A stretch of 64,000 bases of DNA. It comes from Cryobacterium tagatosivorans. GTDB lineage: Bacteria > Actinomycetota > Actinomycetes > Actinomycetales > Microbacteriaceae. Shown here in pieces: positions 1 to 64,000 of the stretch (the first letter of the stretch is position 1; every line of letters starts with the position of its first letter). The position numbers were made by a program, and so were the translations under genes. Under the pieces are notes generated by a model. The model was given only the letters and a program-made list of their open reading frames with translations, was not told where the DNA came from and did no database searches. The DNA lies in NCBI RefSeq assembly GCF_004402215.1, contig NZ_SOEZ01000024.1, forward strand, positions 1,679-65,678. The letters run 5' to 3'.

Positions 1-403
1 TGAGCCGGAGGAGTTCTTCAGCGAGGTTCCGCCAGGCGACCTGGCGTTCGGGCGGGAGCTCTGTCGTGAGGCTGAAACCGGCGACGGAGACCGCCGTGAT
101 CCGGCGACCCTGCGGTCCGGTGCCGAGTTCTTCGGCCAGCTGGCGCATGGATTCGCCGATCCTCCCCATAAAGCCGCCGGTGGCCGTCTCGGAGATCACG
201 GCCCATCCGCGTTCCCTGGCCATATCGTGGGCGGCACCGAGCATGACGGTCTTGCCGATGCCACGGGCACCGGTGAAGATGGTGAGGAGCCCCGGCGCCC
301 CTGAACCCAGGCGTAGGCCGTAGTCGAACTCGTCGAGAAGTCCTGCGCGGCCGATGATTTCCGGCGGTGTCGCGCCGGCTGAGGGCCGGAATGGGTTCTC
401 CAT
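1..403 (-). CDS. AAA-type ATP-binding protein, partial (N-terminus only)
   Basis: Reading the minus strand from the ATG at 403 gives an open frame to the window edge (134 codons). The N-terminus MENPFRPSAGATPPEIIGR is followed by a Walker A motif GARGIGKT at about residues 45-52. The 'NPFxPs.G..Pp.iiGR..ll..f' opening with an early P-loop is typical of actinobacterial orphan AAA ATPases of the ATPase/NB-ARC-like type. The Walker B and C-terminal part lie outside the window. A 9-bp repeat sits just upstream of the start. The class is well supported; a role cannot be assigned. Confidence 0.75.
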   Translation of the reverse strand, partial: MENPFRPSAGATPPEIIGRAGLLDEFDYGLRLGSGAPGLLTIFTGARGIGKTVMLGAAHDMARERGWAVISETATGGFMGRIGESMRQLAEELGTGPQGRRITAVSVAGFSLTTELPPERQVAWRNLAEELLRL

Positions 404-414
404 GGTGGATTCCT

Positions 415-469
415 TGTGAGTGGCTGTGAGTCTTGTGAGTCTTGTTGGATCTGTGAGTCTTGTGAGTCT
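415..469. repeat. Short tandem repeat, unit TGTGAGTCT
   Basis: Four exact copies of TGTGAGTCT are seen at 425-433, 434-442, 452-460 and 461-469, with a partial copy at 415-420. They lie directly upstream of the minus-strand ATPase start at 403, so they fall in its leader or promoter region. They may be slippage-derived or a binding-site array; nothing in the sequence decides between these. Confidence 0.7.
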
Positions 470-594
470 CGCCACCACCATACCTGCCCGCATCGGCTTT
501 CGTACCGATTACGGGCATCGGCCTGCGTACGCGGACTCTGTGCGGCTGGACACCGGCGGGATCGTCACTGGCCTGCGCGAGATCCTCGGCGGCG

Positions 595-781
595 CAACGC
601 TCGCCGGGCGGCCATGCGGGCCGGGCTGATCGACGAGTATGCGCTGGCCACCTATCCGGTCCTGGTGGGCGGCGGCACGCCGTTCTTCACCGCGCTGGAC
701 AGCTGGGTGAACCTGGACCTGGTGGAGACGCGGACGTTTCCCGGCGGCGTGGTCCTAACCAGGTACGAGACGAGGCGCTGA
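595..781 (+). pseudogene. C-terminal fragment of a RibD/dihydrofolate reductase-like protein
   Basis: The frame ending at the stop at 779-781 encodes RAGLIDEYALATYPVLVGGG followed by TPFF and, 26 residues on, GGVVLTRYE. This is the typical C-terminal third of actinobacterial 'dihydrofolate reductase family' (RibD C-terminal) proteins, where the phrase A-GLIDEY precedes the P-V-LG-G segment. No start codon or N-terminal NADPH-binding part is present in frame, and the upstream stretch has the tandem repeats instead. It is a truncated remnant, probably left by a rearrangement. Confidence 0.65.
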
Positions 782-1320
782 GCGCGATTCCTCCGAGCGG
801 TGGGGGGAAATAGATCCACCACCCGCGGCCCCACGTCGGTGGCCAGCAGGTGACCACATTCGCCGAGAGCTACGATTCCGCCGGGAAAACATCCATCCGG
901 TCACGACCTAAGCCATGAGCGGCCTGGGCAGCACTGAATAGGACTACGCAGTATCCTGCCGATCAGCGGTTATCGGTGGAAGACCCGCTGTCCGCGGAGA
1001 GGAAGTCAGAGACGCAATGCCAGCCGCCGAATCTTGGCTGCGCCGGATAGGACTCCTCGAAAAAGCATGGTGGAACGTTCGGATCGAGGCGGGAGAAGAA
1101 CGCTCCCACCCCGATCCGACCTTCCACCCGACAAGCATCACGGACGCCGCTCAAAAATGCGCACTTGACAAAGAGCACTACATATCAGCGGGAGGGGCGA
1201 TCTTCGAGGCCGGGTCACCCATCGCTGGTCGGGCCTTGCTCACGAATCTCTCCTGACGCGCGCGGGACAGTCAGCCAGAGTCTGGCTGGCCGCCGATGCG
1301 ACGTCCTAGGTAACCTACAG
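782..1320. other. Intergenic stretch, no gene recognised
   Basis: Short open frames occur on both strands (for example 1017-1256 plus), but none has a convincing ribosome binding site or a recognisable protein motif. I see no RNA gene and no strong hairpin. The region separates the RibD-like remnant from the glycerol facilitator gene, which ends at 1321. Confidence 0.4.
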
Positions 1321-2070
1321 TTACGTCGCGGCCGTGAAGACTATTGGCATGAACGAGGCCACGATACCGGCCACACCGCCGCCGGCCAGCGGGCCGATGA
1401 TAGGGATCCATGCGTAGGACCAGTCGCTTGAGCGTTTGCCTTCGATGGGAAGAATGGCGTGTGCGATGCGAGGGCCCAGGTCACGTGCGGGGTTGATGGC
1501 GTAGCCCGTTGGCCCACCCAGGGAAAGCCCGATGCCTACCACCAGAAGTGCCACCGCCAGCGGACCGAGGCCGGATGGAGTTCCGCCGAAGGTAAGAATG
1601 ACGAAGACCAGCACGAAGGTGCCGACGAACTCGGTGAGCAGGTTCCACCCGTTCGAGCGGATGGCTGGTCCCGTAGAGAATACAGCCAGCTTGTTGGCCG
1701 CCAGCGGCTCCGCATCGAAGTGCTGTTTGTAGGACAGCCAGCAGACCACAGCACCCAGGAATGCCCCGATGAATTCGCCTCCGAAGTAGGTGATCGTCGA
1801 AAGGAAATCGACCGGGATTCCGGGGACGAACTCCTTCGTGCCGTTCAAGACGAGTCCTAGCGTCACGGCCGGATTCAGGTGGGCGCCGGACAGCGCGGCG
1901 ACGTAGACGCCAGCGAAAACGGCGATGCCCCACCCCCACGTGATCATCAAAAACCCTCCGTTGCTACCCTTCGTTCCCTTCAACGCCACATTGGCGACCA
2001 CACCGCAGCCGAGCAACGTCAGCATCCCCGTACCGAATACTTCCGACAAAAAGACAATTCCAAGAGACAT
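1321..2070 (-). CDS. glpF: MIP-family channel, glycerol uptake facilitator
   Basis: The product (249 aa from the ATG at 2070) is a major intrinsic protein with six hydrophobic segments and both pore motifs: HLNPAV at about residues 65-70 and INPARD at about 192-197. The Asp after the second NPA-Arg is the residue that distinguishes glycerol facilitators from water-only aquaporins. I chose the start at 2070 because AAGGAA lies 6 nt upstream; an in-frame ATG five codons earlier (2085) is the alternative. It lies downstream of glycerol dehydrogenase in the same direction, so the two probably form a glycerol uptake and oxidation unit controlled by the palindrome at 3639-3653. Confidence 0.88.
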   Translation of the reverse strand: MSLGIVFLSEVFGTGMLTLLGCGVVANVALKGTKGSNGGFLMITWGWGIAVFAGVYVAALSGAHLNPAVTLGLVLNGTKEFVPGIPVDFLSTITYFGGEFIGAFLGAVVCWLSYKQHFDAEPLAANKLAVFSTGPAIRSNGWNLLTEFVGTFVLVFVILTFGGTPSGLGPLAVALLVVGIGLSLGGPTGYAINPARDLGPRIAHAILPIEGKRSSDWSYAWIPIIGPLAGGGVAGIVASFMPIVFTAAT

Positions 2071-2376
2071 CTTTGTTTCCTTCATTTTCTGAGGTCAGCC
2101 GACGTGATGGTCGGCCGTTGGCGACGAGCGAGTCGCGCCCGGGCTGCTCCCCGCCAGCCCTGCGGTGTCATGCCGGGTCCGACGTCCGGCTCCCGGCGGG
2201 AAAATTTTTGGGCAGTGGGAACCGCCGGTCGGCGATGAATATTAACGACCGATCGAATACAGCGACGATCACGGCCACGATCACGGCTTCGGCCGCTCAA
2301 CTCAAGCGGGCGACTACCGACCAATCAGGTCATCAGGGACTTCAGTCCGATTGCGGAGGAAAACCCCATGCACGCG

Positions 2377-3524
2377 TCAGTGCGCGGCCACGTATGGCTT
2401 CGGCGCAGGGAGGCCTGCTTCCTCGCGGACCCGGCGGGAGAAACGCTCTATTGATTTGAGGGCCGAAATCACATCGGCCGGCCGGACTTCGAAAGGCATC
2501 GCATGAATGGTCTCGCCTGTCGCCGTCGCTGCGTTGGCGACCAGTTCGAGCTCGTGGGTGTTCTCAACCGTCAGTCCAATTTCGGTGAGAGTAGTGGGCA
2601 GGCCCACCCGCGTAGTGAATTCGATGAAGTCACGGATGTCGCCGGTCGGTGCACCCTCCAGCACGAGCTGCGTGAGCGAACCGATGTTCACTTTCTGCCC
2701 GTGGGCCAGTCCGTGTGTTTGCGGTGCTGCCGTCAGTCCGTTGTGGATGGCGTGGGCTGCGGCCAGACCACCGGACTCGAATCCCAGGCCCGAGAGCAGG
2801 GTATTCGCCTCGATGACCTTCTCGACTGCCGGGGTGACAAGGTGGTCGCGTACTGCGTCGAGAGCCGGCAGTGCGTTCTCCCAGAGAATATCCCAGCTCA
2901 GTCGGGCCAGGGCAGTGCCGGTGAGGGTGGGAAGGCCCCCGGCCATGGTCAGCGAGTTGGATGCAGCGGTTGCCCGCGCCTCGAGCCATGTGGCCAAAGC
3001 GTCGCCGACACCCGCTGCGAGGAAGGCCGCCGGGGCGTTGGCAACAATCTGTGAGTCGACCAGGACGAGGTCCGGGTTGCGAGGAAAGAAGCGGTACTCC
3101 TCGAATGCACCATCTTCCGTGTAGACAACGGCCAACGCCGACGTCGGCGCATCCGTTGAAGCGACCGTGGGTACGGTGACCCATCGGATACCCGCGAGAA
3201 ACCCGGATGCTTTGACAGCATCAATCGTGCTTCCGCCGCCTACGGCGACCACGACGTCCGCGCGCTCTTGATCACTTCGACGAGGCGATCGATCTCTTTT
3301 GCTGAGGGGACTCCGCGGAACGTCTCCCGGGTGACGGGCAGCCCGACCGCCTTCAGGGACGAAATTACGTCATGTCCCACGAAACCCCAGACGGCGTCGT
3401 CGGCAACGATCAGGGGTGTGCTTCCGATGGGCGCGAGGAACTCTCCCAAACGAGCGATGGCTCCCGGCCCCTGGACGTAGCGACCGGGGCTGATGACTGT
3501 GCGGATGGGACTTCTTGCAGGCAT
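2377..3524 (-). pseudogene. gldA: Glycerol dehydrogenase, frameshifted
   Basis: Two adjoining minus-strand frames together make one iron-type (group III) glycerol dehydrogenase. The N-terminal part (3524-3240, starting MPARSPIRTVISPGRYVQGP) ends abnormally after VIKSARTSWSP. The next frame resumes as ADVVVAVGGGSTIDA, the NAD-binding GGGS motif. The C-terminal part holds the usual metal ligands: GVGDALAT, AHAIHNG and HGLAHGQK. A one-base loss near 3250-3270 explains the break. The combined length (about 370 aa) is normal for the family. It is either a recent inactivating mutation or a sequencing error; everything else in the gene looks intact. Confidence 0.82.
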
Positions 3525-3638
3525 GGGGTACTCCTTGACGTCATTGTCGATGCGGGCCGGATGGCCTCCCGGAGCTCATTTCCCGCGCCCCGGTGGTTTG
3601 AGAATATTGCGCCGGTGGCGAGCCTGATGACGGTGACT

Positions 3639-3653
3639 GTCTCAAAATGAGAC
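3639..3653. promoter_or_regulatory. Palindromic operator GTCTCA-N3-TGAGAC upstream of gldA
   Basis: GTCTCAAAATGAGAC is a 6-3-6 perfect palindrome located 115 bp upstream of the glycerol dehydrogenase start and just beyond the 3' end of the regulator gene. A near-identical copy lies at 5254-5268 upstream of the regulator and the amidohydrolase operon. Two copies flanking one regulator strongly suggest its binding site; binding itself is inferred. Confidence 0.7.
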
Positions 3654-3679
3654 GCGCACCGCAGGTCAGTGAGATTGCG

Positions 3680-5188
3680 CTACTTGGGCGAGACTATTTC
3701 GAGTCTGGCCATCCGCCGGTAGATTGTCGCCCTGCTGAGACCCAGCTCTGCGGCGGCGGCGCCAACGGTGATGCCGGGGCGTAAGAGGCATCGGATGATC
3801 TCGTCGCGCTCAATGGACTCCATCCGCGTGAGGTGCCGGCCGCGGGGCCCGATAAGTGCGGATGGCAGGTGCCGCACGTCGATGGTGTCCGTGCGCAGCG
3901 CTGCCGTGTGGACAATCCGAAAGAGCTCGTCGATGTTGTCGGGCCAGTCGTAGGCGGTCAACACGCGCTCCGCAGCCGGGGTGAAATCGACTTCGCGAAG
4001 GCGGGTCTGCCGGGCCGCATAGCGGGCCAGCGACAGGATGTCGGCGCCGCCGCGCTCACGCAGGGCCGGGACCGGCACCACTGTCTCAACTAGGGCGGCG
4101 AGTGGCTGGGGAATCGCATCGAACTCTTCAGCGGTGACTGCCCAGACAAGGACCGGAGGGGTCCCCGCCGTGGACACCGGCCGCGACTGCAGGGCGCCCA
4201 GTGCATGGGCCTGCAGTTCCTGCGCTGCCCACGCCGGCAGGCGGTCGACGTTCTCGACGATGACAGCGGTTTCGGGTTTTGACAGCTCTGGCACCCACAA
4301 CGACAGCCAGGCGTCGACATCCTCGGGTGCGGGAGCGGCGGCGCACAGGATGCGGCTCGTCGGGTGGACTTGACGCAGGGCCTGCCCCAGAAGTGTGGCT
4401 CGCCCGGTGCCGTGCTCGCCGACTGCGGCGAGCACCCGGCCCGCTGCCAGCGCATGGACCGCCTGAATAAGAGCCCCTGTCCACATCGAGGAAAGGTCCC
4501 GAAGTGTCCCCGAACCCGGTTCCAGGCCGCCGCGCTGCACCCGGAAGACCCCGCCCCGGGCTTCCGGTTTGACCGTCCGTCCCTGTGACCGGGCGAGCAT
4601 GAGCGCCGAGGTGTTGCTCGCCGCCGATTGCGCCAGCGCCAGCAGGAGTTCCGGTGACGAACGCGACCAGGTCGTAATGTTCACACTGCCTTCGAGCCGG
4701 CCGCTGCGGAGGTCGAGCACCGGGACAGCGGCACACGTGTAGGTGCGCAGGCTTGCCGTGTAGTGCTCTTCGGCTCGTACCAGACTGGCGGTCCGGTCCG
4801 CCAAGGCAAGTCCCATTCCGTTCGTTCCGGCCACGCGTTCAGAAAACGCGAAGCCCGGCGCCAGGTGCACCTTGTCGAGTGCCCGCAGCAGCGAGGTGTC
4901 GCCACTGAATCGGTTGAGGACAAGCCCGTCGGCGTCGGTGAGCATCAAGCTCACAGGCTCGTTGGCGAGAATCCCATGAAGGCCGCTGAGCACATCCTGT
5001 CCGCACTGGAAGAACAGCGAGTCGGTCGCGACCGAACCGGCCCATACAGGGTCCACGGTCTCGGCCGAGACGCCATAGTCCTCACTGCGTTGCCAGGACG
5101 CTTGAACTCGCTTGGCCGCACTGACGACCTGACCGTCGTGCGGCCCGCGCATTGGCGTCGGGAGCCCTATGTCCAGGTTCGGCGCCAT
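3680..5188 (-). CDS. AcoR/MimR-like GAF-Fis transcriptional regulator
   Basis: The product is 502 aa from the ATG at 5188, which is preceded by a full Shine-Dalgarno AAGGAGGT; longer in-frame extensions overlap the divergent operon and are not used. It has an N-terminal GAF-like sensor region (about residues 60-200), a degenerate NtrC-type AAA region (PALRERGGADILSLARY) and a C-terminal Fis helix-turn-helix (AAAELGLSRATIYRRM). The sigma-54 contact motif GAFTGA is not seen, as is usual in actinobacterial AcoR/MimR relatives, so it probably acts with sigma-70-type polymerase. In mycobacteria such regulators activate propane monooxygenase or acetoin genes. It sits between two operons and two identical palindromes, so it probably controls both. 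Confidence 0.8.
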   Translation of the reverse strand: MAPNLDIGLPTPMRGPHDGQVVSAAKRVQASWQRSEDYGVSAETVDPVWAGSVATDSLFFQCGQDVLSGLHGILANEPVSLMLTDADGLVLNRFSGDTSLLRALDKVHLAPGFAFSERVAGTNGMGLALADRTASLVRAEEHYTASLRTYTCAAVPVLDLRSGRLEGSVNITTWSRSSPELLLALAQSAASNTSALMLARSQGRTVKPEARGGVFRVQRGGLEPGSGTLRDLSSMWTGALIQAVHALAAGRVLAAVGEHGTGRATLLGQALRQVHPTSRILCAAAPAPEDVDAWLSLWVPELSKPETAVIVENVDRLPAWAAQELQAHALGALQSRPVSTAGTPPVLVWAVTAEEFDAIPQPLAALVETVVPVPALRERGGADILSLARYAARQTRLREVDFTPAAERVLTAYDWPDNIDELFRIVHTAALRTDTIDVRHLPSALIGPRGRHLTRMESIERDEIIRCLLRPGITVGAAAAELGLSRATIYRRMARLEIVSPK

Positions 5189-5253
5189 CGCCGACCTCCT
5201 TGTCTCGGTACATCGAGAGTAGCCCTCCTGTGCCGGAGGCGTCGCCGTTGTCC

Positions 5254-5268
5254 GTCTCAAAGTGAGAC
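5254..5268. promoter_or_regulatory. Palindromic operator GTCTCA-N3-TGAGAC in the divergent promoter
   Basis: GTCTCAAAGTGAGAC is a 6-3-6 palindrome in the 162-bp gap between the regulator start (5188) and the amidohydrolase start (5351). It differs from the copy at 3639-3653 only in one spacer base. Its position suits both activation of the catabolic operon and autoregulation. Confidence 0.72.
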
Positions 5269-5350
5269 ACGCGGCACAGGTCGACATGTCCTGCGTCTGC
5301 CTACTGTCGATGTTGTCGCGACTAAGGCAGTCGCGAGAAGGAGACAACGC

Positions 5351-6397
5351 ATGTATACCAAAGATGGCGAAAGTTACTTCATTGTCGACGCCCACATCGC
5401 CCTGTGGGACGCTCGGCCGGAGAATCAACGCAATATCCACGGCAAGCAATTCATTGACTGCTTCTACGACTACCACCGCAACCTCTCTCCCCAGGAGGAG
5501 GTGTGGACCTACGAGGAGTACCTCTACCAGGGCGGTCAGCGCCTCATGAAGGACATCTTCGACGACGGATACGTGGATCACGCGATCTTCCAGCCGGCCC
5601 ATCTCGGCGAATTCTACAAGAGCGGCTTCGGACAGACCAAGGAGGCCTATGACCTCGCCGCAGCCAATCCCGACAAGCTCACCTACAACCACAACTTCGA
5701 TCCCCGCGATGGAGAGGCCGGCCTCGACCGGCTACGCGCAGACCACGAAAAGATGGGCTTCAAGGGCGTCAAGCTCTACACAGCGGAGTGGAACGGCGCC
5801 TCGCGCGGTTACAAGCTTTCGGACCCATGGGCCTACCGCTACTTCGAGGAATGCCGCACGCTTGGCATCAAGAACATTCACGTCCATAAGGGTCCGACGA
5901 TCCGCCCGCTCGACCGCGACGCTTTCGACGTCGCCGACATCGACCACGCAGCCACCGACTTCACCGATCTCAATTTCGTGGTCGAGCACGTCGGACTGCC
6001 GCGACTCGAAGACTTCTGCTGGATCGCCACGCAGGAGCCCAACGTCCATGGCGGACTGGCTGTCGCGATGCCCTTCATGCACACACGGCCGCGCTACTTC
6101 GCCCAGATCATCGGTGAACTCCTGTACTGGGTGGGTGAGGACCGCCTCCAGTTCTCCAGCGACTACGCCCTGTGGACACCACGCTGGCTGATCGAGCGCT
6201 TCGTCGACTTCCAGATCCCGGAGGACATGACGGAGTACGGCCCGATCACCACCGACCAGAAGAAGAAGATCCTCGGACTCAACGCGGCGAAGATGTACGA
6301 CATCCCCGTCCCCGCCGAGCTCCAACTGCCACGCGCGGCAGAACCGGAGACCGGACCCCGTGAACCAGAGCGGGTGGACCTGGCAGGCGCCCTGTGA
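5351..6397 (+). CDS. Amidohydrolase family protein (Amidohydro_2), monooxygenase-cluster type
   Basis: The product is 348 aa, starting at the ATG at 5351 with AGAAGGAG about 10 nt upstream. Recognisable features are VDAHIALWDARPENQ near the N-terminus, HVHKGP in the middle, VVEHVGLPRLEDFCW, and a C-terminal FSSDYALWTPRW with the late Asp. These fit a TIM-barrel metal-dependent hydrolase of the Amidohydro_2 family. From recall, this subtype is the one found next to DUF59 and alcohol dehydrogenase genes in binuclear-iron propane/acetone monooxygenase operons of Mycobacterium, Rhodococcus and Gordonia. Its reaction in those operons is not settled. It overlaps the next gene by 4 bp. Confidence 0.8.
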   Translation: MYTKDGESYFIVDAHIALWDARPENQRNIHGKQFIDCFYDYHRNLSPQEEVWTYEEYLYQGGQRLMKDIFDDGYVDHAIFQPAHLGEFYKSGFGQTKEAYDLAAANPDKLTYNHNFDPRDGEAGLDRLRADHEKMGFKGVKLYTAEWNGASRGYKLSDPWAYRYFEECRTLGIKNIHVHKGPTIRPLDRDAFDVADIDHAATDFTDLNFVVEHVGLPRLEDFCWIATQEPNVHGGLAVAMPFMHTRPRYFAQIIGELLYWVGEDRLQFSSDYALWTPRWLIERFVDFQIPEDMTEYGPITTDQKKKILGLNAAKMYDIPVPAELQLPRAAEPETGPREPERVDLAGAL

Positions 6398-7203
6398 TCG
6401 TCACGCTTTCCGAGCCGGAAATCAGGGTTTCCGGGGCGTTGGGGGAGGAGGACGTCCGTCGTGCATTGGACGCCGTCGTCGATCCCGAACTGGACGAGCC
6501 GATCACCGACCTCGGGTTCGTCCGGTCGGTTACCGTCACAGCGGATGCGGAAGGGGCGCAGGCCGTCATCCATCTGCGCTTGCCCACCTCGTTCTGCTCG
6601 CCGAACTTCGCCTACCTGATGGCCTCCGATGCCAAGGATGCCGTCGCGGCGCTGAAGGGAATGGCGAAGGTGGTCGTCGAACTCGACGATCACCACGACT
6701 CCGAGATCATCAACGTGGGCCTCGCGGCTGACGCCGGCTACCGAGGGACCTTCCGGCACGAGGCCGAGGAGTCTCTTGACGAGCTGCGGTGGACGTTCCG
6801 CCGAAAAGCGCACACCGCAGCGATGGAACGTTGCCTCAGCGACCTGCTGCGCTCCGACCCCTCGCTCGCCGAGACGGCCGTAGGCACGGTACGGCTGCGC
6901 GAACTGCCGCCCGCGAAGCACACTGATTCGCTGTTGCGTCGGCGGGCAGTCCTCGGACTGCCCGAGGGCCCCGACGCCGTCGTCCTCGTCGACCACGAGG
7001 GCCACCCCTACGCACCCGAGGACGTGCCGATGGCACTGCGGCGTGCGCGCTCGACGCGCGTATCCATCGACGGGAATGCGCACTTCTGCCGCGGTCTGCT
7101 GCGCACCCGCTACGCCGAAGCCGAAGCCGACCAGGCTTACCGGCCCGAGGCGGCCGAACATCACCAGCTACTTCCGATCACAGTCAAGGAGATCCACCCA
7201 TGA
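6394..7203 (+). CDS. DUF59 (MIP18-like) iron-sulfur assembly-type protein
   Basis: The product is 269 aa with a GTG start overlapping the upstream TGA (GTGA). The N-terminal part (about residues 17-110) is a DUF59/MIP18 domain with DPELDEPITDLGFVRSV and the cysteine in the segment SFCSPNFAYLM. The remaining C-terminal half is specific to versions linked to monooxygenase clusters and has no motif I can name. DUF59 proteins elsewhere help mature Fe-S or metal enzymes. Here the strict coupling to the amidohydrolase and dehydrogenase suggests a maturation role for a partner enzyme, but that partner monooxygenase is not in the window. Confidence 0.78.
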   Translation: MIVTLSEPEIRVSGALGEEDVRRALDAVVDPELDEPITDLGFVRSVTVTADAEGAQAVIHLRLPTSFCSPNFAYLMASDAKDAVAALKGMAKVVVELDDHHDSEIINVGLAADAGYRGTFRHEAEESLDELRWTFRRKAHTAAMERCLSDLLRSDPSLAETAVGTVRLRELPPAKHTDSLLRRRAVLGLPEGPDAVVLVDHEGHPYAPEDVPMALRRARSTRVSIDGNAHFCRGLLRTRYAEAEADQAYRPEAAEHHQLLPITVKEIHP

Positions 7204-8234
7204 GGACCATGCGAGCCGTCCAGGTCGTCGGTTACCACGAAGACCTGCAGATGACAGAGGCCCCCATCCCCGAAGTGACCGGCCCGTGGGATGTCCTCGT
7301 CAAGATCGGGGGAGCCGGCGTGTGCCGCACCGACTTGCACATCCTCGAGGGCCAGTGGGCAGAGAAATCACAGGTCCAGCTGCCGTACACGATCGGCCAC
7401 GAGAACGCCGGCTGGGTGCACGCCATCGGCAGCGCCGTCACCAACGTGAAAGAAGGCGACAAGGTCATCCTCCATCCCCTCGTCACGTGCGGGCTGTGCC
7501 GGGCCTGCCGGTCGGGCGATGACGTGCACTGCGAGGAGAGCAAATTTCCCGGCATCGACTCCAACGGCGGCTACGCCGAGTACCTCTGCACGTCCGCGCG
7601 CTCCGTCGTCAAAATCGACGACTCGCTGGAACCGGCGGACGTCGCTGCCCTGGCGGATGCCGGCCTCACCGCCTATCACGCGGCGGCCAAGGCAGCCAAA
7701 CGGCTGACCTCGCGCGATACCTGCGTCGTTGTGGGCGCAGGAGGCCTGGGCCACATCGGGATCCAGGTGCTTAAGGCGCTCACCCCCGCCCGTATCATCG
7801 TCGTCGACCGCAACCAGGCTGCCCTCGACCTGGCCAAGTCGATCGGGGCCGACGCCGGTGTCATCTCTGATGGGACGCAGGTCACACACGTACTTGAGCT
7901 TACCGAGGGCCGGGGCGCCGAAGCCCTCATCGACTTCGTCGGTGAGGGCGGCGCAACAGCCGACGGCGTTGCGATGCTGCGCCGGGCAGGGGATTACTAC
8001 GTGGTCGGTTACGGCGAGAACATCAACGTACCCACGATCGACATCGTGTCGGCGGAAATTAACATCATCGGTAATCTCGTCGGTTCCTACAACGACCTGC
8101 AGGACCTCATGGCCCTCGCCGCGCGCGGCGCCGTCAAGCTCCACACACAAAAATATGCGCTCAGCGACTTCCAGCAGGCAATCAGCGACCTCGACGCCGG
8201 CAAGGTCCGCGGACGCGCCATCCTGGTACCGTGA
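7200..8234 (+). CDS. adh: Zinc-dependent NAD(P) alcohol dehydrogenase
   Basis: The product is a 344-aa medium-chain dehydrogenase. Catalytic zinc ligands are visible as Cys42 (GVCRTDLH), His67-Glu68 (GHENAG) and probably Asp153 (ADAGLTAYH). Structural zinc cysteines are at 97, 100, 103 and 111. The Rossmann motif GAGGLG is at about 179-184. The start overlaps the DUF59 gene by 4 bp and has GGAG upstream. In propane/propan-2-ol pathways this position is taken by a secondary alcohol dehydrogenase; with a glycerol facilitator and dehydrogenase nearby, small alcohols or polyols are likely substrates. Confidence 0.88.
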   Translation: MRTMRAVQVVGYHEDLQMTEAPIPEVTGPWDVLVKIGGAGVCRTDLHILEGQWAEKSQVQLPYTIGHENAGWVHAIGSAVTNVKEGDKVILHPLVTCGLCRACRSGDDVHCEESKFPGIDSNGGYAEYLCTSARSVVKIDDSLEPADVAALADAGLTAYHAAAKAAKRLTSRDTCVVVGAGGLGHIGIQVLKALTPARIIVVDRNQAALDLAKSIGADAGVISDGTQVTHVLELTEGRGAEALIDFVGEGGATADGVAMLRRAGDYYVVGYGENINVPTIDIVSAEINIIGNLVGSYNDLQDLMALAARGAVKLHTQKYALSDFQQAISDLDAGKVRGRAILVP

Positions 8235-8306
8235 TGGACTCACCGCCCGATGCGTAGGCGGGCGCGCCCCTGGCGAACCCGCCGAGACCCGCCCACCATT
8301 GATCGT

Positions 8307-8413
8307 GTCTCGACTGGCTCGACAACCGGTCGAGACCGCCGCGGGCACGACTGGGCCTCATCTCTGGGACGGCCGCGGTCCCCGGAATTGCGGTCTCGAC
8401 GAGCTCGACCAGC
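8307..8413. repeat. Imperfect inverted repeat, intergenic GTCTCGAC/GTCGAGAC element
   Basis: The motif GTCTCGAC at 8307-8314 faces GGTCGAGACC at 8328-8337, and a second copy CGGTCTCGACGAGCTCGACC follows at 8391-8410. Elements built on 'GTCTCGACAAGCTCGACC' are familiar dispersed intergenic repeats in Microbacteriaceae genomes (recall, not searched). This one follows the alcohol dehydrogenase stop and could act as a bidirectional transcription end. The rest of 8235-8677 holds only a short frame at 8554 with a good ribosome binding site, which runs into the sulfatase gene on the opposite strand. Confidence 0.55.
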
Positions 8414-8677
8414 AACGCCCCGCGGGGAGCCACACCACTCACGGGGACGCAACTGTGAGCAGGCGCTCCGGCAAGGAGCCGAACAAACAGCACAGGTACC
8501 CTCTGATCATCTGAGACGAGGGCCACCGATCGTCGAATGCTAGAGGAGCGACCATGCGACACGATTACATGATTAGTGCCCCCGATCGGAACCCTAGACA
8601 AACTGCGACTTCAGAATCACGTTCGTTGAACGACGATTCAGGGCAACCTGACCCACGGGACCTAGAACTAGTCGCCC

Positions 8678-10027
8678 TCAGGCGGCGAGGTCCCTCCGAT
8701 AGCGCTCGGCGAGGAAGTCGCCGGTCGATTCGAGCCACTCGGCCATCGTGGCGCGCAGTCGCGTGGCCTCGGCCTCGAATGCCGGGTCTCCGGCGAGGTT
8801 CACAAGCGAGTTCGGATCGGTGGTGAGCTGATAGAGCTCTTCCGGTTCGCGCCGCACGTAGAACTCGACTCGGGCGGCGACTTCGGGATCTTCGGCGGCC
8901 GCGCCGCTCATGGCGGACCAGGTCATGCCTTCCATGTTCTCGGCCTCGTACTCGACACCTTCGTCGGACCAGGCGTTCCAGATGTAGCCGAAGTCGCTGT
9001 CCTGCACGCACCGCATCTCGAAGCGGCGTTTTGCCGAAGTCTCGTGGAACACGGTGAAGGCCAGGTCGCGATCGGCCTCCGAAGCGCCGTCGATGAGGCC
9101 CGTGAGGGATCGGCCGTCGAGACCGGCCGGAGTCGGGATGCCCGCGGCCTCGCACAGGGTCGGGAAGAGGTCGAGTGCCGACACGAAGTGTTCCTCGTCC
9201 GCTGCCCCCGGTGTGGTGCGCCCCGGCCAACGGATCACTAGGGGTGTGCGGGTGCTCTGCAGGTAACAGTTCGCCTTGGCAAAAGGCACGGCGATCCCGT
9301 TGTCAGAGAGGAATATGACGATCGTGCGGTCGGCTTGGCCCGAGTGGTCGAGTGCGACCAGCAGTGCCTTCACGACGTCGTCGCAACGTCTCGAGGACGA
9401 GAGGTATTGTGCATACTCCTGCTCCACGCCCGGCAGGCGCGGGAGGAAGCCCGGCACTGGATGCTCGCCCGGGCGGTATCGCTGGGATGGCGCCGGTATG
9501 CGAGCGAGGTCCTCTTCGCCGAACCTCGCAGTCTCGTCTGCGCTCCCGTCGAACGGGCGGTGCGGGTCGTGGGCGTTGGCCATGAGGAACCACGGTTCGT
9601 CGGCGTGCGTCGCGAAGAAGCTCGTTGCCGCGCTCGAGTACGCCTGTGGATCCCGTCCCATTCCCAGTTCTCGCATCGATATCCAGGTCACCCATCCGAA
9701 CCGATCGACCGGCTGGAGATGGTCGACCTTGCCCAGGATGCCGGCCTGATACCCGACCTCGCGCAGGTAGTCGGTGAGCACCGGGATACCGTCGGCGATG
9801 GGCTCGAAGCCCTCAGCACCGTTGCGGTACGGCCACAGTCCCGTAAGCATCGCCGAGCGGCTTGGCTGGCATACGGCGGCGGCGACGTGCGCCCGATGGA
9901 AGGCCATGCCTTCGCCCGCGAGACCGTCGACCGCCGGCATCACGCCGGGAGGCCCCCCGAAGCTCGAGGGTGTGTCACCCCCGAGGTCGTCGGCGGTGAT
10001 GAGCAGGATGTTCCAGCGATCGGTCAT
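8678..10027 (-). CDS. Sulfatase S1 (arylsulfatase A family), cytoplasmic type
   Basis: The product is 449 aa with the metal-binding opening NILLITADDLGGDT and the sulfatase signature CQPSRSAMLTG, with the formylglycine-forming Cys at residue 53. LGKVDH replaces the more usual GKWHL. The metal segment LSDNG is present. There is no signal peptide, so it should act in the cytoplasm. The start overlaps the end of the ROK regulator gene by 4 bp, making a regulator-sulfatase operon divergent from the tripartite importer. The FGE encoded at 18170 is the likely activator. The substrate is unknown. Confidence 0.88.
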   Translation of the reverse strand: MTDRWNILLITADDLGGDTPSSFGGPPGVMPAVDGLAGEGMAFHRAHVAAAVCQPSRSAMLTGLWPYRNGAEGFEPIADGIPVLTDYLREVGYQAGILGKVDHLQPVDRFGWVTWISMRELGMGRDPQAYSSAATSFFATHADEPWFLMANAHDPHRPFDGSADETARFGEEDLARIPAPSQRYRPGEHPVPGFLPRLPGVEQEYAQYLSSSRRCDDVVKALLVALDHSGQADRTIVIFLSDNGIAVPFAKANCYLQSTRTPLVIRWPGRTTPGAADEEHFVSALDLFPTLCEAAGIPTPAGLDGRSLTGLIDGASEADRDLAFTVFHETSAKRRFEMRCVQDSDFGYIWNAWSDEGVEYEAENMEGMTWSAMSGAAAEDPEVAARVEFYVRREPEELYQLTTDPNSLVNLAGDPAFEAEATRLRATMAEWLESTGDFLAERYRRDLAA

Positions 10028-11178
10028 CGGTACAGCAACTCCTCAAGGGCTACAGATGCTCCCGCGCTCACGGCCGACTCCAGCGACGCGTCCGCGGACT
10101 CGACCCGTAGCGCGTCACGGAGCAGGGGGAAGATCTGCTCGCGGGTTTGCTCGCGGATCGCGGAGATCATGGGCGCCGGCGAAATCGCGAAGATTCCGCC
10201 GAGAAGGAGAAGTCCAGGCGTGAACAGGTTGACGACCGTCGCGACTGCGTTACTCATGTGTCCGATGATGTTGTCCTCGAGTTCGACCGCGGCCGGCTCA
10301 CCGCGGCTGGCCCACTCGTGCAGGATCGCGAGTACGTTGCCCGCGGGATCGAAAGTCGGATCGATAGCGGCGAGGCGCCTGAGGATGTACGGCTCAGAGA
10401 CCATCGTCTCAAGGCATCCTCGGGCGCCGCATGAGCACAGCTCGCCCTGTTCGACGACGCGGGTGTGGCCGAGATAGCTTTCACCACCCGGGCTGCCGTA
10501 GAAGGGCTGGCCCTTGACGGCGACCCCGAAGCCCAGACCGGTCTTGACGTAGACGTAGGCGATGCTGTTGACCTCGTGTTCGCCGTATCGAGCCTCAGCG
10601 AGCGCCATGGACCGCACGTTGTGATCGACCACGACCGGCAGGTGGAGGCGCGCCTCCAGCATGTCCGATATCGGCACCTGCTTCCAGCCTAGGTTGATCG
10701 AGAGCTCGATGCGCCGGTGCGCTTCGTCGACGGGCGCGGGCACCCCGATGCCGACGCCCAAGCACGGTGCGCCATCGTCGGCTTCCAGGACGGAGGAGAC
10801 GGTATTCGCGATTAGCTCGATCACGTCTTCAACCGGAGCAGTTGGGTCGAATGAACGTGCCTCGGCCGATCGCACGCTGGCCCGCGCATCCGTCAGGCCC
10901 ACCTTGATCGTGCCGACGCCCAGCTGCACGCCGACAACGGTTACCGCATCCGGGACGGGGACGAGGATGAGTGCGGGGCGGCCCACACCCCGAACGCCAA
11001 CTTCGCGCTCTGTCAGTAGTCCGCGTGAGATGAGCGGTCCCACGATCTTGGTGATTGTGGTGGGGGAGAGCCCTGTGGCGTCGGACAGCGTTGTGCGTGA
11101 ATGCGGGGGCTCATCACGCAGCAGGCGCAGTATCAGTGCCTCGTGCGGGCTTCGTTCATTTTTCGCAATCATCGCCAT
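10024..11178 (-). CDS. ROK-family transcriptional regulator 1
   Basis: The product is 384 aa: an N-terminal winged helix (LILRLLRDEPPHSRTTLSD onward, about residues 15-70) followed by a ROK sugar-kinase-like domain with the zinc motif CSCGARGCLE. ROK repressors of this build respond to sugars or sugar derivatives. It is divergent from tctC with a 169-bp gap that holds an AT-rich NagC/Mlc-like palindrome (11239-11263). It therefore probably controls both itself with S1 and the tct-sulfatase operon. This hints that the inducing molecule is a sugar, possibly a sulfated one. Confidence 0.85.
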   Translation of the reverse strand: MAMIAKNERSPHEALILRLLRDEPPHSRTTLSDATGLSPTTITKIVGPLISRGLLTEREVGVRGVGRPALILVPVPDAVTVVGVQLGVGTIKVGLTDARASVRSAEARSFDPTAPVEDVIELIANTVSSVLEADDGAPCLGVGIGVPAPVDEAHRRIELSINLGWKQVPISDMLEARLHLPVVVDHNVRSMALAEARYGEHEVNSIAYVYVKTGLGFGVAVKGQPFYGSPGGESYLGHTRVVEQGELCSCGARGCLETMVSEPYILRRLAAIDPTFDPAGNVLAILHEWASRGEPAAVELEDNIIGHMSNAVATVVNLFTPGLLLLGGIFAISPAPMISAIREQTREQIFPLLRDALRVESADASLESAVSAGASVALEELLYR

Positions 11179-11238
11179 CGCTCATCCTTCCGCAAGGTCT
11201 GCCCGGTCGCCCATCTTGACGCATAAGTTACTTTAGTG

Positions 11239-11263
11239 TTATTTTCTCCACTTGAACAAATAA
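11239..11263. promoter_or_regulatory. Putative ROK operator TTATTT-N13-AAATAA
   Basis: TTATTT at 11239-11244 and AAATAA at 11258-11263 form a symmetric AT-rich site in the divergent ROK-tctC promoter region. Nearly all other DNA here is GC-rich, so the site stands out. Its form resembles E. coli NagC/Mlc boxes, the best known ROK operators. Binding is inferred. Confidence 0.5.
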
Positions 11264-11347
11264 ATCGACCAAGGTTTTCGATCCATCGTCGTCAGATCAT
11301 GGCCCGCCGTACCCACGGCTAGCTAACTCAATGAAGAGGAGTTCCCC

Positions 11348-12334
11348 ATGTTCCGTGCCAAGGCCACAGCGCCCCTAGCGCTGCTCGCCGTCCTCAGCCT
11401 TGCGGCGTGTTCAGCCACCCCGTCGACCGGCGAGAGCGCATCCCCGGAGAATCCGTTCCCGGAGTCACCCATCACCCTCATCGTGCCGTTCCCGGCCGGA
11501 TCCGGCCCTGACGCGAGTGCTCGCGTGATCGCCCTGGAACTCGAGAGCGACCTCGGGGTGAGCGTCATCGTCGAGAACATCGAAGGTGGCTCTTCGACGA
11601 TCGGCCAGTTCGAGCTCGCCTCCGCTGCCCCGGACGGCTACACGATCGGGTACGTCGCCGCGACGGGCATCTCGGTTCAGAGCCGTCTCATCGACACTCC
11701 GTTCCAGGGTCTCGAGAGCCTCACCCCGATCGCCGAGACCAGCACGACTGCAAATGTGATGTTCACGAGCCCCAACAGCGGAATCGAGACCATTGCGGAC
11801 TTCGTCAAGGCCGCCAAGGCCAGCCCCGGGAAGTTCACGGTCGGATTGGGTAATCGCGCGTCCGGGCAGGACCTCCAGCTGGCGCTGCTCGAGCAGGCGG
11901 CGGGCATCGACGTCAAGCCGGTCTATTTCGACGCCGGGCAGATGGTGCTACCCGCCGTGAACGGCACGGTCGACGTCTCCGTCGCGCAGTTCGGTCCGGT
12001 GGTGCAGTACGTCGACAAGGGAGACCTCATCTACGTCGGAGCCTTCGATGCCCCTGACAGCCTTGACGTTGCGCTATTCGCCGACGAGGGCTACGACACG
12101 GACCGTTGGAACGGTTGGGAAGGACTCTTCGGCCCCGCTGGGATGGACCCGGCCGTCGTTGCCATCCTCTCGGATGCCGTCGGCCGCGCTGTCGAGAGCA
12201 AGTCCTACCAGGACTACATCACCAAGACGTTCGGCATCCCGTCCTTCGTCGGGTGGGATGAGTTCGCGGACGTTGCTGCCCAGACCGATGCCGACTCGAT
12301 CGCGCTGATCGACGAGATGGACCTGAAGAAGTAA
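11348..12334 (+). CDS. tctC: Tripartite tricarboxylate transporter substrate-binding lipoprotein
   Basis: The product is 328 aa with a lipoprotein signal: Lys/Arg-containing start, hydrophobic core and lipobox LAAC with Cys21. The mature part has the Bug/TctC signature PITLIVPFPAGSGPD followed by the second ligand-loop pattern SAAPDGYTIGY. A GAGG Shine-Dalgarno lies upstream. TctC proteins bind carboxylates or other small anions outside the membrane and hand them to TctAB. Here the genes run straight into sulfatases, so the cargo is probably an anionic sulfate ester or a sulfated sugar acid. Confidence 0.88.
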   Translation: MFRAKATAPLALLAVLSLAACSATPSTGESASPENPFPESPITLIVPFPAGSGPDASARVIALELESDLGVSVIVENIEGGSSTIGQFELASAAPDGYTIGYVAATGISVQSRLIDTPFQGLESLTPIAETSTTANVMFTSPNSGIETIADFVKAAKASPGKFTVGLGNRASGQDLQLALLEQAAGIDVKPVYFDAGQMVLPAVNGTVDVSVAQFGPVVQYVDKGDLIYVGAFDAPDSLDVALFADEGYDTDRWNGWEGLFGPAGMDPAVVAILSDAVGRAVESKSYQDYITKTFGIPSFVGWDEFADVAAQTDADSIALIDEMDLKK

Positions 12335-12338
12335 TCCG

Positions 12339-12920
12339 ATGTCGAACCCTCAGGACAATCTCGAGGGTCCCGCAACGGTGGTGGGCCCGGGTGAGGAACC
12401 CGGGCCCACCACCGACACCGGGCCCGACGTCGCGGTGTGGAATCCCGGTGACGCGGCCAGGATCGCCTTCGATGCAGCACTGGTCGCGATCGGAATCGTC
12501 TACCTCGTAACTGCCTCGCAGATGCGATTCATCAACGACGAGGGTGACCCCGGCGCGGGCTTCTTCCCGGTCGTGTCAGGCACGATCATGGTGGTGTTCC
12601 TGGCCATCGACCTCGTGCGACTCGCACTGCGCCGCCGCACCGACGCATGGGAGCGGGGCACGGGTCATCTCTCGCTGCGACTCGTGGCGATCCTCGGCTC
12701 GATCGCCATGTATCTCGCGATCGTCGGCCTTCTGGGCCACATCATCACCGTGATGATCCTCACGGTGCTGCTCGTCGTGCTGTTCGGCAAGCGGCCGTGG
12801 TGGCAGGTCGTAATCATCGCCCTGGCCGTGGGCATCGGCACCGACCTCCTGTTCGTCGAACTCCTGGGATTGCGTATCCCCACCGGCCTCTTCCGATTGG
12901 CGATCTCCTCATGGATCTGA
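12339..12920 (+). CDS. tctB: Tripartite tricarboxylate transporter small membrane subunit
   Basis: The product is 193 aa. A polar, Pro/Gly-rich N-terminus of about 40 residues is followed by four hydrophobic helices, with a long loop (RRRTDAWERGTGHLSLR) between the second and third. Size and topology fit TctB. It starts 4 bp after tctC and overlaps tctA by 10 bp. Confidence 0.82.
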   Translation: MSNPQDNLEGPATVVGPGEEPGPTTDTGPDVAVWNPGDAARIAFDAALVAIGIVYLVTASQMRFINDEGDPGAGFFPVVSGTIMVVFLAIDLVRLALRRRTDAWERGTGHLSLRLVAILGSIAMYLAIVGLLGHIITVMILTVLLVVLFGKRPWWQVVIIALAVGIGTDLLFVELLGLRIPTGLFRLAISSWI

Positions 12921-14437
12921 TCTCGAACCTCCTCGAGGGCTTCGCAGCGGTCTTCAACCCCATCCTGCTGCTTACCCTGCTCGTCGGCGTGCTCATCGGG
13001 AGCATCGTCGGCGTCCTCCCGGGCATCGGACCCGTGGGTGCCATGGCGCTCTTGCTGCCGATCAGTTTCACGCTTGACCCCGCCGCGGGTCTTATCATGA
13101 CGTCCGGCATATACCTCGGCGCGCAATATGGAGGGTCGACCTCCGCGATTCTCATCGGTGTGCCTGGCGAGGCCTCTTCCGTCGTGACCACGCTGGATGG
13201 CTATCCGATGGCCAAGAAAGGGAGGGCGGGTGCCGCGCTGGCGATCGCAGCCCTGAGCTCGTTCCTCGCGGGGACGCTCGCCGTAGTGCTCCTCATGGTC
13301 GTCGCTGGGCCGCTGAGCGATTTCGCGACGCAGTTCGCGAGCCCCGAATACCTGATGCTCGCGATCTTTGCCCTCGTCGCTCTCTCCCGGCTGACGGGCG
13401 GGTCCACCATCATGACATTCGCGGCCGTTGGCCTCGGCCTCATTCTGGCCACCATCGGCCTGGACGCCACGAGTGGCAACGTGCGTTTCACCTTCGGCCT
13501 TACCCCCCTCCTCCAGGGCATCGAGATCACCTCGGTTGCAGTGGGTCTTTTCGGTATCTCGGAGATCCTGCTCCTCGCCGAGGGGAGGGGCACGGTGCAG
13601 TCGATGCCCAAGGTCCCCTTCCGCAGCCTGTGGCCCAACCGCACGGAACTGCGCCGATCGGTGGGTCCAGCCTTCCGCGGCGGCATCATCGGCTTCGTGC
13701 TCGGGCTCATCCCCGGACCGTCGGGGGCGGTGTCCTCTTACGGTTCGTACGCCCTCGAGAAGCGCATATCCAAGCGCAAGGATGAGTTTGGCAAGGGGGC
13801 TGTTGAGGGCGTCGCCGGACCCGAGGCGGCAAACAACGGCTCTGCGGGTGGCTCTATGGTGCCGCTGCTCGTCCTTGGGCTTCCTTTCAACGGTCCAACC
13901 GCTCTTCTCCTCGCCGGGTTCACCGTGCAGGGCATCATCCCGGGCCCGCTGTTCATGGAAAACGAGCCCGTGCTGTTCTGGACCCTTATCGCGGGGCTCT
14001 ATGCGGCGAACCTCGCGCTGCTTGCGCTCAACCTGCCGCTCGTCGGCATGTTCACGAGCCTGCTGCGCATTCCTCGTGACCTGCTGCTGACCTTCGTCGT
14101 CGTGATCGCCATCATCGGCACGATCGCCACACGGGGGCAGCTAGTCGACGTCTTCTGGCTCCTCGTCATGGGTGTGATCGGCTACCTGATGGCCAAGCTC
14201 GGCATCTCGCGTGTCGCCGTGATGCTCGCCTTCGTCATCGCGCCGATCCTCGAGTCCTCGCTGACGCAGACAGTGTCCCTCGCCGACGGCGATCCGCTCT
14301 ACCTCTTCGATCGACCGATCTCGACGACGATCATCATCATGACCGCGCTCATCGCCATCGTTCCGGTCGTGCTGAAGGCGATCGCGAAGAAGCGCCACCA
14401 ACGGTCCGTGCTCGACCTGGAGGTCGACGCGTCGTGA
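12911..14437 (+). CDS. tctA: Tripartite tricarboxylate transporter large permease
   Basis: The product is 508 aa from the ATG at 12911, about 10-12 transmembrane segments. TctA hallmarks are GVLPGIGPVGAMALLLPISF near residue 35, YGGSTSAILIGVPGEASSVV, and the second-half repeat GLIPGPSGAVSSYGSYALEK. Longer in-frame extensions upstream overlap tctB and lack a start signal. It overlaps the following sulfatase by 4 bp (GTGA), which makes transport and desulfation one transcription unit. Confidence 0.92.
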   Translation: MDLISNLLEGFAAVFNPILLLTLLVGVLIGSIVGVLPGIGPVGAMALLLPISFTLDPAAGLIMTSGIYLGAQYGGSTSAILIGVPGEASSVVTTLDGYPMAKKGRAGAALAIAALSSFLAGTLAVVLLMVVAGPLSDFATQFASPEYLMLAIFALVALSRLTGGSTIMTFAAVGLGLILATIGLDATSGNVRFTFGLTPLLQGIEITSVAVGLFGISEILLLAEGRGTVQSMPKVPFRSLWPNRTELRRSVGPAFRGGIIGFVLGLIPGPSGAVSSYGSYALEKRISKRKDEFGKGAVEGVAGPEAANNGSAGGSMVPLLVLGLPFNGPTALLLAGFTVQGIIPGPLFMENEPVLFWTLIAGLYAANLALLALNLPLVGMFTSLLRIPRDLLLTFVVVIAIIGTIATRGQLVDVFWLLVMGVIGYLMAKLGISRVAVMLAFVIAPILESSLTQTVSLADGDPLYLFDRPISTTIIIMTALIAIVPVVLKAIAKKRHQRSVLDLEVDAS

Positions 14438-16020
14438 CCAACGTCATCCTGATCCTCGCCGACGACATGGGGTTCTCCGACCTGGGCAGCTTCGGCGGCG
14501 AGATAGCGACTCCCAACCTCGACCGGCTCGCCGGCTCGGGCCTGAGGCTCAGCCAGTTCTACAACACGGCCCGTTGCAGCCCCTCAAGGGCGAGCCTGCT
14601 CACCGGCCGACACCCGCACGAGACGGGTATCGGCATCCTCAACGACGACGATCGGCCATGGGGATACCCTGGAACGCTCAGCCGCGATCACGCGACCGCC
14701 GCAGAGCACTTCAAAGCCGCAGGCTATGCGACCTGTCTCTCGGGTAAGTGGCACCTGTCGAGTGACACGACTGTGCCGAACGACAGCTGGCCCACGCGGC
14801 GTGGATTCGACGACTTCTACGGGATCCTCGGCGGGGCGGGCGACTATTTCCACCCTCGAGAGCTGTACCGCGGAGAAGCGCGGCTCGAGATCCCGGGCGC
14901 CGGTTACTACTTCACGGACGCCGTGAGCGAGCACGCTGCCGGATTCGTGCGCACGAGCGCGGCGGCGAGCACGCCGTTCTTCCTCTACCTCGCCTATACC
15001 GCACCGCACTGGCCTCTCCACGCTCCTGCCGACATCGTCGACGACTACGACGAGGTGTATGCGCGCGGATGGGACGAGCTGCGGAGCGAGAGGAGGCGTC
15101 GACTCGTCGAGTCGGGCATCCTCGGTTCTGAGTCCACGCTGAGTGACCGCGATCCGAGCCAGACAGCGTGGGATGACGCGGCCGACCACGATTGGGAGGC
15201 GCGCAGGATGAGCGTCTACGCCGCCCAGGTGGACAGCATGGACCGCGGAATAGGCACTGTCCTGGACGCCGTCGAAGCCGCGGGCCTCACCGAAGACACC
15301 CTCGTGGTGTTCCTCTCGGACAACGGCGCGTGTGCCGAGAGCATGCCGCCCGCCGATGCACCCCTGTTCCGCCAGCGCCAACCGTCCCATGCGATGGATG
15401 GGCGGCCGATGCGCATTGGAAACGAACCCGACATCGTGCCCGGTCCAGCTGACACCTATGCGAGCTACGGCACCGCCTGGGCGAATCTCTCCAACACACC
15501 GTTCCGCTACTACAAGCGCTGGGTGCACGAGGGAGGCATCGCGACACCCTTCATCGCCTCGTGGCCGGCTGGTGGGCTGGCCGACGGATCCGTCGTCGCT
15601 GCCCCGTTCCAGTTGACGAACGTGCTTCCGACGCTCCTCGATGCCGCAGGCCTGTCCCCGGCCGGCGGCCCCGGCTCGAGCATGCTGCCCGTGTGGCGAG
15701 GCGGTGAAAGTGCCGACGACCACGCGCTCTACTGGGAGCACGTGGGCAACGCCGCAATACGCATGGGCAGGTGGAAGTCCGTTCGAACCTGGAACGGGCC
15801 GTGGGAGCTATACGATATGAGCGTCGACCGTGCGGAACTGAACGATCTCTCGCAGATCGAGGCAGCTCTCCTGGAGGGCCTTGTCGCGCAATGGCAGGCC
15901 TGGGCCGATTCGGTAGGTGTCATCCCGTGGACCACGGTGCTCGAGCATCGGGCCGAGCGGGCGGCGAAAGTCCCGCCGGCCGCGAGCGCCGCACCCGAGC
16001 ACAGCAACAGAGAGGACTGA
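14434..16020 (+). CDS. Sulfatase S2 (arylsulfatase), cytoplasmic type
   Basis: The product is 528 aa with NVILILADDMGFSDLGSFGG at the N-terminus (Asp pair for calcium), signature CSPSRASLLTGRHP with formylglycine Cys48, SGKWHL at about 105, and LSDNGACAE. It has no signal peptide. Its GTG start overlaps the tctA stop. The layout resembles classical arylsulfatases with a long insertion before the second metal site. The last 30 residues are Ala/Pro-rich and probably disordered. It is cotranscribed with the importer and precedes S3 by 1 bp. Confidence 0.9.
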   Translation: MTNVILILADDMGFSDLGSFGGEIATPNLDRLAGSGLRLSQFYNTARCSPSRASLLTGRHPHETGIGILNDDDRPWGYPGTLSRDHATAAEHFKAAGYATCLSGKWHLSSDTTVPNDSWPTRRGFDDFYGILGGAGDYFHPRELYRGEARLEIPGAGYYFTDAVSEHAAGFVRTSAAASTPFFLYLAYTAPHWPLHAPADIVDDYDEVYARGWDELRSERRRRLVESGILGSESTLSDRDPSQTAWDDAADHDWEARRMSVYAAQVDSMDRGIGTVLDAVEAAGLTEDTLVVFLSDNGACAESMPPADAPLFRQRQPSHAMDGRPMRIGNEPDIVPGPADTYASYGTAWANLSNTPFRYYKRWVHEGGIATPFIASWPAGGLADGSVVAAPFQLTNVLPTLLDAAGLSPAGGPGSSMLPVWRGGESADDHALYWEHVGNAAIRMGRWKSVRTWNGPWELYDMSVDRAELNDLSQIEAALLEGLVAQWQAWADSVGVIPWTTVLEHRAERAAKVPPAASAAPEHSNRED

Positions 16021-16021
16021 A

Positions 16022-17464
16022 GTGAGCGCCGCCCGCCGACCAAACATTGTGATGATTCTGACGGACGACCATGCCGCCCATGCTGTGGGCGCGTACGGAT
16101 CGGTGGTCAACGTGACGCCGCGTATCGACGAGATCGCCGAGAACGGCTGGCTGCTGGAGAACTGCTTCGCCACCAACTCGTTGTGCTCTCCCTCGCGCGC
16201 CTCGATCCTCACGGGCACTTACAGCCACGTCAACGGTGTCAAGGGCCTCGAGACGCCCATCGACGCGAGCCAGCCGACCTTCATCAGCCTCCTGCGCGAG
16301 GCGGGCTACCGCACCGCGATCGTCGGGAAGTGGCACATGGGGCACGGCGGCGATCACGACCCGCAGGGCTTCGAGTACTGGGATGTCATCATCGACCAGG
16401 GCGAGTACTTCGACCCCCAGTTCCTCTCGGCCAATGGACTCCGCACCGTCCCTGGATACGCGACCGACGTCATCACCGACCTCTCCTTCGACTGGCTGGG
16501 GTCCCTCGGGGGAGACGAGCCCTTCTGCATCCTCATCAATCACAAGGCGCCCCACCGGCCGTGGGAACCAGACGAGAAGCACGCCGGGATGTACAAGGAC
16601 ATTCCGGTGCCCTCGACATTCACCGACGACATGTCCACGCGCTCGGCGTCGGCTCGTCGGGCGTCGATGCGGATCGCTGAGTTCCTCGCCGAGGAAGACC
16701 TCAAGCAGCCCGTTCCCGAAGGTCTCAGCTACGAGCAGATGGCCCTGTGGAAGTACCAGCGGTACATGGAGGATTACCTCGCCTGCATCGCCTCCGTCGA
16801 CGACAACGTGGGTCGCGTGACGGATTGGCTGCGGGACCGAGGCCTGTTCGAGGACACGCTGCTCATGTACAGCTCGGACCAGGGCTTCTTCCTGGGCGAA
16901 CATGGTTGGTTCGACAAACGGTTCATGTACGAGGAGTCGCTGAGGATGCCGTTCGTGCTCTCGTACCCGGGCGGGCTTGAGGCCGGACAGGTCTTCGACG
17001 GCATCGTGACGAACGTCGACATCGCCCAGACGATCCTCGAGGTTGCCGGAGTCGAAGCGCATCCGCGCATGCACGGCAGGAGCTTCTGGCCCGATCTCAC
17101 CGGCGCTGCCACCGAGCCCGTCGATGGCATGTACTACCGCTATTTCGAGAACGACGACGCCAATCACCGCGCACCGGCGCACTACGGGTACCGCACGCAG
17201 ACCCACAAGCTCATCTACTTCTACAACGACGGCGAGGGCATGCAGGGCACCGGCCGGTACACCTATCCGCCCGAGTGGGAGCTCTACGACCTCCAGGCGG
17301 ATCCGGAGGAGGTGCGCAACGTCTACCACGATCCCGACTACCGTGAGATTCGTGAGGATCTGAAGCGGAGGATGTGGCTCAGGCAGAGTGAACTCGGCGA
17401 CGAGCCGCATCCCAGCCAGCCGATTCCCGCGTTGTTGGATGCAAGCGGAAGGAGAGTGAGATGA
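16022..17464 (+). CDS. Sulfatase S3, cytoplasmic type
   Basis: The product is 480 aa from the GTG at 16022; the longer in-frame extension overlaps S2 and is rejected. Motifs are PNIVMILTDDHAAHAVGAYG, signature CSPSRASILTG with Cys55, GKWHMGHGGDHDPQGF, and SSDQGFFLGEHGWFDKR, which supplies late metal and substrate residues. It is closely similar along its whole length to S6 (27798-29234), including the shared blocks LWKYQRYMEDYLAC and RYFENDD/RYYENDD. The two are paralogues, one per locus. It overlaps the first DUF202 gene by 4 bp (ATGA). Confidence 0.9.
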   Translation: MSAARRPNIVMILTDDHAAHAVGAYGSVVNVTPRIDEIAENGWLLENCFATNSLCSPSRASILTGTYSHVNGVKGLETPIDASQPTFISLLREAGYRTAIVGKWHMGHGGDHDPQGFEYWDVIIDQGEYFDPQFLSANGLRTVPGYATDVITDLSFDWLGSLGGDEPFCILINHKAPHRPWEPDEKHAGMYKDIPVPSTFTDDMSTRSASARRASMRIAEFLAEEDLKQPVPEGLSYEQMALWKYQRYMEDYLACIASVDDNVGRVTDWLRDRGLFEDTLLMYSSDQGFFLGEHGWFDKRFMYEESLRMPFVLSYPGGLEAGQVFDGIVTNVDIAQTILEVAGVEAHPRMHGRSFWPDLTGAATEPVDGMYYRYFENDDANHRAPAHYGYRTQTHKLIYFYNDGEGMQGTGRYTYPPEWELYDLQADPEEVRNVYHDPDYREIREDLKRRMWLRQSELGDEPHPSQPIPALLDASGRRVR

Positions 17465-17823
17465 CTGGACCGCAACGGTTCCCGCATTCCGTCTATCGCC
17501 TCGGCGACGAGCCTGACCCTCGGTTCAGCCTCGCCAACGAGCGAACGTCCCTGGCGTGGATTCGCACGTCGCTCGCGCTCATTGCGCTGGGCGTCGCACT
17601 GGAGGCGCTGCAGATCCCCACTGCACCGCCAATCCGGCTGAGCATGGCCATCCTCTTCATCGCACTCGGTGCCCTTGCAGCGGTGCAGAGTTGGATCGGC
17701 TGGTCGCGTGTCGAGCTGTCGTTGCGCCTGGCGAAGGCACTCCCCGGGGCGGGATTCACCGCAGTCATCGCAACGGGCGCGCTGATCGGGGCGCTGGTCA
17801 TCGTCGTCGGGTTGCTGGTGTGA
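17461..17823 (+). CDS. DUF202 (YidH-like) small membrane protein, long partner
   Basis: The product is 120 aa with the DUF202 signature RFSLANERTSLAWIRTSLAL followed by three hydrophobic helices. It starts inside the S3 stop codon and ends inside the start of a second DUF202 gene, so the pair is translationally coupled. The function of DUF202 proteins is not known. Being locked between a sulfatase and the FGE, and having a second pair at 21333-22036, argues for a role in the same pathway, perhaps membrane passage of an anion; that role is a guess. Confidence 0.8.
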   Translation: MTGPQRFPHSVYRLGDEPDPRFSLANERTSLAWIRTSLALIALGVALEALQIPTAPPIRLSMAILFIALGALAAVQSWIGWSRVELSLRLAKALPGAGFTAVIATGALIGALVIVVGLLV

Positions 17824-18173
17824 CCTCAATCGAAGCGCCGTTCGACGCGGGGCTCCAGCCGGAGCGCACGCTGCTGGCCTGGCGCCGCACTGCGCTCGCG
17901 CTGGGGCTCGGCTGCGCCGTCGCGGTGCGCCTGACGATCACAGGGCCCTGGCCCGCCATGAGTTCGATCGGCATCGTCGGTATCGGCTTCGCCGCCGCCG
18001 TGTACGTCGGAGCGACGAAGCGCTACCGTCGCGTTCACGCCGCACTCCACTCGGGCACGCCGCACGGTGGAGCGGCACTACCGCTTGCCGGTCTCGCCAG
18101 CGCGGCGCTTCTCATCGCGGTGCTCGGTGGGATCTTCGTCATCGGTGTCGCAGTCACCGGGGGTTGGCGGTGA
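17820..18173 (+). CDS. DUF202 small membrane protein, short partner
   Basis: The product is 117 aa from the GTG at 17820. The signature is FDAGLQPERTLLAWRRTALALGLG, the second common DUF202 form, with three hydrophobic helices. It overlaps its neighbours by 4 bp on both sides (GTGA). The same two-type pairing recurs in the copy at 21333-21680 (EGLQPERTHLAWQRTLLALGLG), so the two forms probably make a heteromeric membrane complex. Confidence 0.78.
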   Translation: MTSIEAPFDAGLQPERTLLAWRRTALALGLGCAVAVRLTITGPWPAMSSIGIVGIGFAAAVYVGATKRYRRVHAALHSGTPHGGAALPLAGLASAALLIAVLGGIFVIGVAVTGGWR

Positions 18174-19072
18174 GCGGGCGCCAGAGCGCGCGCGACATGG
18201 TCCTGATACCCGCGGGCCGGTTTCTCATGGGTTCCGAGGAGTTCTATCCCGAGGAGGGACCGGTGCACGAGGCGAGCGTTGCGGCGTTCGAGATCGATCG
18301 CGCTCCCGTGACCAATCGCGACTTCGCACTGTTCGTGGAAGCGACGGGATACGTGACGGTCGCCGAGAAACCACTCGATCCTGCCGACTTCTCCGGCGCG
18401 GAACTCCCCGATCTTCGGGCCGGCTCGCTCGTGTTCGTTCCGACCGCCGGGCCGGTGAACCTCGCCGACTGGCGCCAATGGTGGGCGTGGCGCCCCGGGG
18501 CGTTCTGGCGGGAGCCGTTGGGCGAGGGAAGTTCAGTTGAAGACAAGCTCGACCATCCCGTGGTGCAGGTCGCGTATGCGGACACGCTCGCGTACGGCGA
18601 CTGGGCGGGGGTGCGGCTGCCCACCGAGACCGAGTGGGAGTTCGCCGGGCGGGGCGGGCTCGAGGGCGCGCGTTTCGCGTGGGGGGACGAGCCGCAGCAT
18701 CCCGATCAACTCAAGGCCAACAGTTGGCAGGGCCGGTTCCCCTACCTGAACACGGGAGCCAACGGATGGGTCGGAACCTCACCGGTCGGCTCGTTCGACT
18801 CCAATGGATACGGCCTCGTCGATGTGACGGGAAACACCTGGGAGTGGACGAGTTCGAAATACAACGCCCGGCACGAGGCCCCGACCTGTTCGTGCGGTCC
18901 GGTCGACGACCACGCCAGGTCGGCGGACCAAAACCAGCGGGCCCTCAAGGGCGGATCGCACCTGTGCGCGCCGGAGTATTGCCTGCGTTACCGCCCGGCC
19001 GCCCGGTCCGCCCAGTCGGAGGACTCCTCGACCACGCACATCGGTTTCCGCTGCGCGAGGTCCTTGGGATGA
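18170..19072 (+). CDS. Formylglycine-generating enzyme 1 (sulfatase maturation)
   Basis: The product is 300 aa from the GTG at 18170. It has the FGE-sulfatase fold opening MVLIPAGRFLMGSEEFYPEE, the central LPTETEWEFAGRGG, NTWEWTSS, and the C-terminal active site GGSHLCAPEYCLRYRPAAR with the redox cysteines near 266 and 271, then HIGFRCAR. FGE is a copper- and oxygen-dependent oxidase that turns the sulfatase CxPxR cysteine into formylglycine. No signal peptide is present, which matches the cytoplasmic sulfatases around it. It overlaps the DUF202 gene before it and S4 after it by 4 bp. Confidence 0.93.
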   Translation: MSGRQSARDMVLIPAGRFLMGSEEFYPEEGPVHEASVAAFEIDRAPVTNRDFALFVEATGYVTVAEKPLDPADFSGAELPDLRAGSLVFVPTAGPVNLADWRQWWAWRPGAFWREPLGEGSSVEDKLDHPVVQVAYADTLAYGDWAGVRLPTETEWEFAGRGGLEGARFAWGDEPQHPDQLKANSWQGRFPYLNTGANGWVGTSPVGSFDSNGYGLVDVTGNTWEWTSSKYNARHEAPTCSCGPVDDHARSADQNQRALKGGSHLCAPEYCLRYRPAARSAQSEDSSTTHIGFRCARSLG

Positions 19073-20478
19073 ACACGCGAAAGGCCCCGCCGAATGTCGT
19101 GCTGATCCTTGCCGATGACATGGGCTGGGGCGACCTAGGCTGTTACGGCGCGACCCACATCGACACTCCGCAGATCGACAGACTCGCCGCGAAGGGTGTG
19201 CGAGCCCTTGACGCCCACTCCTCGTCCGCGGTGTGCACTCCGAGCCGGTACGGCGTGCTCACCGGTCGGTACTGCTGGCGTGGGCCCTTGAAGAGCGGCG
19301 TGCTCGGTCCGTTCAGTCCGCCGATCATCGAGCCGGGCCGAACGACGATCGCCTCCCTTCTGCGGGCGAACGGCTATCGCACCGGAGCCTTCGGGAAATG
19401 GCACCTCGGCCTGGGGTGGACGAGCAATGACGGCTCGGTGTGCGACGCGTTCTCCACGCCCGAATCTGCAGCCTGGGATCCACTCAATCCGGAGCCGGAG
19501 ATCGACTACTCGGTGCCCTTGACGGGTGGTCCGCTCGAACTCGGCTTCGATCGCTTCTTCGGTACCGCAGGCTCCCTGGACATGCCGCCTTACTGCTTCA
19601 TCGACCAGGACCGCCCCCTGGGAGCGCTGGTGGCGCAGAAGCAACTCGTCGGCAATCAGCGGCCGGGGTTGGCCGCCGACGATTGGGTGGACTCAGACGT
19701 CGACGCACGGGTGGTGCGGCAGGCAGTCGACTGGCTCGAGACGGCGGGCACCACGCCGTTTTTCCTCTATCTGGCGACGGCGGCGCCGCACAGGCCGAAC
19801 GTGCCGCCGGTATTCGCGGCGGGAACCTCGCGAGCGGGTGTCCGCGGCGATTGCGTTGGGGTCGTCGACTGGGCTGTCGGGCAGGTCGTCGAGGCTCTTG
19901 AGAGACTCGGGATGCTCGACGACACGCTCCTCATCGTGACGAGTGACAACGGCGCTCCCACGAGGTTTCCGGAGGAGAGTGATCCGGCGCATGCGCCCAA
20001 CGGACCCTGGCGCGGCCAGAAGGCCGACATCTGGGAGGGCGGCCACCGCGAACCGTTCGTGGTGCATTGGCCCGCCGGCATCCCGGAATCGGGGGTCATC
20101 GAGCAGGCGATCAGCCTCACCGACCTCCTGCCGACGATCGCGGCAGCCACGGACTGCGCCTTGCCGGAGGGGGCGGCGGAGGATGGCCGCAGCATCCTCT
20201 ATCTACTCCGCGGTTCCGCTGACGGTGTGGACCGGACCCTTGTCCACCACTCGAACGATGGCTCGTTCGGGGTGCGCAGGGGGCGATACAAGGCCGTATT
20301 CTCGACCGGCTCGGGCGGATTCAGCGAACCGGTCGGCCATCCCGCCGAGCCCCCGCAGCGGGGCACGCTGTTCGATCTGGTCTCCGATCCGGGGGAGCAG
20401 AGCGACCTCTGGGAGGCGCGGCCGGAAATCGTGGCCGAACTTCACGCCGAACTCGAAGCGGAGAGGACCCGGCCGTAG
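19069..20478 (+). CDS. Sulfatase S4 (arylsulfatase), cytoplasmic type
   Basis: The product is 469 aa from the ATG at 19069, which overlaps the FGE stop (ATGA); the longer in-frame frame overlaps the FGE gene and is rejected. Motifs are NVVLILADDMGWGDLGCYG, signature CTPSRYGVLTGRY with Cys56, FGKWHLGLGW, LYLATAAPHRPN and TSDNGAPTRFPEE, all classical arylsulfatase A features. There is no signal peptide. It is the last gene of the tct-sulfatase operon; a broken mtlD-like gene follows 10 bp later. Confidence 0.92.
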   Translation: MNTRKAPPNVVLILADDMGWGDLGCYGATHIDTPQIDRLAAKGVRALDAHSSSAVCTPSRYGVLTGRYCWRGPLKSGVLGPFSPPIIEPGRTTIASLLRANGYRTGAFGKWHLGLGWTSNDGSVCDAFSTPESAAWDPLNPEPEIDYSVPLTGGPLELGFDRFFGTAGSLDMPPYCFIDQDRPLGALVAQKQLVGNQRPGLAADDWVDSDVDARVVRQAVDWLETAGTTPFFLYLATAAPHRPNVPPVFAAGTSRAGVRGDCVGVVDWAVGQVVEALERLGMLDDTLLIVTSDNGAPTRFPEESDPAHAPNGPWRGQKADIWEGGHREPFVVHWPAGIPESGVIEQAISLTDLLPTIAAATDCALPEGAAEDGRSILYLLRGSADGVDRTLVHHSNDGSFGVRRGRYKAVFSTGSGGFSEPVGHPAEPPQRGTLFDLVSDPGEQSDLWEARPEIVAELHAELEAERTRP

Positions 20479-20488
20479 GATCGGGGGC

Positions 20489-20870
20489 ATGCGCAAGACA
20501 GGTGTGCATTTCGGAGCGGGCAAGATCGGGCGGGACTTTGTCGCCCAGGGTTTGCACGAGAGCCGGTACGAAGTCGTCTTCGCAGACGTGAGCGACTACC
20601 TCGTCGGCGCCCTCCAGAGCCAGTCGAGTTACCAAGTGATCGAGGCCGGCGACGGCGCCGTCACCAAGGTGGTCGACAACTACCGCGACATCAACTCGAA
20701 ATGCCACGCGGCGGAGGTGATCGCCAAGATCGCCAAACGCCGATGTGGTCACGACCGCGGTGGGCGCCCGCATCCTCCAGTTCGTGGCCCCCGTGATCGC
20801 CAAGGGCCTCGCCGCCCGCACCCGGCCCGAGCCACTCATCGTCATCGCCGGCACATTCTCCGAACCGTAG
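20489..20870 (+). pseudogene. mtlD: Mannitol-1-phosphate 5-dehydrogenase, broken N-terminal fragment
   Basis: The frame from the ATG at 20489 reads MRKTGVHFGAGKIGRDFVAQ, the NAD-binding start of MtlD. After IAKIAK the reading changes; the native continuation [18 protein letters not shown] is found one base out of frame, so one A was gained in the AAA at 20735-20737. The shifted frame then stops after [10 protein letters not shown] at 20870, about 127 codons into a protein normally near 380 aa. It is therefore both frameshifted and truncated. Polyol metabolism fits the ROK and FGE surroundings but this copy is dead. Confidence 0.8.
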
Positions 20871-21069
20871 CCGAAGGCGTCGCAGAAGGAGGGAAGCGCG
20901 ACGAGGTTGGAGAGGGGTTTTCGTGTATCCACACACCGTGTTTGCGTCCCAAATGGCCACTTTGACGTCCACAAACGCCTCGCCCAGGTCGTTTCGGCGA
21001 CGACGGCCGCGGTCGACTCGGCTGACTACGCGTTGGTTCGGCCGACTGCGGGCCGCTTTGCACCATACC

Positions 21070-21165
21070 CGCAGCGGACCGCCGTGGCGGCGCAGGGGGC
21101 TTCACGTCCGGTACCTCCGGCGCGAGGTGCTCGCCTGGTTCGAGGGACTGGACTCTCATGCCTAG
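21070..21165 (+). pseudogene. Fragment of an excisionase/AlpA-like helix-turn-helix protein
   Basis: The end of the frame stopping at 21165 reads RSGPPWRRRGLHVRYLRREV then LAWFEG, close to the C-terminal half of small MerR/Xis-type DNA-binding proteins ('GPP.-.-GR-VRY.-.DV-AW'). The expected N-terminal half is not in frame. It is a short remnant and the match rests on pattern memory. If right, it marks an old mobile-element scar between the two sulfatase loci. Confidence 0.35.
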
Positions 21166-21275
21166 GCGGCGGACGCGCGCGGGCGAAGTCGGCACCATCC
21201 GCGTCGTCGCCTCTTGGCAAACGGGCAGAGTCGGGCGCAGGCCCGGATGCGTGACGAGTCCGGGATGCTGCGTCC

Positions 21276-21307
21276 AACTGCAGCATTCACATGGAACTGC
21301 AGCATTC
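21276..21307. repeat. Direct repeat AACTGCAGCATTC, two copies
   Basis: Exact 13-bp copies lie at 21276-21288 and 21295-21307, with a 6-bp spacer. Together with the mtlD and excisionase remnants this makes 20489-21330 a degraded junction between sulfatase loci A and B. The core TGCAG recurs in the hairpin at 30340-30378 on the other side of locus B. No gene is seen in the rest of 20871-21332. Confidence 0.6.
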
Positions 21308-21332
21308 GGCGTTCGTGGCGGAGCGGCCAACC

Positions 21333-21680
21333 TCAGGCCAGCAGTAGCCCGAACACCACGAATAGGGTGGCGAGCACAGCGAGTGCCAGCGTCGCGAGGG
21401 CGACCAGCGCGAGCGGCCACGCGCTCACCAGAGCGAGGGTTTGCGTCGAGCGCAAAGAGTGAGTAATCCGACGATAACGGATCCGAACCAGCACACAGGC
21501 GACGACCACAACCGCGGCGAGCCCCGCGAGGGACGCGGCAACTCCGAGCAGGCCGAGATGAGGTGCCGTCAGCCGAGCCGAGATCGCACACCCCAGACCG
21601 AGCGCGAGCAGCGTGCGCTGCCAGGCGAGGTGGGTGCGCTCGGGTTGCAGCCCCTCGTCGAAGAGTTCGGTCGAGGTCAC
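21333..21680 (-). CDS. DUF202 small membrane protein, short partner (second pair)
   Basis: The product is 115 aa from the GTG at 21680, overlapping the upstream DUF202 stop by 4 bp. The signature is LFDEGLQPERTHLAWQRTLL followed by ALGLG and three hydrophobic helices. It matches the protein at 17820-18173 in type and order. The pair is on the minus strand, divergent from the ROK regulator at 22290. Confidence 0.78.
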   Translation of the reverse strand: MTSTELFDEGLQPERTHLAWQRTLLALGLGCAISARLTAPHLGLLGVAASLAGLAAVVVVACVLVRIRYRRITHSLRSTQTLALVSAWPLALVALATLALAVLATLFVVFGLLLA

Positions 21681-22036
21681 AACAGCAACCCGATGCCGAT
21701 GAGGAGCCCGCACAGGATGACGCCGGCGGCGAGGATGCCGGAGAACCCAAGCCCGGGGAGGGGCTTGCTCTCGCGCAGGGCGCGTTCGGTGCGGATCCAG
21801 TTGAGCCAGGCGTGCGCCGGGGCGACGACGCCGAGCAGAAGGAAGAGGAACGCCGCCGCCAGCCGGAGGGCCGGCTCGATCGGCAGCTGCAACACTTCTA
21901 ATGCGACGCCGGCGGCGATGAGCGCGAGCGACGTGCGGATCCAGGCGAGGAACGTTCGTTCGTTCGCAAGGCTGAACCGCGCGTCGGGCTCCTCTCCGTG
22001 CGCGAACACAGCCGAGGGGAATCGTTTCGTCACCAT
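21677..22036 (-). CDS. DUF202 (YidH-like) small membrane protein, long partner (second pair)
   Basis: The product is 119 aa. The N-terminus MVTKRFPSAVFAHGEEPDAR followed by FSLANERTFLAWIRTSLALI closely parallels the protein at 17461-17823, so the two pairs are duplicates. Its start is 250 bp from the divergent ROK regulator gene; the palindrome at 22237-22271 could control both directions. Function unknown; association with sulfatases is seen twice in this window. Confidence 0.8.
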   Translation of the reverse strand: MVTKRFPSAVFAHGEEPDARFSLANERTFLAWIRTSLALIAAGVALEVLQLPIEPALRLAAAFLFLLLGVVAPAHAWLNWIRTERALRESKPLPGLGFSGILAAGVILCGLLIGIGLLL

Positions 22037-22236
22037 GGGGTCCTTCCGCAGTCCGTCGTAACCGCGCTCAGACTATGCCCGAAAAGGAGCCGTCACCGGT
22101 GCCATCCGACTGGCGAAATTCACTCTTTTGAGACCGTTCACCGACCCACAAGCCACAAGCCCGGACTCGGGGATCGGTCCCTGCCGCGTGTTTCCGCGGC
22201 GAAACGAATTCTGCAGCATCCCAGACATTTTTTGAA

Positions 22237-22271
22237 CCGAATTATGTCGGACTGTTGACGGAATAATTCGG
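22237..22271. promoter_or_regulatory. Putative ROK operator CCGAATTAT-N17-ATAATTCGG
   Basis: CCGAATTAT at 22237-22245 is mirrored exactly by ATAATTCGG at 22263-22271, ending 18 bp before the ROK start at 22290. The perfect 9-bp arms and AT-rich core in GC-rich DNA point to an autoregulatory operator, which may also act on the divergent DUF202 pair. Binding is inferred. Confidence 0.62.
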
Positions 22272-22289
22272 CCTCCATATCATTGCAAT

Positions 22290-23531
22290 GTGTTCAAGCC
22301 CGCTGGAGTGCATACACTCATCCGCCAGACTCACGAAGACCGCGTTCTGCGGGTTCTCCGGGAGCACGGAGCGCTGACCCGGGGCGAAATCGCCAGCCGT
22401 GTGGGGCTCTCTCGAACGACTCTTTCCGAGATCACCAGCGTTCTACTCGAGCGTGGCGCGATCAAGATCGCGAACACGGATGCCGATGCCCGCGCCGGTC
22501 GCGGACGTCCCGCCGAACGCCTCGTCCTCGACCCCGGCGCCGGGCAGTTCATGGGCGTGGACTTCGGTCATCGCCGCGTGCGCGTCGCTGTGTCTGACGC
22601 CGCACACGAGATCATCGCCTCCGGCGCCGAGTTCTACGGAGCCGACTCGTCCTGGCCGGAACGTCTCGACAGCTGCTTCCGCCTCATCGAACGGATCGGC
22701 GCGGAATCCGACGTCCATTATGGTGCGCTGCAGGGCATCGGCATCGGTTTCCCCGGACCCCACTCCCCGCGGATGCCCAAATCCACCCCGTTGCCGGGAA
22801 GTCAGACCTTCCGTCCTGCAGGCGACCTTGTCTATGGCTCATTCCTCGAGAAGTTCGGCGTGCCGGTGATCATCGACAACAACACCAGGTTTGCCGGACT
22901 CGCCGAGGCGATTTGGGGGAGCGGCGCAGGCGCACGGAACCTCCTCTACGTTCGTCTCTCCGACGGCATTGGCGGTGGCCTCGTCGTCGGAGGCCAGCTC
23001 GTCACCGGAGCATCCGGGTTCGCCGGCGAGTTCGGTCACGTCTCGGTCAGTCCGAATGGCATCCAGTGCCGTTGCGGCAAGAGGGGCTGCCTTGAGACGA
23101 TCGCCTCCGTCCCCGCGATCTTCGCGAGCTGCACGGCCAAGGGCGTGCCGATCAGCTCCTTCGACGACCTGCGCGCGGCTGTCGCGAAGAGTGACCCGAT
23201 CGTGACCAGCGTGTTGCGCGAGGTCGGGGATGCTCTCGGCCGGGTAATTGGCTCGGTGGCAGTCGCCCTGAACCCCGGTGAGATCGTCATTGGTGGCGAA
23301 GTGGTGCAGATCGCCGAAGTGATCTTCGAGCAGGCCGTCGCGACTATCGCCTATGAACTCCTGCCCGTCCCCGAAGCGGCACCGCGCATCCGCCTGGCCC
23401 AACTGGGCGACGACGACGGCGCCCTCGGCGCGATCGCCGCGCTGTTCCACCAGTCCCCGCTGCTCGCCAGCTACCCCGAAACCAAGCACGACGAGTCTCA
23501 GCAGAGCCCCATGCAAAGGAGCATTTCATGA
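22290..23531 (+). CDS. ROK-family transcriptional regulator 2
   Basis: The product is 413 aa. A winged helix ([20 protein letters not shown] then SRTTLSEIT, about residues 20-60) precedes a ROK domain with [21 protein letters not shown], the [20 protein letters not shown] motif and the zinc cluster [10 protein letters not shown]. It heads the ABC importer-sulfatase operon. Like ROK 1 it suggests a sugar-type inducer. Its stop overlaps a 16-codon frame that in turn overlaps the permease start. Confidence 0.87.
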
Positions 23532-23578
23532 CCATCCGCACCCACGGGCGCGCCTCGCATCGGGAGGAGCGCGCATGA
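23528..23578 (+). CDS. Possible 16-aa coupling peptide between ROK and ABC permease
   Basis: An ATG overlapping the ROK stop (ATGA at 23528) opens a 16-codon frame, [16 protein letters not shown], whose TGA overlaps the permease ATG at 23575. It therefore links two genes by 4-nt overlaps on both sides, and its coding part contains the permease ribosome binding site GGGAGGAG. It may simply carry ribosomes across the gap. There is no homology evidence; treat it as tentative. Confidence 0.3.
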
Positions 23579-24396
23579 CCGCGACCGAAGCGATCGCCAC
23601 CGTCGGCCTGCCCGGCGCTCCGGTCAAGAAGACTCCGAAGACCGGTGCCAAGAACCGCAAGCTGCTCCTGACCCTGAACATCGTGAGTGTCGTCGCCGGA
23701 GTCCTCCTCTGGTGGGCGCTCTCTCTGGCCGGGTTCCGTCTCCCAACGCCGGTTGCTGTCGTCGAACGCGCCGGCAGCCTCGTTGCCAGCGGCACACTCC
23801 TCACCGACATCTCCGCCAGCCTAACCCGCGTGTTGATCGGCTTCGCCCTCGGCACGCTTGTTGCCATCCCGGTCGGATTCTTGATGGGCTGGTACACCAT
23901 CGCTCGCGGCCTGATCGAACCCTGGGTCCAGTTCTTCCGTACGATCCCGCCGCTGGCGATCATCCCCCTGGCGATCGTGCTGATGGGCATCGGAGAAGAA
24001 CCGAAGATCTTCGTGATCTTCCTCGCCGCGTTCTTCGCCTGCGTAATCTCAACGTTCCAGGGCGTCGTGAACGTCGACCGCACCCTCATAAATGCCGCGC
24101 GGGTGCTGGGCAGCAAGGACGGAGGGATCTTCCTGCGGGTCGTGGTGCCCGCATCGACCCCGTTCATCCTCGTGGGCATGCGCGTCGGGCTCGGGGCCTC
24201 CTGGTCGACCCTCGTCGCTGCGGAGCTCATCGCCGCGCAACAGGGACTCGGGTTCCGTATGCAACAGGCGCAGATGTACTACGACCTACCCACGATCTTT
24301 GTCGGCCTCATCACGATCGGCATCCTCGGTCTGCTGATGGACCGCGTTCTCCTCTTCGCTGAACGCAAACTGACTGGATGGCAGGAACGCCGATGA
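23575..24396 (+). CDS. ABC transporter permease, SsuC/TauC type
   Basis: The product is 273 aa from the ATG at 23575, preceded by GGGAGGAG. About six transmembrane helices carry the permease coupling motif [19 protein letters not shown]. The sequence resembles nitrate/sulfonate/bicarbonate-type permeases (SsuC, TauC), including the [20 protein letters not shown] segment. The ATPase start overlaps its stop by 4 bp. With the neighbouring SsuA-like lipoprotein it forms an importer for an organosulfur or sulfate-ester compound. Confidence 0.87.
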
Positions 24397-25229
24397 CCGC
24401 CTCATTCACCGGAGCCGCGCAGGGCATTGACGCCCGCATCTCCGTACAGGGAATCACGAAGACCTTCGACCTCGGCGGTGAACAGTTCGTCGCCCTCGAC
24501 AACGTGTCGCTCGATATCGCCGACAACGAGTTCGTCACCGTCGTCGGGCCGTCCGGCTGCGGCAAGAGCACGCTCATGAATCTGCTCGCCGGGCTCGATG
24601 AGCCGACCAGTGGCAAAGCCGTCGTCGACGGCAAGGTCGTCACCGGACCCGGCCCGGACCGCGGCGTCATTTTCCAGCAGTACGCGCTCTTCCCGTGGCT
24701 GACCGTGCGCAAGAACGTCGAGTTCGGCCTGAAGACTGCGGGACTCGGGGCGAAGAAACGCCGCGAGAAGGCCGAGCACTTCATAGAGATGGTCGGCTTG
24801 AGCGAGTTCGCCGACGCCCTCCCGAAGATGCTCTCCGGCGGTATGAAGCAGCGCTGCGCCATCGCCCGCGCCTACGCGGTCGACCCGACGATCCTCCTCA
24901 TGGACGAACCGTTCGGGGCGCTGGATGCTCTCACTCGCGTGAAACTGCAGGAGCAACTCCTCGACACATGGAGCCAGGATAAGCGCACCGTCGTCTTCAT
25001 CACCCACGACGTCGACGAGGCCGTCTTCCTAGCCAACCGGGTCGTCGTGATGGCAGCCCGTCCCGGCCGCATCTTCGACATCGTCGACGTCGACCTTCCC
25101 TATCCGCGCACCGAGGAGATGCGGTTGAGTCCTGAGTTCACCGCCCTCCGCAACCGCGTATGGCACTCCGTTTACCACCAGAACACCGGCACATCCGCCG
25201 TCTCCACGCCGTCCATCCTGACGGCCTGA
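24393..25229 (+). CDS. ABC transporter ATP-binding protein, SsuB/TauB type
   Basis: The product is 278 aa from the ATG at 24393 (an ATG five codons upstream, at 24378, is possible). Walker [10 protein letters not shown] is at about 52-60, Q-loop [12 protein letters not shown] follows, then signature LSGGMKQR, Walker B ILLMDEP and the H-loop THDVDEA. The closest family is the nitrate/sulfonate/taurine importer ATPases. It overlaps the permease by 4 bp and precedes the binding-protein gene by 13 bp. Confidence 0.92.
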
Positions 25230-25242
25230 CCCAAGGAAACTC

Positions 25243-26259
25243 ATGACACACTCACGCACCAAACGGGGCATCGTCGCCGCCGTTGCAGCACTCGCACTGG
25301 CCCTCACCGGGTGTGCCTCCACCTCTGCAGGCGGAGGTGGTGGCGACGCCGCCCCCGAAGAACTCACTCCGGTCAACTTCGGCTACATCGCCGACTTCAA
25401 CGGCGCCAGCCTTCTCGCGATCGCGAAGGACCAGGGTCTGTGGGCGAAACATGGCATCAAGGTCACCGAGAGCGTCTTCACCAACGGGCCGCTCCAGATC
25501 CAGGCGCTCGGCACAGGTGACCTCGACTTTGGCTACATTGGCCCTGGCGCAATGTGGCTGCCGGCATCCGGACAGGCGAAGATCGTCTCCATCAACACAC
25601 TGGGCAGCGCTGATCGCGTGATCGCACAGGCCGGGATCGAATCGCTCAAGGACCTTAAGGGCAAGAAGGTCGCCGTTCCCGAGGGAACGTCCGGCGACAT
25701 GATCCTCAACCTCGCCCTTGAGTCCGTCGGCCTGAGCATCGACGACGTGGAGAAGGTCGCCATGGACCCATCGACCGTCGTCGCGGCGTTCGCCTCGAAG
25801 CAGGTTGACGCGGCCGGCATCTGGTACCCGCTGATCGGCACGATTGAGCAGCAGGTTCCCGACCTCAACATCCTCGCCGAGAACGACGACTTCTCCGACA
25901 CCGTGTCGTTCCCGACCGCGTTCGTCTCCGGGCCGAAATTCGTCGAGGAGAATGAGGAGACCGTCTCCAAGGTGGTCGCCGCCCTGCGCGAGGCCATCGA
26001 CTACCGGGCAGAGAACCTGGACGACACCATCAAGCTGACGGCCGCCATGCTGCAGCTCGAGGAGAAGGCCGTCGCCGCTGACGCCAAGAACGTGAAGATC
26101 ATGACCACGGCCGAACTCGACGAGCTCACGGAGGACGGATCTGTCGTGGACTGGCTCGAGGGAATGAACGACTACTTCGTCTCCGCAGGCAAACTGCCCG
26201 AACCGGTCGACCCGTCCACCTACTACACCGGCGACCTCTTCACAGAGGCAGGCAAGTAA
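25243..26259 (+). CDS. ABC substrate-binding lipoprotein, SsuA/NMT1-like
   Basis: The product is 338 aa with a lipoprotein signal peptide and lipobox LTGC (Cys24), then a Gly-rich linker. The mature protein has FGYIADFNGASLLAIAKDQG and LKDLKGKKVAVPEGTSGDMI, typical of SsuA/TauA/NMT1 proteins that bind sulfonates, taurine or thiamine precursors. AAGGAAAC precedes the ATG. It is followed immediately (TAA then GTG) by sulfatase S5, so its ligand is probably a sulfate ester. Confidence 0.87.
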   Translation: MTHSRTKRGIVAAVAALALALTGCASTSAGGGGGDAAPEELTPVNFGYIADFNGASLLAIAKDQGLWAKHGIKVTESVFTNGPLQIQALGTGDLDFGYIGPGAMWLPASGQAKIVSINTLGSADRVIAQAGIESLKDLKGKKVAVPEGTSGDMILNLALESVGLSIDDVEKVAMDPSTVVAAFASKQVDAAGIWYPLIGTIEQQVPDLNILAENDDFSDTVSFPTAFVSGPKFVEENEETVSKVVAALREAIDYRAENLDDTIKLTAAMLQLEEKAVAADAKNVKIMTTAELDELTEDGSVVDWLEGMNDYFVSAGKLPEPVDPSTYYTGDLFTEAGK

Positions 26260-27756
26260 GTGCCCACGGCCAGCAACATCCTCTTCCTGATGACCGACCA
26301 GCACCGTGTCGACACGCTCGGCGTCTACGGAAACTCCCTCGCGGAGACTCCGGCTCTGGACGAGCTGGCACGGACCGGGACGCGCTTTGACCGGTGGTAC
26401 ACACCCACCGCGATCTGCACGCCCGCCCGTGCGAGTCTGCTCACCGGGCAGGCACCGTTCCGTCACAAGCTCCTCGCCAACCACGAGCGCAACGTCGGCT
26501 ATCTGGAGGACCTCCCCGACGGCCAGTACACGTTTCCCGAAGCGCTGCGCGACAACGGGTACAACTGTGGCCTGATCGGCAAATGGCACGCGGGCAACGA
26601 CAAGAAAGCGGCCTACTACGGGTTCGATGGGCCTGACCTGCCCGGCTGGCACAACCCGGTGGAGAACGAGGATTACCTGGCCTACCTGACCGCGAACGGC
26701 CTCCCGCCGTACGAGATCAGTGATCAGATCCGTGGAACCCTGCCGAACGGCGGGCCGGGCAACCTGCTCGCCGCTCGGCTGCACCAACCGGTCGAGGCGA
26801 CGTTCGAGTACTATCTGGCCACCCGCGCCATCGAAATGCTCGAACGCTACGCCGTCGACCACGACCACGACGGCAAGCCGTTTTTCCTCGGCCTGCACTT
26901 CTTCGGCCCGCACCTTCCCTACGTCGTGCCGGACGAGTATTTCGACAAGTTCGACCCCGCCGATATCGAACTGCCCAAGTCGATCGCAGAAACCTTTGTC
27001 GGCAAACCGCCGGTGCAGAAGAACTACAGCGATCACTGGGCGTTCGACACCATGCCCATCGAGACGAGCCGCAAGCTCATCGCGATCTACTGGGGCTACG
27101 TCACCCTGATTGACGAACAGATCGGCCGGGTGATGGCGGCCATGGAACGCCTCGGCCTCACCAACGACACCGCCGTGTTCTTCAGCTGCGACCACGGCGA
27201 GTTCACCGGCTCGCACCGCCTGCACGACAAGGGCCCGGCGATGTACGAGGACATCTACCGGACCCCGGGCATCGTCCGCATTCCCGGAGCGCCGGCCGGC
27301 CAGGTGCGCGAGGAGTTCGTCAGCCTTCTTGACTGCACGGCGACGTTCCTCGAACTCGCCGGGCTGGACCCGGCCCCCGCCGTCGACTCCCGCAGCCTCG
27401 TGCCGCTGGTCTCGGGGGAGCACCCGGACTGGGCGGAGGACATCGTGTGCGAGTACCACGGGCACCACTTCCCGATCGCCCAGCGGATGCTCCGGAACGA
27501 CCGGTACAAACTGGTCGTCAATCCCGAATCGGTGAACGAGCTCTACGACCTCCAGCGTGACCCGGACGAACTGAACAACGTCTTCACGCTGCCCGACATG
27601 GCGCGCATCCGGGAGTCGATGATGCAGCGTCTGTACGACCTGCTCCGCGAACGCGGCGACAAGTTCTACCACTGGATGACGACCATGTACGACGTCGGAG
27701 GGGTCGGTTACGACCCGTCTCTCAGTGGTTTCGACGACGCGTCCTATTCGAAGTAA
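26260..27756 (+). CDS. Sulfatase S5 with CTPAR signature
   Basis: The product is 498 aa from the GTG directly after the binding-protein stop. NILFLMTDQHRVDTLGVYGN opens the fold; the signature is ICTPARASLLTG with Cys53, having Ala where most sulfatases have Ser but keeping the CxPxR core recognised by FGE. GKWHAGNDKKAAYYGF and SCDHGEFTGSHRLHDKG follow; the latter is typical of choline-sulfatase/heparan-type relatives. There is no signal peptide. The C-terminal YNVGG-like tail (YDVGGVGYDPSLSGFDDASY) is unusual. It is in the ABC importer operon. Confidence 0.88.
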   Translation: MPTASNILFLMTDQHRVDTLGVYGNSLAETPALDELARTGTRFDRWYTPTAICTPARASLLTGQAPFRHKLLANHERNVGYLEDLPDGQYTFPEALRDNGYNCGLIGKWHAGNDKKAAYYGFDGPDLPGWHNPVENEDYLAYLTANGLPPYEISDQIRGTLPNGGPGNLLAARLHQPVEATFEYYLATRAIEMLERYAVDHDHDGKPFFLGLHFFGPHLPYVVPDEYFDKFDPADIELPKSIAETFVGKPPVQKNYSDHWAFDTMPIETSRKLIAIYWGYVTLIDEQIGRVMAAMERLGLTNDTAVFFSCDHGEFTGSHRLHDKGPAMYEDIYRTPGIVRIPGAPAGQVREEFVSLLDCTATFLELAGLDPAPAVDSRSLVPLVSGEHPDWAEDIVCEYHGHHFPIAQRMLRNDRYKLVVNPESVNELYDLQRDPDELNNVFTLPDMARIRESMMQRLYDLLRERGDKFYHWMTTMYDVGGVGYDPSLSGFDDASYSK

Positions 27757-27797
27757 CCCGTGCCGCCAGCGGCATTCGACTCCACGAAGCGAGAACC

Positions 27798-29234
27798 ATG
27801 AGCTCCCCAAACAAACGGCCGAACATCGTGCTGATCCTCACCGACGATCACGCATCGCACGCCATCAGCGCCTACGGCTCCGTGGTAAACAGGACGCCCC
27901 GCATCGATGAGATCGCCTACGCAGGGGTGCGCGTGGACAACTGCTTCTGCACGAACGCCCTGTGCACCCCGAGCCGGGCGGCGATCCTCACGGGTACGCA
28001 CAGCCACATCAACGAGGTCACGACGCTCGACACCCCGATCGACGCGAGCCAGCCCACGTTCGTTTCGCTTCTGAAGGAGGCCGGCTATCGCACCGGGATC
28101 GTCGGGAAGTGGCACATGGGCGAAGGGGAGGGACACAACCCGCAGAGCTTCGACTACTGGGCCGTGCTCCGGGAACAGGGCGAGTACTTCGACCCGCAGA
28201 TCCTCACCGAGGACGGCGTGCGGATCGAGCCCGGCTACGCCACAGACATCATCACCGATTTGTCACTCAACTGGGTCGACTCCCTCGAGGGTGACGAGCC
28301 GTGGTGCCTGCTCATCCACCACAAGGCGCCGCACCGGTCATGGGAACCTGACGATAAGCACAAGGGCATGTACGCCGACGAGAAGATTCCCGTTCCCGGT
28401 ACCTTTGACGACGACTACGCCACCCGGTCGATGGCGGCGCGTCACGCCACGATGCGGGTCGCCGACTACCTCGACCTGAAAGACCTGAAGGTCGCGCCGC
28501 CCGAGGATCTCACCCCGGAGGAACTCGCGTTGTGGAAGTACCAGCGTTACATGGAGGACTACCTGGCCTGCGTGGCATCCGTCGACGACAACGTCGGACG
28601 GGTCATCGACTGGTTGCGCGATCGCGGCGACTTCGACGACACGCTGCTCATGTACACGTCCGACCAGGGCTTCTTCCTCGGCGACCATGGGTGGTTCGAC
28701 AAGCGGTTCATGTATGAGGAATCGATTCGGATGCCGCTGGTCGTCAGCTATCCGAATGCGATCGCCCCTGCCGGAACGATTTCGCAACTCGTGACCAACG
28801 TGGACTTCGCGCAGACCATTCTCGATGCCACCGGAGTCGAGCCACACGAACGGATGCAGGGGGTCAGTTTCTGGCCCCAGCTCACCGGATCGGACGAACC
28901 GACGCAGGACTCGATCTACTACCGCTACTACGAGAACGACGACCAGCACCACCACGCGCTCGCGCACTACGGCATCCGTTCCGACCGGTACAAACTGATC
29001 TATTTCTACAACGACGGCATGGGTCTGCCCGGATCGTCCGACCATGTGTACCCGCCCGAGTGGGAGATGTATGACCTGCAGGAGGACCCCGAGGAGCTCA
29101 ACAACGTCTACCACCTGGATCGTTATACTCAGATCCGGGACGAACTGAAGGTCCGGCTGTGGCAGCTTCAGGCGGACCTCGGTGATGCGCCGCACTCCTC
29201 GCAGCCTGTCCCTGCCGGCGCGATGGTGAACTGA
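27798..29234 (+). CDS. Sulfatase S6, cytoplasmic type, paralogue of S3
   Basis: The product is 478 aa: KRPNIVLILTDDHASHAISA, signature CTPSRAAILTG with Cys56, GKWHMGEGEGHNPQSF and TSDQGFFLGDHGWFDKR. It is highly similar to S3 across its length. The pairing S3-FGE1 and S6-FGE2 indicates that a sulfatase-FGE unit was duplicated or acquired twice. No signal peptide. The FGE gene starts 13 bp after its stop, with GAGGAGG before that start. Confidence 0.9.
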   Translation: MSSPNKRPNIVLILTDDHASHAISAYGSVVNRTPRIDEIAYAGVRVDNCFCTNALCTPSRAAILTGTHSHINEVTTLDTPIDASQPTFVSLLKEAGYRTGIVGKWHMGEGEGHNPQSFDYWAVLREQGEYFDPQILTEDGVRIEPGYATDIITDLSLNWVDSLEGDEPWCLLIHHKAPHRSWEPDDKHKGMYADEKIPVPGTFDDDYATRSMAARHATMRVADYLDLKDLKVAPPEDLTPEELALWKYQRYMEDYLACVASVDDNVGRVIDWLRDRGDFDDTLLMYTSDQGFFLGDHGWFDKRFMYEESIRMPLVVSYPNAIAPAGTISQLVTNVDFAQTILDATGVEPHERMQGVSFWPQLTGSDEPTQDSIYYRYYENDDQHHHALAHYGIRSDRYKLIYFYNDGMGLPGSSDHVYPPEWEMYDLQEDPEELNNVYHLDRYTQIRDELKVRLWQLQADLGDAPHSSQPVPAGAMVN

Positions 29235-29247
29235 GGAGGCAACGACA

Positions 29248-30228
29248 ATGGCAGTGCTGACGGACGTCGAGATGATCCGGATCTCAGGCGGACCGTTCGT
29301 CATGGGGTCCGACTCGTTCTACCCTGAGGAGTCACCCGCGCACCGTGCTTCGGTCGCGGCCTTCGAACTGGACCGGCATCCGGTCACCAACCGCCAGTTC
29401 GCCGCATTCGTGAACGCAACCGGGTACTTGACGGTCGCAGAACGGCGACTCGACGAGGCGGAGTACCCGCACCTCAGCGACGCCGATCGTGCGCCGGGCA
29501 GCCTCGCGTTTCAGGCGACCTCGGGCCCGGTGGACCTGCGCGACTGGCGGGCGTGGTGGGCCTGGCAGCCGGGTGCGAGCTGGCGGCAGCCGTTCGGCCC
29601 GGAGTCGGACCTTGCCGAACGTGACGATCATCCGGTCGTGCAGGTGTGCTTCACGGATGCTTCCGCGTACGCCGCGTGGGCCGGCAAGCGACTCCCCACC
29701 GAGATCGAGTGGGAGCGGGCCGCGCGTGGCGGGATCGAAGGCCGGGATTATGCCTGGGGCGACGAACTGAGTCCGGCGGGGGAGCTCCAAGCCAATACCT
29801 GGCAGGGTTCATTCCCTTACCGGAATACGGGCGCAGCCGGCTGGGTCGGCACGTCGCCCGTGGGGACGTTCCCGGCCAACGAGTTCGGCCTCGTCGACAT
29901 GATCGGCAACGTGTGGGAGTGGACGTCGTCGGAGTTCACGCCCGATCATCGCGCCCGGCGAGCCGCCACGGCGAATTTGCTCGGCTCGGCGGGGTCGGCG
30001 AAAACCGGGGGCGGTTGTGGCGACGGATGCATGTGTGGCCCGTCGGATTCGGGCAAGGGCAGCGCAGAGGCCGCGGCGTCCAACGCGTCGGCGCGGCGGG
30101 TGACGAAGGGTGGCTCGCACCTGTGCGCCCCGGAATACTGCCAACGATACCGGCCAGCAGCTCGGTCGCCCCAGTCGGAGGACTCAGCGACGACACACAT
30201 CGGCTTCCGCTGCGCGCGCAGTGTGTAG
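29248..30228 (+). CDS. Formylglycine-generating enzyme 2, with Cys-rich insertion
   Basis: The product is 326 aa: MIRISGGPFVMGSDSFYPEE, LPTEIEWERAARGG, NVWEWTSSEF, then the C-terminal active site GGSHLCAPEYCQRYRPAAR (Cys near 293 and 298) and HIGFRCAR. Before the active site lies an insertion with GGGCGDGCMCGPSD, richer in cysteine and glycine than the matching APTCSCGPVD loop of FGE1. FGE uses copper bound by the active-site cysteines, so extra cysteines nearby may affect metal loading; that is inference. It ends the ABC-sulfatase operon. Confidence 0.92.
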   Translation: MAVLTDVEMIRISGGPFVMGSDSFYPEESPAHRASVAAFELDRHPVTNRQFAAFVNATGYLTVAERRLDEAEYPHLSDADRAPGSLAFQATSGPVDLRDWRAWWAWQPGASWRQPFGPESDLAERDDHPVVQVCFTDASAYAAWAGKRLPTEIEWERAARGGIEGRDYAWGDELSPAGELQANTWQGSFPYRNTGAAGWVGTSPVGTFPANEFGLVDMIGNVWEWTSSEFTPDHRARRAATANLLGSAGSAKTGGGCGDGCMCGPSDSGKGSAEAAASNASARRVTKGGSHLCAPEYCQRYRPAARSPQSEDSATTHIGFRCARSV

Positions 30229-30339
30229 ATGCCTCCTCGTAGTCACCCTATGGTCGTACTCACCAGGTGCGCGGGGTGACTGCTTCCGGAACGGGTGAGT
30301 GGGTCGGCCGACGAACCTGTGCGGCCGGATCGATCGATT

Positions 30340-30378
30340 GCTGCAGTTGCAACTGGCGCGCTCCCATGCAATTGCAGC
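30340..30378. terminator. Hairpin downstream of FGE2, possible transcript end
   Basis: GCTGCAGTTGCA at 30340-30351 pairs with TGCAATTGCAGC at 30367-30378 (one G-T wobble), loop 15 nt. It lies about 110 bp after the FGE2 stop. No T-run follows, so it may not be a classical intrinsic terminator. Nothing else was recognised in 30229-30700. Confidence 0.4.
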
Positions 30379-30707
30379 ACTGCCGCTCACTGAGCAACGT
30401 CAAAGAGGCCGGATTGTCAGGCATCATAAACATGCGGTTGAGCACTGGGCCGATGACTGAGCGCGAATCCCGAGCCGCTCTGCGCGCGGGCAAGCGCGGG
30501 TTGATCCTGTCCTGCACCGGAGCCGACTGGGCGACGGATCGCGCTCTGCGGGATGTGGCCTTTGCGGACCAGATGTGCCCCGCGCGCTGGTAACGGCGGC
30601 GTGGTCAGCGTGGCGGGCCCCGGTCCGGGGTGAGCACGGTTGTCCGGCAAAGGGTCACCTGTGGACAACCTCAGGAGTGCCCTAACGGGACGGGGCAGAC
30701 GCTACTC

Positions 30708-30860
30708 ATGGAACATGACGCCGGCATCCCCTGGGACGGGCCACCGTGTCCCGGCTGCGGCACTGAGATGGACATCGATGCCATACAGACAAACCGTGGA
30801 CTCACGGTGCGTCAGCGCTGCCCGACGAGCGCGCTCGTGCGGCTTGTACCCTTATGTTAG
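30708..30860 (+). CDS. Small zinc-ribbon-like hypothetical protein
   Basis: A 50-aa frame reads MEHDAGIPWDGPPCPGCGTE followed by MDIDAIQTNRGLTVRQRC and a last Cys. The CPGC pair and two later cysteines suggest a zinc ribbon. Similar short 'PWDGPPCPGCGT.M' proteins are, to my recall, common in Microbacteriaceae. The C-terminus looks shifted relative to such proteins and no strong ribosome binding site is seen, so it may be decayed. Confidence 0.4.
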   Translation: MEHDAGIPWDGPPCPGCGTEMDIDAIQTNRGLTVRQRCPTSALVRLVPLC

Positions 30861-30922
30861 CGGCCATGCGAAACTGGGCGGTTTCTAGCCAACGTCGCAT
30901 CACCTGAGGTTCAGGAGAAGCG

Positions 30923-31485
30923 ATGCCAGTTAGTCCAAGAACGCGGCAAAAGGGCACCGGCGCAGTGCCGATGGTCGAGACACGCAACAAATATGCTCAG
31001 CTGATGAGGCAAGGAATCAGCAACGCCGAGGCGTGCCGAACACTGAACATAAACCGGCGCACGGGCATGCGATGGCGGCACGGGCGGACAGTGACGAACG
31101 CGCAAGGACGCGCGAAGACGTACGCGCCGATCTCGCTGAAAGCACCACCGACGATTTCGTCGCGATACCTATCCGAGGGTGAGCGGATTGAGATCGCTGA
31201 TGCACCGCAGCACGGGAAGAGCCTGCGTCAGATCGCGGTCGGGTTGGGGAGAAGCCCGTCGACGGTCAGCCGTGAGGTAGCCCGGAATCGGTCGCCACGC
31301 CTGAAACGATATGCTCCTCGAGCGGCGCAGGTTCTGGCGGAGGCCGCGCGCAAACCGCAGCCGCAAATCTCAACGACCGGTTCGCGAAATATCCCGAGCT
31401 GCGCAACCTGCGTACGGTGAAATACCCGGAGTTGTTGGCTGACGATGAACCGCACTCTGACCCCGAAGAACCGCAACTCAGCTAG
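30923..31485 (+). mobile_element. IS30-family transposase remnant, N-terminal part with foreign tail
   Basis: The frame 30923-31420 begins MPVSPRTRQKGTGAVPMVET and contains IANAE-type and LRQIAVGLGRSPSTVSREVA helix-turn-helix segments, the N-terminal DNA-binding half of an actinobacterial IS30-like transposase. The DDE catalytic domain (about 250 residues) is absent. From about 31368 a different frame reads LNDRFAKYPELRNLRTVKYP and stops at 31485; I do not recognise it and it does not look like transposase. The element is therefore a truncated copy joined to other DNA. Confidence 0.75.
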
Positions 31486-31633
31486 CAACAAGACACCTCT
31501 GGCCCACGGAACAGCCTGAGCTGGGGTGCTAACGCAAAACCACAAGCGCCGTCGCAGTTGCCCTCTGGGCCGCGGCCGGGCATCGGAGCTCGGCCCGACA
31601 CCTTCGATCGACACACCTGCCCGGAAGGACTCC

Positions 31634-31921
31634 ATGGCCAACTTCATCGAACCACCAGTGCCCCAGAGCGAAACACGCCCCTGCCGCGCGTGCGGAACCT
31701 GGATCTGCGCTGACTGCGGCGCCCGGCGCGGCTACGCCACCCGATTCTCGAGCGCCCCACAGCGCTGCGCGACGTGCGGGGGCACCAACGGTCACATGGC
31801 CATTGTTATCCACCGCGCGAGCCGCGCCGACGACCACGATGCTTCCTATCGTCGAAGCATGGCCGGCGACATCCCACTGCGCTACCCACTGCGCTACCCA
31901 CTGCGCTCCCCGCTGCGCTAA
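31634..31921 (+). CDS. Small Cys-rich (zinc-ribbon) hypothetical protein with repeat tail
   Basis: The product is about 95 aa from the ATG at 31634. It has CRACGTWICADCGAR and CATCGG, spacing suited to a double CxxC zinc ribbon, and ends in PLRYPLRYPLRSPLR encoded by a 12-bp tandem repeat. No family is recognised. It lies between the IS30 remnant and a toxin-antitoxin module. The strand and frame are supported by the ordered cysteine pattern only. Confidence 0.4.
   Translation: MANFIEPPVPQSETRPCRACGTWICADCGARRGYATRFSSAPQRCATCGGTNGHMAIVIHRASRADDHDASYRRSMAGDIPLRYPLRYPLRSPLR
31873..31920. repeat. 12-bp tandem repeat, four units (CCCACTGCGCTA)
   Basis: Units at 31873-31884, 31885-31896, 31897-31908 and 31909-31920; the first two are identical and the last two differ by one base each. 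The array ends 28 bp before the antitoxin operator. It is either coding (PLRY repeat) or a slippage expansion. Confidence 0.8.
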
Positions 31922-31948
31922 TCACTCATCGAAACATCTCGACTCGCC

Positions 31949-31965
31949 TGTAGCAATTTGCTACA
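31949..31965. promoter_or_regulatory. Perfect 17-bp palindrome, toxin-antitoxin operator
   Basis: TGTAGCAATTTGCTACA is symmetric around the central T and ends 8 bp before the antitoxin ATG at 31974. Type II antitoxins with ribbon-helix-helix folds usually repress their own operon through such sites. Its place over the start region implies autorepression; binding is inferred. Confidence 0.72.
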
Positions 31966-31973
31966 CTCACAGC

Positions 31974-32348
31974 ATGAGCACCACAATGCCGATGCGAGTG
32001 GACGGCGACCTCTTTGAGGCCGCGAAATCAGTTGGCGCTGTTGCAAGCCGGAGTGCTGCGCAGCAGATCAGCCATTGGGCCAGGATCGGGCGCGAGCTCG
32101 AGGCGTCGCCTGGCACAAGCCCCCGCGATGTCCAGCGCGTGCTCGCGGGCGAGGCCGGCTACAAGTACGACAACCTCGGCGAACGTGACCAGGCGGTGGT
32201 GCGGGCAAGCTGGGATGAGCAGCTGGACGAGCGACGGGCCAAGCTGAATCTCGCCACCGAGTTCGCGAAATCCGGACGCTCATGGAGCGAAGCGGACGCG
32301 CAGGGCCATCTGGTCAAACGTCACCACGCTCAGCAAGACGACGCCTAA
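31974..32348 (+). CDS. ParD-like antitoxin
   Basis: The product is 124 aa. The N-terminus MSTTMPMRVDGDLFEAAKSV followed by GAVASRSAAQQISHWARIGRELE matches the ParD-like ribbon-helix-helix antitoxins that often accompany zeta-type kinases in actinobacteria. The remaining residues are charged and helical, suited to toxin wrapping. It starts just after the 17-bp palindrome and is followed by the toxin gene 3 bp downstream. Confidence 0.7.
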   Translation: MSTTMPMRVDGDLFEAAKSVGAVASRSAAQQISHWARIGRELEASPGTSPRDVQRVLAGEAGYKYDNLGERDQAVVRASWDEQLDERRAKLNLATEFAKSGRSWSEADAQGHLVKRHHAQQDDA

Positions 32349-32351
32349 CAG

Positions 32352-32918
32352 GTGCCGATCCTTCACCTCCTCGCCGGGCCGAACGGCTCGGGAAAGTCCA
32401 CATACGTCGCCCACCTTCTGGAACCGGTGACGCACCTTCCGTTTGTGAACGCCGACGTGATTGCCGCCGAGCGCTGGCCGGATGCCCAGTCCGAGCATGC
32501 CTACGAAGCATCTCGCGCCGCGGCCGACGAGCGCGTGCAGCTGCTGGCAGCCGGAAAATCTTTCATCACTGAGACGGTGTTCAGCCATCCGAGCAAACTC
32601 GACCTCGTTGATGATGCGATTGCACGCGGTTACCTCGTGCATCTGCACGTGATCCTGCTTCCCGTCGACGTGGCCGTGAGTCGTGTTGCTGAACGCGTGC
32701 GTTACGGCGGTCATGACGTGCCCGAGCAGAAGATTCGCGAGCGGTACGCACGACTGTGGGACCTCATCGCAGCGGCCCGCACGACGGCTCATCGCACTGA
32801 GTTCTTCGACAACAGCACGGCCAGCAACCCGTTCCGCCGCGTCGCGGAGTATGAACATGACCTGCTGATCGGCGAGCCTTCCTGGCCGGCCTGGGCGCCG
32901 GCGGCACTCACCGCCTGA
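32352..32918 (+). CDS. Zeta-toxin-like P-loop kinase
   Basis: The product is 188 aa from a GTG. Walker A GPNGSGKST lies at residues 9-17; FVNADVIAAERWPD and GKSFITETVFSHPSKL follow, both typical of zeta/PezT-like kinases, which phosphorylate UDP-N-acetylglucosamine in studied cases. The charged segment RVRYGGHDVPEQKIRERYAR binds phosphate in relatives. It is coupled to the ParD-like gene and should form a plasmid-maintenance or defence module. Confidence 0.8.
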   Translation: MPILHLLAGPNGSGKSTYVAHLLEPVTHLPFVNADVIAAERWPDAQSEHAYEASRAAADERVQLLAAGKSFITETVFSHPSKLDLVDDAIARGYLVHLHVILLPVDVAVSRVAERVRYGGHDVPEQKIRERYARLWDLIAAARTTAHRTEFFDNSTASNPFRRVAEYEHDLLIGEPSWPAWAPAALTA

Positions 32919-33070
32919 CCTCGCTCCCACATCCTTGCCCTGGACGGTCTCGGGGCCACCTGCGGCGATCTAGGCCGTCCGCCAAGACGAACAGTGCCCA
33001 CAGGTACAGCGCGCTCAGACCCCTTTTTCTGCGCAGCCTCATCTCACTTCAAGGGTCTGGGTTTTTACCC

Positions 33071-33099
33071 CCGATAATCGCACTTATCCCTACTATCGG
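33071..33099. promoter_or_regulatory. CCGATA-N17-TATCGG palindrome upstream of ParB-like gene
   Basis: CCGATA at 33071-33076 is mirrored by TATCGG at 33094-33099, 53 bp before the ParB-like start. It could be a centromere-like partition site or an operator. The arms are only 6 bp, so chance is possible. Confidence 0.35.
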
Positions 33100-33151
33100 C
33101 GTCTGCCCGCGGCGTTGTGGGCCGTGTGGCGCGGGTGTTAGCGTGCGACTC

Positions 33152-33544
33152 ATGGAACTTTTCGAACGGACGCCATCGCCATCGCCATCATCAGAGGAAT
33201 CACATCGAATCGAGTTGCGCGCGACAATCGAGTGGAACATATCGAACGATTCCACGATTGCGCCGGAGGAACTGCAGCCTCAACCCGCAGCAGGAAGGGC
33301 CGAGCCGACAGCAAGAGACGATAAGAAATCTGTCACTTTCGGGATCCGTACGTCTCTAAATGAACGCGCACAAATGGCAGTGCTTCGCACGGGAGGCTAC
33401 GAGGGCGGCTACATCTCGATGGCGGCCCTCCTCGAAGGTGCGCTCGAACGCGAGCTCAAGCGGCTGGCCATTGAGTTCAACAACGGTGAGCCGTTCCCGC
33501 CCAATGCTGGGGGCTTCCGTCAGGGCCGGCCCCTCGGAAGCTGA
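33152..33544 (+). CDS. ParB-like plasmid partition protein (short, C-terminal DNA-binding type)
   Basis: The product is 130 aa from the ATG at 33152 (a GTG three codons earlier is possible). The C-terminal half SVTFGIRTSLNERAQMAVLR, then TGGYEGGYISMAALLEGALERELKRLA and FRQGRPLGS, is the conserved block of small ParB-like proteins on actinobacterial plasmids. No ParA ATPase is nearby, so it is an orphan. The N-terminal third is polar and variable. Confidence 0.65.
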   Translation: MELFERTPSPSPSSEESHRIELRATIEWNISNDSTIAPEELQPQPAAGRAEPTARDDKKSVTFGIRTSLNERAQMAVLRTGGYEGGYISMAALLEGALERELKRLAIEFNNGEPFPPNAGGFRQGRPLGS

Positions 33545-33844
33545 TTTCGGGGCGGCCCACAGCCTTTGACGCCCGAGCGAGTCTGGGGGACTGTGCGCAC
33601 GAGCGGGCTCAGCGATCATGGGCCGAGCTCGTGTGGAGCCCAAAGGGAAACCTGAACGGGGCGTTCCCAGACCATTACGACCGTACGACCAAGCCCATGA
33701 GAAGTGTTGCACCCCGCGCCTTCTTGCACTGAAACTGAAGCTCCATGCGTTTCGTAGTGATTCTCGTACTGCTTTTATGATCGATTCGGGTCTAAAACTA
33801 AAGTTATGTGGTACGTTATGGACCTACCCAAACGTGGAGGCGAA

Positions 33845-34591
33845 ATGACGCAACACCCGGCGAGACCCTGGCATAGCGAGTTCACTGACGAAAGCCTCAC
33901 GACGGTTCGGCGCGCTATTCCACTTGGAATTCATCGGGGCCAAACTCGCAGCGCAGACGCCGACGCGGCATATGGCGATAAGGATGGCGACAGGTACGTA
34001 TACGGAGCCGGCATGTCTCGGGCCGTTTATAAGGAGTTCGTGGGATTGCTGAGCGAAGTGCCAGGATTCCGCGAGGTCGAAGTCAAGGGGAGCCGCAGAA
34101 AGCTAATTGCCATCGAGAATGTCCATCTCTATCCGCTCCGCGTCGGCCCGAAAATGCCTCGAAACCATCAGCGGGTACGCATTTCGTACATGCCCGAACA
34201 ACGTCAGGAGATGTTTCGGGAGTCGAACACCACCAAGTTCAATGAACCCGCGCTGTTCGACGCTCTCCACGTTCCTGGACCAGACGACCCTGCGAGCATC
34301 AGCGAGGCACTCGCGCACCAGGATCGGATTGATGAGCGCAAGGCTCTCATAGTCGCCTACTACAGTTGCACGCCCGCGGGAGTCGGCTCGATCTACTGGG
34401 CACCAGCCAAACTGTCCGGCACGCACTATCTCGAATTTGCGTCGCCGGAGAGCTTGACGTACGTAGTGGAATCTGAGGGCTCCACAGCACAACCAGCAGT
34501 GAAGGCGGTCAATTCAAGAACGTTTGCAGACGGCACTCGTCCGCGTACGTCAACCAAACTCCGCACCACCCCAAAGGATCCTGATACTTGA
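33845..34591 (+). CDS. Hypothetical partner of ImmA/IrrE protein
   Basis: The product is 248 aa from the ATG at 33845, preceded by GGAGGCGAA. It has no motif I recognise; the central part (VKGSRRKLIAIENVHLYPLR) and SIYWAPAKLSG suggest a compact globular protein. Its stop overlaps the XRE-ImmA gene by 4 bp, so the two are coupled. Such two-gene sets occur on mobile elements as toxin-antitoxin-like or stress-switch modules, with the metallopeptidase cutting a repressor or partner. The role is unproven. The upstream 33545-33844 gap holds only an AT-rich promoter-like stretch near 33770-33820. Confidence 0.6.
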   Translation: MTQHPARPWHSEFTDESLTTVRRAIPLGIHRGQTRSADADAAYGDKDGDRYVYGAGMSRAVYKEFVGLLSEVPGFREVEVKGSRRKLIAIENVHLYPLRVGPKMPRNHQRVRISYMPEQRQEMFRESNTTKFNEPALFDALHVPGPDDPASISEALAHQDRIDERKALIVAYYSCTPAGVGSIYWAPAKLSGTHYLEFASPESLTYVVESEGSTAQPAVKAVNSRTFADGTRPRTSTKLRTTPKDPDT

Positions 34592-35757
34592 TGATTGACG
34601 CTGTGAACTCCGACTTTGACCGGACATCACTGCAAGAGATCGCCAGGGTTTTCGACCCATCGCGGCTGATTCAGGCCCGCCAACTGAGTCGCCTAACGAA
34701 GACCGATCTGCACCGAGCGGTCGGAGTATCCGCGGCGGCGATCGGACAATATGAACGCGGGGAGGCGACGCCGCGCGTTGACACTTTGATATCCTTGGCC
34801 AAAGCGCTCAACGTTCCCCCGGATTTTTTTGCGCTCGGGCGGCCACGCGCGCGACTGGACGTCGCTCAAGCGTCATTCCGCAGACTGCGAGCGACGTCCG
34901 TAGCGCAGCAGCAGCAAGCCGTTTCTTACGCTGAGCAGGTGTGGGAGCTCAGCAGCCATCTGGAACAGAGCGTGGAGTTTCCCGAGCTGAATCTTCCCCA
35001 GTGGGCGATGACAGATGACCACGAAATGGCAGCGCGCCCCGATCCCATCACCGCAGCTCGGCAGGTCCGGAAGCACTGGGGGCTTGGCGTCGAACCGATC
35101 AAGTTCCTTGTTTATGAACTCGAGCAGCACGGTATTCTCACCGTGTTCTTCTCGATGAAGGAGGATGAGAACTCAGACGAAAAGAGCCACATCGACGCTT
35201 TCTCGACGAGTTCACTTCCTCGACCGGTCATCGTGCTTACGCCTGACAAAGCAGACGACGTGATGCGTCACAGGTTCTCGGCCGCGCACGAACTTGGCCA
35301 CATCGTGTTGCATCGCTGGCGCCCGGGTTCGAATGCCGAGCTGGAACGGGAAGCGGATGCTTTCGCGGCAGAGTTCTTGACGCCGCGGGACGTTATCCGA
35401 GCCCAGCTGCCGACCCGATTTAGCCTTGGCAAGCTCGAAGAGCTCAGCCTTCGATGGGGAGCGTCGATAAAGTCGCTTGTCTTCCGTTCAAAGGAGCTCG
35501 AGCTCATTTCGGAGGCTACTGCGCGCCGTGCATACGTCACGCTCAACTCCCTCACAAAGGACGGAACGATTCGACCGCAGCCGGTGGAGAATTTCCCGGG
35601 CGAACAACCTGAATTACTCAAGAACGCTCTGGAGGCACTGGACAAGGCAGGCATTCCGATTGCGCAGATCGCACGCGAACTTCATGTGACGCCGCGACAT
35701 GTACGCCGACTCGCTGGTATCAAGGACGCGCGGCCGAAGTTAAGCCTGGTCCGGTAG
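34588..35757 (+). CDS. XRE helix-turn-helix and ImmA/IrrE metallopeptidase fusion
   Basis: The product is 389 aa. Residues about 25-85 form an XRE helix-turn-helix (RLIQARQLSRLTKTDLHRAV then GVSAAAIGQYERGEATP). The peptidase region has RHRFSAAHELGHIVLHR with zinc-binding His234-Glu-x-x-His238 and a later EREADAFAAEFLTPR (third ligand Glu). A second helix-turn-helix-like stretch (IAQIARELHVTPRHVRRLAG) ends the protein. ImmA/IrrE proteases relieve repression of mobile elements (ICEBs1) or stress genes. Coupling to the previous gene suggests a regulatory or toxin-antitoxin pair. Confidence 0.88.
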   Translation: MMIDAVNSDFDRTSLQEIARVFDPSRLIQARQLSRLTKTDLHRAVGVSAAAIGQYERGEATPRVDTLISLAKALNVPPDFFALGRPRARLDVAQASFRRLRATSVAQQQQAVSYAEQVWELSSHLEQSVEFPELNLPQWAMTDDHEMAARPDPITAARQVRKHWGLGVEPIKFLVYELEQHGILTVFFSMKEDENSDEKSHIDAFSTSSLPRPVIVLTPDKADDVMRHRFSAAHELGHIVLHRWRPGSNAELEREADAFAAEFLTPRDVIRAQLPTRFSLGKLEELSLRWGASIKSLVFRSKELELISEATARRAYVTLNSLTKDGTIRPQPVENFPGEQPELLKNALEALDKAGIPIAQIARELHVTPRHVRRLAGIKDARPKLSLVR

Positions 35758-35931
35758 GGAAGGGCTTCCGAGGCACTCTCCAGATCATCGTAAAGGGGTC
35801 GCCGTGCGCGTCGAGCGTGATCCCAGCTCCAGAGTGCCCAACCATCCAGTCAACAGTCTTCGAGTTGGCTCCAGCCGACACCGGCGGGATCAAGGCCGGG
35901 ATAATGAGCTACACACGATCAAGGAGCAAAC

Positions 35932-36585
35932 ATGGCCGGAGTTCCGGTAGCAATTGGCGGAACAACTTTCGCAACGAAGGCTGCAGCCAAGGACTTCATA
36001 AGGATGAACGTGATCGATGCGTTTGACGGCGTTCCGCGGATTCCATTCGGTCCGATCCATGACTTCGTGGAGGACCTGCTGAATCTCCACGAAGCCGCAG
36101 TGGACAAGATCGGGTGCGGGATTGACTATTTTCGAGTTGATCCAGCTTCTGTATGGAAGACGGGCGTGCCAGTAAGGGCGTCTAACCGCACGCTAGTGGT
36201 TGTGCGTAAGGATGGAACGCTAATCGATTGGAGTTGGGACGGAATCGTCACGAACCCGTCCGCAGTCACGCAAAAGCGAACAGCACTCCGCAACGCGGCC
36301 TATGGGCGAATCCAGGCGATAAAGCGAGCTGCGTTCTCAGCGGGACCCGTCATTTGCACGAGAACAGGCTTGCCCATATTGGCTCCGAATGACGCTCAGG
36401 TTCGATACCACCGGCCCACGTTTGCCGCGCTAACAGATGGATTCGCGGCAACGGTTGGCGGCTGGCCCGCCATCACGACGACGAGTAGCGGCGCGGGAGC
36501 AGAACTGACCTCGCCAAGCATCACGGCGAACTGGATCAAGTACTACGACGCGAATGCTTTTCCGTCTGTGGAACTCAAGTCATAA
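35932..36585 (+). CDS. DCL/DUF3223 family protein
   Basis: The product is 217 aa. The first 110 residues match the DCL (DUF3223) pattern: FATKAAAKDFIRMNV, then FVEDLLNLHEAAVDKIGCGI followed by DYFRV, and LVVVRKDGTLIDWSWDGIVT. In plants DCL proteins act in plastid rRNA processing; bacterial versions are phage or island genes of unknown function. The C-terminal part has a Cys/Pro-rich turn (VICTRTGLPILAPNDAQVRY). The start follows GGAGCAAAC. Confidence 0.65.
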   Translation: MAGVPVAIGGTTFATKAAAKDFIRMNVIDAFDGVPRIPFGPIHDFVEDLLNLHEAAVDKIGCGIDYFRVDPASVWKTGVPVRASNRTLVVVRKDGTLIDWSWDGIVTNPSAVTQKRTALRNAAYGRIQAIKRAAFSAGPVICTRTGLPILAPNDAQVRYHRPTFAALTDGFAATVGGWPAITTTSSGAGAELTSPSITANWIKYYDANAFPSVELKS

Positions 36586-36880
36586 GGCATCGAACAAGGG
36601 GCCGGCTTCGCTGCGCCATTGAGCCGTTGCCATGGCAGCGTCAAGGCTCCAGGAGAGCGAGGTTTGGCTAGGCGTTGCAGGCACACGGTGCACAACGTTC
36701 CGTTGGCGAATTGCCTCGGGACCACGTGGCCATGCACGCCGGCCCGGATTCCGAAGTCTCCGACGTGGAGGATCGTTCTTGTGCCAATTGCATGCGGGCG
36801 ATAGATGGGATGGCTTGGCAGGCCCAGTCGATATCTCCATGCCAGTCGCCTGCGACGACTGCGCCCTCCTCTTCGCGGGC
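36586..36880 (-). pseudogene. Decayed, internally deleted metallophosphoesterase copy
   Basis: On the minus strand one frame reads VVAGDWHGDIDWACQAIPSI, another continues RTILHVGDFGIRAG, and the end matches QRLAKPRSPGALTLPWQRLN out of frame. These segments align with the start (VIAGDWHGNVNWVGKAIPSI), ILHVGDFGIWPG and the end (RNLALLELSTLNWQWLDGG) of the intact gene at 38156-38938. The middle (about 160 codons, including the metal ligands) is missing. It is a second copy that has suffered a large deletion and frameshifts. Confidence 0.75.
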
Positions 36881-36933
36881 TGCAATTCCTTCCACGGCCA
36901 AGTCGGGGGCGGCCATTGGATGGGCCGGGGACG

Positions 36934-37764
36934 TCATCCAAGCCGGAGTTCGACGGACTGGCCAGTGTGCGGTGTCGAAATTTCAATGCTTGCTCTTGCA
37001 TGCTTGCGTGGCGCTTCGTAGCGGTCCAGGACAAGATGCGGCTCAAGGTACTTGGACATGAAATCATCCCTCAGGTGTTCAGCCTGTTCCCGGTTCAACT
37101 CCTCCTCAAAGTCAAGTTCGACAACCACGTCGGTCGCGCCGTGTGACCGCCATGAGCGGGCGCTCCGGGCGCCTGCTGCGCGCAGGATGCCCATGCGCCT
37201 CAGAATCACACTTTCAATATGTAACCCGGCAGCGCCGGGGTATGTCCTGACAAAGCGCGTCTCTTCATGGGTCCATGCATGCGGGCGCTCCCTTCCGGCA
37301 TATCTGAAAACTCCGTGAGTATCGTGCTCGAGGTGACCTGGGTGAATTCCCGCAAGAACGATCTCTGCCGCGATGCCTGGCCGATAGAGACTCGTGCCTG
37401 CCTCGTGCGCCCTCGTTCGAAGGCCAGGGAGACCCGTTACCTCAACGTCGTGGGGCTGTTGGGCTGTCGGGTCATCGACCAACACCGGAAGTAGGCAATC
37501 TCTGAGATCATCCAGGTCAGTATCCTCGCCGAAATGGACGGTCAGACTTTCATGCAGAGGTTCGACGCCGATGATGCCGGAGGTGGACAACTTAACCGGT
37601 GAGGGCGAGTACCAGAGAAAACCCAAGCGGTTGAGAAAAGCACCTTCGAAGTCACGCTGAGCGGAGGTTGGTTCGCCATCAACTGTTTCAAGAGCTTTTT
37701 GATAATTCCGGCCGGTGGCTTTCGCGCGGATCCGGGCGGCACGGCTTCGTTCGGACTGAGACAT
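36934..37764 (-). CDS. Hypothetical protein, 276 aa
   Basis: No family is recognised. The N-terminus is basic (SQSERSRAARIRAKATGRNY), suggesting nucleic-acid contact. The middle has paired acidic stretches (FGEDTDLDDLRDCLLPVLVD) and the C-terminal third is charged and helical (FEEELNREQAEHLRDDF). The first ATG at 37764 has no strong ribosome binding site. It lies between a dead and a live metallophosphoesterase gene, in mobile DNA. Confidence 0.55.
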   Translation of the reverse strand: MSQSERSRAARIRAKATGRNYQKALETVDGEPTSAQRDFEGAFLNRLGFLWYSPSPVKLSTSGIIGVEPLHESLTVHFGEDTDLDDLRDCLLPVLVDDPTAQQPHDVEVTGLPGLRTRAHEAGTSLYRPGIAAEIVLAGIHPGHLEHDTHGVFRYAGRERPHAWTHEETRFVRTYPGAAGLHIESVILRRMGILRAAGARSARSWRSHGATDVVVELDFEEELNREQAEHLRDDFMSKYLEPHLVLDRYEAPRKHARASIEISTPHTGQSVELRLG

Positions 37765-38155
37765 GGCGCTCCTAATTGCACATGCTGCCGACTCAGGGTG
37801 CTTAGGGCGTTGAGATCTAGAACGAGGATGGTGACGTGCGCGTGAGCCGGAGCACTGCTCCTTCGCGGCTGAGTGACCCAGTCGGAGGTCCTCGCCACTG
37901 GGCGCTCACAAACTGTCCCAGATTTTGATTGTATAGCAGCGTGGTCCGCGCCAGCGCTCAGCAGCCAGACGACGTTAGATGGCACGATCAATCTGAAGCG
38001 GCGACGATCTCCACCACGTCTTCGAGGTTGCCGCCGCCGCGTTGGCTGTCGGGCGAGTGTCCGTTGAAGGTCCCTCTCTCCTCAGCGACGCAGCGACCCT
38101 GAGCGATCTCATCGCACTCCGCGAGGCGACATAACGGGCATGACCCACTGTGGAG
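37765..38155. other. Gap with a likely remnant of the 39014-39688 gene's 3' end
   Basis: On the minus strand near 37990-38060 a frame reads QRGGGNLEDVVEIVAASD then stop, resembling the end of the protein at 39014 (RDGGDVDDVREIVEASDWS). This suggests that the two-gene block of that protein and the metallophosphoesterase was duplicated and one copy decayed. No intact gene is seen. Confidence 0.45.
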
Positions 38156-38938
38156 TTATTTTGTACCGCCATCGAGCCATTGCCAGTTCAACGTCGACAG
38201 CTCAAGGAGAGCGAGATTCCGCCTCTGACCGTCACTGCCGAGCGAAATGACCTGCGGACCCGAAGGCAGCGCTACCTCGTCCGCTAAATGCATGTGGCCG
38301 TGGAAAAGTATCTTCGGGGCGACCCCGTCCCAGACCCTCGTGACGAGCGCGCGTGACCGGCTTGAGTAGTTCAGAGCCTCCGGGCTCCACCGCATCGGAT
38401 TGGACCGGAGCATGTCTTCCGAGGCCGGGGTGCCACCGTCGATGGCCTCGTGTGTTAGTAGGACATCTGCCGGGCCGTCGCTGATGGCTCGCTCGACGTC
38501 CTGCTCCGTGGGCAGTTCGCCGGGGAACCAGTCGATACCCGCTGATCGCATCTCGTAGTCCACGGAGGCAGCGCCGCCGAACGATGCGAAGGTCCTGTTA
38601 CCGATCTCGAACCGATAACCGCGGGGAAGGACTTCAACGACTGAGCTGAGCGCCACTGGGTTGCCGGGCTCAGACACAAACGCTTCTTCGAGCCAGTCCC
38701 AGTTCTCGTGGTTGCCCGGTGTGACGAGCACGCGCGAGATGCCGGCCCGGGCGCACCAGAAGTCAACGGCGTCGAGGAACTTGCGGCCGCCTGCACCGGG
38801 CCAGATCCCGAAGTCTCCCACGTGCAGGATCGTTCTGACGCCTGAGCTATTGCGGGCGATCGACGGGATGGCTTTGCCAACCCAGTTGACGTTTCCGTGC
38901 CAGTCCCCTGCGATAACGACCCGGGTTTCGGTCGGCAT
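38156..38938 (-). CDS. Metallophosphoesterase (calcineurin-like)
   Basis: The product is 260 aa. Motif I is VVIAGDWHGN (Asp-x-His), motif II ILHVGDFGIWPG, motif III GNHENWDWLEEAF, then LLTHEAIDGG and KILFHGHMHLADE complete the metal site. This is a single-domain calcineurin-like phosphoesterase. Such genes in mobile elements act on nucleotides or nucleic acid ends, but the substrate here is unknown. It ends 75 bp upstream of nothing else on its strand; the gene at 39014 precedes it in the same direction. Confidence 0.83.
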   Translation of the reverse strand: MPTETRVVIAGDWHGNVNWVGKAIPSIARNSSGVRTILHVGDFGIWPGAGGRKFLDAVDFWCARAGISRVLVTPGNHENWDWLEEAFVSEPGNPVALSSVVEVLPRGYRFEIGNRTFASFGGAASVDYEMRSAGIDWFPGELPTEQDVERAISDGPADVLLTHEAIDGGTPASEDMLRSNPMRWSPEALNYSSRSRALVTRVWDGVAPKILFHGHMHLADEVALPSGPQVISLGSDGQRRNLALLELSTLNWQWLDGGTK

Positions 38939-39013
38939 CAGCGGTGCCGACTGGCGCGTGTCGTGCCATGATCTGATCCTCGGGCACGCTGATGAGGTGC
39001 GGCCATTAGGTAC

Positions 39014-39688
39014 TCACGACCAATCGGACGCTTCGACGATCTCACGCACGTCGTCGACATCGCCTCCATCACGGAGCCATTGGATCGGGGTCTTGCGCCC
39101 TCGGGCGACCAGGTCCCGCTGAGGTGTGGCCATGAATCCCGCGGCGCTTTGCCAATGCCAGCGCGGGGTGATGAGTCCGATAATCTGAGTCAGCCCTAGA
39201 AGGAGCTTCGAGGGAGACCCCACGTCGAATTGCCAAGCCGGGAAGCGGAGCCGGCCAGAAATTTCGATCGCGTAGAGCCGTCCGTCGGCAACTGCATCAG
39301 TGACGTCGCTTTCGTCCCAACCGAGAAAGCCTGTGACATCCTCCACGGACATGGTCGCGAAAAGGGCAAGCAACCAAGCTTCGGTTGTGCTGAGCTGCAA
39401 ACTCCCTCGGTCTACGGCTGCCGAAGTCTCGGCCCACTCGTCAGCGCTGAATGCGCCCGACTCGATCAGGAAGCGGACTTCGTTATCTGACAGCTTGTCC
39501 AGTGAGATGGGCTTCATCGCGCGCAGCATGTCCGTGAGTGCTTCCAGGAAGTATTCCGGGTCGTTCGCCAATCGAGCCACGGCCTCTGCGAGGCGCCGGA
39601 CGGCGTCCTCCGAGACATGTATCGCCCCCGGTTCCGAGCCAGTTCCGCCAGGGGAATCGGCTGGTGCGGGGGAGTGCGATTCCATCAT
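39014..39688 (-). CDS. Hypothetical protein with MbcA/ParS-like C-terminal motif
   Basis: The product is 224 aa from the ATG pair at 39685-39688; a start at 39751 is possible. The middle has ALFATMSVEDVTGFLGWDES (a helix-turn-helix-like block), and the C-terminus GRKTPIQWLRDGGDVDDVRE resembles the conserved end of Xre/MbcA/ParS antitoxins ('GKTPLEWL..G.DP..V'). It could be an antitoxin-like regulator for the downstream metallophosphoesterase, though the pair lacks the usual RES toxin. The 39689-40008 gap upstream shows nothing clear. Confidence 0.5.
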   Translation of the reverse strand: MMESHSPAPADSPGGTGSEPGAIHVSEDAVRRLAEAVARLANDPEYFLEALTDMLRAMKPISLDKLSDNEVRFLIESGAFSADEWAETSAAVDRGSLQLSTTEAWLLALFATMSVEDVTGFLGWDESDVTDAVADGRLYAIEISGRLRFPAWQFDVGSPSKLLLGLTQIIGLITPRWHWQSAAGFMATPQRDLVARGRKTPIQWLRDGGDVDDVREIVEASDWS

Positions 39689-40008
39689 GATTCGAATGCT
39701 CGCATCAGTCGCGCGGGAAGGCAAGACTGGGTGGCTAAGGGAAGCTACCACCTATGAGGTGCGCCTGATGAGCACTAAATAACCTGATCAAGTCGGTATT
39801 CGAGTTCGGATTCGCCGCCAGCATCCACCTTCGCCTGGTCGACGAGGGCGGGGCCAGGAGAACAGCGCAAACAGTCGTTTACGAGTGGAAATCAGGACGG
39901 GCCACGTCTTCAGCTCGTCGGCGCGCAATCGATTAAATTGCTCGGAAAAGAGTCAATAATCCTTCTTCGTGAGCGCAGCGCGGCCGCCTTCTTGCCAGTG
40001 CGTGGATG

Positions 40009-41868
40009 TCAACCGCCCAGAGCCGGACCCTCGTGGCTCTGCTCATCCTCGACCTCGACGAGCTCAGCACGGAGGCGCTGTAACCTCTTCCGCTCTGCAG
40101 CGGTGTGCGGGTTCAGCCTCGGGGCTGCGGGAGGGGCCTCGACGCCGGTAATGGCCGCGCCGACCGTCGTCTCGGTCTCCAGTGTGCCCTCGGAAGCCTC
40201 CTCGGGCTTGTGGGCGTTCATGGCGGCTTCTCGGGTGGCCTGGGCGCGCATCCGGAGATCGGCGAGTGACACCCCGAACAGTGGCTGGCGCTCGGGCGCT
40301 GTTTGGGGAGCTGCTTCTGCCTGCTGCGTCTGCTGCTCGCGCTCGGCAGCCTTCGCCGCCTCTTTGTTCCGGTGGTACTCCGCGATCATCTTGTCGCTCT
40401 CGGCCTTGGCCGGCGCGATGGCCTCTTCCAGCGCCGCCTCTACCTGCTCTCTCGACGCCGGCTTCACAGCAGGAGCGGGCTGCCGCGGCTCAGGGGCAAT
40501 CCCGGGCTGAGCCTGCGCCGTGCCGTCGGGGGAGGAGATCGCAGTGGCCCGTGCTCGCCGGGTCCGCTGTCGAGCATCCTTCTCACGGGTCGCGTTCGCA
40601 AGGCGCGCCAGCTCGCGGAAGTCACCAAGGCGATGGGCCTCGGTCGCCGCGTCGAAGTCCTCGATAATCGCGGGGAGGAAGTCGGCTGCCGCCTGGTCCT
40701 CGGCCTGCGCTACGCGCTCCTCGCGGGCGAGTCGCTCGACGACGGCCTGAGCATCGGCCAGCTCCTGAGCTGTCGGCACAGGAAGAGGCTTTGGGGCGCC
40801 CGCACGCTGCAGCTCGGGGCGCCGCTCACGCTCCTGGCCAGAGGCATTGTCCTCGAGCTGCTGGATGGCGCTGTCGAAGGCATAGTGGTCGCCGAGAGTT
40901 GTTCCGCGGACTGGCGCCTTCATGTCGTCCAGTCGGTAGGACACTGCGTGCTTCTCGCCGGGCTTACCGGCGCGACTGACGCGGTAGTTCACGGTCACCT
41001 CGTGCTCGGACATGACCTCGACGAACCCCTCGAGGTCAACAGAGCGAGGGTCGTCCATCGAGGCTTCGAAGGCGACGCGGATGATGTCGTGGTTCGAGAT
41101 CTCACCCTTGGTAGCCATGCGTCGGTCCCGAGTGCGGCGCTTCTCGGCTGTCTGTTCCGCCACCGAGGGGAGCTTCTGTTCGACGCCGTACTCGGCGCCG
41201 TGCTGAGCGATGAACTCGTCAGCGCGCTCGCGCAGCCGAGCGATGTCCGTGAGCGCGCCGGACATCTTCCTGCCGGGCTCCCACACCTGGCCGTCGACCT
41301 CCATCCGCTCGGCGACGACGGCGTTCTGCACACAGTGCACATGGAACACCGCTCTGCCAAGTGATCCGTCGAGTGTTGCCGTACCCAAACCGTCAGCCTG
41401 GCCAACGAGCTTCATTTGAACGCCCGGGTAGAGCCGGGTCATCATCACTGTGACGAACTCAAATGCCCGTCGCACCTGCTCGGGATCGTCGGGGTTCACC
41501 TCGTCGAGGCCGAAGCTGACGATCACGTGCACCGCCTGGATCTCGTCGACGTAGCCGTCGCCCTCGCGTCGGACATGCGTTGCCGCGGTGCTGCCTGCTG
41601 CGACCGCCCAGTACTTTCGCCCGTTCGGGCGCGCGCGCCGGATATGCGTCGCGACCTCGCCAGGCTCGGGCAGCTCGTACTTCGCGGGGACCTTCCGCTT
41701 CGCACTCTGCTTGCCGTGTACACGGCGCACCGCGGCGAACTCCCGCTCGGCGGTGGGAACTCGGCAGCGAATTCCTTCGGAGTACAGAACGCGTGGCTCA
41801 GTGCCCCCGGCTTTCTCTTTCTCGGTGTATCGCAGCAGGCGCGCGGCGACCGCCGTCTTACCGATCAC
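40009..41868 (-). CDS. Relaxase/mobilization nuclease (MOB_P-like)
   Basis: The product is 619 aa. The N-terminal third is relaxase-like: HVIVSFGLDEVNPDDPEQVR, then GQADGLGTATLDGSLGRAVF followed by HVHCVQNAVV, where HVH at about 176-178 fits motif III metal-binding histidines of MobA/VirD2-type relaxases. The catalytic Tyr is probably in the early RLLRYTEK segment. The C-terminal half is a long Ala/Glu/Gln-rich region, probably coiled coil. It starts within the stop of the MobC-like gene and the likely oriT is 20 bp above that gene, so this is the DNA-transfer module. Confidence 0.75.
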   Translation of the reverse strand: MIGKTAVAARLLRYTEKEKAGGTEPRVLYSEGIRCRVPTAEREFAAVRRVHGKQSAKRKVPAKYELPEPGEVATHIRRARPNGRKYWAVAAGSTAATHVRREGDGYVDEIQAVHVIVSFGLDEVNPDDPEQVRRAFEFVTVMMTRLYPGVQMKLVGQADGLGTATLDGSLGRAVFHVHCVQNAVVAERMEVDGQVWEPGRKMSGALTDIARLRERADEFIAQHGAEYGVEQKLPSVAEQTAEKRRTRDRRMATKGEISNHDIIRVAFEASMDDPRSVDLEGFVEVMSEHEVTVNYRVSRAGKPGEKHAVSYRLDDMKAPVRGTTLGDHYAFDSAIQQLEDNASGQERERRPELQRAGAPKPLPVPTAQELADAQAVVERLAREERVAQAEDQAAADFLPAIIEDFDAATEAHRLGDFRELARLANATREKDARQRTRRARATAISSPDGTAQAQPGIAPEPRQPAPAVKPASREQVEAALEEAIAPAKAESDKMIAEYHRNKEAAKAAEREQQTQQAEAAPQTAPERQPLFGVSLADLRMRAQATREAAMNAHKPEEASEGTLETETTVGAAITGVEAPPAAPRLNPHTAAERKRLQRLRAELVEVEDEQSHEGPALGG

Positions 41869-42440
41869 TACGACTGGAATGGCAGCACCGCCAGTACCTT
41901 CGCGTCGCGCTCGGCATCCGCCGTCATCTGTCTCCGGATCTCTACCAAGGCCCGCTCGACGCCGAGCAGGGCGTCGGTGTCGACCTTGCCCGTCGCGTTG
42001 GCGACCTTCGCTATTTGGTTCCAGTTGTGGCCAATGAAGTGGAGCTCTCGCGTGCGCTCGTTGTAGCTCGTCGTGAGGTCTCGGACTGCGTCGCGGACCT
42101 CCGTGAGCAGCGCCTCGTCAACGACGGCCACGGGACGTTGAGCCTTTGCGGACCGATACGACTCATCGCGTAAAGTCGCCGCGATGTGCCTGATCGCTTC
42201 GCGGATTGCGTCGGGTCCCGACGCTGCGCCGAGCTCGGCTTCAACGAACGCCAGGTCATCTGCGTCGTCGGCTGTCATCCTCACGGTGATGACGACGTCC
42301 TTGACCGGGCGGGCCGAGCTGCGCTCGTCAGCCCTCTCGCTCGCGGCTGCGCCGCGGCTCACGGCAGAGGACTCGGCGACCACCTGAGGGGTGTCCGCCT
42401 CGGCCAGCGTCGGGCGCTCCCAGCTCTTCGCTACGCTCAT
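41868..42440 (-). CDS. MobC-like mobilization accessory protein
   Basis: The product is 190 aa. After a disordered N-terminus it has VITVRMTADDADDLAFVEAE (ribbon-helix-helix-like) and the C-terminal ELHFIGHNWNQIAKVANATG, which matches the MobC 'GNNLNQIA+.-N' signature. MobC proteins bind oriT and help the relaxase open DNA. It lies directly beside the 25-bp inverted repeat and overlaps the relaxase gene by 1 nt. Confidence 0.68.
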   Translation of the reverse strand: MSVAKSWERPTLAEADTPQVVAESSAVSRGAAASERADERSSARPVKDVVITVRMTADDADDLAFVEAELGAASGPDAIREAIRHIAATLRDESYRSAKAQRPVAVVDEALLTEVRDAVRDLTTSYNERTRELHFIGHNWNQIAKVANATGKVDTDALLGVERALVEIRRQMTADAERDAKVLAVLPFQS

Positions 42441-42458
42441 AGCCCGCCCCCTCCGTGA

Positions 42459-42541
42459 GTCTTGTCAACAAGCCTGTTTCGCATCCGGTCCTTCGCTTCT
42501 TCGAAGCTTGGTCCCGTGCGAAACAGCCTAGTTGACAAGAC
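42459..42541. other. oriT: Candidate origin of transfer (oriT), long inverted repeat
   Basis: The 25-nt arm 42459-42483 is complementary to 42517-42541 with only two mismatches, around a 33-nt loop that itself holds a GCTTC/GAAGC stem. It is 19 bp upstream of the mobC-relaxase operon. A second inverted repeat follows (42555-42568 with 42583-42595, CCGACCGAA core) and a third (42703-42713 with 42717-42727). This arrangement next to mobilization genes is what is expected of an oriT; the nick site cannot be placed by eye. Confidence 0.6.
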
Positions 42542-42747
42542 ACTGGCAAGCAATCCGACCGAAATCATTCTCGCTGCGCTCGATGATTCGGTCGGACCGG
42601 ACGCCCAATCTCGCTCCGCTCGATGGTCTCGTCCTTTGCATGCGGGGGCTCTGCCCCTCGACCTCGATCAAGGCGGGCTCTGCCCCCTCGATACTCCTCC
42701 CGCTCGGGAGGGCGATGCCCTCCCGAGACTCTCTCCCTGGCACGACA

Positions 42748-42783
42748 AAGCCCCGCACACACCCGAACGGTGATGCGAGGCTT
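42748..42783 (-). terminator. Hairpin after the small gene at 42804
   Basis: AAGCCCCGCA (42748-42757) pairs with TGCGAGGCTT (42774-42783) with one mismatch. It lies 21 bp after the stop of the minus-strand gene at 42804-43079. There is no long T-run; it may terminate transcription coming towards the oriT region. Confidence 0.5.
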
Positions 42784-42803
42784 GGTCGTGGCGTACTCAG
42801 CCT

Positions 42804-43079
42804 CTACAGGCCGAGCTTGGCTCGGAGCGTCACGAGCCGCTTGCTCTCGCTCATGTCGTCCGCGACGGCCTCGACGCTGTACTTCGCGTACAGGTCATCG
42901 ACCAGCTCCATGCGCTGCCGATCGCGGTTCGCGATCACCTTCGCGCGGAGTACACCCATACGCTTTTCGGCGTCGGCGAAGAGCTGTTCATCGGTCTTCG
43001 GTGCTTTGCGCCTCGGCTCGACCCGCGTTGCCCAGGGGCCTGTCTGCGCCGCGGTGGCGGTGCTATGTAAATCACTCAT
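42804..43079 (-). CDS. Small hypothetical protein, 91 aa
   Basis: The protein is charged and helical (DEQLFADAEKRMGVLRAKVI, then ELVDDLYAKYSVEAVADDMS) with a polar N-terminus. It follows the decayed polymerase copy on the same strand and precedes the oriT region, a usual place for small transfer or replication accessory genes. No family is recognised. A terminator-like hairpin follows it. Confidence 0.55.
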   Translation of the reverse strand: MSDLHSTATAAQTGPWATRVEPRRKAPKTDEQLFADAEKRMGVLRAKVIANRDRQRMELVDDLYAKYSVEAVADDMSESKRLVTLRAKLGL

Positions 43080-43178
43080 GAGGGTTCCGTTTCATTGTTC
43101 GTTCGTTGTCGTTTGTCAGCCCCTCCCAGAGGGGCTCGGTCTATGGTGTGCGGGGTCGAGGTGCGGAGCCGGTGGCCC

Positions 43179-43607
43179 TCACGCTGCGCTCCTGGTCTCG
43201 TTCTTATCGATGTGCCACGTGCAGTGTTCGTCAAGGCAGGACGGCTGCTCACGGTGGTCGCGCGCGACCTCGGGCCACGCTGCCTTCTCGCTTCGGTAGC
43301 AGTCTGCCCAGTCACGACCGCGCTCGGATTTGGCGGCGAGAACCTGGACGGCAACATCCGCATCGTGCATTGCGAAGGAGAACTGCAGAGCCTTCAGCGC
43401 CGCGGTCCCGGCCTCCTCAGGACGGTCCGTCGGGACCGACAAGACGATCTCGTCGTGCACGATTGCCCGTAAGCACGGCACGTGTGACTGTCCTTGCCGG
43501 TCCCGAAAGCCGAGACGAGCGTGGGGTCCTGACGGTGTGCGGCGATCGCCAGTGCATAGACCTGGCCGGGGTCGACCGCCACGAGCACCCGCTTCGTCCT
43601 TGGTCAC
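43179..43607 (-). pseudogene. Decayed duplicate of the family A DNA polymerase gene
   Basis: The frame contains CLRAIVHDEIVLSVPTDRPE, then RGRDWADCYRSEKAAWPEVA and RDHRE, nearly the C-terminal end of the polymerase at 44532-46382 (LRAIVHDEIVLSVPEHRADE, RGHDWADCYRSEKKGWPEVA). Just upstream, another frame (about 43589-43480) reads VAVDPGQVYALAIAAHRQDP, matching that protein's ADLSQIDARAMAMHCQDE. The DNA between motif A and motif C is deleted and the frames differ. It is a truncated second copy left by duplication or recombination. Confidence 0.8.
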
Positions 43608-43647
43608 GCCAGTTCTCCGTCTCGTGTTCCAGCAGTTCGGAAACTAC

Positions 43648-44535
43648 TCACCCGTTGGCGCGCAACATGTCAGGAGCCTGCTTGCGCGCATCCGCGAGAC
43701 GACGCAACACGGTCCGGTCGGTCAGGGGCTTTCCTGACTCCTCGAACTGCTGCGCCAGAGTTTCCTTTGTCACGTCGTGCCCTGTCGTGGCGCGCGACAC
43801 GATCCAATTGACCTGTCCTGCCCGGTCATTCGGGATTGACTCAACTGCGTGCAAGCGCGTCACCTGATCCACAGGCGTGACAAGCTCTGGCGCACGAGTG
43901 GCCGGCGCGACAGTGACCGCGTCAGGCGTGACAGTGACCGCGTCAGGCGCGACAACCTCTGCCATGCCCGTATCGAGGACGGTGACCGCAGCGACAGTGT
44001 CCACGACCGCCGTGTCATCCACCACTGTCAAGCTGACAGGCACAGATGTCATTGGCACGACAGCGTCCCCGGTAGACACTAGCTCTGCGGCAGGCTCTTC
44101 TGCCGGTGTCAGAAGGCGCACGAGCATCTCGCTGGAGAGCAATAGCCCAACCGGCGGGATTGCACCTACGAAGATCGCGAACGCCATCGAGATGCCCTGG
44201 GCCTGGTCGTACACGGCTGCTGTGTGCACACCATTTCCAACCACCGACACGGTGGCGAATCCCGACAATGTGACCCATGGCCACGCTGTCGCACGGCGTG
44301 AACGACCGCGCCACGCGAAGATCACGAGCATCGCAGTGACGATGCTGCCATCCACGATCAACGGCCACGCCCACGCAATATCGGCTGGAACGCCTGAGCG
44401 GAACGCGAGGTCACGCAACACCTCAAACGACAGGACGAAGGCGAGCATGGAAATACCGGCCACCAAAACCGTGGCCACAGCGGTCAGCCAACGGGAGACG
44501 CGAACCGGAGCTGATGCCCCTCTCGTTGTATTCAT
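43648..44535 (-). CDS. DUF2637 membrane protein (plasmid transfer/spread type)
   Basis: The product is 295 aa. Four hydrophobic helices in the first 130 residues include AWAWPLIVDGSIVTAMLVIF, the DUF2637 hallmark, and FATVSVVGNGVHTAA. The tail is a long Val/Thr-rich repeat (TVTPDAVTVAPA) followed by a helix-turn-helix-like end (TGHDVTKETLAQQFEESGKP then LTDRTVLRRLADA). Such proteins sit beside replication genes in actinobacterial plasmids and ICEs. It overlaps the polymerase gene by 4 bp. Confidence 0.75.
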   Translation of the reverse strand: MNTTRGASAPVRVSRWLTAVATVLVAGISMLAFVLSFEVLRDLAFRSGVPADIAWAWPLIVDGSIVTAMLVIFAWRGRSRRATAWPWVTLSGFATVSVVGNGVHTAAVYDQAQGISMAFAIFVGAIPPVGLLLSSEMLVRLLTPAEEPAAELVSTGDAVVPMTSVPVSLTVVDDTAVVDTVAAVTVLDTGMAEVVAPDAVTVTPDAVTVAPATRAPELVTPVDQVTRLHAVESIPNDRAGQVNWIVSRATTGHDVTKETLAQQFEESGKPLTDRTVLRRLADARKQAPDMLRANG

Positions 44536-46382
44536 GCTGCTCTTCCTTCCTGGCTTAGGTTGTCAGTGGTGTGCCACGTGCAGCCCACATAGGTGCACGT
44601 CATAAGTTCTCGATGGTCGCGGGCGACTTCGGGCCATCCCTTCTTCTCGCTGCGGTAGCAATCAGCCCAGTCGTGCCCTCGATCAGACCTGTCGGCCAGA
44701 ACAAGAACCGAGGCCGCATCCGGCGCGATCCGATAGGCGAATTGAAGTGCGTCCAGCACAGCCGCCTCCGCCTCATCGGCACGGTGCTCAGGGACGGAGA
44801 GCACAATCTCGTCGTGGACGATGGCCCGCAAGCCTGGCAACAACCACTCAGGCAGGCGCAAAACGCCCTCCATCATCAGATCGCGTGCTGTGCCCTGCCC
44901 GATGTGCGCAGGCGCCTGGGTGTATTCCTTGCCCGGCTGAACCCGCATCCGGCGACCAAACGCATTGGCGATTACCTGACGGGAGGCATCAGCGCGTATC
45001 CACTTCTTGAACGCAGCCAAGCCTGGAAACTTCAGCTCCAGCGTCGCGAGTTGCCTCTCAGCGTCGGCAAGGCTGTATCCGGCACTGGCCGCCAGCGCCG
45101 CTGGCCCCATGCCATAGGTTGTTGCGTGCGTGATCGCCTTGGCGTCACCGCGCCGAGGGTGATGGCCGGCGCCACGGACCCAACCGTCTTCACCGAATAC
45201 CGCCGCTGCCATCTCGTCGTGCATGTCCTTGCCCGGCGCGAGCGCCGCGATGTAGTTCTCGTCCTGGCAGTGCATCGCCATTGCACGAGCATCGATCTGC
45301 GACAGATCCGCACCGATGAGCACGTGCCCGACGTCGGGCAAGAGCATCGCTCGCTCGCAGATGTTGCCACGATCACGCTTGCCCATGACCGACAGTCCGG
45401 GGTCGGTAATGCTGATCCGTCCCGTGGCCTGTACCGCCGCAACACCGGGGTGCACACGCCCGTCTGAGCTTGAGTTCTCCAACAGCGTCTGTGCCATCGA
45501 CCGCTCCCCGTTGAAAGTTCGCAGTGTCTGGCAGAGCTCCACCAAGCCCACGTTTTCCGGGTGCTGGGTCTCAAGCTGGGTTAGCGCCTCCTTACCCGTC
45601 GCCAGCGCACCCGTTGGTGTCCGAGGTGGCGTGACGCCGAGGTCGATGAACGCCTTCTCAAGAGCCAAGATGCCAGCCGTCGTCGTGTGCGGCTTTTTGC
45701 CCGCCAGCGGCAGACCGTGCACGGTATACAACCGCTTCTTCAGAGTCTCAACACGAGCAGCTCGCTCGGCGATCAATCGCTGCACAAGATCCAGGTCAAC
45801 ACGGAAACCGTGCTTCGCAATGTGACCCAGTCTCCACATCACTTGGTGTTCTCGCCGCAGATAGTCATCGACAACCAAGAGTTTGGACAGCTCGCGCACT
45901 AGCTCAACGTCCTGCACGAGGTACCGCACGTAGTCCGGATGATCCACGGGGATCTTGTCGTACCCCTCGAACTCACAGGCTAGTGTCTTGAGCGCGGAGC
46001 CGCAGTCTCCCGCGGGCTTCCCGCCAAGTTCCAAGCGCTTGGCAAGGGCATCCAAGCTGTACCGGCGCGCGTCAACCTTCCCCGAAAGCGGTGGATCGTT
46101 TTGTCGGGCAGCCAGCAGTGTGTCCATCACCCGGTCCTCGCGCACTAGACGCGCCAGGTCGAGGCCGTAGTAAAGCTCCAAAGCGGGTAGATCGAACCCG
46201 AGCACGTTGTGCCCGACGACGAGGTCGGCCTTCTCGATCATCTCGACCACCATTGTGATGTCCGTGGTCGTGACCACTGGGGAATCGCCAACGGCGAAGC
46301 CGGCGAGCCGAACGAAGCCGGGGCCGTAGTCCCACAGCCGATCTGCGTCGGCGGTTGCAAGGTCCAAGTGAAGGGTGCTCAC
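44532..46382 (-). CDS. Family A DNA polymerase (plasmid type, exonuclease motif I altered)
   Basis: The product is 616 aa. The polymerase core is complete: motif A GADLSQIDARAMAM, motif B RGDAKAITHATTYGMG, and motif C IVHDEIVLSVP. The 3'-5' exonuclease part keeps Exo II (VGHNVLGFDLPALE) and Exo III (YVRYLVQD), but Exo I reads LDLATAD, with Ala where the catalytic Glu of DxE is expected, so proofreading is probably lost. There is no 5' nuclease domain. The length is short compared with the 850-930 aa of chromosomal PolA. It overlaps the primase/helicase gene by 4 bp and is the replicative polymerase of the element. Confidence 0.87.
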   Translation of the reverse strand: MSTLHLDLATADADRLWDYGPGFVRLAGFAVGDSPVVTTTDITMVVEMIEKADLVVGHNVLGFDLPALELYYGLDLARLVREDRVMDTLLAARQNDPPLSGKVDARRYSLDALAKRLELGGKPAGDCGSALKTLACEFEGYDKIPVDHPDYVRYLVQDVELVRELSKLLVVDDYLRREHQVMWRLGHIAKHGFRVDLDLVQRLIAERAARVETLKKRLYTVHGLPLAGKKPHTTTAGILALEKAFIDLGVTPPRTPTGALATGKEALTQLETQHPENVGLVELCQTLRTFNGERSMAQTLLENSSSDGRVHPGVAAVQATGRISITDPGLSVMGKRDRGNICERAMLLPDVGHVLIGADLSQIDARAMAMHCQDENYIAALAPGKDMHDEMAAAVFGEDGWVRGAGHHPRRGDAKAITHATTYGMGPAALAASAGYSLADAERQLATLELKFPGLAAFKKWIRADASRQVIANAFGRRMRVQPGKEYTQAPAHIGQGTARDLMMEGVLRLPEWLLPGLRAIVHDEIVLSVPEHRADEAEAAVLDALQFAYRIAPDAASVLVLADRSDRGHDWADCYRSEKKGWPEVARDHRELMTCTYVGCTWHTTDNLSQEGRAA

Positions 46383-49042
46383 GACGCGTCACCGCCAAGC
46401 TCTGCGATAGTCTTCCCGCTCATCGGAGGCATCGCCCGAGCGACCCGCTGCGTGAAGCCCTTGCGACCCGTGAACTCGATGAGCTCGCCGGGCGCAGCGC
46501 CGGCGGCAGGACGCGGGCCTGCCGGTGTAGGGGCCGGAGCGGGAGCCGGGGCAGGGGCCGGGGCAGGGGCCGGGGCAGGGGCCGGGGGAGAAGATGGGGT
46601 AGGTAGCGGGGTGACACCGGCGGGAAGCTGTTCGATGACGTACGCCTTACCCCCCGCATGTAGCTTCCCGTCCTCGCGGATGCGGATTCCTTCATACCAG
46701 CGAGGGTGCTGGCCGTAATACATAGAGAGCTTGCGTGCATCCAGTTCATCCCACGCCTTGCCGTACGGCGGGGATGCATCCGGGTCGGCCTTCGCCTGAG
46801 CGAGCACCTCGGAAGCGCCGAATCGTGTGCCGACGGGGAACCGGCCCGCGACCCACACCCAGTGCTCACCGTTGTCCACGGCCTCGCTGTCGGCGGTCTC
46901 TCTGACCGTGAGCACGGTCGACAGGAAGCCGTTGATCCCGGCAAGATGCAGGATGCCGCCGACGACCCGCTGCCACTCCGTGAAGGACTTGAATCCGAAC
47001 GGCTTCGGCGCTTCGGGTTGGTTTCTGGCGTACCAGGCCCGCACGAGTATCAGTACGGCGCGTAGGAGCTCTGCACGGTGCTCCGGCACCCACGAGTCCA
47101 GGTCGTGCCTGAAATTATCCCGCGTCTCGAGGTCGGTGCGGTCGGAGGCCAGGCGGCAGGTGTACACGCGGCGGATCATGTCGCCGGGGATCTGAACGTT
47201 GTTGCCGAGCCCGTACCAGCTCGCCATGTTCGGCAAGCTCAGGACCTCAGACGACCCGAGCTTGCGCCCCTCATATATCTCCGAGGTGAGCACAGCGCCC
47301 AATGAGTTCGAATCGAGACGTGATGTGCCGTCCTTATCCTGGACCTCGTCCAGATTGATCGTGTCTGCGCTGACCCGCAGCTTGGCGATGATTCGCTTGT
47401 CCATTTCCTCGTCCGACTTAGGCGTTGTCTGGATGGACGCGGGCACGCCAAACGCGACGCGGTGAATGACGTCGAGGCAGCCGCCTTTGCCGACACCGCG
47501 ATGAATTCCGTCGAAGACGAGCATGGGCACCTTGCCCACGTTCGCCCGGATGACGGGTGTGATCAGGCCGGCGATGGCGTGCGTTTGATCCGCCTCAGAC
47601 GCAAACGCCCACCCATCGCGCCCGCCCACACCATCCATCGCGAAAAGCTCGTCGCGGATGAGCGCCACCGCGGCAGCGATGTCCGCGTTGGTTGGATGCT
47701 CGGGCACGACGATGCCCTGGACATCGGGAGTCAAGTCTAGGAAGACGCCGTTTTCCGGGTTGTAGCCCGGGGTGGTGCTGACAGCGCCGTCGGTCAGGAC
47801 GAGGGGGGAGCGAGTGATCCCAGACAGCCATGGCAACCGGTCGCTGTGGTCCGCGACTAGGTCGACCAGCGCGTCAGCCAGCCCGGCGGGCAGAATCGAC
47901 CCGTTCGGCGTGGTGTACGGGTACACGACGTCAAGTAGCTCGCGACGCAGCGCACTCCGAGTGAGTGCGCTGGCCTTCAGCACGCCATTCTGATTCTTTC
48001 CGTCTCGGCTACGGCGCACGCGGACTAACTCGCCGTCGCGCTGGAACACCCGCACGCCGCCGCTGCGTTGGATCAGTGTATCGAGCAGGTCCAGGGACAC
48101 CTGCCGCATGTCTCGACTGACGTCAACGCCGACGCGGCCGTCGAATATGTTGCCGGTTGTTGCGAGGTCTGCGGTCTCGGTGGCTGCCTTGTCCCGGATC
48201 GCCTTGTGCATCTGGTCTCGTTGCCGCTGGGGCAGATCGGCAGGTCGCGACTTGGCGTTCGTAACCCAGGCTTGCATCAGCTCGTGACGGGCATCGTCAC
48301 TGGACTGCCGGGCGAGCAGGTCGTCGAGCCCATCCTTGTTGGCTCCGGGCAGCCGAGCGAACTTGACGCTCGCAGCGCCGTACCCCTCGCATGCCTCGCC
48401 GAGCGCCGCAGCGCCGTCGTAGACGCGGATGTTCGTCTTCGCGTCCGCGTCGGGGATGATCACTACTGGGCATCCCCGGACGACGGCCAGGAACGGCGTG
48501 GGGGAGCCGGACCCGTCAACGCCATCACCAGCGACTCGCCAAGCCCAGATGCCGGCAATGCGGTAGATCGACCAGGTGTCAGGGGCCCAAGCGAGTGCAG
48601 CCAGAGCCTGCTTGACCCCCTCGACGATGAGGACGACCTCGGGGTCCTTCACGGCGCGAAGCTCCGGCAGTGTCGGAGGGTTGCTCTCCTTGCTAGGGGA
48701 CACGTACTTGCGGAACAGCCCTTCGCGCGTGATCACGCTGTCTGGGGCCGGCTTTACCTGCCCGGTTTCGGATCCGTCCGGGTGCGTCATCGGGAAAACA
48801 AGCGTCGGGAACACGCCGTCGCCACGATTGGCGATCCACTGTGCATACTTGGGCAGGTCATCGCGCACGTAGGCGCTGCGGACGCCTTGCTCGGCCGCCA
48901 CGGACGCTGGGATCGCGCTGTTGCGAAGCTCCTGCGCGTGCTCCCGAGTCAGATTCAGGTAGTTGTCGAGGGGCGAGTCGACATCGGTGGCAGAGTCACC
49001 AAATCCGGCGCGATTCTCGTCGTTTCCGTCTACATTGGTCAT
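46379..49042 (-). CDS. Replication protein: DUF3854/TOPRIM-like primase region plus P-loop helicase
   Basis: The product is 887 aa. Residues about 110-260 form a TOPRIM-like DUF3854 domain (EVVLIVEGVKQALAALAW, VVIIPDADAK). The central region holds a P-loop FDGIHRGVGKGG and the following NLDEVQDKDGTSRLD (Walker B-like), suggesting a superfamily-3-like helicase. A (Pro-Ala)n linker (46530-46610) separates a short C-terminal tail. The gene is followed with 4-bp overlap by the polymerase, and together they form a self-replication module. It resembles primase-helicase fusions of actinobacterial ICEs and phages. Confidence 0.75.
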   Translation of the reverse strand: MTNVDGNDENRAGFGDSATDVDSPLDNYLNLTREHAQELRNSAIPASVAAEQGVRSAYVRDDLPKYAQWIANRGDGVFPTLVFPMTHPDGSETGQVKPAPDSVITREGLFRKYVSPSKESNPPTLPELRAVKDPEVVLIVEGVKQALAALAWAPDTWSIYRIAGIWAWRVAGDGVDGSGSPTPFLAVVRGCPVVIIPDADAKTNIRVYDGAAALGEACEGYGAASVKFARLPGANKDGLDDLLARQSSDDARHELMQAWVTNAKSRPADLPQRQRDQMHKAIRDKAATETADLATTGNIFDGRVGVDVSRDMRQVSLDLLDTLIQRSGGVRVFQRDGELVRVRRSRDGKNQNGVLKASALTRSALRRELLDVVYPYTTPNGSILPAGLADALVDLVADHSDRLPWLSGITRSPLVLTDGAVSTTPGYNPENGVFLDLTPDVQGIVVPEHPTNADIAAAVALIRDELFAMDGVGGRDGWAFASEADQTHAIAGLITPVIRANVGKVPMLVFDGIHRGVGKGGCLDVIHRVAFGVPASIQTTPKSDEEMDKRIIAKLRVSADTINLDEVQDKDGTSRLDSNSLGAVLTSEIYEGRKLGSSEVLSLPNMASWYGLGNNVQIPGDMIRRVYTCRLASDRTDLETRDNFRHDLDSWVPEHRAELLRAVLILVRAWYARNQPEAPKPFGFKSFTEWQRVVGGILHLAGINGFLSTVLTVRETADSEAVDNGEHWVWVAGRFPVGTRFGASEVLAQAKADPDASPPYGKAWDELDARKLSMYYGQHPRWYEGIRIREDGKLHAGGKAYVIEQLPAGVTPLPTPSSPPAPAPAPAPAPAPAPAPAPTPAGPRPAAGAAPGELIEFTGRKGFTQRVARAMPPMSGKTIAELGGDAS

Positions 49043-49289
49043 TAAGGACGTCTTTCCTTCATGGCCCCGAGCAGTTCCAGCTGCTGCGGGGCCCTACATG
49101 TGTTTAGGTAGTCGGCGCGTTACGGGACGTCAGAATGACGTCGGCGCGACGCGACATTTCAGTCGCAGCAACTCGAGCGCAGAGCCCGGGGCAAGCTCAA
49201 GCACTGATAGATGGAAGCTCGCTGAGGCCCTTTGAATGGCGCGGTGGCCGCGCGAACGCATGCGAGCGCGCGAGGTAGACGCTCCAGAG

Positions 49290-49593
49290 GAGAGCGGGAG
49301 AGCACGGCCGGTGACCGCTCTCCGTTTTGCTCTCCGAGTGTTGCCCCTTAGCAGCGGCCTTTTCCACGTTGTGGGAGAGCAGGAGAGCAAGAAGGCGCTC
49401 CTCAGGCCATCACGTGTGTGCGTGTGCGTAACGCACGTACGGACGCACAGAAGCATGCACACACACTTCCCCGCGTAGAGATCTCCCTTTCCTGCTCTCC
49501 CGCTCTCCCAGGTGATGCACTTCCCAGTCGTGGTGCGCATCTCGGCGGAGAGCAAGGGTGATTCTGCTACTCTCCGCTTGCTCTCCCGCTCTC
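49290..49593. repeat. Iteron-like cluster of GAGAGC/GCTCTC, candidate replication origin
   Basis: Eleven copies of GAGAGC or its complement occur: 49290, 49298, 49317, 49329, 49375, 49383, 49494, 49502, 49548, 49580 and 49588 (first base). Many sit as 8-bp-spaced pairs (GGAGAGCnGGAGAGC) in both orientations. The region (49043-49842) holds no gene and lies directly upstream of the primase/helicase operon, where an origin would be expected. Chance in GC-rich DNA is unlikely at this density. Confidence 0.6.
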
Positions 49594-49842
49594 CGTTTGC
49601 TCGCACAGCGGAGCCCCGTTTCGCTCGCCGGCCACGCGCGACACCCGAGTGGCTGGGCGTTGTTGCCATGGTCGAGTCGATCCTCGAAATCGGAGACTGT
49701 CCGAGACCCCATCGGACTCGCGGAAGTGCGGAGTCGTCGTTCTGGTGTGTACCGGGATACTCGAATGGGCGGCTTGGCACGGGTGTGTGGGTCGTGGGGC
49801 CTCCACCGAGGCCTTGGCCTGTGGGCCGTCCGCCGATTGCGC

Positions 49843-50013
49843 TCACTTGTGACTACCGCCGCCCAAGAAGAGGCCGCGCAGTCGTAGCGACTGCTGGGAA
49901 GAGAGAGCAGGGGCAGAAGCGGCCTCAGCGCGCGCCCATGCGCGAATCGCCTCAAGTTCCGTCAGCGGCGGCGGCGGCGACGTCTCGGTTCGCTCAAGGA
50001 CCGTGGCGGTCAT
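49843..50013 (-). CDS. Small hypothetical protein, 56 aa, coupled to excisionase-like gene
   Basis: The frame begins MTATVLERTETSPPPPLTEL at the ATG at 50013, overlapping the excisionase-like stop by 4 bp, and ends LRLRGLFLGGGSHK. Such short proteins after the Xis-like gene are frequent in actinobacterial ICEs, where the final RLR-L-GG pattern recurs. Function unknown. Confidence 0.6.
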   Translation of the reverse strand: MTATVLERTETSPPPPLTELEAIRAWARAEAASAPALSSQQSLRLRGLFLGGGSHK

Positions 50014-50234
50014 CGGGTGCCCCGCGAGGGGGCGACGAGCGCCTCCAGGTAGGCATCGAGGTCGGTAGGAAGGATCCGCCAGCGCCCGCCCACCTTGTAG
50101 GCAGGCAGCCGTCCGGTGCGGATATCGTCGCGAAGGACGAAGCTCGATCGCCCGCTTGTGTCCTCCGCCTGCGGTACGGTGAGCGCGCAACGCAGGTCGT
50201 CGTATGTGGGTGTCGATGCATCACTGGGTATCAC
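50010..50234 (-). CDS. xis: Excisionase/AlpA-like helix-turn-helix protein
   Basis: The product is 74 aa. The core FVLRDDIRTGRLPAYKVGGR followed by WRILPTDLDAYLEAL is the winged-helix pattern of excisionase-like proteins, DNA-bending factors that direct integrases to excision. It sits between the replication origin region and the serine integrase. The start has TTAGGAG upstream. The first residues (YDDLRCALTVPQAED) replace the usual 'VEEAA..LGVS' turn. Confidence 0.75.
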   Translation of the reverse strand: MIPSDASTPTYDDLRCALTVPQAEDTSGRSSFVLRDDIRTGRLPAYKVGGRWRILPTDLDAYLEALVAPSRGTR

Positions 50235-50402
50235 GGAACACTCCTAAGAAGGTCGTGTCCCGAAGAGGCCGCCGCAACGAGATTGAGTTTTTCCGGCCAT
50301 GGATTGTATTTGTGAAGGCTCCGCCGGATCTTGCTTTTCTGTTATGTTCGTTACATTAGTTGCGTTTCCTATAGATGTCAACACTAGGAAAGGATCCAAT
50401 TC

Positions 50403-50975
50403 GTGCCCATTACTCCAGAGACCGAACTGCGGGAGCGCAACTGGCACGTCAGTGCGCCACACGGGCTGATCGACGTTCACCCAGGTATTGCGATACCGCG
50501 CCTCGTGCGCGCCGGGGGGCCGCTGAGCAGTGTGCCGTCAGCCGAAGCGGGTGGCGCGGCCCTCGGCGAGGGGTTCCAGCTCGAGATTGAAGCTGTGTAC
50601 AGTCGGCCGCTCGGCCACTACACACTGCGCTCGTTTTCCCTCGTTGCGCCAGAGGACGAGGAAGTGACAGGAGTGCTGCTGCGCACGGTCACACCCCTCG
50701 GCGTCATGCGCTGGATACTGCCGCGTACATTTCAGCTCGACGCCTCGGCGCTCAGTGTTGCCGTCGTGGACTTCGTCGCACCCGAGCTCAAGCCATATCG
50801 GAAGGCGTCTAACGGGGGATCGGTGAGCATCGATCTGACGGATGTTGGAACTGTATATCGCCTCGCGGCGATTGTGCGGTATCCGCCAGCGAAGGCGGTG
50901 GCCGAAACGTTTTGTCTCCAGGCCCGCACCGCCACCAATTGGATCGCACGGGCCCGGGCCGCCGGCCTGACCTGA
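50403..50975 (+). CDS. Hypothetical protein with C-terminal helix-turn-helix
   Basis: The product is 190 aa from a GTG. The N-terminal 130 residues are beta-rich without a recognised family (DUF6214-like at most). The C-terminal VYRLAAIVRYPPAKAVAETF followed by CLQARTATNWIARARAAGL matches the short helix-turn-helix common at the end of actinobacterial island proteins. It is divergent from the excisionase-like gene and convergent with the integrase. Confidence 0.55.
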   Translation: MPITPETELRERNWHVSAPHGLIDVHPGIAIPRLVRAGGPLSSVPSAEAGGAALGEGFQLEIEAVYSRPLGHYTLRSFSLVAPEDEEVTGVLLRTVTPLGVMRWILPRTFQLDASALSVAVVDFVAPELKPYRKASNGGSVSIDLTDVGTVYRLAAIVRYPPAKAVAETFCLQARTATNWIARARAAGLT

Positions 50976-51065
50976 TCGAGGGCGAGAGGCGTCCCCACTC
51001 CGGCGTACCCCGCCCAGGTGGGGCCGGCACCGAGGTGGAGCCGGCTCTGACGCTTCTGCTCCGAG

Positions 51066-52646
51066 CTAACGCCAGTCGTAGGTGACTCTGCCAGGGTTTG
51101 GGCCCTTTCGCCCCACCGCCTCCGGCGGTACGCGGTGAATCCTTGGCACGATCAGTTCCCTGATCACGTGGCGCTGCCACACGATGTCACCGGACTCTTC
51201 CCGTTCAGCCCACATCTCGCGCACCCGTCCGGACTGAGCCAGCTCTAGCACGAGGGGGTCAGCTGCTGCCAACAATTCGAGTTTCTTCCGTGCACCTTCG
51301 ATCTTGGGTTCCACAAGATCGCGCTGTTCTGTGAGCATCCGCAGGTCGCGGCGACGCTCCGCCTCCATCGCAACCTGGTCGAGCCACTCCTGGTGACCTC
51401 GGATCTCCTCCAGAACCGCATTGCGCTCTGCATTGACGTCTTCGTCCTGTTCGCCCAACGTTGCCAGGAAATCAGGGCGCTCCAAGCGAGCCTGCACGAG
51501 CTCCGTGATGATCAGGTCAAGGTGCTCCTCGCGCATCGAAACGTGGAAGCCGGGGCGCCCCGGCACGCCGATGCACTGATATGCGTGGTAGCGAGGTCGG
51601 GGGAGTCGCTCGCCGTTCTCGTCATGCTTCTGAACCCCGCCGTTCTGCCGGCCGACACGCGTGCGGGCGCCGCACTCTCCACAGAGCGCGATGCCGGAGA
51701 GTAGATGCTTGGCCGGCCAGTTGTTGGACTTAAAGCCCCGTGAGCCCATAGCAAGCTGAAGTTTCTCCCAAGCCTCCGGGTTGATCAGGGGAGGCCAGAT
51801 GCCTTCGTATGTCGCGGTTTCGCCTTCCGTGGGGTTGTGCACGCGCTTGCCCGTGTATACCGGCATGGTCAACATCTGCTTCACTGCTGGGGCAGTCCAA
51901 CCCAAGTTTTTGCGGTGTTCCTCGCGCACCGGCCGTCGAGGCGGGACGTTTTTCTCGTTTAGCGTGGCTGCGATGTCATAGTACGAGCGGCCCGCGAGAA
52001 CCATTGCTGCTGCTTCTTTGACGACCCAAGCTTGGTCAGGGTGTTCAACCACCTTCTCGAGGACCCGCAGGCCGTTGGGCTTCACCGAGTAGACGCGCTG
52101 ATAGCCATACACGTTCTTCCCGTGAGGGCGGCCGCCCTTTGCAGCCGCGCGCATGTCACGTTGAAGGCGTTCGCTGGTCTTGTCGGACTCGTATTCCGCG
52201 TCTGAGGCGTCCTCGCGTAGGCTGCGACGGTCTCGGGAGTTACTCGGGTCGTACACGCGATTGTGCGTGAGAACCCAAATCTGCACTCCGTGGTCGCGGC
52301 AGAGATCAATGAGATCAATCCATTCTCCCGTCCTGCGAGAACCTCGGCTCGACTCCCAGATCGCCAGCAGATTGGCTTCGAATTTGCCCTCTTCGAGATC
52401 TGCGATTAGTTGCGCGAAGCCCTCTCGCCGCCTGGTCGCGTAGCGACTGGCACTGCGGTTGTCATCGCGGTAGTAGCTGGAGTGGACTTGCCAGCCGCGC
52501 CTATGCGCTTCTGCGGTGATTTCGTCGTGTTGTTGATCGGGGCTCTTACCTGTGCCCGAGCGGTCGAGTGAGACGCGCAGATACTCCCGCACGATTAGGT
52601 TTTGGTCATCCAGCACGTTACTGACCCTATGGGTTGACTGTGTCAT
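51066..52646 (-). CDS. int: Large serine recombinase (integrase)
   Basis: The product is 526 aa. The N-terminal resolvase domain has REYLRVSLDRSGTGKSPDQQ with the catalytic Ser26, then SSRGSRRTGEWIDLIDLCRD. A recombinase domain follows (GKNVYGYQRVY...), then a zinc-ribbon (GIALCGECGARTRVG ... YQCIG) and a long coiled coil (residues about 405-470). This is a phiC31-class large serine integrase, which recombines short attP and attB sites without tRNA targets. It lies 2.6 kb from the truncated comEC, its probable target. Confidence 0.92.
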   Translation of the reverse strand: MTQSTHRVSNVLDDQNLIVREYLRVSLDRSGTGKSPDQQHDEITAEAHRRGWQVHSSYYRDDNRSASRYATRRREGFAQLIADLEEGKFEANLLAIWESSRGSRRTGEWIDLIDLCRDHGVQIWVLTHNRVYDPSNSRDRRSLREDASDAEYESDKTSERLQRDMRAAAKGGRPHGKNVYGYQRVYSVKPNGLRVLEKVVEHPDQAWVVKEAAAMVLAGRSYYDIAATLNEKNVPPRRPVREEHRKNLGWTAPAVKQMLTMPVYTGKRVHNPTEGETATYEGIWPPLINPEAWEKLQLAMGSRGFKSNNWPAKHLLSGIALCGECGARTRVGRQNGGVQKHDENGERLPRPRYHAYQCIGVPGRPGFHVSMREEHLDLIITELVQARLERPDFLATLGEQDEDVNAERNAVLEEIRGHQEWLDQVAMEAERRRDLRMLTEQRDLVEPKIEGARKKLELLAAADPLVLELAQSGRVREMWAEREESGDIVWQRHVIRELIVPRIHRVPPEAVGRKGPNPGRVTYDWR

Positions 52647-52702
52647 GCGGTAACTGTGCCGAGGTGGGATCGGCCCGAGTTGACCTCGATACGCTTGGGG
52701 GC

Positions 52703-53560
52703 GTGTCCTCCTCGTATCGCACCCTCCCTCAGGTGAAGTTTGCTCGGTTTCGTGAGCTTGAAAAGCGGAGGGTTGACTCGAGTAACAGTATTTGGTCGAT
52801 CATCGTCGGATCGAAGATGGCTGCTTCTACGCTGCAACTCACCAAGGGTTCGAGTCACACGCTGGCCGAGATGTTTCCATCACTTGAGCATGTCGCGCGA
52901 TTTGATATGCGATCGGACAAAGCTGCGGCGCTCTTGGGCGAAGCAGAGATAGAGATGTGCACCATGGGCATGGCCCATGCAATCGCTCTCCACGAAGACT
53001 TCGTGAAGAGTTGCTTGGAAATGCTGATCCCCTCGGGGAAATTCTCGAAGACGAAGCTGGCGAACGCGAAGACCGTCAACGCGCACGAGTATTTCGCCGA
53101 GGCCAGTGGGCACACGTTTGACGTGGATGCGCTAGCGCTTTTCCATGTCACCCGCCTCACGCGGAACTGTCACATTCACGCAGGTGGGCTGGTCGACACC
53201 AGGCTAGTCAAGGCGTTCAATTGCATGACCCCGGGCCAACAATCCCTTTGGTCAAACCTGACCGGTGAGTCAATTGCGGTGCCGGCAGTCGGCTCTCGAG
53301 CCCTGGTGGGGGTTGGCGGTCTGGTGGCCACGTTGGCTATAGGCAAACGCCTTGCGTACGACGTCAACCTGGGTTTGCAAACTGCGATCTCGCGAGAGAG
53401 CTGGGCTGACATTGCTGCAGATGAGTACTTCTCCGTTGGATCCAAACGCCCGAAGGACCCATCGTCACTTCGCGCGCTTAGAGGGTACTTGAAAGGTGGA
53501 TTTGCCCCACTTGCTCTCACTGATGATGAGCTGCAGTCTGCGATCGACCGACGAAAGTAA
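52703..53560 (+). CDS. HEPN-like hypothetical protein (possible RNase)
   Basis: The product is 285 aa from the GTG at 52703; a longer frame (52634) would overlap the integrase start. TACGCT seven bases before the GTG suggests leaderless expression. The predicted protein is mostly helical and contains RLTRNCHIHAGG, where Arg154-Asn-x-x-x-His159 is the R-N-xxx-H motif of HEPN ribonucleases. HEPN proteins cut RNA in many defence and toxin systems. No other domain is recognised. Its stop codon lies within the 5' half of the tRNA-like sequence on the other strand. Confidence 0.55.
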   Translation: MSSSYRTLPQVKFARFRELEKRRVDSSNSIWSIIVGSKMAASTLQLTKGSSHTLAEMFPSLEHVARFDMRSDKAAALLGEAEIEMCTMGMAHAIALHEDFVKSCLEMLIPSGKFSKTKLANAKTVNAHEYFAEASGHTFDVDALALFHVTRLTRNCHIHAGGLVDTRLVKAFNCMTPGQQSLWSNLTGESIAVPAVGSRALVGVGGLVATLAIGKRLAYDVNLGLQTAISRESWADIAADEYFSVGSKRPKDPSSLRALRGYLKGGFAPLALTDDELQSAIDRRK

Positions 53561-53634
53561 AAGTGGGATGCTCTGCCATTGAGCTACAGCGCCTCGTGTG
53601 GCGTCGCTAGGGATCGAACCTAGATCTCCCAACT
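53557..53634 (-). tRNA. Circularly permuted tRNA-like sequence (3' half before 5' half)
   Basis: On the minus strand a 3' half comes first (from about 53633 to 53599): TGGGA, a 3-nt variable part, T-arm CTAGG-TTCGATC-CCTAG, acceptor CGACGCC and A. A 5-nt linker (53598-53594) leads to a 5' half (53593-53558): acceptor GGCGCTG, TA, D-arm GCTC-AATGGCA-GAGC, A, TCCCA and loop CTTTTA. If joined the normal way, the acceptor arm pairs 6 of 7 (one wobble, one mismatch) and the anticodon stem TCCCA/TGGGA pairs 5 of 5. The loop would give anticodon UUU (Lys). It may instead be two unrelated tRNA scraps, but the matching stems argue against that. Confidence 0.5.
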
Positions 53635-54048
53635 CTGTGAAGCGCCCCGGATGTGAATCGGTAGACCAATTGCCCGCGCTTCTAACAAGAGATTACAACA
53701 TGAAGTAGGGCTGTCACATGCTGCTTCAGCGTTCTGTCGTTCGATGCTCTTCGGCCATGCCCAATCGCGTCGCCGAGCGCGGTTGGACGAGCGATACACC
53801 CGCGCTGCCGACGAGTCGACGCAAGCCTGGGAATTGCCGGATCGTTGACGTTAGCCACTGTCTCTCCAACACGTTGGCAGTGAGCTCTGGAGATCAGTGC
53901 CTCTCGCGCCCTGGGCGAATGCCGGTGGTAGTGCCACTGGATGATAGGCACTCAGGAATGACCTGTGCCGGAGGACGTGGCCATTGAATGTAGGTCTCGC
54001 ATGGAATCGCTCATATGTATGTCATCAGCGTCTGAGATGCTTGGGGGC

Positions 54049-54969
54049 ATGACCTTACTTGACGACGTGATCAGCCAAGCATCAGATGGTGAGGCCACAG
54101 CGATGTTGCGCAAGCTCATGATCGTGGCCCACCGTCTCAAGGCAGCTCCGTTGCTCACGTGGGTGAAGAACGAACTGAATGGTTACGAGTCAAAGGACGA
54201 CCTTCCGTCATACCGCGGACCGATGCACGTCAATGTCCAAGCCCTTATCACCGGGCCCATGGGCTCCAAAGGCACGAACACACTTAGCTCACACGGCGTG
54301 CCTGATGGATTCGAAGGCCTGTTTAAGATCTCCTTCTTCGACCCGCTGGCCGGCATTCAGTCATTGGCCGAGGCATCGGACAATGTTGGCGTGCCTTGGG
54401 ATCCAGCAGTGGTTGGGATGTACAACGGATGGATCGACGCGGGGAAGGTGCCTTTCTTGGAGTACTGGGGCGTCTACAGCGCGACCAAGACCGTACCGCC
54501 ATCCACGCTCAAGGGCATCGTCGATATCGTGCGCACCAAAGCACTTGAGATGGCGCTGGATCTCCAATCCGAGTTTCCCAATGCCGGTGAGGTCGGCGGC
54601 CCCACCGTCGAAGAGCCCGCGGTCGAGGCGGCGGTTACGCATATCACGAACAACATCTACGGCTCTGTGACTGGCCTAGCTCAAGGAAACGAAGTTCGGC
54701 AGAAGGTGACAGTAAAGGTCGGTGATCTGGCCGGCGCACTGACTGCGGCGAAGTCGTTCTTGGCCGACGAAGCGGTCACCGCGCTGTCGAAAATCCTGAC
54801 GGAATCGGGCGACGATGACGAGAAGCGAGGCCGACTCGCTAGCTTTGCACAGAGCGTCAAGGCAGGAGCGGTGGCGCTTGCCGGCGGCGTCGCCGGCAAT
54901 ATCGCGGCTGATGGCGTCGTGGAGTTGGCGAACCAGTTCTTCGGCTGGGCATCCGGCGCAGTTAGCTAA
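54049..54969 (+). CDS. AbiTii-domain protein (abortive infection type)
   Basis: The product is 306 aa from the ATG at 54049; an in-frame ATG at 54001 is possible. The N-terminal LLDDVISQASDGEATAMLRK then LMIVAHRLKAAPLLTWVKNELNGY matches the AbiTii domain found in phage-defence proteins. The middle may bind a ligand, followed by ITNNIYGSVTGLAQGNEVRQ, a 'NIYG..' element seen in such proteins. The end (AGAVALAGGVAGNIAADGVV) is hydrophobic and may touch membrane. It lies at the element's right edge beside the HEPN-like gene. Confidence 0.6.
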   Translation: MTLLDDVISQASDGEATAMLRKLMIVAHRLKAAPLLTWVKNELNGYESKDDLPSYRGPMHVNVQALITGPMGSKGTNTLSSHGVPDGFEGLFKISFFDPLAGIQSLAEASDNVGVPWDPAVVGMYNGWIDAGKVPFLEYWGVYSATKTVPPSTLKGIVDIVRTKALEMALDLQSEFPNAGEVGGPTVEEPAVEAAVTHITNNIYGSVTGLAQGNEVRQKVTVKVGDLAGALTAAKSFLADEAVTALSKILTESGDDDEKRGRLASFAQSVKAGAVALAGGVAGNIAADGVVELANQFFGWASGAVS

Positions 54970-55244
54970 GCAGGCGTGGTCTTCGTGGGAGGCAAGATGT
55001 TTCACCTCACGTGACATCGAGTTGCTCGAAATCGGCCCCGACTCGAGGATCTCCTTTGCATTGTCGATGCCGCCCACAACGAGCGTTCCAGTGGCGGTCT
55101 CGTAGAACCTGCACCCGGCGACGAGCACATGCCAAAGACCCCAGCGACGGCGACCGTTGACCGGCCCTGCACCACGCCAACGTCCGCCAATTCTTGGGCG
55201 ACTCGATCCGCCTCACAACTAGTCACCCACCTCTCTTATCATCT
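54970..55244. other. Right element junction
   Basis: Clear comEC coding starts about 55245 (MSGANCAVV). The 275 bp before it show no intact gene; on the minus strand FYETATGTLVVGGIDNAKEI (about 55110-55020) looks like a protein remnant I cannot name. The integrase attachment site should be near 55215-55250, but the crossover cannot be fixed because the left end of the element is not in the window. Confidence 0.5.
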
Positions 55245-56837
55245 ATGTCTGGGGCCAACTGCGCTGTCGTGATCGCGTCGATCATGCTGCTCGGCGGCGC
55301 GCTTCGCCTGCGCCGGGGCCTCCGGATCGGCCTGTCCCTGGCCGTGCTCGCCGGCTTCGTGACTCTCGTGACCCCGGAGCCGAGCGTGCTCCGGGCCGGG
55401 GTGATGGCGTCCGTCGTGCTGCTCTCGATCGGCATCGGGCGGCCCGGCGGCGGCGTGCCGGCCCTCGCCCTGGTCGTGATCGTGCTTCTGGCCGCCGACC
55501 CCTGGCTGTCCCGGAATTACGGCTTCGCGCTGTCGGTGCTGGCGACGGCAGGCCTCCTGCTGCTCGCCGGCCCGCTGACCCGCGCGCTGTCGCGCTGGAT
55601 GCCTTCCGGCCTGGCCGCCCTCGTCTCTATCCCGCTCGCCGCGCAGCTCGCCTGCCAGCCCGTGCTCGTGCTCCTCAGCCCCAGCCTGCCGCTCTACGGC
55701 GTGCCGGCCAACCTGCTGGCCGCCCCCGCCGCGCCGCTGGCGACGGTCGTGGGGCTCCTCGGCTGCCTGCTCCTGCCCGGGGTTCCCTGGCTCGCCGGGG
55801 CATTCCTGGGCGCGGCCTGGCTGCCGGCCGCGTGGATCGCGGCGGTCGCACGAACGACGGCCGCCCTGCCGGGGAGCCGGCTGCCGTGGCTGGGCGGGGC
55901 CGTGGGCCTGGCCGGCGTCGTGCTGCTCACCCTGCTCTTCCTGTTCCTCATCCTGCCGCGAGCCGCGGCTCCGGGCGGGTGGCGGCGAACCGCGGCGCTG
56001 GCCGTGCTGCTGGGCTCCCTCGGCGCGTATTCCGGGTCGCTCGTCGGCACGGGGGTCGGACGGGCCGCGGCCTTCCCCGACGACTGGCAGATCGCCGCCT
56101 GCGACATCGGCCAGGGCGATGCCGTGGTCGTGCGCGACCGGGACCGGTATGCGCTCGTCGACGTCGGGCCCGATCCGAAACCTATGGCCGAGTGCCTCCG
56201 GACCCTCGGCATCGACCGGATCGACCTGCTCGTGCTGACCCACTACGACCTGGACCACATCGGCGGGATCGACGCCGTCCTCGGCCGGGTCGACACCGCC
56301 CTGGTCGGGATCCCCGAGAACGACCAGGACCGGCGCCTGCACGAGCGGCTCGCCGAGGGCGGCGCGCTGGTGCGGCAATCCGCCCGGGGCGACACCGGCG
56401 TCCTCGGCGGGCTCCGCTGGGAGATCCTCTGGCCGGTCAGGGGCTCGCCGGTGATGCAGGTCGGCAACCCGGGAAGCGTGACGATCGGCTTCGACGGCCG
56501 CGGCATCCGGTCGCTGTTCCTCGGCGATCTCGGCGAGGAAGCCCAGGATGCCATGTGGCGCGCCTCGAAGCCGGCGCCGCTGGACGTGGTGAAGGTCGCC
56601 CACCACGGCTCGGCAGACCAGAGTGCCCGGCTGTACGCCCGGCTCCGCGCCACGGTCGGCCTGATCGGGGTGGGAGCGGACAACGGCTACGGGCACCCGA
56701 CGGATGCGCTGCTGGACATCCTGGCCGGAGTCGGCACGACCGCCTTCAGAACCGATCTGCGCGGGATGGTGGTGGTCGCACCCGCGGCCGAGCGCGGCGG
56801 CGCGCTCACCGTGTGGACCGAGAAGATGCCGCCCTAG
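55245..56837 (+). pseudogene. comEC: Competence protein ComEC, 5' part missing
   Basis: The frame (530 aa) begins at SGANCAVVIASIMLLGGALR, the conserved start of the ComEC competence domain (normally 'HL-AVSGANCA' some 250 residues into the protein). It continues through the multi-helix channel and the C-terminal metallo-beta-lactamase-like part: CDIGQGDAVVVRD, LTHYDLDHIGGID, FLGDLGEEAQ and VAHHGSADQ. The N-terminal OB-like region and first helices are absent, replaced by mobile DNA. ComEC moves single-stranded DNA through the membrane, so natural transformation is probably lost. Confidence 0.88.
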
Positions 56838-56937
56838 AAAGCCGCCCGCCTGGCTGCCGCCCTGGGACGAGGCGGGTCGGTCGCACGACTTGTCACCGGC
56901 CCCGGCTAGGTTGGAATGAGCAATCGAAGGGAACCGC

Positions 56938-57987
56938 GTGGCCGTTCGAACCACCGCAGCAGGAGCACAGAGGCCGGCCTCGAAGTCCGCCTCGAAGTCC
57001 GCGGCGATCCCGCAGCTGGCCTGGCACCAGGTCCGTCCGGCCCCGATCCTGCTCGTGTCGGGCACGGAAACCTTCCTGGCCGAACGCGCGATCCGGCAGC
57101 TTCGCGACTTCCTCAAGCTCGAGGACCCGCAACTCGAGGTCAGCGACGTGCAGGCCGATAGCTACGCGCCCGGCGAGATCCTCACCCTCGCCAGCCCGTC
57201 GCTGTTCGGCGAGCCACGGCTGATCCGGGTGAGCAACGTCGAGAAGTGCAGCGATACGTTCCTCACCGAGGCCCTGGACTACCTCGAGAACCCCGCCGAA
57301 GACACCTACCTGGTCCTCCGGCACGGCGGGGGAGTGCGCGGCAAGAAGCTCCTCGACACCATCCGCAGCGGCGTCGGCGGCGGCATCGAGATCGTCTGCG
57401 CCGAACTCAAGAAGGACACCGACAAGTACGACTTCGCCTCGGCCGAATTCAAGACCGCGGGAAAACGCGTCACCGCCAGCGCCCTGCGCGCCCTCGTCTC
57501 GGCGTTCTCCGACGACCTGGCTGAACTGTCGGCCGCCTGCCAGCAACTCATCTCCGACTCGAGCGCCGAGGTCACCGAGGTGACCGTCGACCGGTACTAC
57601 GGCGGCCGGGTCGAGGCCAACGCGTTCAAGGTGGCCGATTCCGCCATCGCCGGGCGCCACGGCGAGGCGCTGGTCACGCTCCGGCACGCGCTGTCCTCCG
57701 GCGCCGATCCCGTGCCCATCGTGGCCGCCTTCGCCATGAAGATCCGCACCATGGCCAGGCTCTTCGGCGTCCGGGGCGGTTCCGGCCAGCTCGCCTCGCA
57801 GTTCGGGCTCGCGCCCTGGCAGGTCGAGCGCGCCCAGCGGGACCTCCGCGGCTGGAGCGACGAGGGCCTCGCCCGCTGCATCAGCATGCTCGCCGAGACG
57901 GATGCCAACGTGAAGGGCGGCGGGCGCGACCCCGTGTTCGCGCTCGAGCGCCTGATCGGCGTGATCGCCCGGCGCGGCGAAGGCTGA
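56938..57987 (+). CDS. holA: DNA polymerase III delta subunit
   Basis: The product is 349 aa from the GTG at 56938 with AAGGGAA upstream. The delta opening PAPILLVSGTETFLAERAIR, then GEPRLIRVSNVEKC, YLVLRHGGGVRGKKLLDTIR and C-terminal LFGVRGGSGQLASQFGLAPW are typical of actinobacterial HolA. It opens the sliding clamp as part of the clamp loader. It follows comEC as in most actinobacteria, which confirms that this is the original chromosomal context. Confidence 0.9.
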   Translation: MAVRTTAAGAQRPASKSASKSAAIPQLAWHQVRPAPILLVSGTETFLAERAIRQLRDFLKLEDPQLEVSDVQADSYAPGEILTLASPSLFGEPRLIRVSNVEKCSDTFLTEALDYLENPAEDTYLVLRHGGGVRGKKLLDTIRSGVGGGIEIVCAELKKDTDKYDFASAEFKTAGKRVTASALRALVSAFSDDLAELSAACQQLISDSSAEVTEVTVDRYYGGRVEANAFKVADSAIAGRHGEALVTLRHALSSGADPVPIVAAFAMKIRTMARLFGVRGGSGQLASQFGLAPWQVERAQRDLRGWSDEGLARCISMLAETDANVKGGGRDPVFALERLIGVIARRGEG

Positions 57988-57993
57988 CCGGCG

Positions 57994-58033
57994 CTACTCG
58001 ACCGCGATGGTCGCCTACTCGACCGCGATGGTC
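57994..58033. repeat. 21-bp tandem duplication at the 3' end of the minus-strand membrane gene
   Basis: CTACTCGACCGCGATGGTC occurs at 57994-58012 and 58015-58033. The copy at 58015 is the stop and last codons (TIAVE) of the minus-strand gene; the other is a duplicate just after the stop. It looks like a small slippage event with no effect on the protein. Confidence 0.85.
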
Positions 58034-58599
58034 ACCGAGGAACGCTTCAGGTGGAGCCAGACCCCGTCCGTGAAGTCGGTGTTCCCGCAGACGTCCCCGG
58101 ACACCAGCACCGGCACGACGGCCGAGGTCCCGCGAACGTCCGCCGCCGTCGCCTTCGCCTCGAACGAACCGGGCAGCGATGGGCAGTACTCGAGCTGAAC
58201 CCGCCCGGCCAGGTCGGAGAACTGCACGAAGACCGCCTCCACGGGGGTGGGGACGAAGAGCTTGATCCCCAGCGCGACCGCGATCGCGGCGAGGGCGACG
58301 AGGGCCAGCAGGGATCCGCGGGACGCGAGGGAGCGAGCGCGGTCCGCGGCGGTGCCGGCCAGCAGCGCCCCGCCGTAGAGGCCAACGCTCGCGAGGAGGA
58401 GGACAACCGCGACGAACGCCACGATCGCCCAGATCGGCGGGCGCGAGTCCGCGGGGAGCGTCGTCACCAGGCCGACGGTGAGCGCGAGGGCGCCCACGGA
58501 GGCGAGGACGGCCATCAACCGGGCATGACCCCGCGCCGCGCCGACGGGACCGATCCCGTCCGGCTCACTAGCCATACCGCCCGCAGCTTCGCTCTTCAC
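58015..58599 (-). CDS. Hypothetical membrane protein
   Basis: The product is 194 aa from the GTG at 58599 (186 aa from an ATG at 58575). Three hydrophobic helices (GHARLMAVLASVGALALTVG, WAIVAFVAVVLLLASVGLYG, LLALVALAAIAVALGIKLFV) are followed by a globular domain outside, with two cysteines (LEYCPSLPG and SGDVCGNTDFTDGVW). No family is recognised. It is between holA and rpsT, convergent with holA. Confidence 0.65.
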   Translation of the reverse strand: MKSEAAGGMASEPDGIGPVGAARGHARLMAVLASVGALALTVGLVTTLPADSRPPIWAIVAFVAVVLLLASVGLYGGALLAGTAADRARSLASRGSLLALVALAAIAVALGIKLFVPTPVEAVFVQFSDLAGRVQLEYCPSLPGSFEAKATAADVRGTSAVVPVLVSGDVCGNTDFTDGVWLHLKRSSVTIAVE

Positions 58600-58688
58600 G
58601 CGGTCAGCGTAGCGTGAATTGCCCGTCGCGCCGGGAAAGCCGGGAAAAGGCCGAAAAAGACGGGGGCAAGGAGGGCGAACGCAAAAAA

Positions 58689-58712
58689 GTCCCCGCCGGT
58701 CAGGGCGGGGAC
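58689..58712 (-). terminator. Intrinsic terminator of rpsT
   Basis: GTCCCCGCC (58689-58697) pairs perfectly with GGCGGGGAC (58704-58712), and AAAAAA at 58683-58688 gives a U-tract on the minus-strand RNA. It lies 36 bp after the rpsT stop. This is a textbook rho-independent terminator. Confidence 0.9.
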
Positions 58713-58747
58713 TCTGTGAACCGAGGGCAGGAAGCCCCGGTCCGGGA

Positions 58748-59011
58748 CTACTTGAGGGCGGAAACCGACTTCGCCAGCGCGGACTTCTTGTTCGCGGCCT
58801 GGTTGCGGTGGATGACGCCCTTGCTGACAGCCTTGTCGAGCTTCTTCGAAGCAACGGCGAGGGTGGCGGTGGCCTTGTCCTTGTCACCGGAGGTGATCGC
58901 GGCGCGCGCGATGCGGATGGCGGTCTTGAACTCGCTCTTGACCGCCTTGTTGCGCTCCTGGGACTTCTTGTTGGTGAGGATGCGCTTGATCTGCGACTTG
59001 ATGTTTGCCAC
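58748..59011 (-). CDS. rpsT: 30S ribosomal protein S20
   Basis: The product is 87 aa: [20 protein letters not shown] then [18 protein letters not shown], the S20 sequence. The usual start MANIKSQ is encoded by GTG at 59011; in-frame ATGs further upstream add non-S20 residues. S20 binds 16S rRNA early in small-subunit assembly. A strong terminator follows. Confidence 0.95.
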
Positions 59012-59131
59012 GTTTGCACGCTTTCGTTTAGATTCTTGTACGGACATGCCACTCAGCGGGTAGAGGGCGCTTCGCGGCGAAAATCGTGTGGGGTGGGACC
59101 CAACACGCAAGCCAACAGGAAACGATACCAG

Positions 59132-59935
59132 CTATTCGCCCGGCCCGACAATCGGCCCCGGTTCCCCGGCCGGTTCCCCGGCCGGTTCCCCGGCCTGTTC
59201 CCCGCCGTGGTCCCCGGCCGGGAAGTCCGCCGACAGCTCGGCGGCGACCCGGCGGAGCACCGTGGCGAAGCGCTGCGGTTGCGCCAGGCTCACCAGGTGG
59301 GTCGCGCCGGGCACGATCACGAGGTGTCCGCGGCGGCAGGCCGCGAGGAAGCGCCGTTCGTTCAGCCGGAACTGGTCCAGTGCCCCGTTCACCAGCCACA
59401 CCGGCCCCGGGTACGCGGCCAGGCTCGCCAGCGGCCTGAGCGTCCCGGTTGCCCGCAGCCCGGCATCCATGACGTCCAGGGCCACCCCGCCGGCCAGCAC
59501 GTCGAGCGCGCCCTGGCGGGGAACGAGGGCGCGCACCATCGCGGTGTGCAGCCAGAGCCCGCGGTCGGGCAGCCGATGGATGCCCCGGGCGAGGCCGCGG
59601 TACGCGGCCAGCCCCGGCCCTCCCGGCACGGTGGAGCAACCGGCCGCTACCAGCCCGACCACCCGCTCGGGGTGCTCGCCGGCGTAGGCGATCGCGTAGT
59701 AGCCGCCGAGCGAGAGGCCAACGAGCATCACCCGGCCGCCCAGCGCGGTCACGCCGGCATCGATCTCGCGGAGGGCACCCTCCACCGTGAACTCCTCGCC
59801 GATCAGCGCGCCATGGCCGGGCAGATCGATCGCCAGCACGGGGTGCCCGTCGGCGCGGAGCAGTTCCGCCTGCCGGCGCCACATCGTCGCCGAGGTGCGG
59901 ATGCCGTGGACGAGCAGGATCGGGACCGGGGCCAT
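59132..59935 (-). CDS. Alpha/beta hydrolase
   Basis: The product is 267 aa: PILLVHGIRTSATMWRRQAE (oxyanion region), GLSLGGYYAIAYAG (nucleophile Ser in GxSxG), a late Asp in NGALDQFRLNER and His in GATHLVSLAQ. The last 30 residues are a repeat of AGEP from a 12-bp DNA repeat (about 59160-59215) and are probably disordered. It shares one base with the response regulator stop and belongs to that operon; substrate unknown. Confidence 0.82.
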   Translation of the reverse strand: MAPVPILLVHGIRTSATMWRRQAELLRADGHPVLAIDLPGHGALIGEEFTVEGALREIDAGVTALGGRVMLVGLSLGGYYAIAYAGEHPERVVGLVAAGCSTVPGGPGLAAYRGLARGIHRLPDRGLWLHTAMVRALVPRQGALDVLAGGVALDVMDAGLRATGTLRPLASLAAYPGPVWLVNGALDQFRLNERRFLAACRRGHLVIVPGATHLVSLAQPQRFATVLRRVAAELSADFPAGDHGGEQAGEPAGEPAGEPGPIVGPGE

Positions 59936-60561
59936 CAGCTGCTCCGAATGGTTCCGGCGGCCCGAGCCGCGGCGACGGCCGAGGTGCGCGACCCCACCCC
60001 GAGCTTGGCGAAGATGTGTGCGAGGTGTGACTTGACCGTGGCCTCGCTGAGGAACAGGTCCTGCCCGATCTGGCGGTTGGATCGCCCGGCCGCGACGAGG
60101 GTGAGCACCTCCGCCTCACGCAGCGACAGCCGGGTCTCCGGCACCTGGGTGCAGGTGTCCAGCCGAGAGGCGACGGCCGGCGCCAGGGCGCTCTCCCCGG
60201 CCGCCGCGGCGCGCACGGCCGCGACGAGCTCGACCGGCGGGGCATCCTTGAGCAGGTAGCCGCTCGCCCCGGCCTCGATTGCGCCGAGGATGTCGGCATC
60301 GGTGTCGTAGTTGGTCAGGACGAGCACGCGCGGCGCGCCGGGACGCGAGCGGACGGCCCGGGTCGCCTCCGCGCCCTGCAGCTCGCCGGTGAACTGCAGG
60401 TCCATGAGCACCAGGTCGACCTCGCCCGCCGCGGCGAGCGCGACCGCCTCCTCCGCGGTGCCGGCCTCCGCGGTGACCTCCATGTCGGCCTCCGCCGAGA
60501 ACAGGGCACGCAGGCCCGCGCGCACCACCGGGTGGTCGTCGGCCAGCAGGAGGCGGATCAC
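59935..60561 (-). CDS. NarL/FixJ-family response regulator
   Basis: The product is 208 aa: receiver domain with [20 protein letters not shown] and phosphoacceptor Asp54 (LVLMDLQF), and a C-terminal LuxR helix-turn-helix ([20 protein letters not shown] then [20 protein letters not shown]). Its start overlaps the kinase stop by 4 bp, so the two form a pair. The control target is not evident, though the coupled hydrolase is one candidate. Confidence 0.92.
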
Positions 60562-61862
60562 GCCGCCCCCTCGGCCAGGGGGAATGTCACCGCGATGGCC
60601 GTTCCGCGGCCGGGCCGCGACTCGACCACGAAGGTTCCGCCGAGCTGTTCCACCCGCTGGCGGATGGCCACGAGCCCGAACGACTCCGTCCGCAGCCCCG
60701 GTGTCGGCGCCGCCCGGGTGAAGCCCCGCCCGTTGTCGACGACGTCGAGCCTGACCTCGTCGCTCATGTAGCTGAGGGTGATCTCGGCGCGGGTCGCCGC
60801 AGCGTGCTGCGCCACATTGGCCAGCGAGCCCTGGGCGATCCGCAGCAGGGTGGCTTCGAGCCGCATGGGCAGTTCGACCGGCTCCCCGGTGACGTGCAGG
60901 CTCACCGCCGTGGACTCCGCGCTCCCGGCCGCCTCCCGGGTGGCGGTATCGGCCAGCCGGGCGAGCGCGCCCGGAAGGGTCTGGGTGTCCAGGGCCGGGG
61001 GAGTGAGCTCGCGGATGAACCGCCGCGTCTCCTGCAGGTTGGCGGCCGCCGTGTCCCGGGCCAGGCGCAGGTGCTCAAGCGCCGCGGCATCCGTCACCGT
61101 GCGTTCGGCGGCATGGATCAGCAACTGGATGCTGGAGAGGCCCTGGGCGAGGGTGTCGTGGATCTCCCGGGCGAGCCGTCCGCGCTCGGCGAGGATGCCG
61201 GCCTGGCGTTCGGTCGCGGCGAGGTCGGCCTGGGCGCCGCGAAGCTCACCGATCAGGGCCTGGCGCTCCGCGGCCTCGCGCAGCAGGGCCCGGTACCCCA
61301 GGCCGATCGCGACGGCCACGCCGGCGCCGACGAGGGGGCCGAGCGCGGCTCCCACGGTGAAGCCGAGGTTGCGGCTCAGCGCCCAGACGGCCAGCAGCAC
61401 GCTGACCAGGACGAGCGGCACGCCCCAGCGCAGTGGGAGCACGTGCAGTTGCAGGAAGAACAGCGGGAAGACGATGTAGGCCGCGTCCTGCGCCAGGAGG
61501 GTGAGCACCAGCCACTCGACGAGCAGCAGGCCCAGCCAGAGGGGGATGATCCACCGTTCCCGGCGCGTGCGGGCGAGGTAGCTGCCCGCGACGTAGGTGC
61601 CGAGGAACACGGCGGACAGGCCGACGACGAGTTCCGGGTTCGGCCAGGCGCCGAACAGGGCGCGCACGACGACGAGGGCGGTCAGCGCCGCGATCAACAG
61701 GTGCAGGCCCATCCTCAGGCCGGTGAAGACGGGGGTGAGCGCCGACGGGGGCAGACCGCCGCCGATGACGGCGGCAGCGTCCCCGGCGGCAGGGCCGCGG
61801 GCGGCAGGGCTGGCGGCAGCACTGCCGATGGCGGCAGGTCTGACGGCGGGACGGCTGGACAT
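60558..61862 (-). CDS. Sensor histidine kinase, HisKA_3 type
   Basis: The product is 434 aa from the ATG at 61862. After an Ala/Pro-rich tail it has about six transmembrane helices (residues about 50-200), the HisKA_3 dimer domain [20 protein letters not shown] with the phosphorylated His, and an ATPase domain with [18 protein letters not shown] (N box-like) and [19 protein letters not shown]. Signals are probably sensed in or near the membrane. It is the first gene of the kinase-regulator-hydrolase operon. Confidence 0.9.
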
Positions 61863-61999
61863 TGCGCCCAGCCTAACCAGAGCGCCGGCGTCCCGGCATC
61901 CGTCGAAGGGATGAACCTCGCCGCTCGACGCGCTGGACCCCGGCACACCCCGCTGGGCCCGGGACTACCCGGCCCGACTCGACTCACTAGTCTCGACAG

Positions 62000-63238
62000 A
62001 TGACTTCACCGACGAATTCTCCCCAGCCGATCGCCATCGTCAACGCCCGCGTGCTCCCGATCGCGGGCGACCCGCTCGAGCGGGGCACCGTGTTGATCCG
62101 CGACGGCCGAATCGAGGCCGTCGGCACCGACCTGGCCGTCCCCGCCGACGCCGTGGTCATCGACGCGACCGGCAAGTGGGTGCTGCCGGGCTTCATCGAG
62201 GCGCACGGCCATGTCGGCATCGACGAGGAGGCCAACGGCTGGGCGGGCAACGACACCAACGAGATGACCGACCCGAACATGGCCGGAGTCCGGGCGATCG
62301 ACGCGATCAACATCGACGATGAGGGATTCCGTGACGCGCTGGCCGGGGGGATCACCACGATCGTCGTCAAGCCGGGTTCCGGCAACCCGATCGGAGGACA
62401 GACGGTCGCGATCAAGAGCTGGGGCGGCCGCACCGTCGACGAGCAGGTCGTCAGCGAGTCGGTCAGCGTCAAGTCGGCCCTCGGCGAGAACCCGAAACGG
62501 GTGTACGGCGACCGGACGCAGACCCCCAGCACACGGCTGGGCGTGAGCCTGGTCATCCGCCGGGCTTTCGTGGAGGCCCGCAACTACGCCGAGGCCCGCG
62601 ACGCCGCCGAACTGAAGAACGAACCCTTCACCCGCGACCTCGGCAAGGAGACCCTGGCCAGGGTGCTGTCCGGCGAGCTCGCCTGGGACCAGCATGTGCA
62701 CCGCCACGACGACATCGCGACCGCGCTCCGCCTGGCCGACGAATTCGGCTACCGCCTGGTGATCAACCACGGAACCGAGGGACACAAGCTCGCCGACGTG
62801 CTCGCCGAGCGCGACATCCCGGTGATCTTCGGGCCGCTGTTCACCTCCCGCACCAAGGTCGAGCTCCGCGACCGCGCCATCGGCAACCTCGTCGCGCTCG
62901 CCGCGGCCGGCGTGCGGGTGGCCATCACCACCGACCACCCCGTCGTCCCGATCAACTTCCTCGTGCACCAGGCGTCGTTCGCCGTCAAGGAGGGCCTGCC
63001 GGCCCGGGTCGCCCTCGAGGCCCTCACGGTGAACCCCGCCGTGATGATGCGCCTCCAGGACCGGGTCGGTTCGCTCACGCCGGGCCTCGACGCGGATGTC
63101 GTGGTCTGGTCCGGGGACCCCCTCGAAATCACCTCCCGCGCCGAACTCGTGCTCATCTCCGGGACCCCGGTCTACCGCTGGGCGGACGGCGCGGGACACG
63201 TCATCGAGCGCAGCGAGCGGCTCTCAGCACGCGGGTAG
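62000..63238 (+). CDS. Imidazolonepropionase-like amidohydrolase
   Basis: The product is 412 aa: VNARVLPIAGDPLERGTVLI then RDGRIEAVG, GKWVLPGFIEAHGHVGIDEE (metal HxH), INHGTEGHKLADVLAERDIP, and ITTDHPVVPINFLVHQASFA, which supplies the late Asp. The end (GSLTPGLDADVVVWSGDPLE) is the usual composite beta domain. It belongs to the HutI-like amidohydrolases of the Xaa-Pro dipeptidase-related branch. The exact substrate is unknown. Confidence 0.85.
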   Translation: MTSPTNSPQPIAIVNARVLPIAGDPLERGTVLIRDGRIEAVGTDLAVPADAVVIDATGKWVLPGFIEAHGHVGIDEEANGWAGNDTNEMTDPNMAGVRAIDAINIDDEGFRDALAGGITTIVVKPGSGNPIGGQTVAIKSWGGRTVDEQVVSESVSVKSALGENPKRVYGDRTQTPSTRLGVSLVIRRAFVEARNYAEARDAAELKNEPFTRDLGKETLARVLSGELAWDQHVHRHDDIATALRLADEFGYRLVINHGTEGHKLADVLAERDIPVIFGPLFTSRTKVELRDRAIGNLVALAAAGVRVAITTDHPVVPINFLVHQASFAVKEGLPARVALEALTVNPAVMMRLQDRVGSLTPGLDADVVVWSGDPLEITSRAELVLISGTPVYRWADGAGHVIERSERLSARG

Positions 63239-63276
63239 ACCGGCAGAGCCGCTGAGCATGAAAGAATTGGGCCACC

Positions 63277-64000
63277 ATGTCACCCAGAGCTCTCAAGGCG
63301 CTTGAACCGTCCGCCACCCCGCCGGCGTTCATCCGTAACTTCTGCATCATTGCCCACATCGACCACGGCAAGTCCACGCTGGCCGACCGGATGCTGCAGA
63401 TCACCGGCGTCGTCGACGAACGGTCGATGCGCGCCCAGTACCTCGACCGGATGGACATCGAGCGCGAGCGCGGCATCACGATCAAGAGCCAGGCCGTGCG
63501 GATGCCCTGGGAGCTTGACGGCCAGACCTACGCGTTGAACATGATCGACACGCCCGGCCACGTCGACTTCACCTACGAGGTCTCCCGCAGCCTCGCCGCG
63601 TGCGAGGGCGCGATCCTGCTCGTCGACGCGGCCCAGGGCATCGAGGCGCAGACGCTGGCGAACCTCTACCTCGCCCTCGAGAACGACCTCACCATCATCC
63701 CGGTGCTGAACAAGATCGACCTGCCGGCGGCCGACCCCGACAAGTACGCGAAGGAACTGGCCAGCCTCATCGGCGGCAGCCCCGACGACGTGCTGCGGGT
63801 CTCCGGCAAGACCGGCGTCGGGGTCAGCGAACTGCTCGACCGCGCCACCCGGCTCATCCCGGCCCCGGTCGGCGACCCGGATGCCCCGACCCGCGCGATG
63901 ATCTTCGACTCGGTCTACGACAGCTACCGCGGCGTGGTCACCTACGTGCGCATGATCGACGGCAAGCTGGGCCCGCGCGAGAAGATCCAGATGATGTCCA
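63277..64000 (+). CDS. lepA: Elongation factor 4 (LepA), 5' part
   Basis: From the ATG at 63277 the frame runs to the window edge. G1 [10 protein letters not shown]2/switch [15 protein letters not shown]3 DTPGHVDF, G4 [10 protein letters not shown] and SGKTGVGV (G5) are all present, characteristic of LepA. This GTPase back-translocates or rescues stalled ribosomes. The C-terminal two-thirds lies outside the window. Confidence 0.95.

Follow-up and report, generated by a model that had tools for sequence, protein, structure and literature searches.

ComEC forms the channel for single-stranded DNA in transformation, and outside transformation comEC is dispensable. The closest described elements in this gene are Tn1207.3 (prophage Phi1207.3) and Phi10394.4 of Streptococcus pyogenes, which are transferable, carry serine recombinases and use a dinucleotide within comEC as target (PMC4260502). 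Prophages and islands have also been described in comYC, comFA, comK and comM; this convergent targeting was explained by intragenomic conflict, a model that predicts the targeting of competence genes (PMC4774983). Likewise, competence genes are enriched among the targets of large serine recombinases (PMC10083194). The accessible text of the former study does not name comEC among the disrupted genes, and the main text of the latter never mentions it. In the accessible parts of the literature, attacks on competence genes were met in streptococci, staphylococci, Listeria, Bacillus and Gammaproteobacteria. Here, we describe an element that splits comEC of a Cryobacterium strain.

The window, the whole stretch of 64,000 nucleotides analyzed here, corresponds to C70:1679-65678 of a draft genome (G000) of 3.78 Mb in 81 contigs. 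Its comEC reading frame (55194-56837) has no native start and is homologous to intact ComEC only from the SGANC motif onward, so the abrupt beginning noticed in the preliminary description was read correctly. The DNA match to the nearest relative, G056, begins at 55248. The 3' half of comEC extends over 55251-56837 (+) and is open throughout; an in-frame ATG at 55245 lies on the element side. It is followed in the core flank by holA (56938-57987, +, named by reading); C. shii and A. rhizosphaerae likewise have a holA homologue behind comEC. In G056, comEC and the downstream holA form one 1193-aa open frame (L058:333-3914, -). The 5' part of comEC was found outside the window, as had been predicted, on the separate contig C79 (38280-39242, -). 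There it adjoins comEA (C79:39239-39991) and leuS (C79:40153-42744), both named by reading. This part forms a 320-aa frame whose end reads ..SSLNHLPAVSG|DTVVMRDGY.., and C79:38655-39041 (-) matches the N-terminal ComEC domain PF13567 with an E-value of 2.8e-4, below the curated cut-off. Both halves terminate at the same Gly codon (..AVSG|ANC..), with a core GG at C79:38410-38411 and at window positions 55251-55252. Joining the flanks at this GG yields an 805-codon comEC without a stop, whose product is 86% identical (699/811 columns) to the uninterrupted ComEC of G056. In the whole genome the Competence domain PF03772 has a single match, the window comEC, and this profile search found no second copy. 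Two halves on two contigs, att junctions and an intact joined frame, with the missing 5' part present in the genome and no intact comEC found elsewhere, bear out the proposed insertion into comEC.

Serine integrases use a symmetrical attP around a dinucleotide. The attR site (55223-55252, +) consists of an attP left arm (55223-55250) and the core GG, and its arm forms an inverted repeat with the right arm of attL. Across the elements, attR arms have the form ..ACCCACCTC..ACTGTATCtGG and attL arms the form GGAGACACaG..GGGATGGGT. The core was set at GG from the end of comEC identity and from arm symmetry. In 8 elements the left arms and the reverse complements of the right arms agreed at 132/224 positions, compared to 62.7 +/- 6.5 for shuffled arms (0/20,000 reached 132; single-base shuffles only, with the arms aligned on a GG chosen partly for symmetry). 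This test leaves aside four Arthrobacter/Pseudarthrobacter elements, the Leucobacter element and a Microbacteriaceae MAG that has no left half. By eye, the Leucobacter arms are of the same kind; in three of the four Arthrobacter-type elements the arms are less alike, the Hiyo8 arm being nearer. Besides the GG core, attL and attR have little in common. A repeat of about 55215-55250 had been expected at the other end, but no long repeat is common to both ends and a search for such a copy would be fruitless, as is to be expected for a serine integrase with a 2-bp core.

The integrase gene is located at 51066-52616 (-). Its product has the layout of a large serine recombinase, with a Resolvase catalytic domain (PF00239) and a Recombinase domain (PF07508) above cut-off and a zinc ribbon (PF13408) just below its cut-off. 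The integrases of C. shii and C. luteum are 92% and 57% identical to it. A pattern-based scan with two peptide patterns in 84,980 species genomes gave 15 loci of this clade (clade A), 13 of them full length; the partial loci L081 and L082 were left out of the count. The full-length loci belong to Cryobacterium (2), Microbacterium (4), Arthrobacter (3), Pseudarthrobacter, Leucobacter, a Curtobacterium MAG and a Microbacteriaceae MAG. In 13/13 of these genomes comEC is cut at the same position, site A. Both halves were present in 12/13, the Microbacteriaceae MAG having the 3' half only. Measured on the G056 protein, the 5' match ends at residue 283-289 in 12 genomes and the 3' match starts at residue 276-279 in 13 genomes (297 in Hiyo8). 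The 3' half lies inside the fetched flank in 9/13 loci, up to ~5.1 kb from the integrase start. For 9 Microbacteriaceae loci, Leucobacter included, the right junction was read at the DNA level. Site, core, the concordance of integrase and target and the empty sites in relatives were directly observed. The preliminary description had missed that a whole integrase clade targets this site.

The two comEC halves lie on one sequence in Microbacterium sp. CBA3102 (complete chromosome), M. hydrocarbonoxydans P30, G247, G166 and G388, at distances of 95.4 kb, 42.2 kb, 46.7 kb, 39.3 kb and 46.0 kb, respectively. The distance is 194 kb in Pseudarthrobacter GA104, 227 kb in A. rhizosphaerae and ~298 kb, counted across the record start, in Arthrobacter Hiyo8; in these three the assignment is less sure because the integrase lies inside the span, away from the junction. 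In all four Arthrobacter/Pseudarthrobacter genomes comEC is outside the 8-kb integrase flanks (69 kb off in A. rhizosphaerae). Since comEC is distant in this group and the attL arm less alike in three of its four genomes, clade A may not have made the cut there. Clade A is faithful to site A in Microbacteriaceae, and probably also in Micrococcaceae. In M. oryzae (C11; L099, L108), two comEC 5' halves located ~6 kb apart on the same contig both end at the VSG codon, perhaps owing to a second insertion at the same site. A phage origin of clade A was considered and is unsupported: the pattern scan of viral_contigs gave no relative, and all 484 phage records compared with the window integrase were below 60% identity (best ten of 484, at most 32.7%). 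Plasmids provided no close relative either, as all 85 records were below 60% identity (best ten of 85, at most 28.7%).

Carriers and non-carriers were compared in an even draw of 398 Microbacteriaceae; the named-genome, Microbacteriaceae and Cryobacterium samples partly overlap. Five carriers were detected at E<=1e-90 (G000, G166, G247, G276 and G388, the match in G388 spanning 336/516 residues), and comEC was cut at site A in 5/5, compared to at least 2/393 non-carriers (Fisher p 2.6e-10, single-match genomes counted as uncut). Splits were judged by eye among the listed matches of genomes with at least two matches (45 plus G040 and G048); six genomes were without any comEC match. The two split non-carriers, G192 (C1:320939-336900, a 16-kb span) and G316, have comEC split near the site A residues without a clade-A integrase at E<=1e-90, and are a lower bound because single-match genomes were uninspected and matches listed only in part. 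Further comEC breaks, e.g. in G321 and G350, fall at other places in the gene or on the ends of contigs. Within the genus, the integrase was detected at E<=1e-60 in 3/57 Cryobacterium genomes (G000, C. shii and C. luteum), which are the three site-A genomes, and in 0/54 others. As all carriers examined are cut, no genome examined combines a clade-A integrase with an intact comEC.

In total, comEC is interrupted in 8/57 Cryobacterium genomes, at three sites. Site A is occupied in the three genomes just named. Site B, ~25 bases upstream of site A, is occupied in G002 (9.4 kb, G002:C9:537347-546710), G051 (8.6 kb) and G010 (two contigs), and its serine integrases have 23-27% identity to the window integrase. 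Relatives of the site-B integrases were found on viral contigs (18 loci), and the G051 element (L057:1-6796) codes for an HK97-type capsid protein. The elements of G051 and G002 are possibly capsid-bearing phage satellites of Cryobacterium. Site C, within the DIGQGD motif, is occupied in G045 (27 kb, L053-L054) and G066 (22 kb, L055-L056). By reading, these elements begin on the left with tyrosine-recombinase-like genes, and their cargo consists of restriction-type or KAP-type genes. Of three proteins scanned from the G045 element, one had a Pfam match (PF00589). G067, with comEC on two contigs whose pieces overlap at residues 392-399, was excluded from the count of interrupted genes. In the 48 other genomes, an open frame extends into the N-half and is at least 701 codons long, with an internal stop codon in G019. 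Besides clade A, two more element kinds interrupt comEC in other genomes of the genus.

This convergence bears on the question of whether the elements gain anything from the target. The site might have been picked only because its sequence is conserved and the gene can be spared, so that impaired DNA uptake would be a by-product without advantage. In 33 comEC sequences of Cryobacterium, conservation over 30 bases is highest for segments starting at 1168-1172; these cover the DIGQGD motif at 1182, where site C lies, and site B reaches the 92nd conservation percentile. Such a choice by conservation suits sites B and C better than site A, which is unexceptional at the 75th percentile. Moreover, the same gene is struck by three recombinase kinds in one genus, and the enrichment of competence genes among serine-recombinase targets also speaks against a by-product. 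We regard this explanation as possible but somewhat doubtful, and favor an element that benefits from cutting comEC.

The DNA between the comEC halves amounts to 38.4 kb of C79 (C79:1-38411) and 56.9 kb of C70 (C70:1-56930, window 1-55252, running to the left end of the contig), and the element is therefore at least 95 kb in size, in agreement with the more than 55 kb of accessory DNA first estimated and with a left end outside the window. The two contig starts do not overlap, so that adjacency is unproved and further contigs possibly lie between them. The G+C content inside the element is 0.64 (C70) and 0.63 (C79), compared to 0.70 and 0.71 in the flanks read. In keeping with an integrative element, the locus encodes an integrase and is bordered by att sites, and relatives have the site unoccupied. 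A tRNA as target was rejected, as ARAGORN reported no tRNA in the window. With a draft genome that places the comEC halves on different contigs, an inversion or a chimeric contig might be thought to have split the gene, but this is highly improbable given matching att arms at both breakpoints and the same cut in five genomes with both halves on one sequence.

Sulfatase cargo occupies 8678-30228, with six sulfatases (PF00884), two formylglycine-generating (FGE) proteins (PF03781) and a TctA-type transporter (PF01970). These loci share a contig with attR and are found between attR and the contig end, which by position places them within the insertion; the sulfatase clusters are cargo of the comEC element, as had been suspected. 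Among the matches listed for 56 other Cryobacterium genomes, a long match to 11348-30228 occurs only in G021 (67-75% identity), where the counterpart is not at comEC. Positions 31986-32918, also within the element, encode a pair of a ParD-like antitoxin and a zeta-toxin-like kinase. Further to the right are an ImmR/ImmA-like regulator with XRE HTH and M78 peptidase parts (34591-35757, +, PADLOC RmrA models) and a 224-aa protein, function unassigned (39014-39688, -), which also occurs in two Microbacterium elements with 40% and 43% identity. The 619-aa product of 40009-41868 (-) is a candidate relaxase, as suggested by an H-x-H motif seen by eye; it had no match to any family or solved structure searched. 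It is followed by a MobC-like mobilisation protein (41868-42440, -, PF05713, E 2.9e-06), a DUF2637 protein (43648-44448, -, PF10935), a phage-like DNA polymerase A (44532-46382, -, PF00476, phrog_17) and a DUF3854 primase/helicase-like replication protein (46379-49042, -, PF12965 with E 2.2e-4, below cut-off, and phrog_16213). Next to the integrase are an HTH_17 (xis-like) protein (50010-50234, -, Pfam), found beside the integrase in three relatives with 58-99% identity, and a conserved 190-aa frame (50403-50975, +) with 92% identity in C. shii and 52% in Microbacterium CBA3102 and no Pfam match. No transfer apparatus of its own was recognized among the window and C79 proteins scanned, which cover part of the proteins. 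In the A. rhizosphaerae element, two large left-end proteins were considered as conjugation proteins, a reading rejected for lack of Pfam or NCBIfam support. Two sister Microbacterium elements have Mob_Pre relaxases, with a D5-type helicase in CBA3102, and share little with the window element beyond the integrase module and the 224-aa protein. Clade-A elements differ in backbone and cargo.

The C79 part is a mosaic, pieces of which occur at other places in relatives, and an IS-type fragment was recognized by reading at the contig end. Near attL, 2.5 kb (C79:35317-37846) are 98% identical to a segment of contig G056:C34 away from comEC, a match that points to recent movement between sites. The mosaic look would suit an old, immobile insertion, i.e. 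an island with a dead integrase. Yet the integrase, which is 92% identical to the C. shii enzyme, has an intact frame, comEC can be read without a stop once joined, and the symmetry of the att arms is kept, which makes an immobile relic unlikely. The element may still be mobile.

Between the integrase and attR lies a slot with a protein of unassigned function (52634-53560, +; no match in Pfam, PADLOC or NCBIfam) and an AbiTii-type abortive-infection gene (54103-54969, +; PF18864, E 3.8e-31; PADLOC AbiTii), the frame of which is open from 53965. The preliminary description had placed the integrase and the xis-like gene next to the junction. Pfam confirmed both genes, but the integrase is 2.6 kb off and the AbiTii-type gene lies between. 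The C. shii slot holds SIR2, HerA and an HNH protein, that of Microbacterium sp. CBA3102 holds Ppl, and that of P30 holds an EcoRI-type methylase together with a GmrSD/HNH-type protein. Including the window, defence-type genes were found in 4/4 slots read, a count that leaves out the slot of strain A20, the fifth one known. A slot is absent from C. luteum and four further loci, where the integrase abuts comEC. Inside the window slot, 53542-53648 (-) shows a weak match to YrlA, a Y RNA-like RNA (22.3 bits, gathering threshold 69, E 0.38); motifs resembling the T-arm and D-arm of tRNA are present there in permuted order.

We consider it very likely that the locus is a probably mobilizable element of at least 95 kb, integrated site-specifically into comEC, which likely shields itself there and whose defence genes may guard the host. 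The integrase would recombine the attP of the element with an attB across the conserved codons HLTAVSG|ANC; from the junctions read, the enzyme would exchange strands at the GG within the Gly codon. As ComEC is the transformation DNA channel, transformation of the cell should be impossible as long as the element is present, and precise excision would restore comEC. With comEC cut, the element would be safe from replacement through homologous recombination with imported empty-site DNA, and the slot genes beside the integrase may guard the host against competitors. Since other bacteria from soil and ice that have relatives of the integrase show comEC cut at this position as well, the element may gain from the loss of uptake by its host.

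A wider proposal, for which we see about even chances, is that mobile elements of Micrococcales are under selection to destroy ComEC and that at least three kinds have converged on it: clade-A islands, 9-kb satellite-like serine-integrase elements (one with a capsid gene) and tyrosine-recombinase-like elements. This would imply that natural transformation takes place in these bacteria and seriously endangers their integrated elements. Islands in comEC would then join two protections, as they could not be cured by transformation and hold a swap-in defence slot beside attR. Here, the conflict shows in Actinobacteria and concerns the DNA channel itself; one integrase clade uses one codon in several genera, and other recombinases strike the same gene. 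The curing-by-transformation hypothesis thereby becomes testable in a new phylum. In addition, the locus provides a matched set of serine integrase, attB and attP, and the slot beside attR is a place to seek defence genes.

Serine-recombinase elements in comEC are already known from streptococci, while the actinobacterial family is apparently unpublished: no report of it was found among the matches listed in the literature searched, most subscription journals lying outside. Elements of the Tn1207.3 type have a GA target, two tandem resolvases at the right end and phage structural genes (PMC4260502). In contrast, the element described here belongs to a different phylum, has a GG core and a single large serine integrase near attR without tandem resolvases, and no phage structural family was detected among the ten window proteins scanned against PHROGs; it is thus not of the Tn1207.3 type. 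Tn1207.1, a 7.2-kb resistance element discussed as imported via transformation, splits pneumococcal comEC as here, and no sequence exchanges were detected within that clade (PMC8321556). The most surprising aspect of our findings is that different kinds of element converge on a single gene within one genus. Repeated interruption of comEC in one taxon is also described for Piscirickettsia salmonis, in a report that recalls the streptococcal insertions (PMC12955456). There, transposable elements with transposases sit at non-identical positions and are accompanied by eroded gene remnants, whereas the actinobacterial elements use a fixed site and leave open half-frames.
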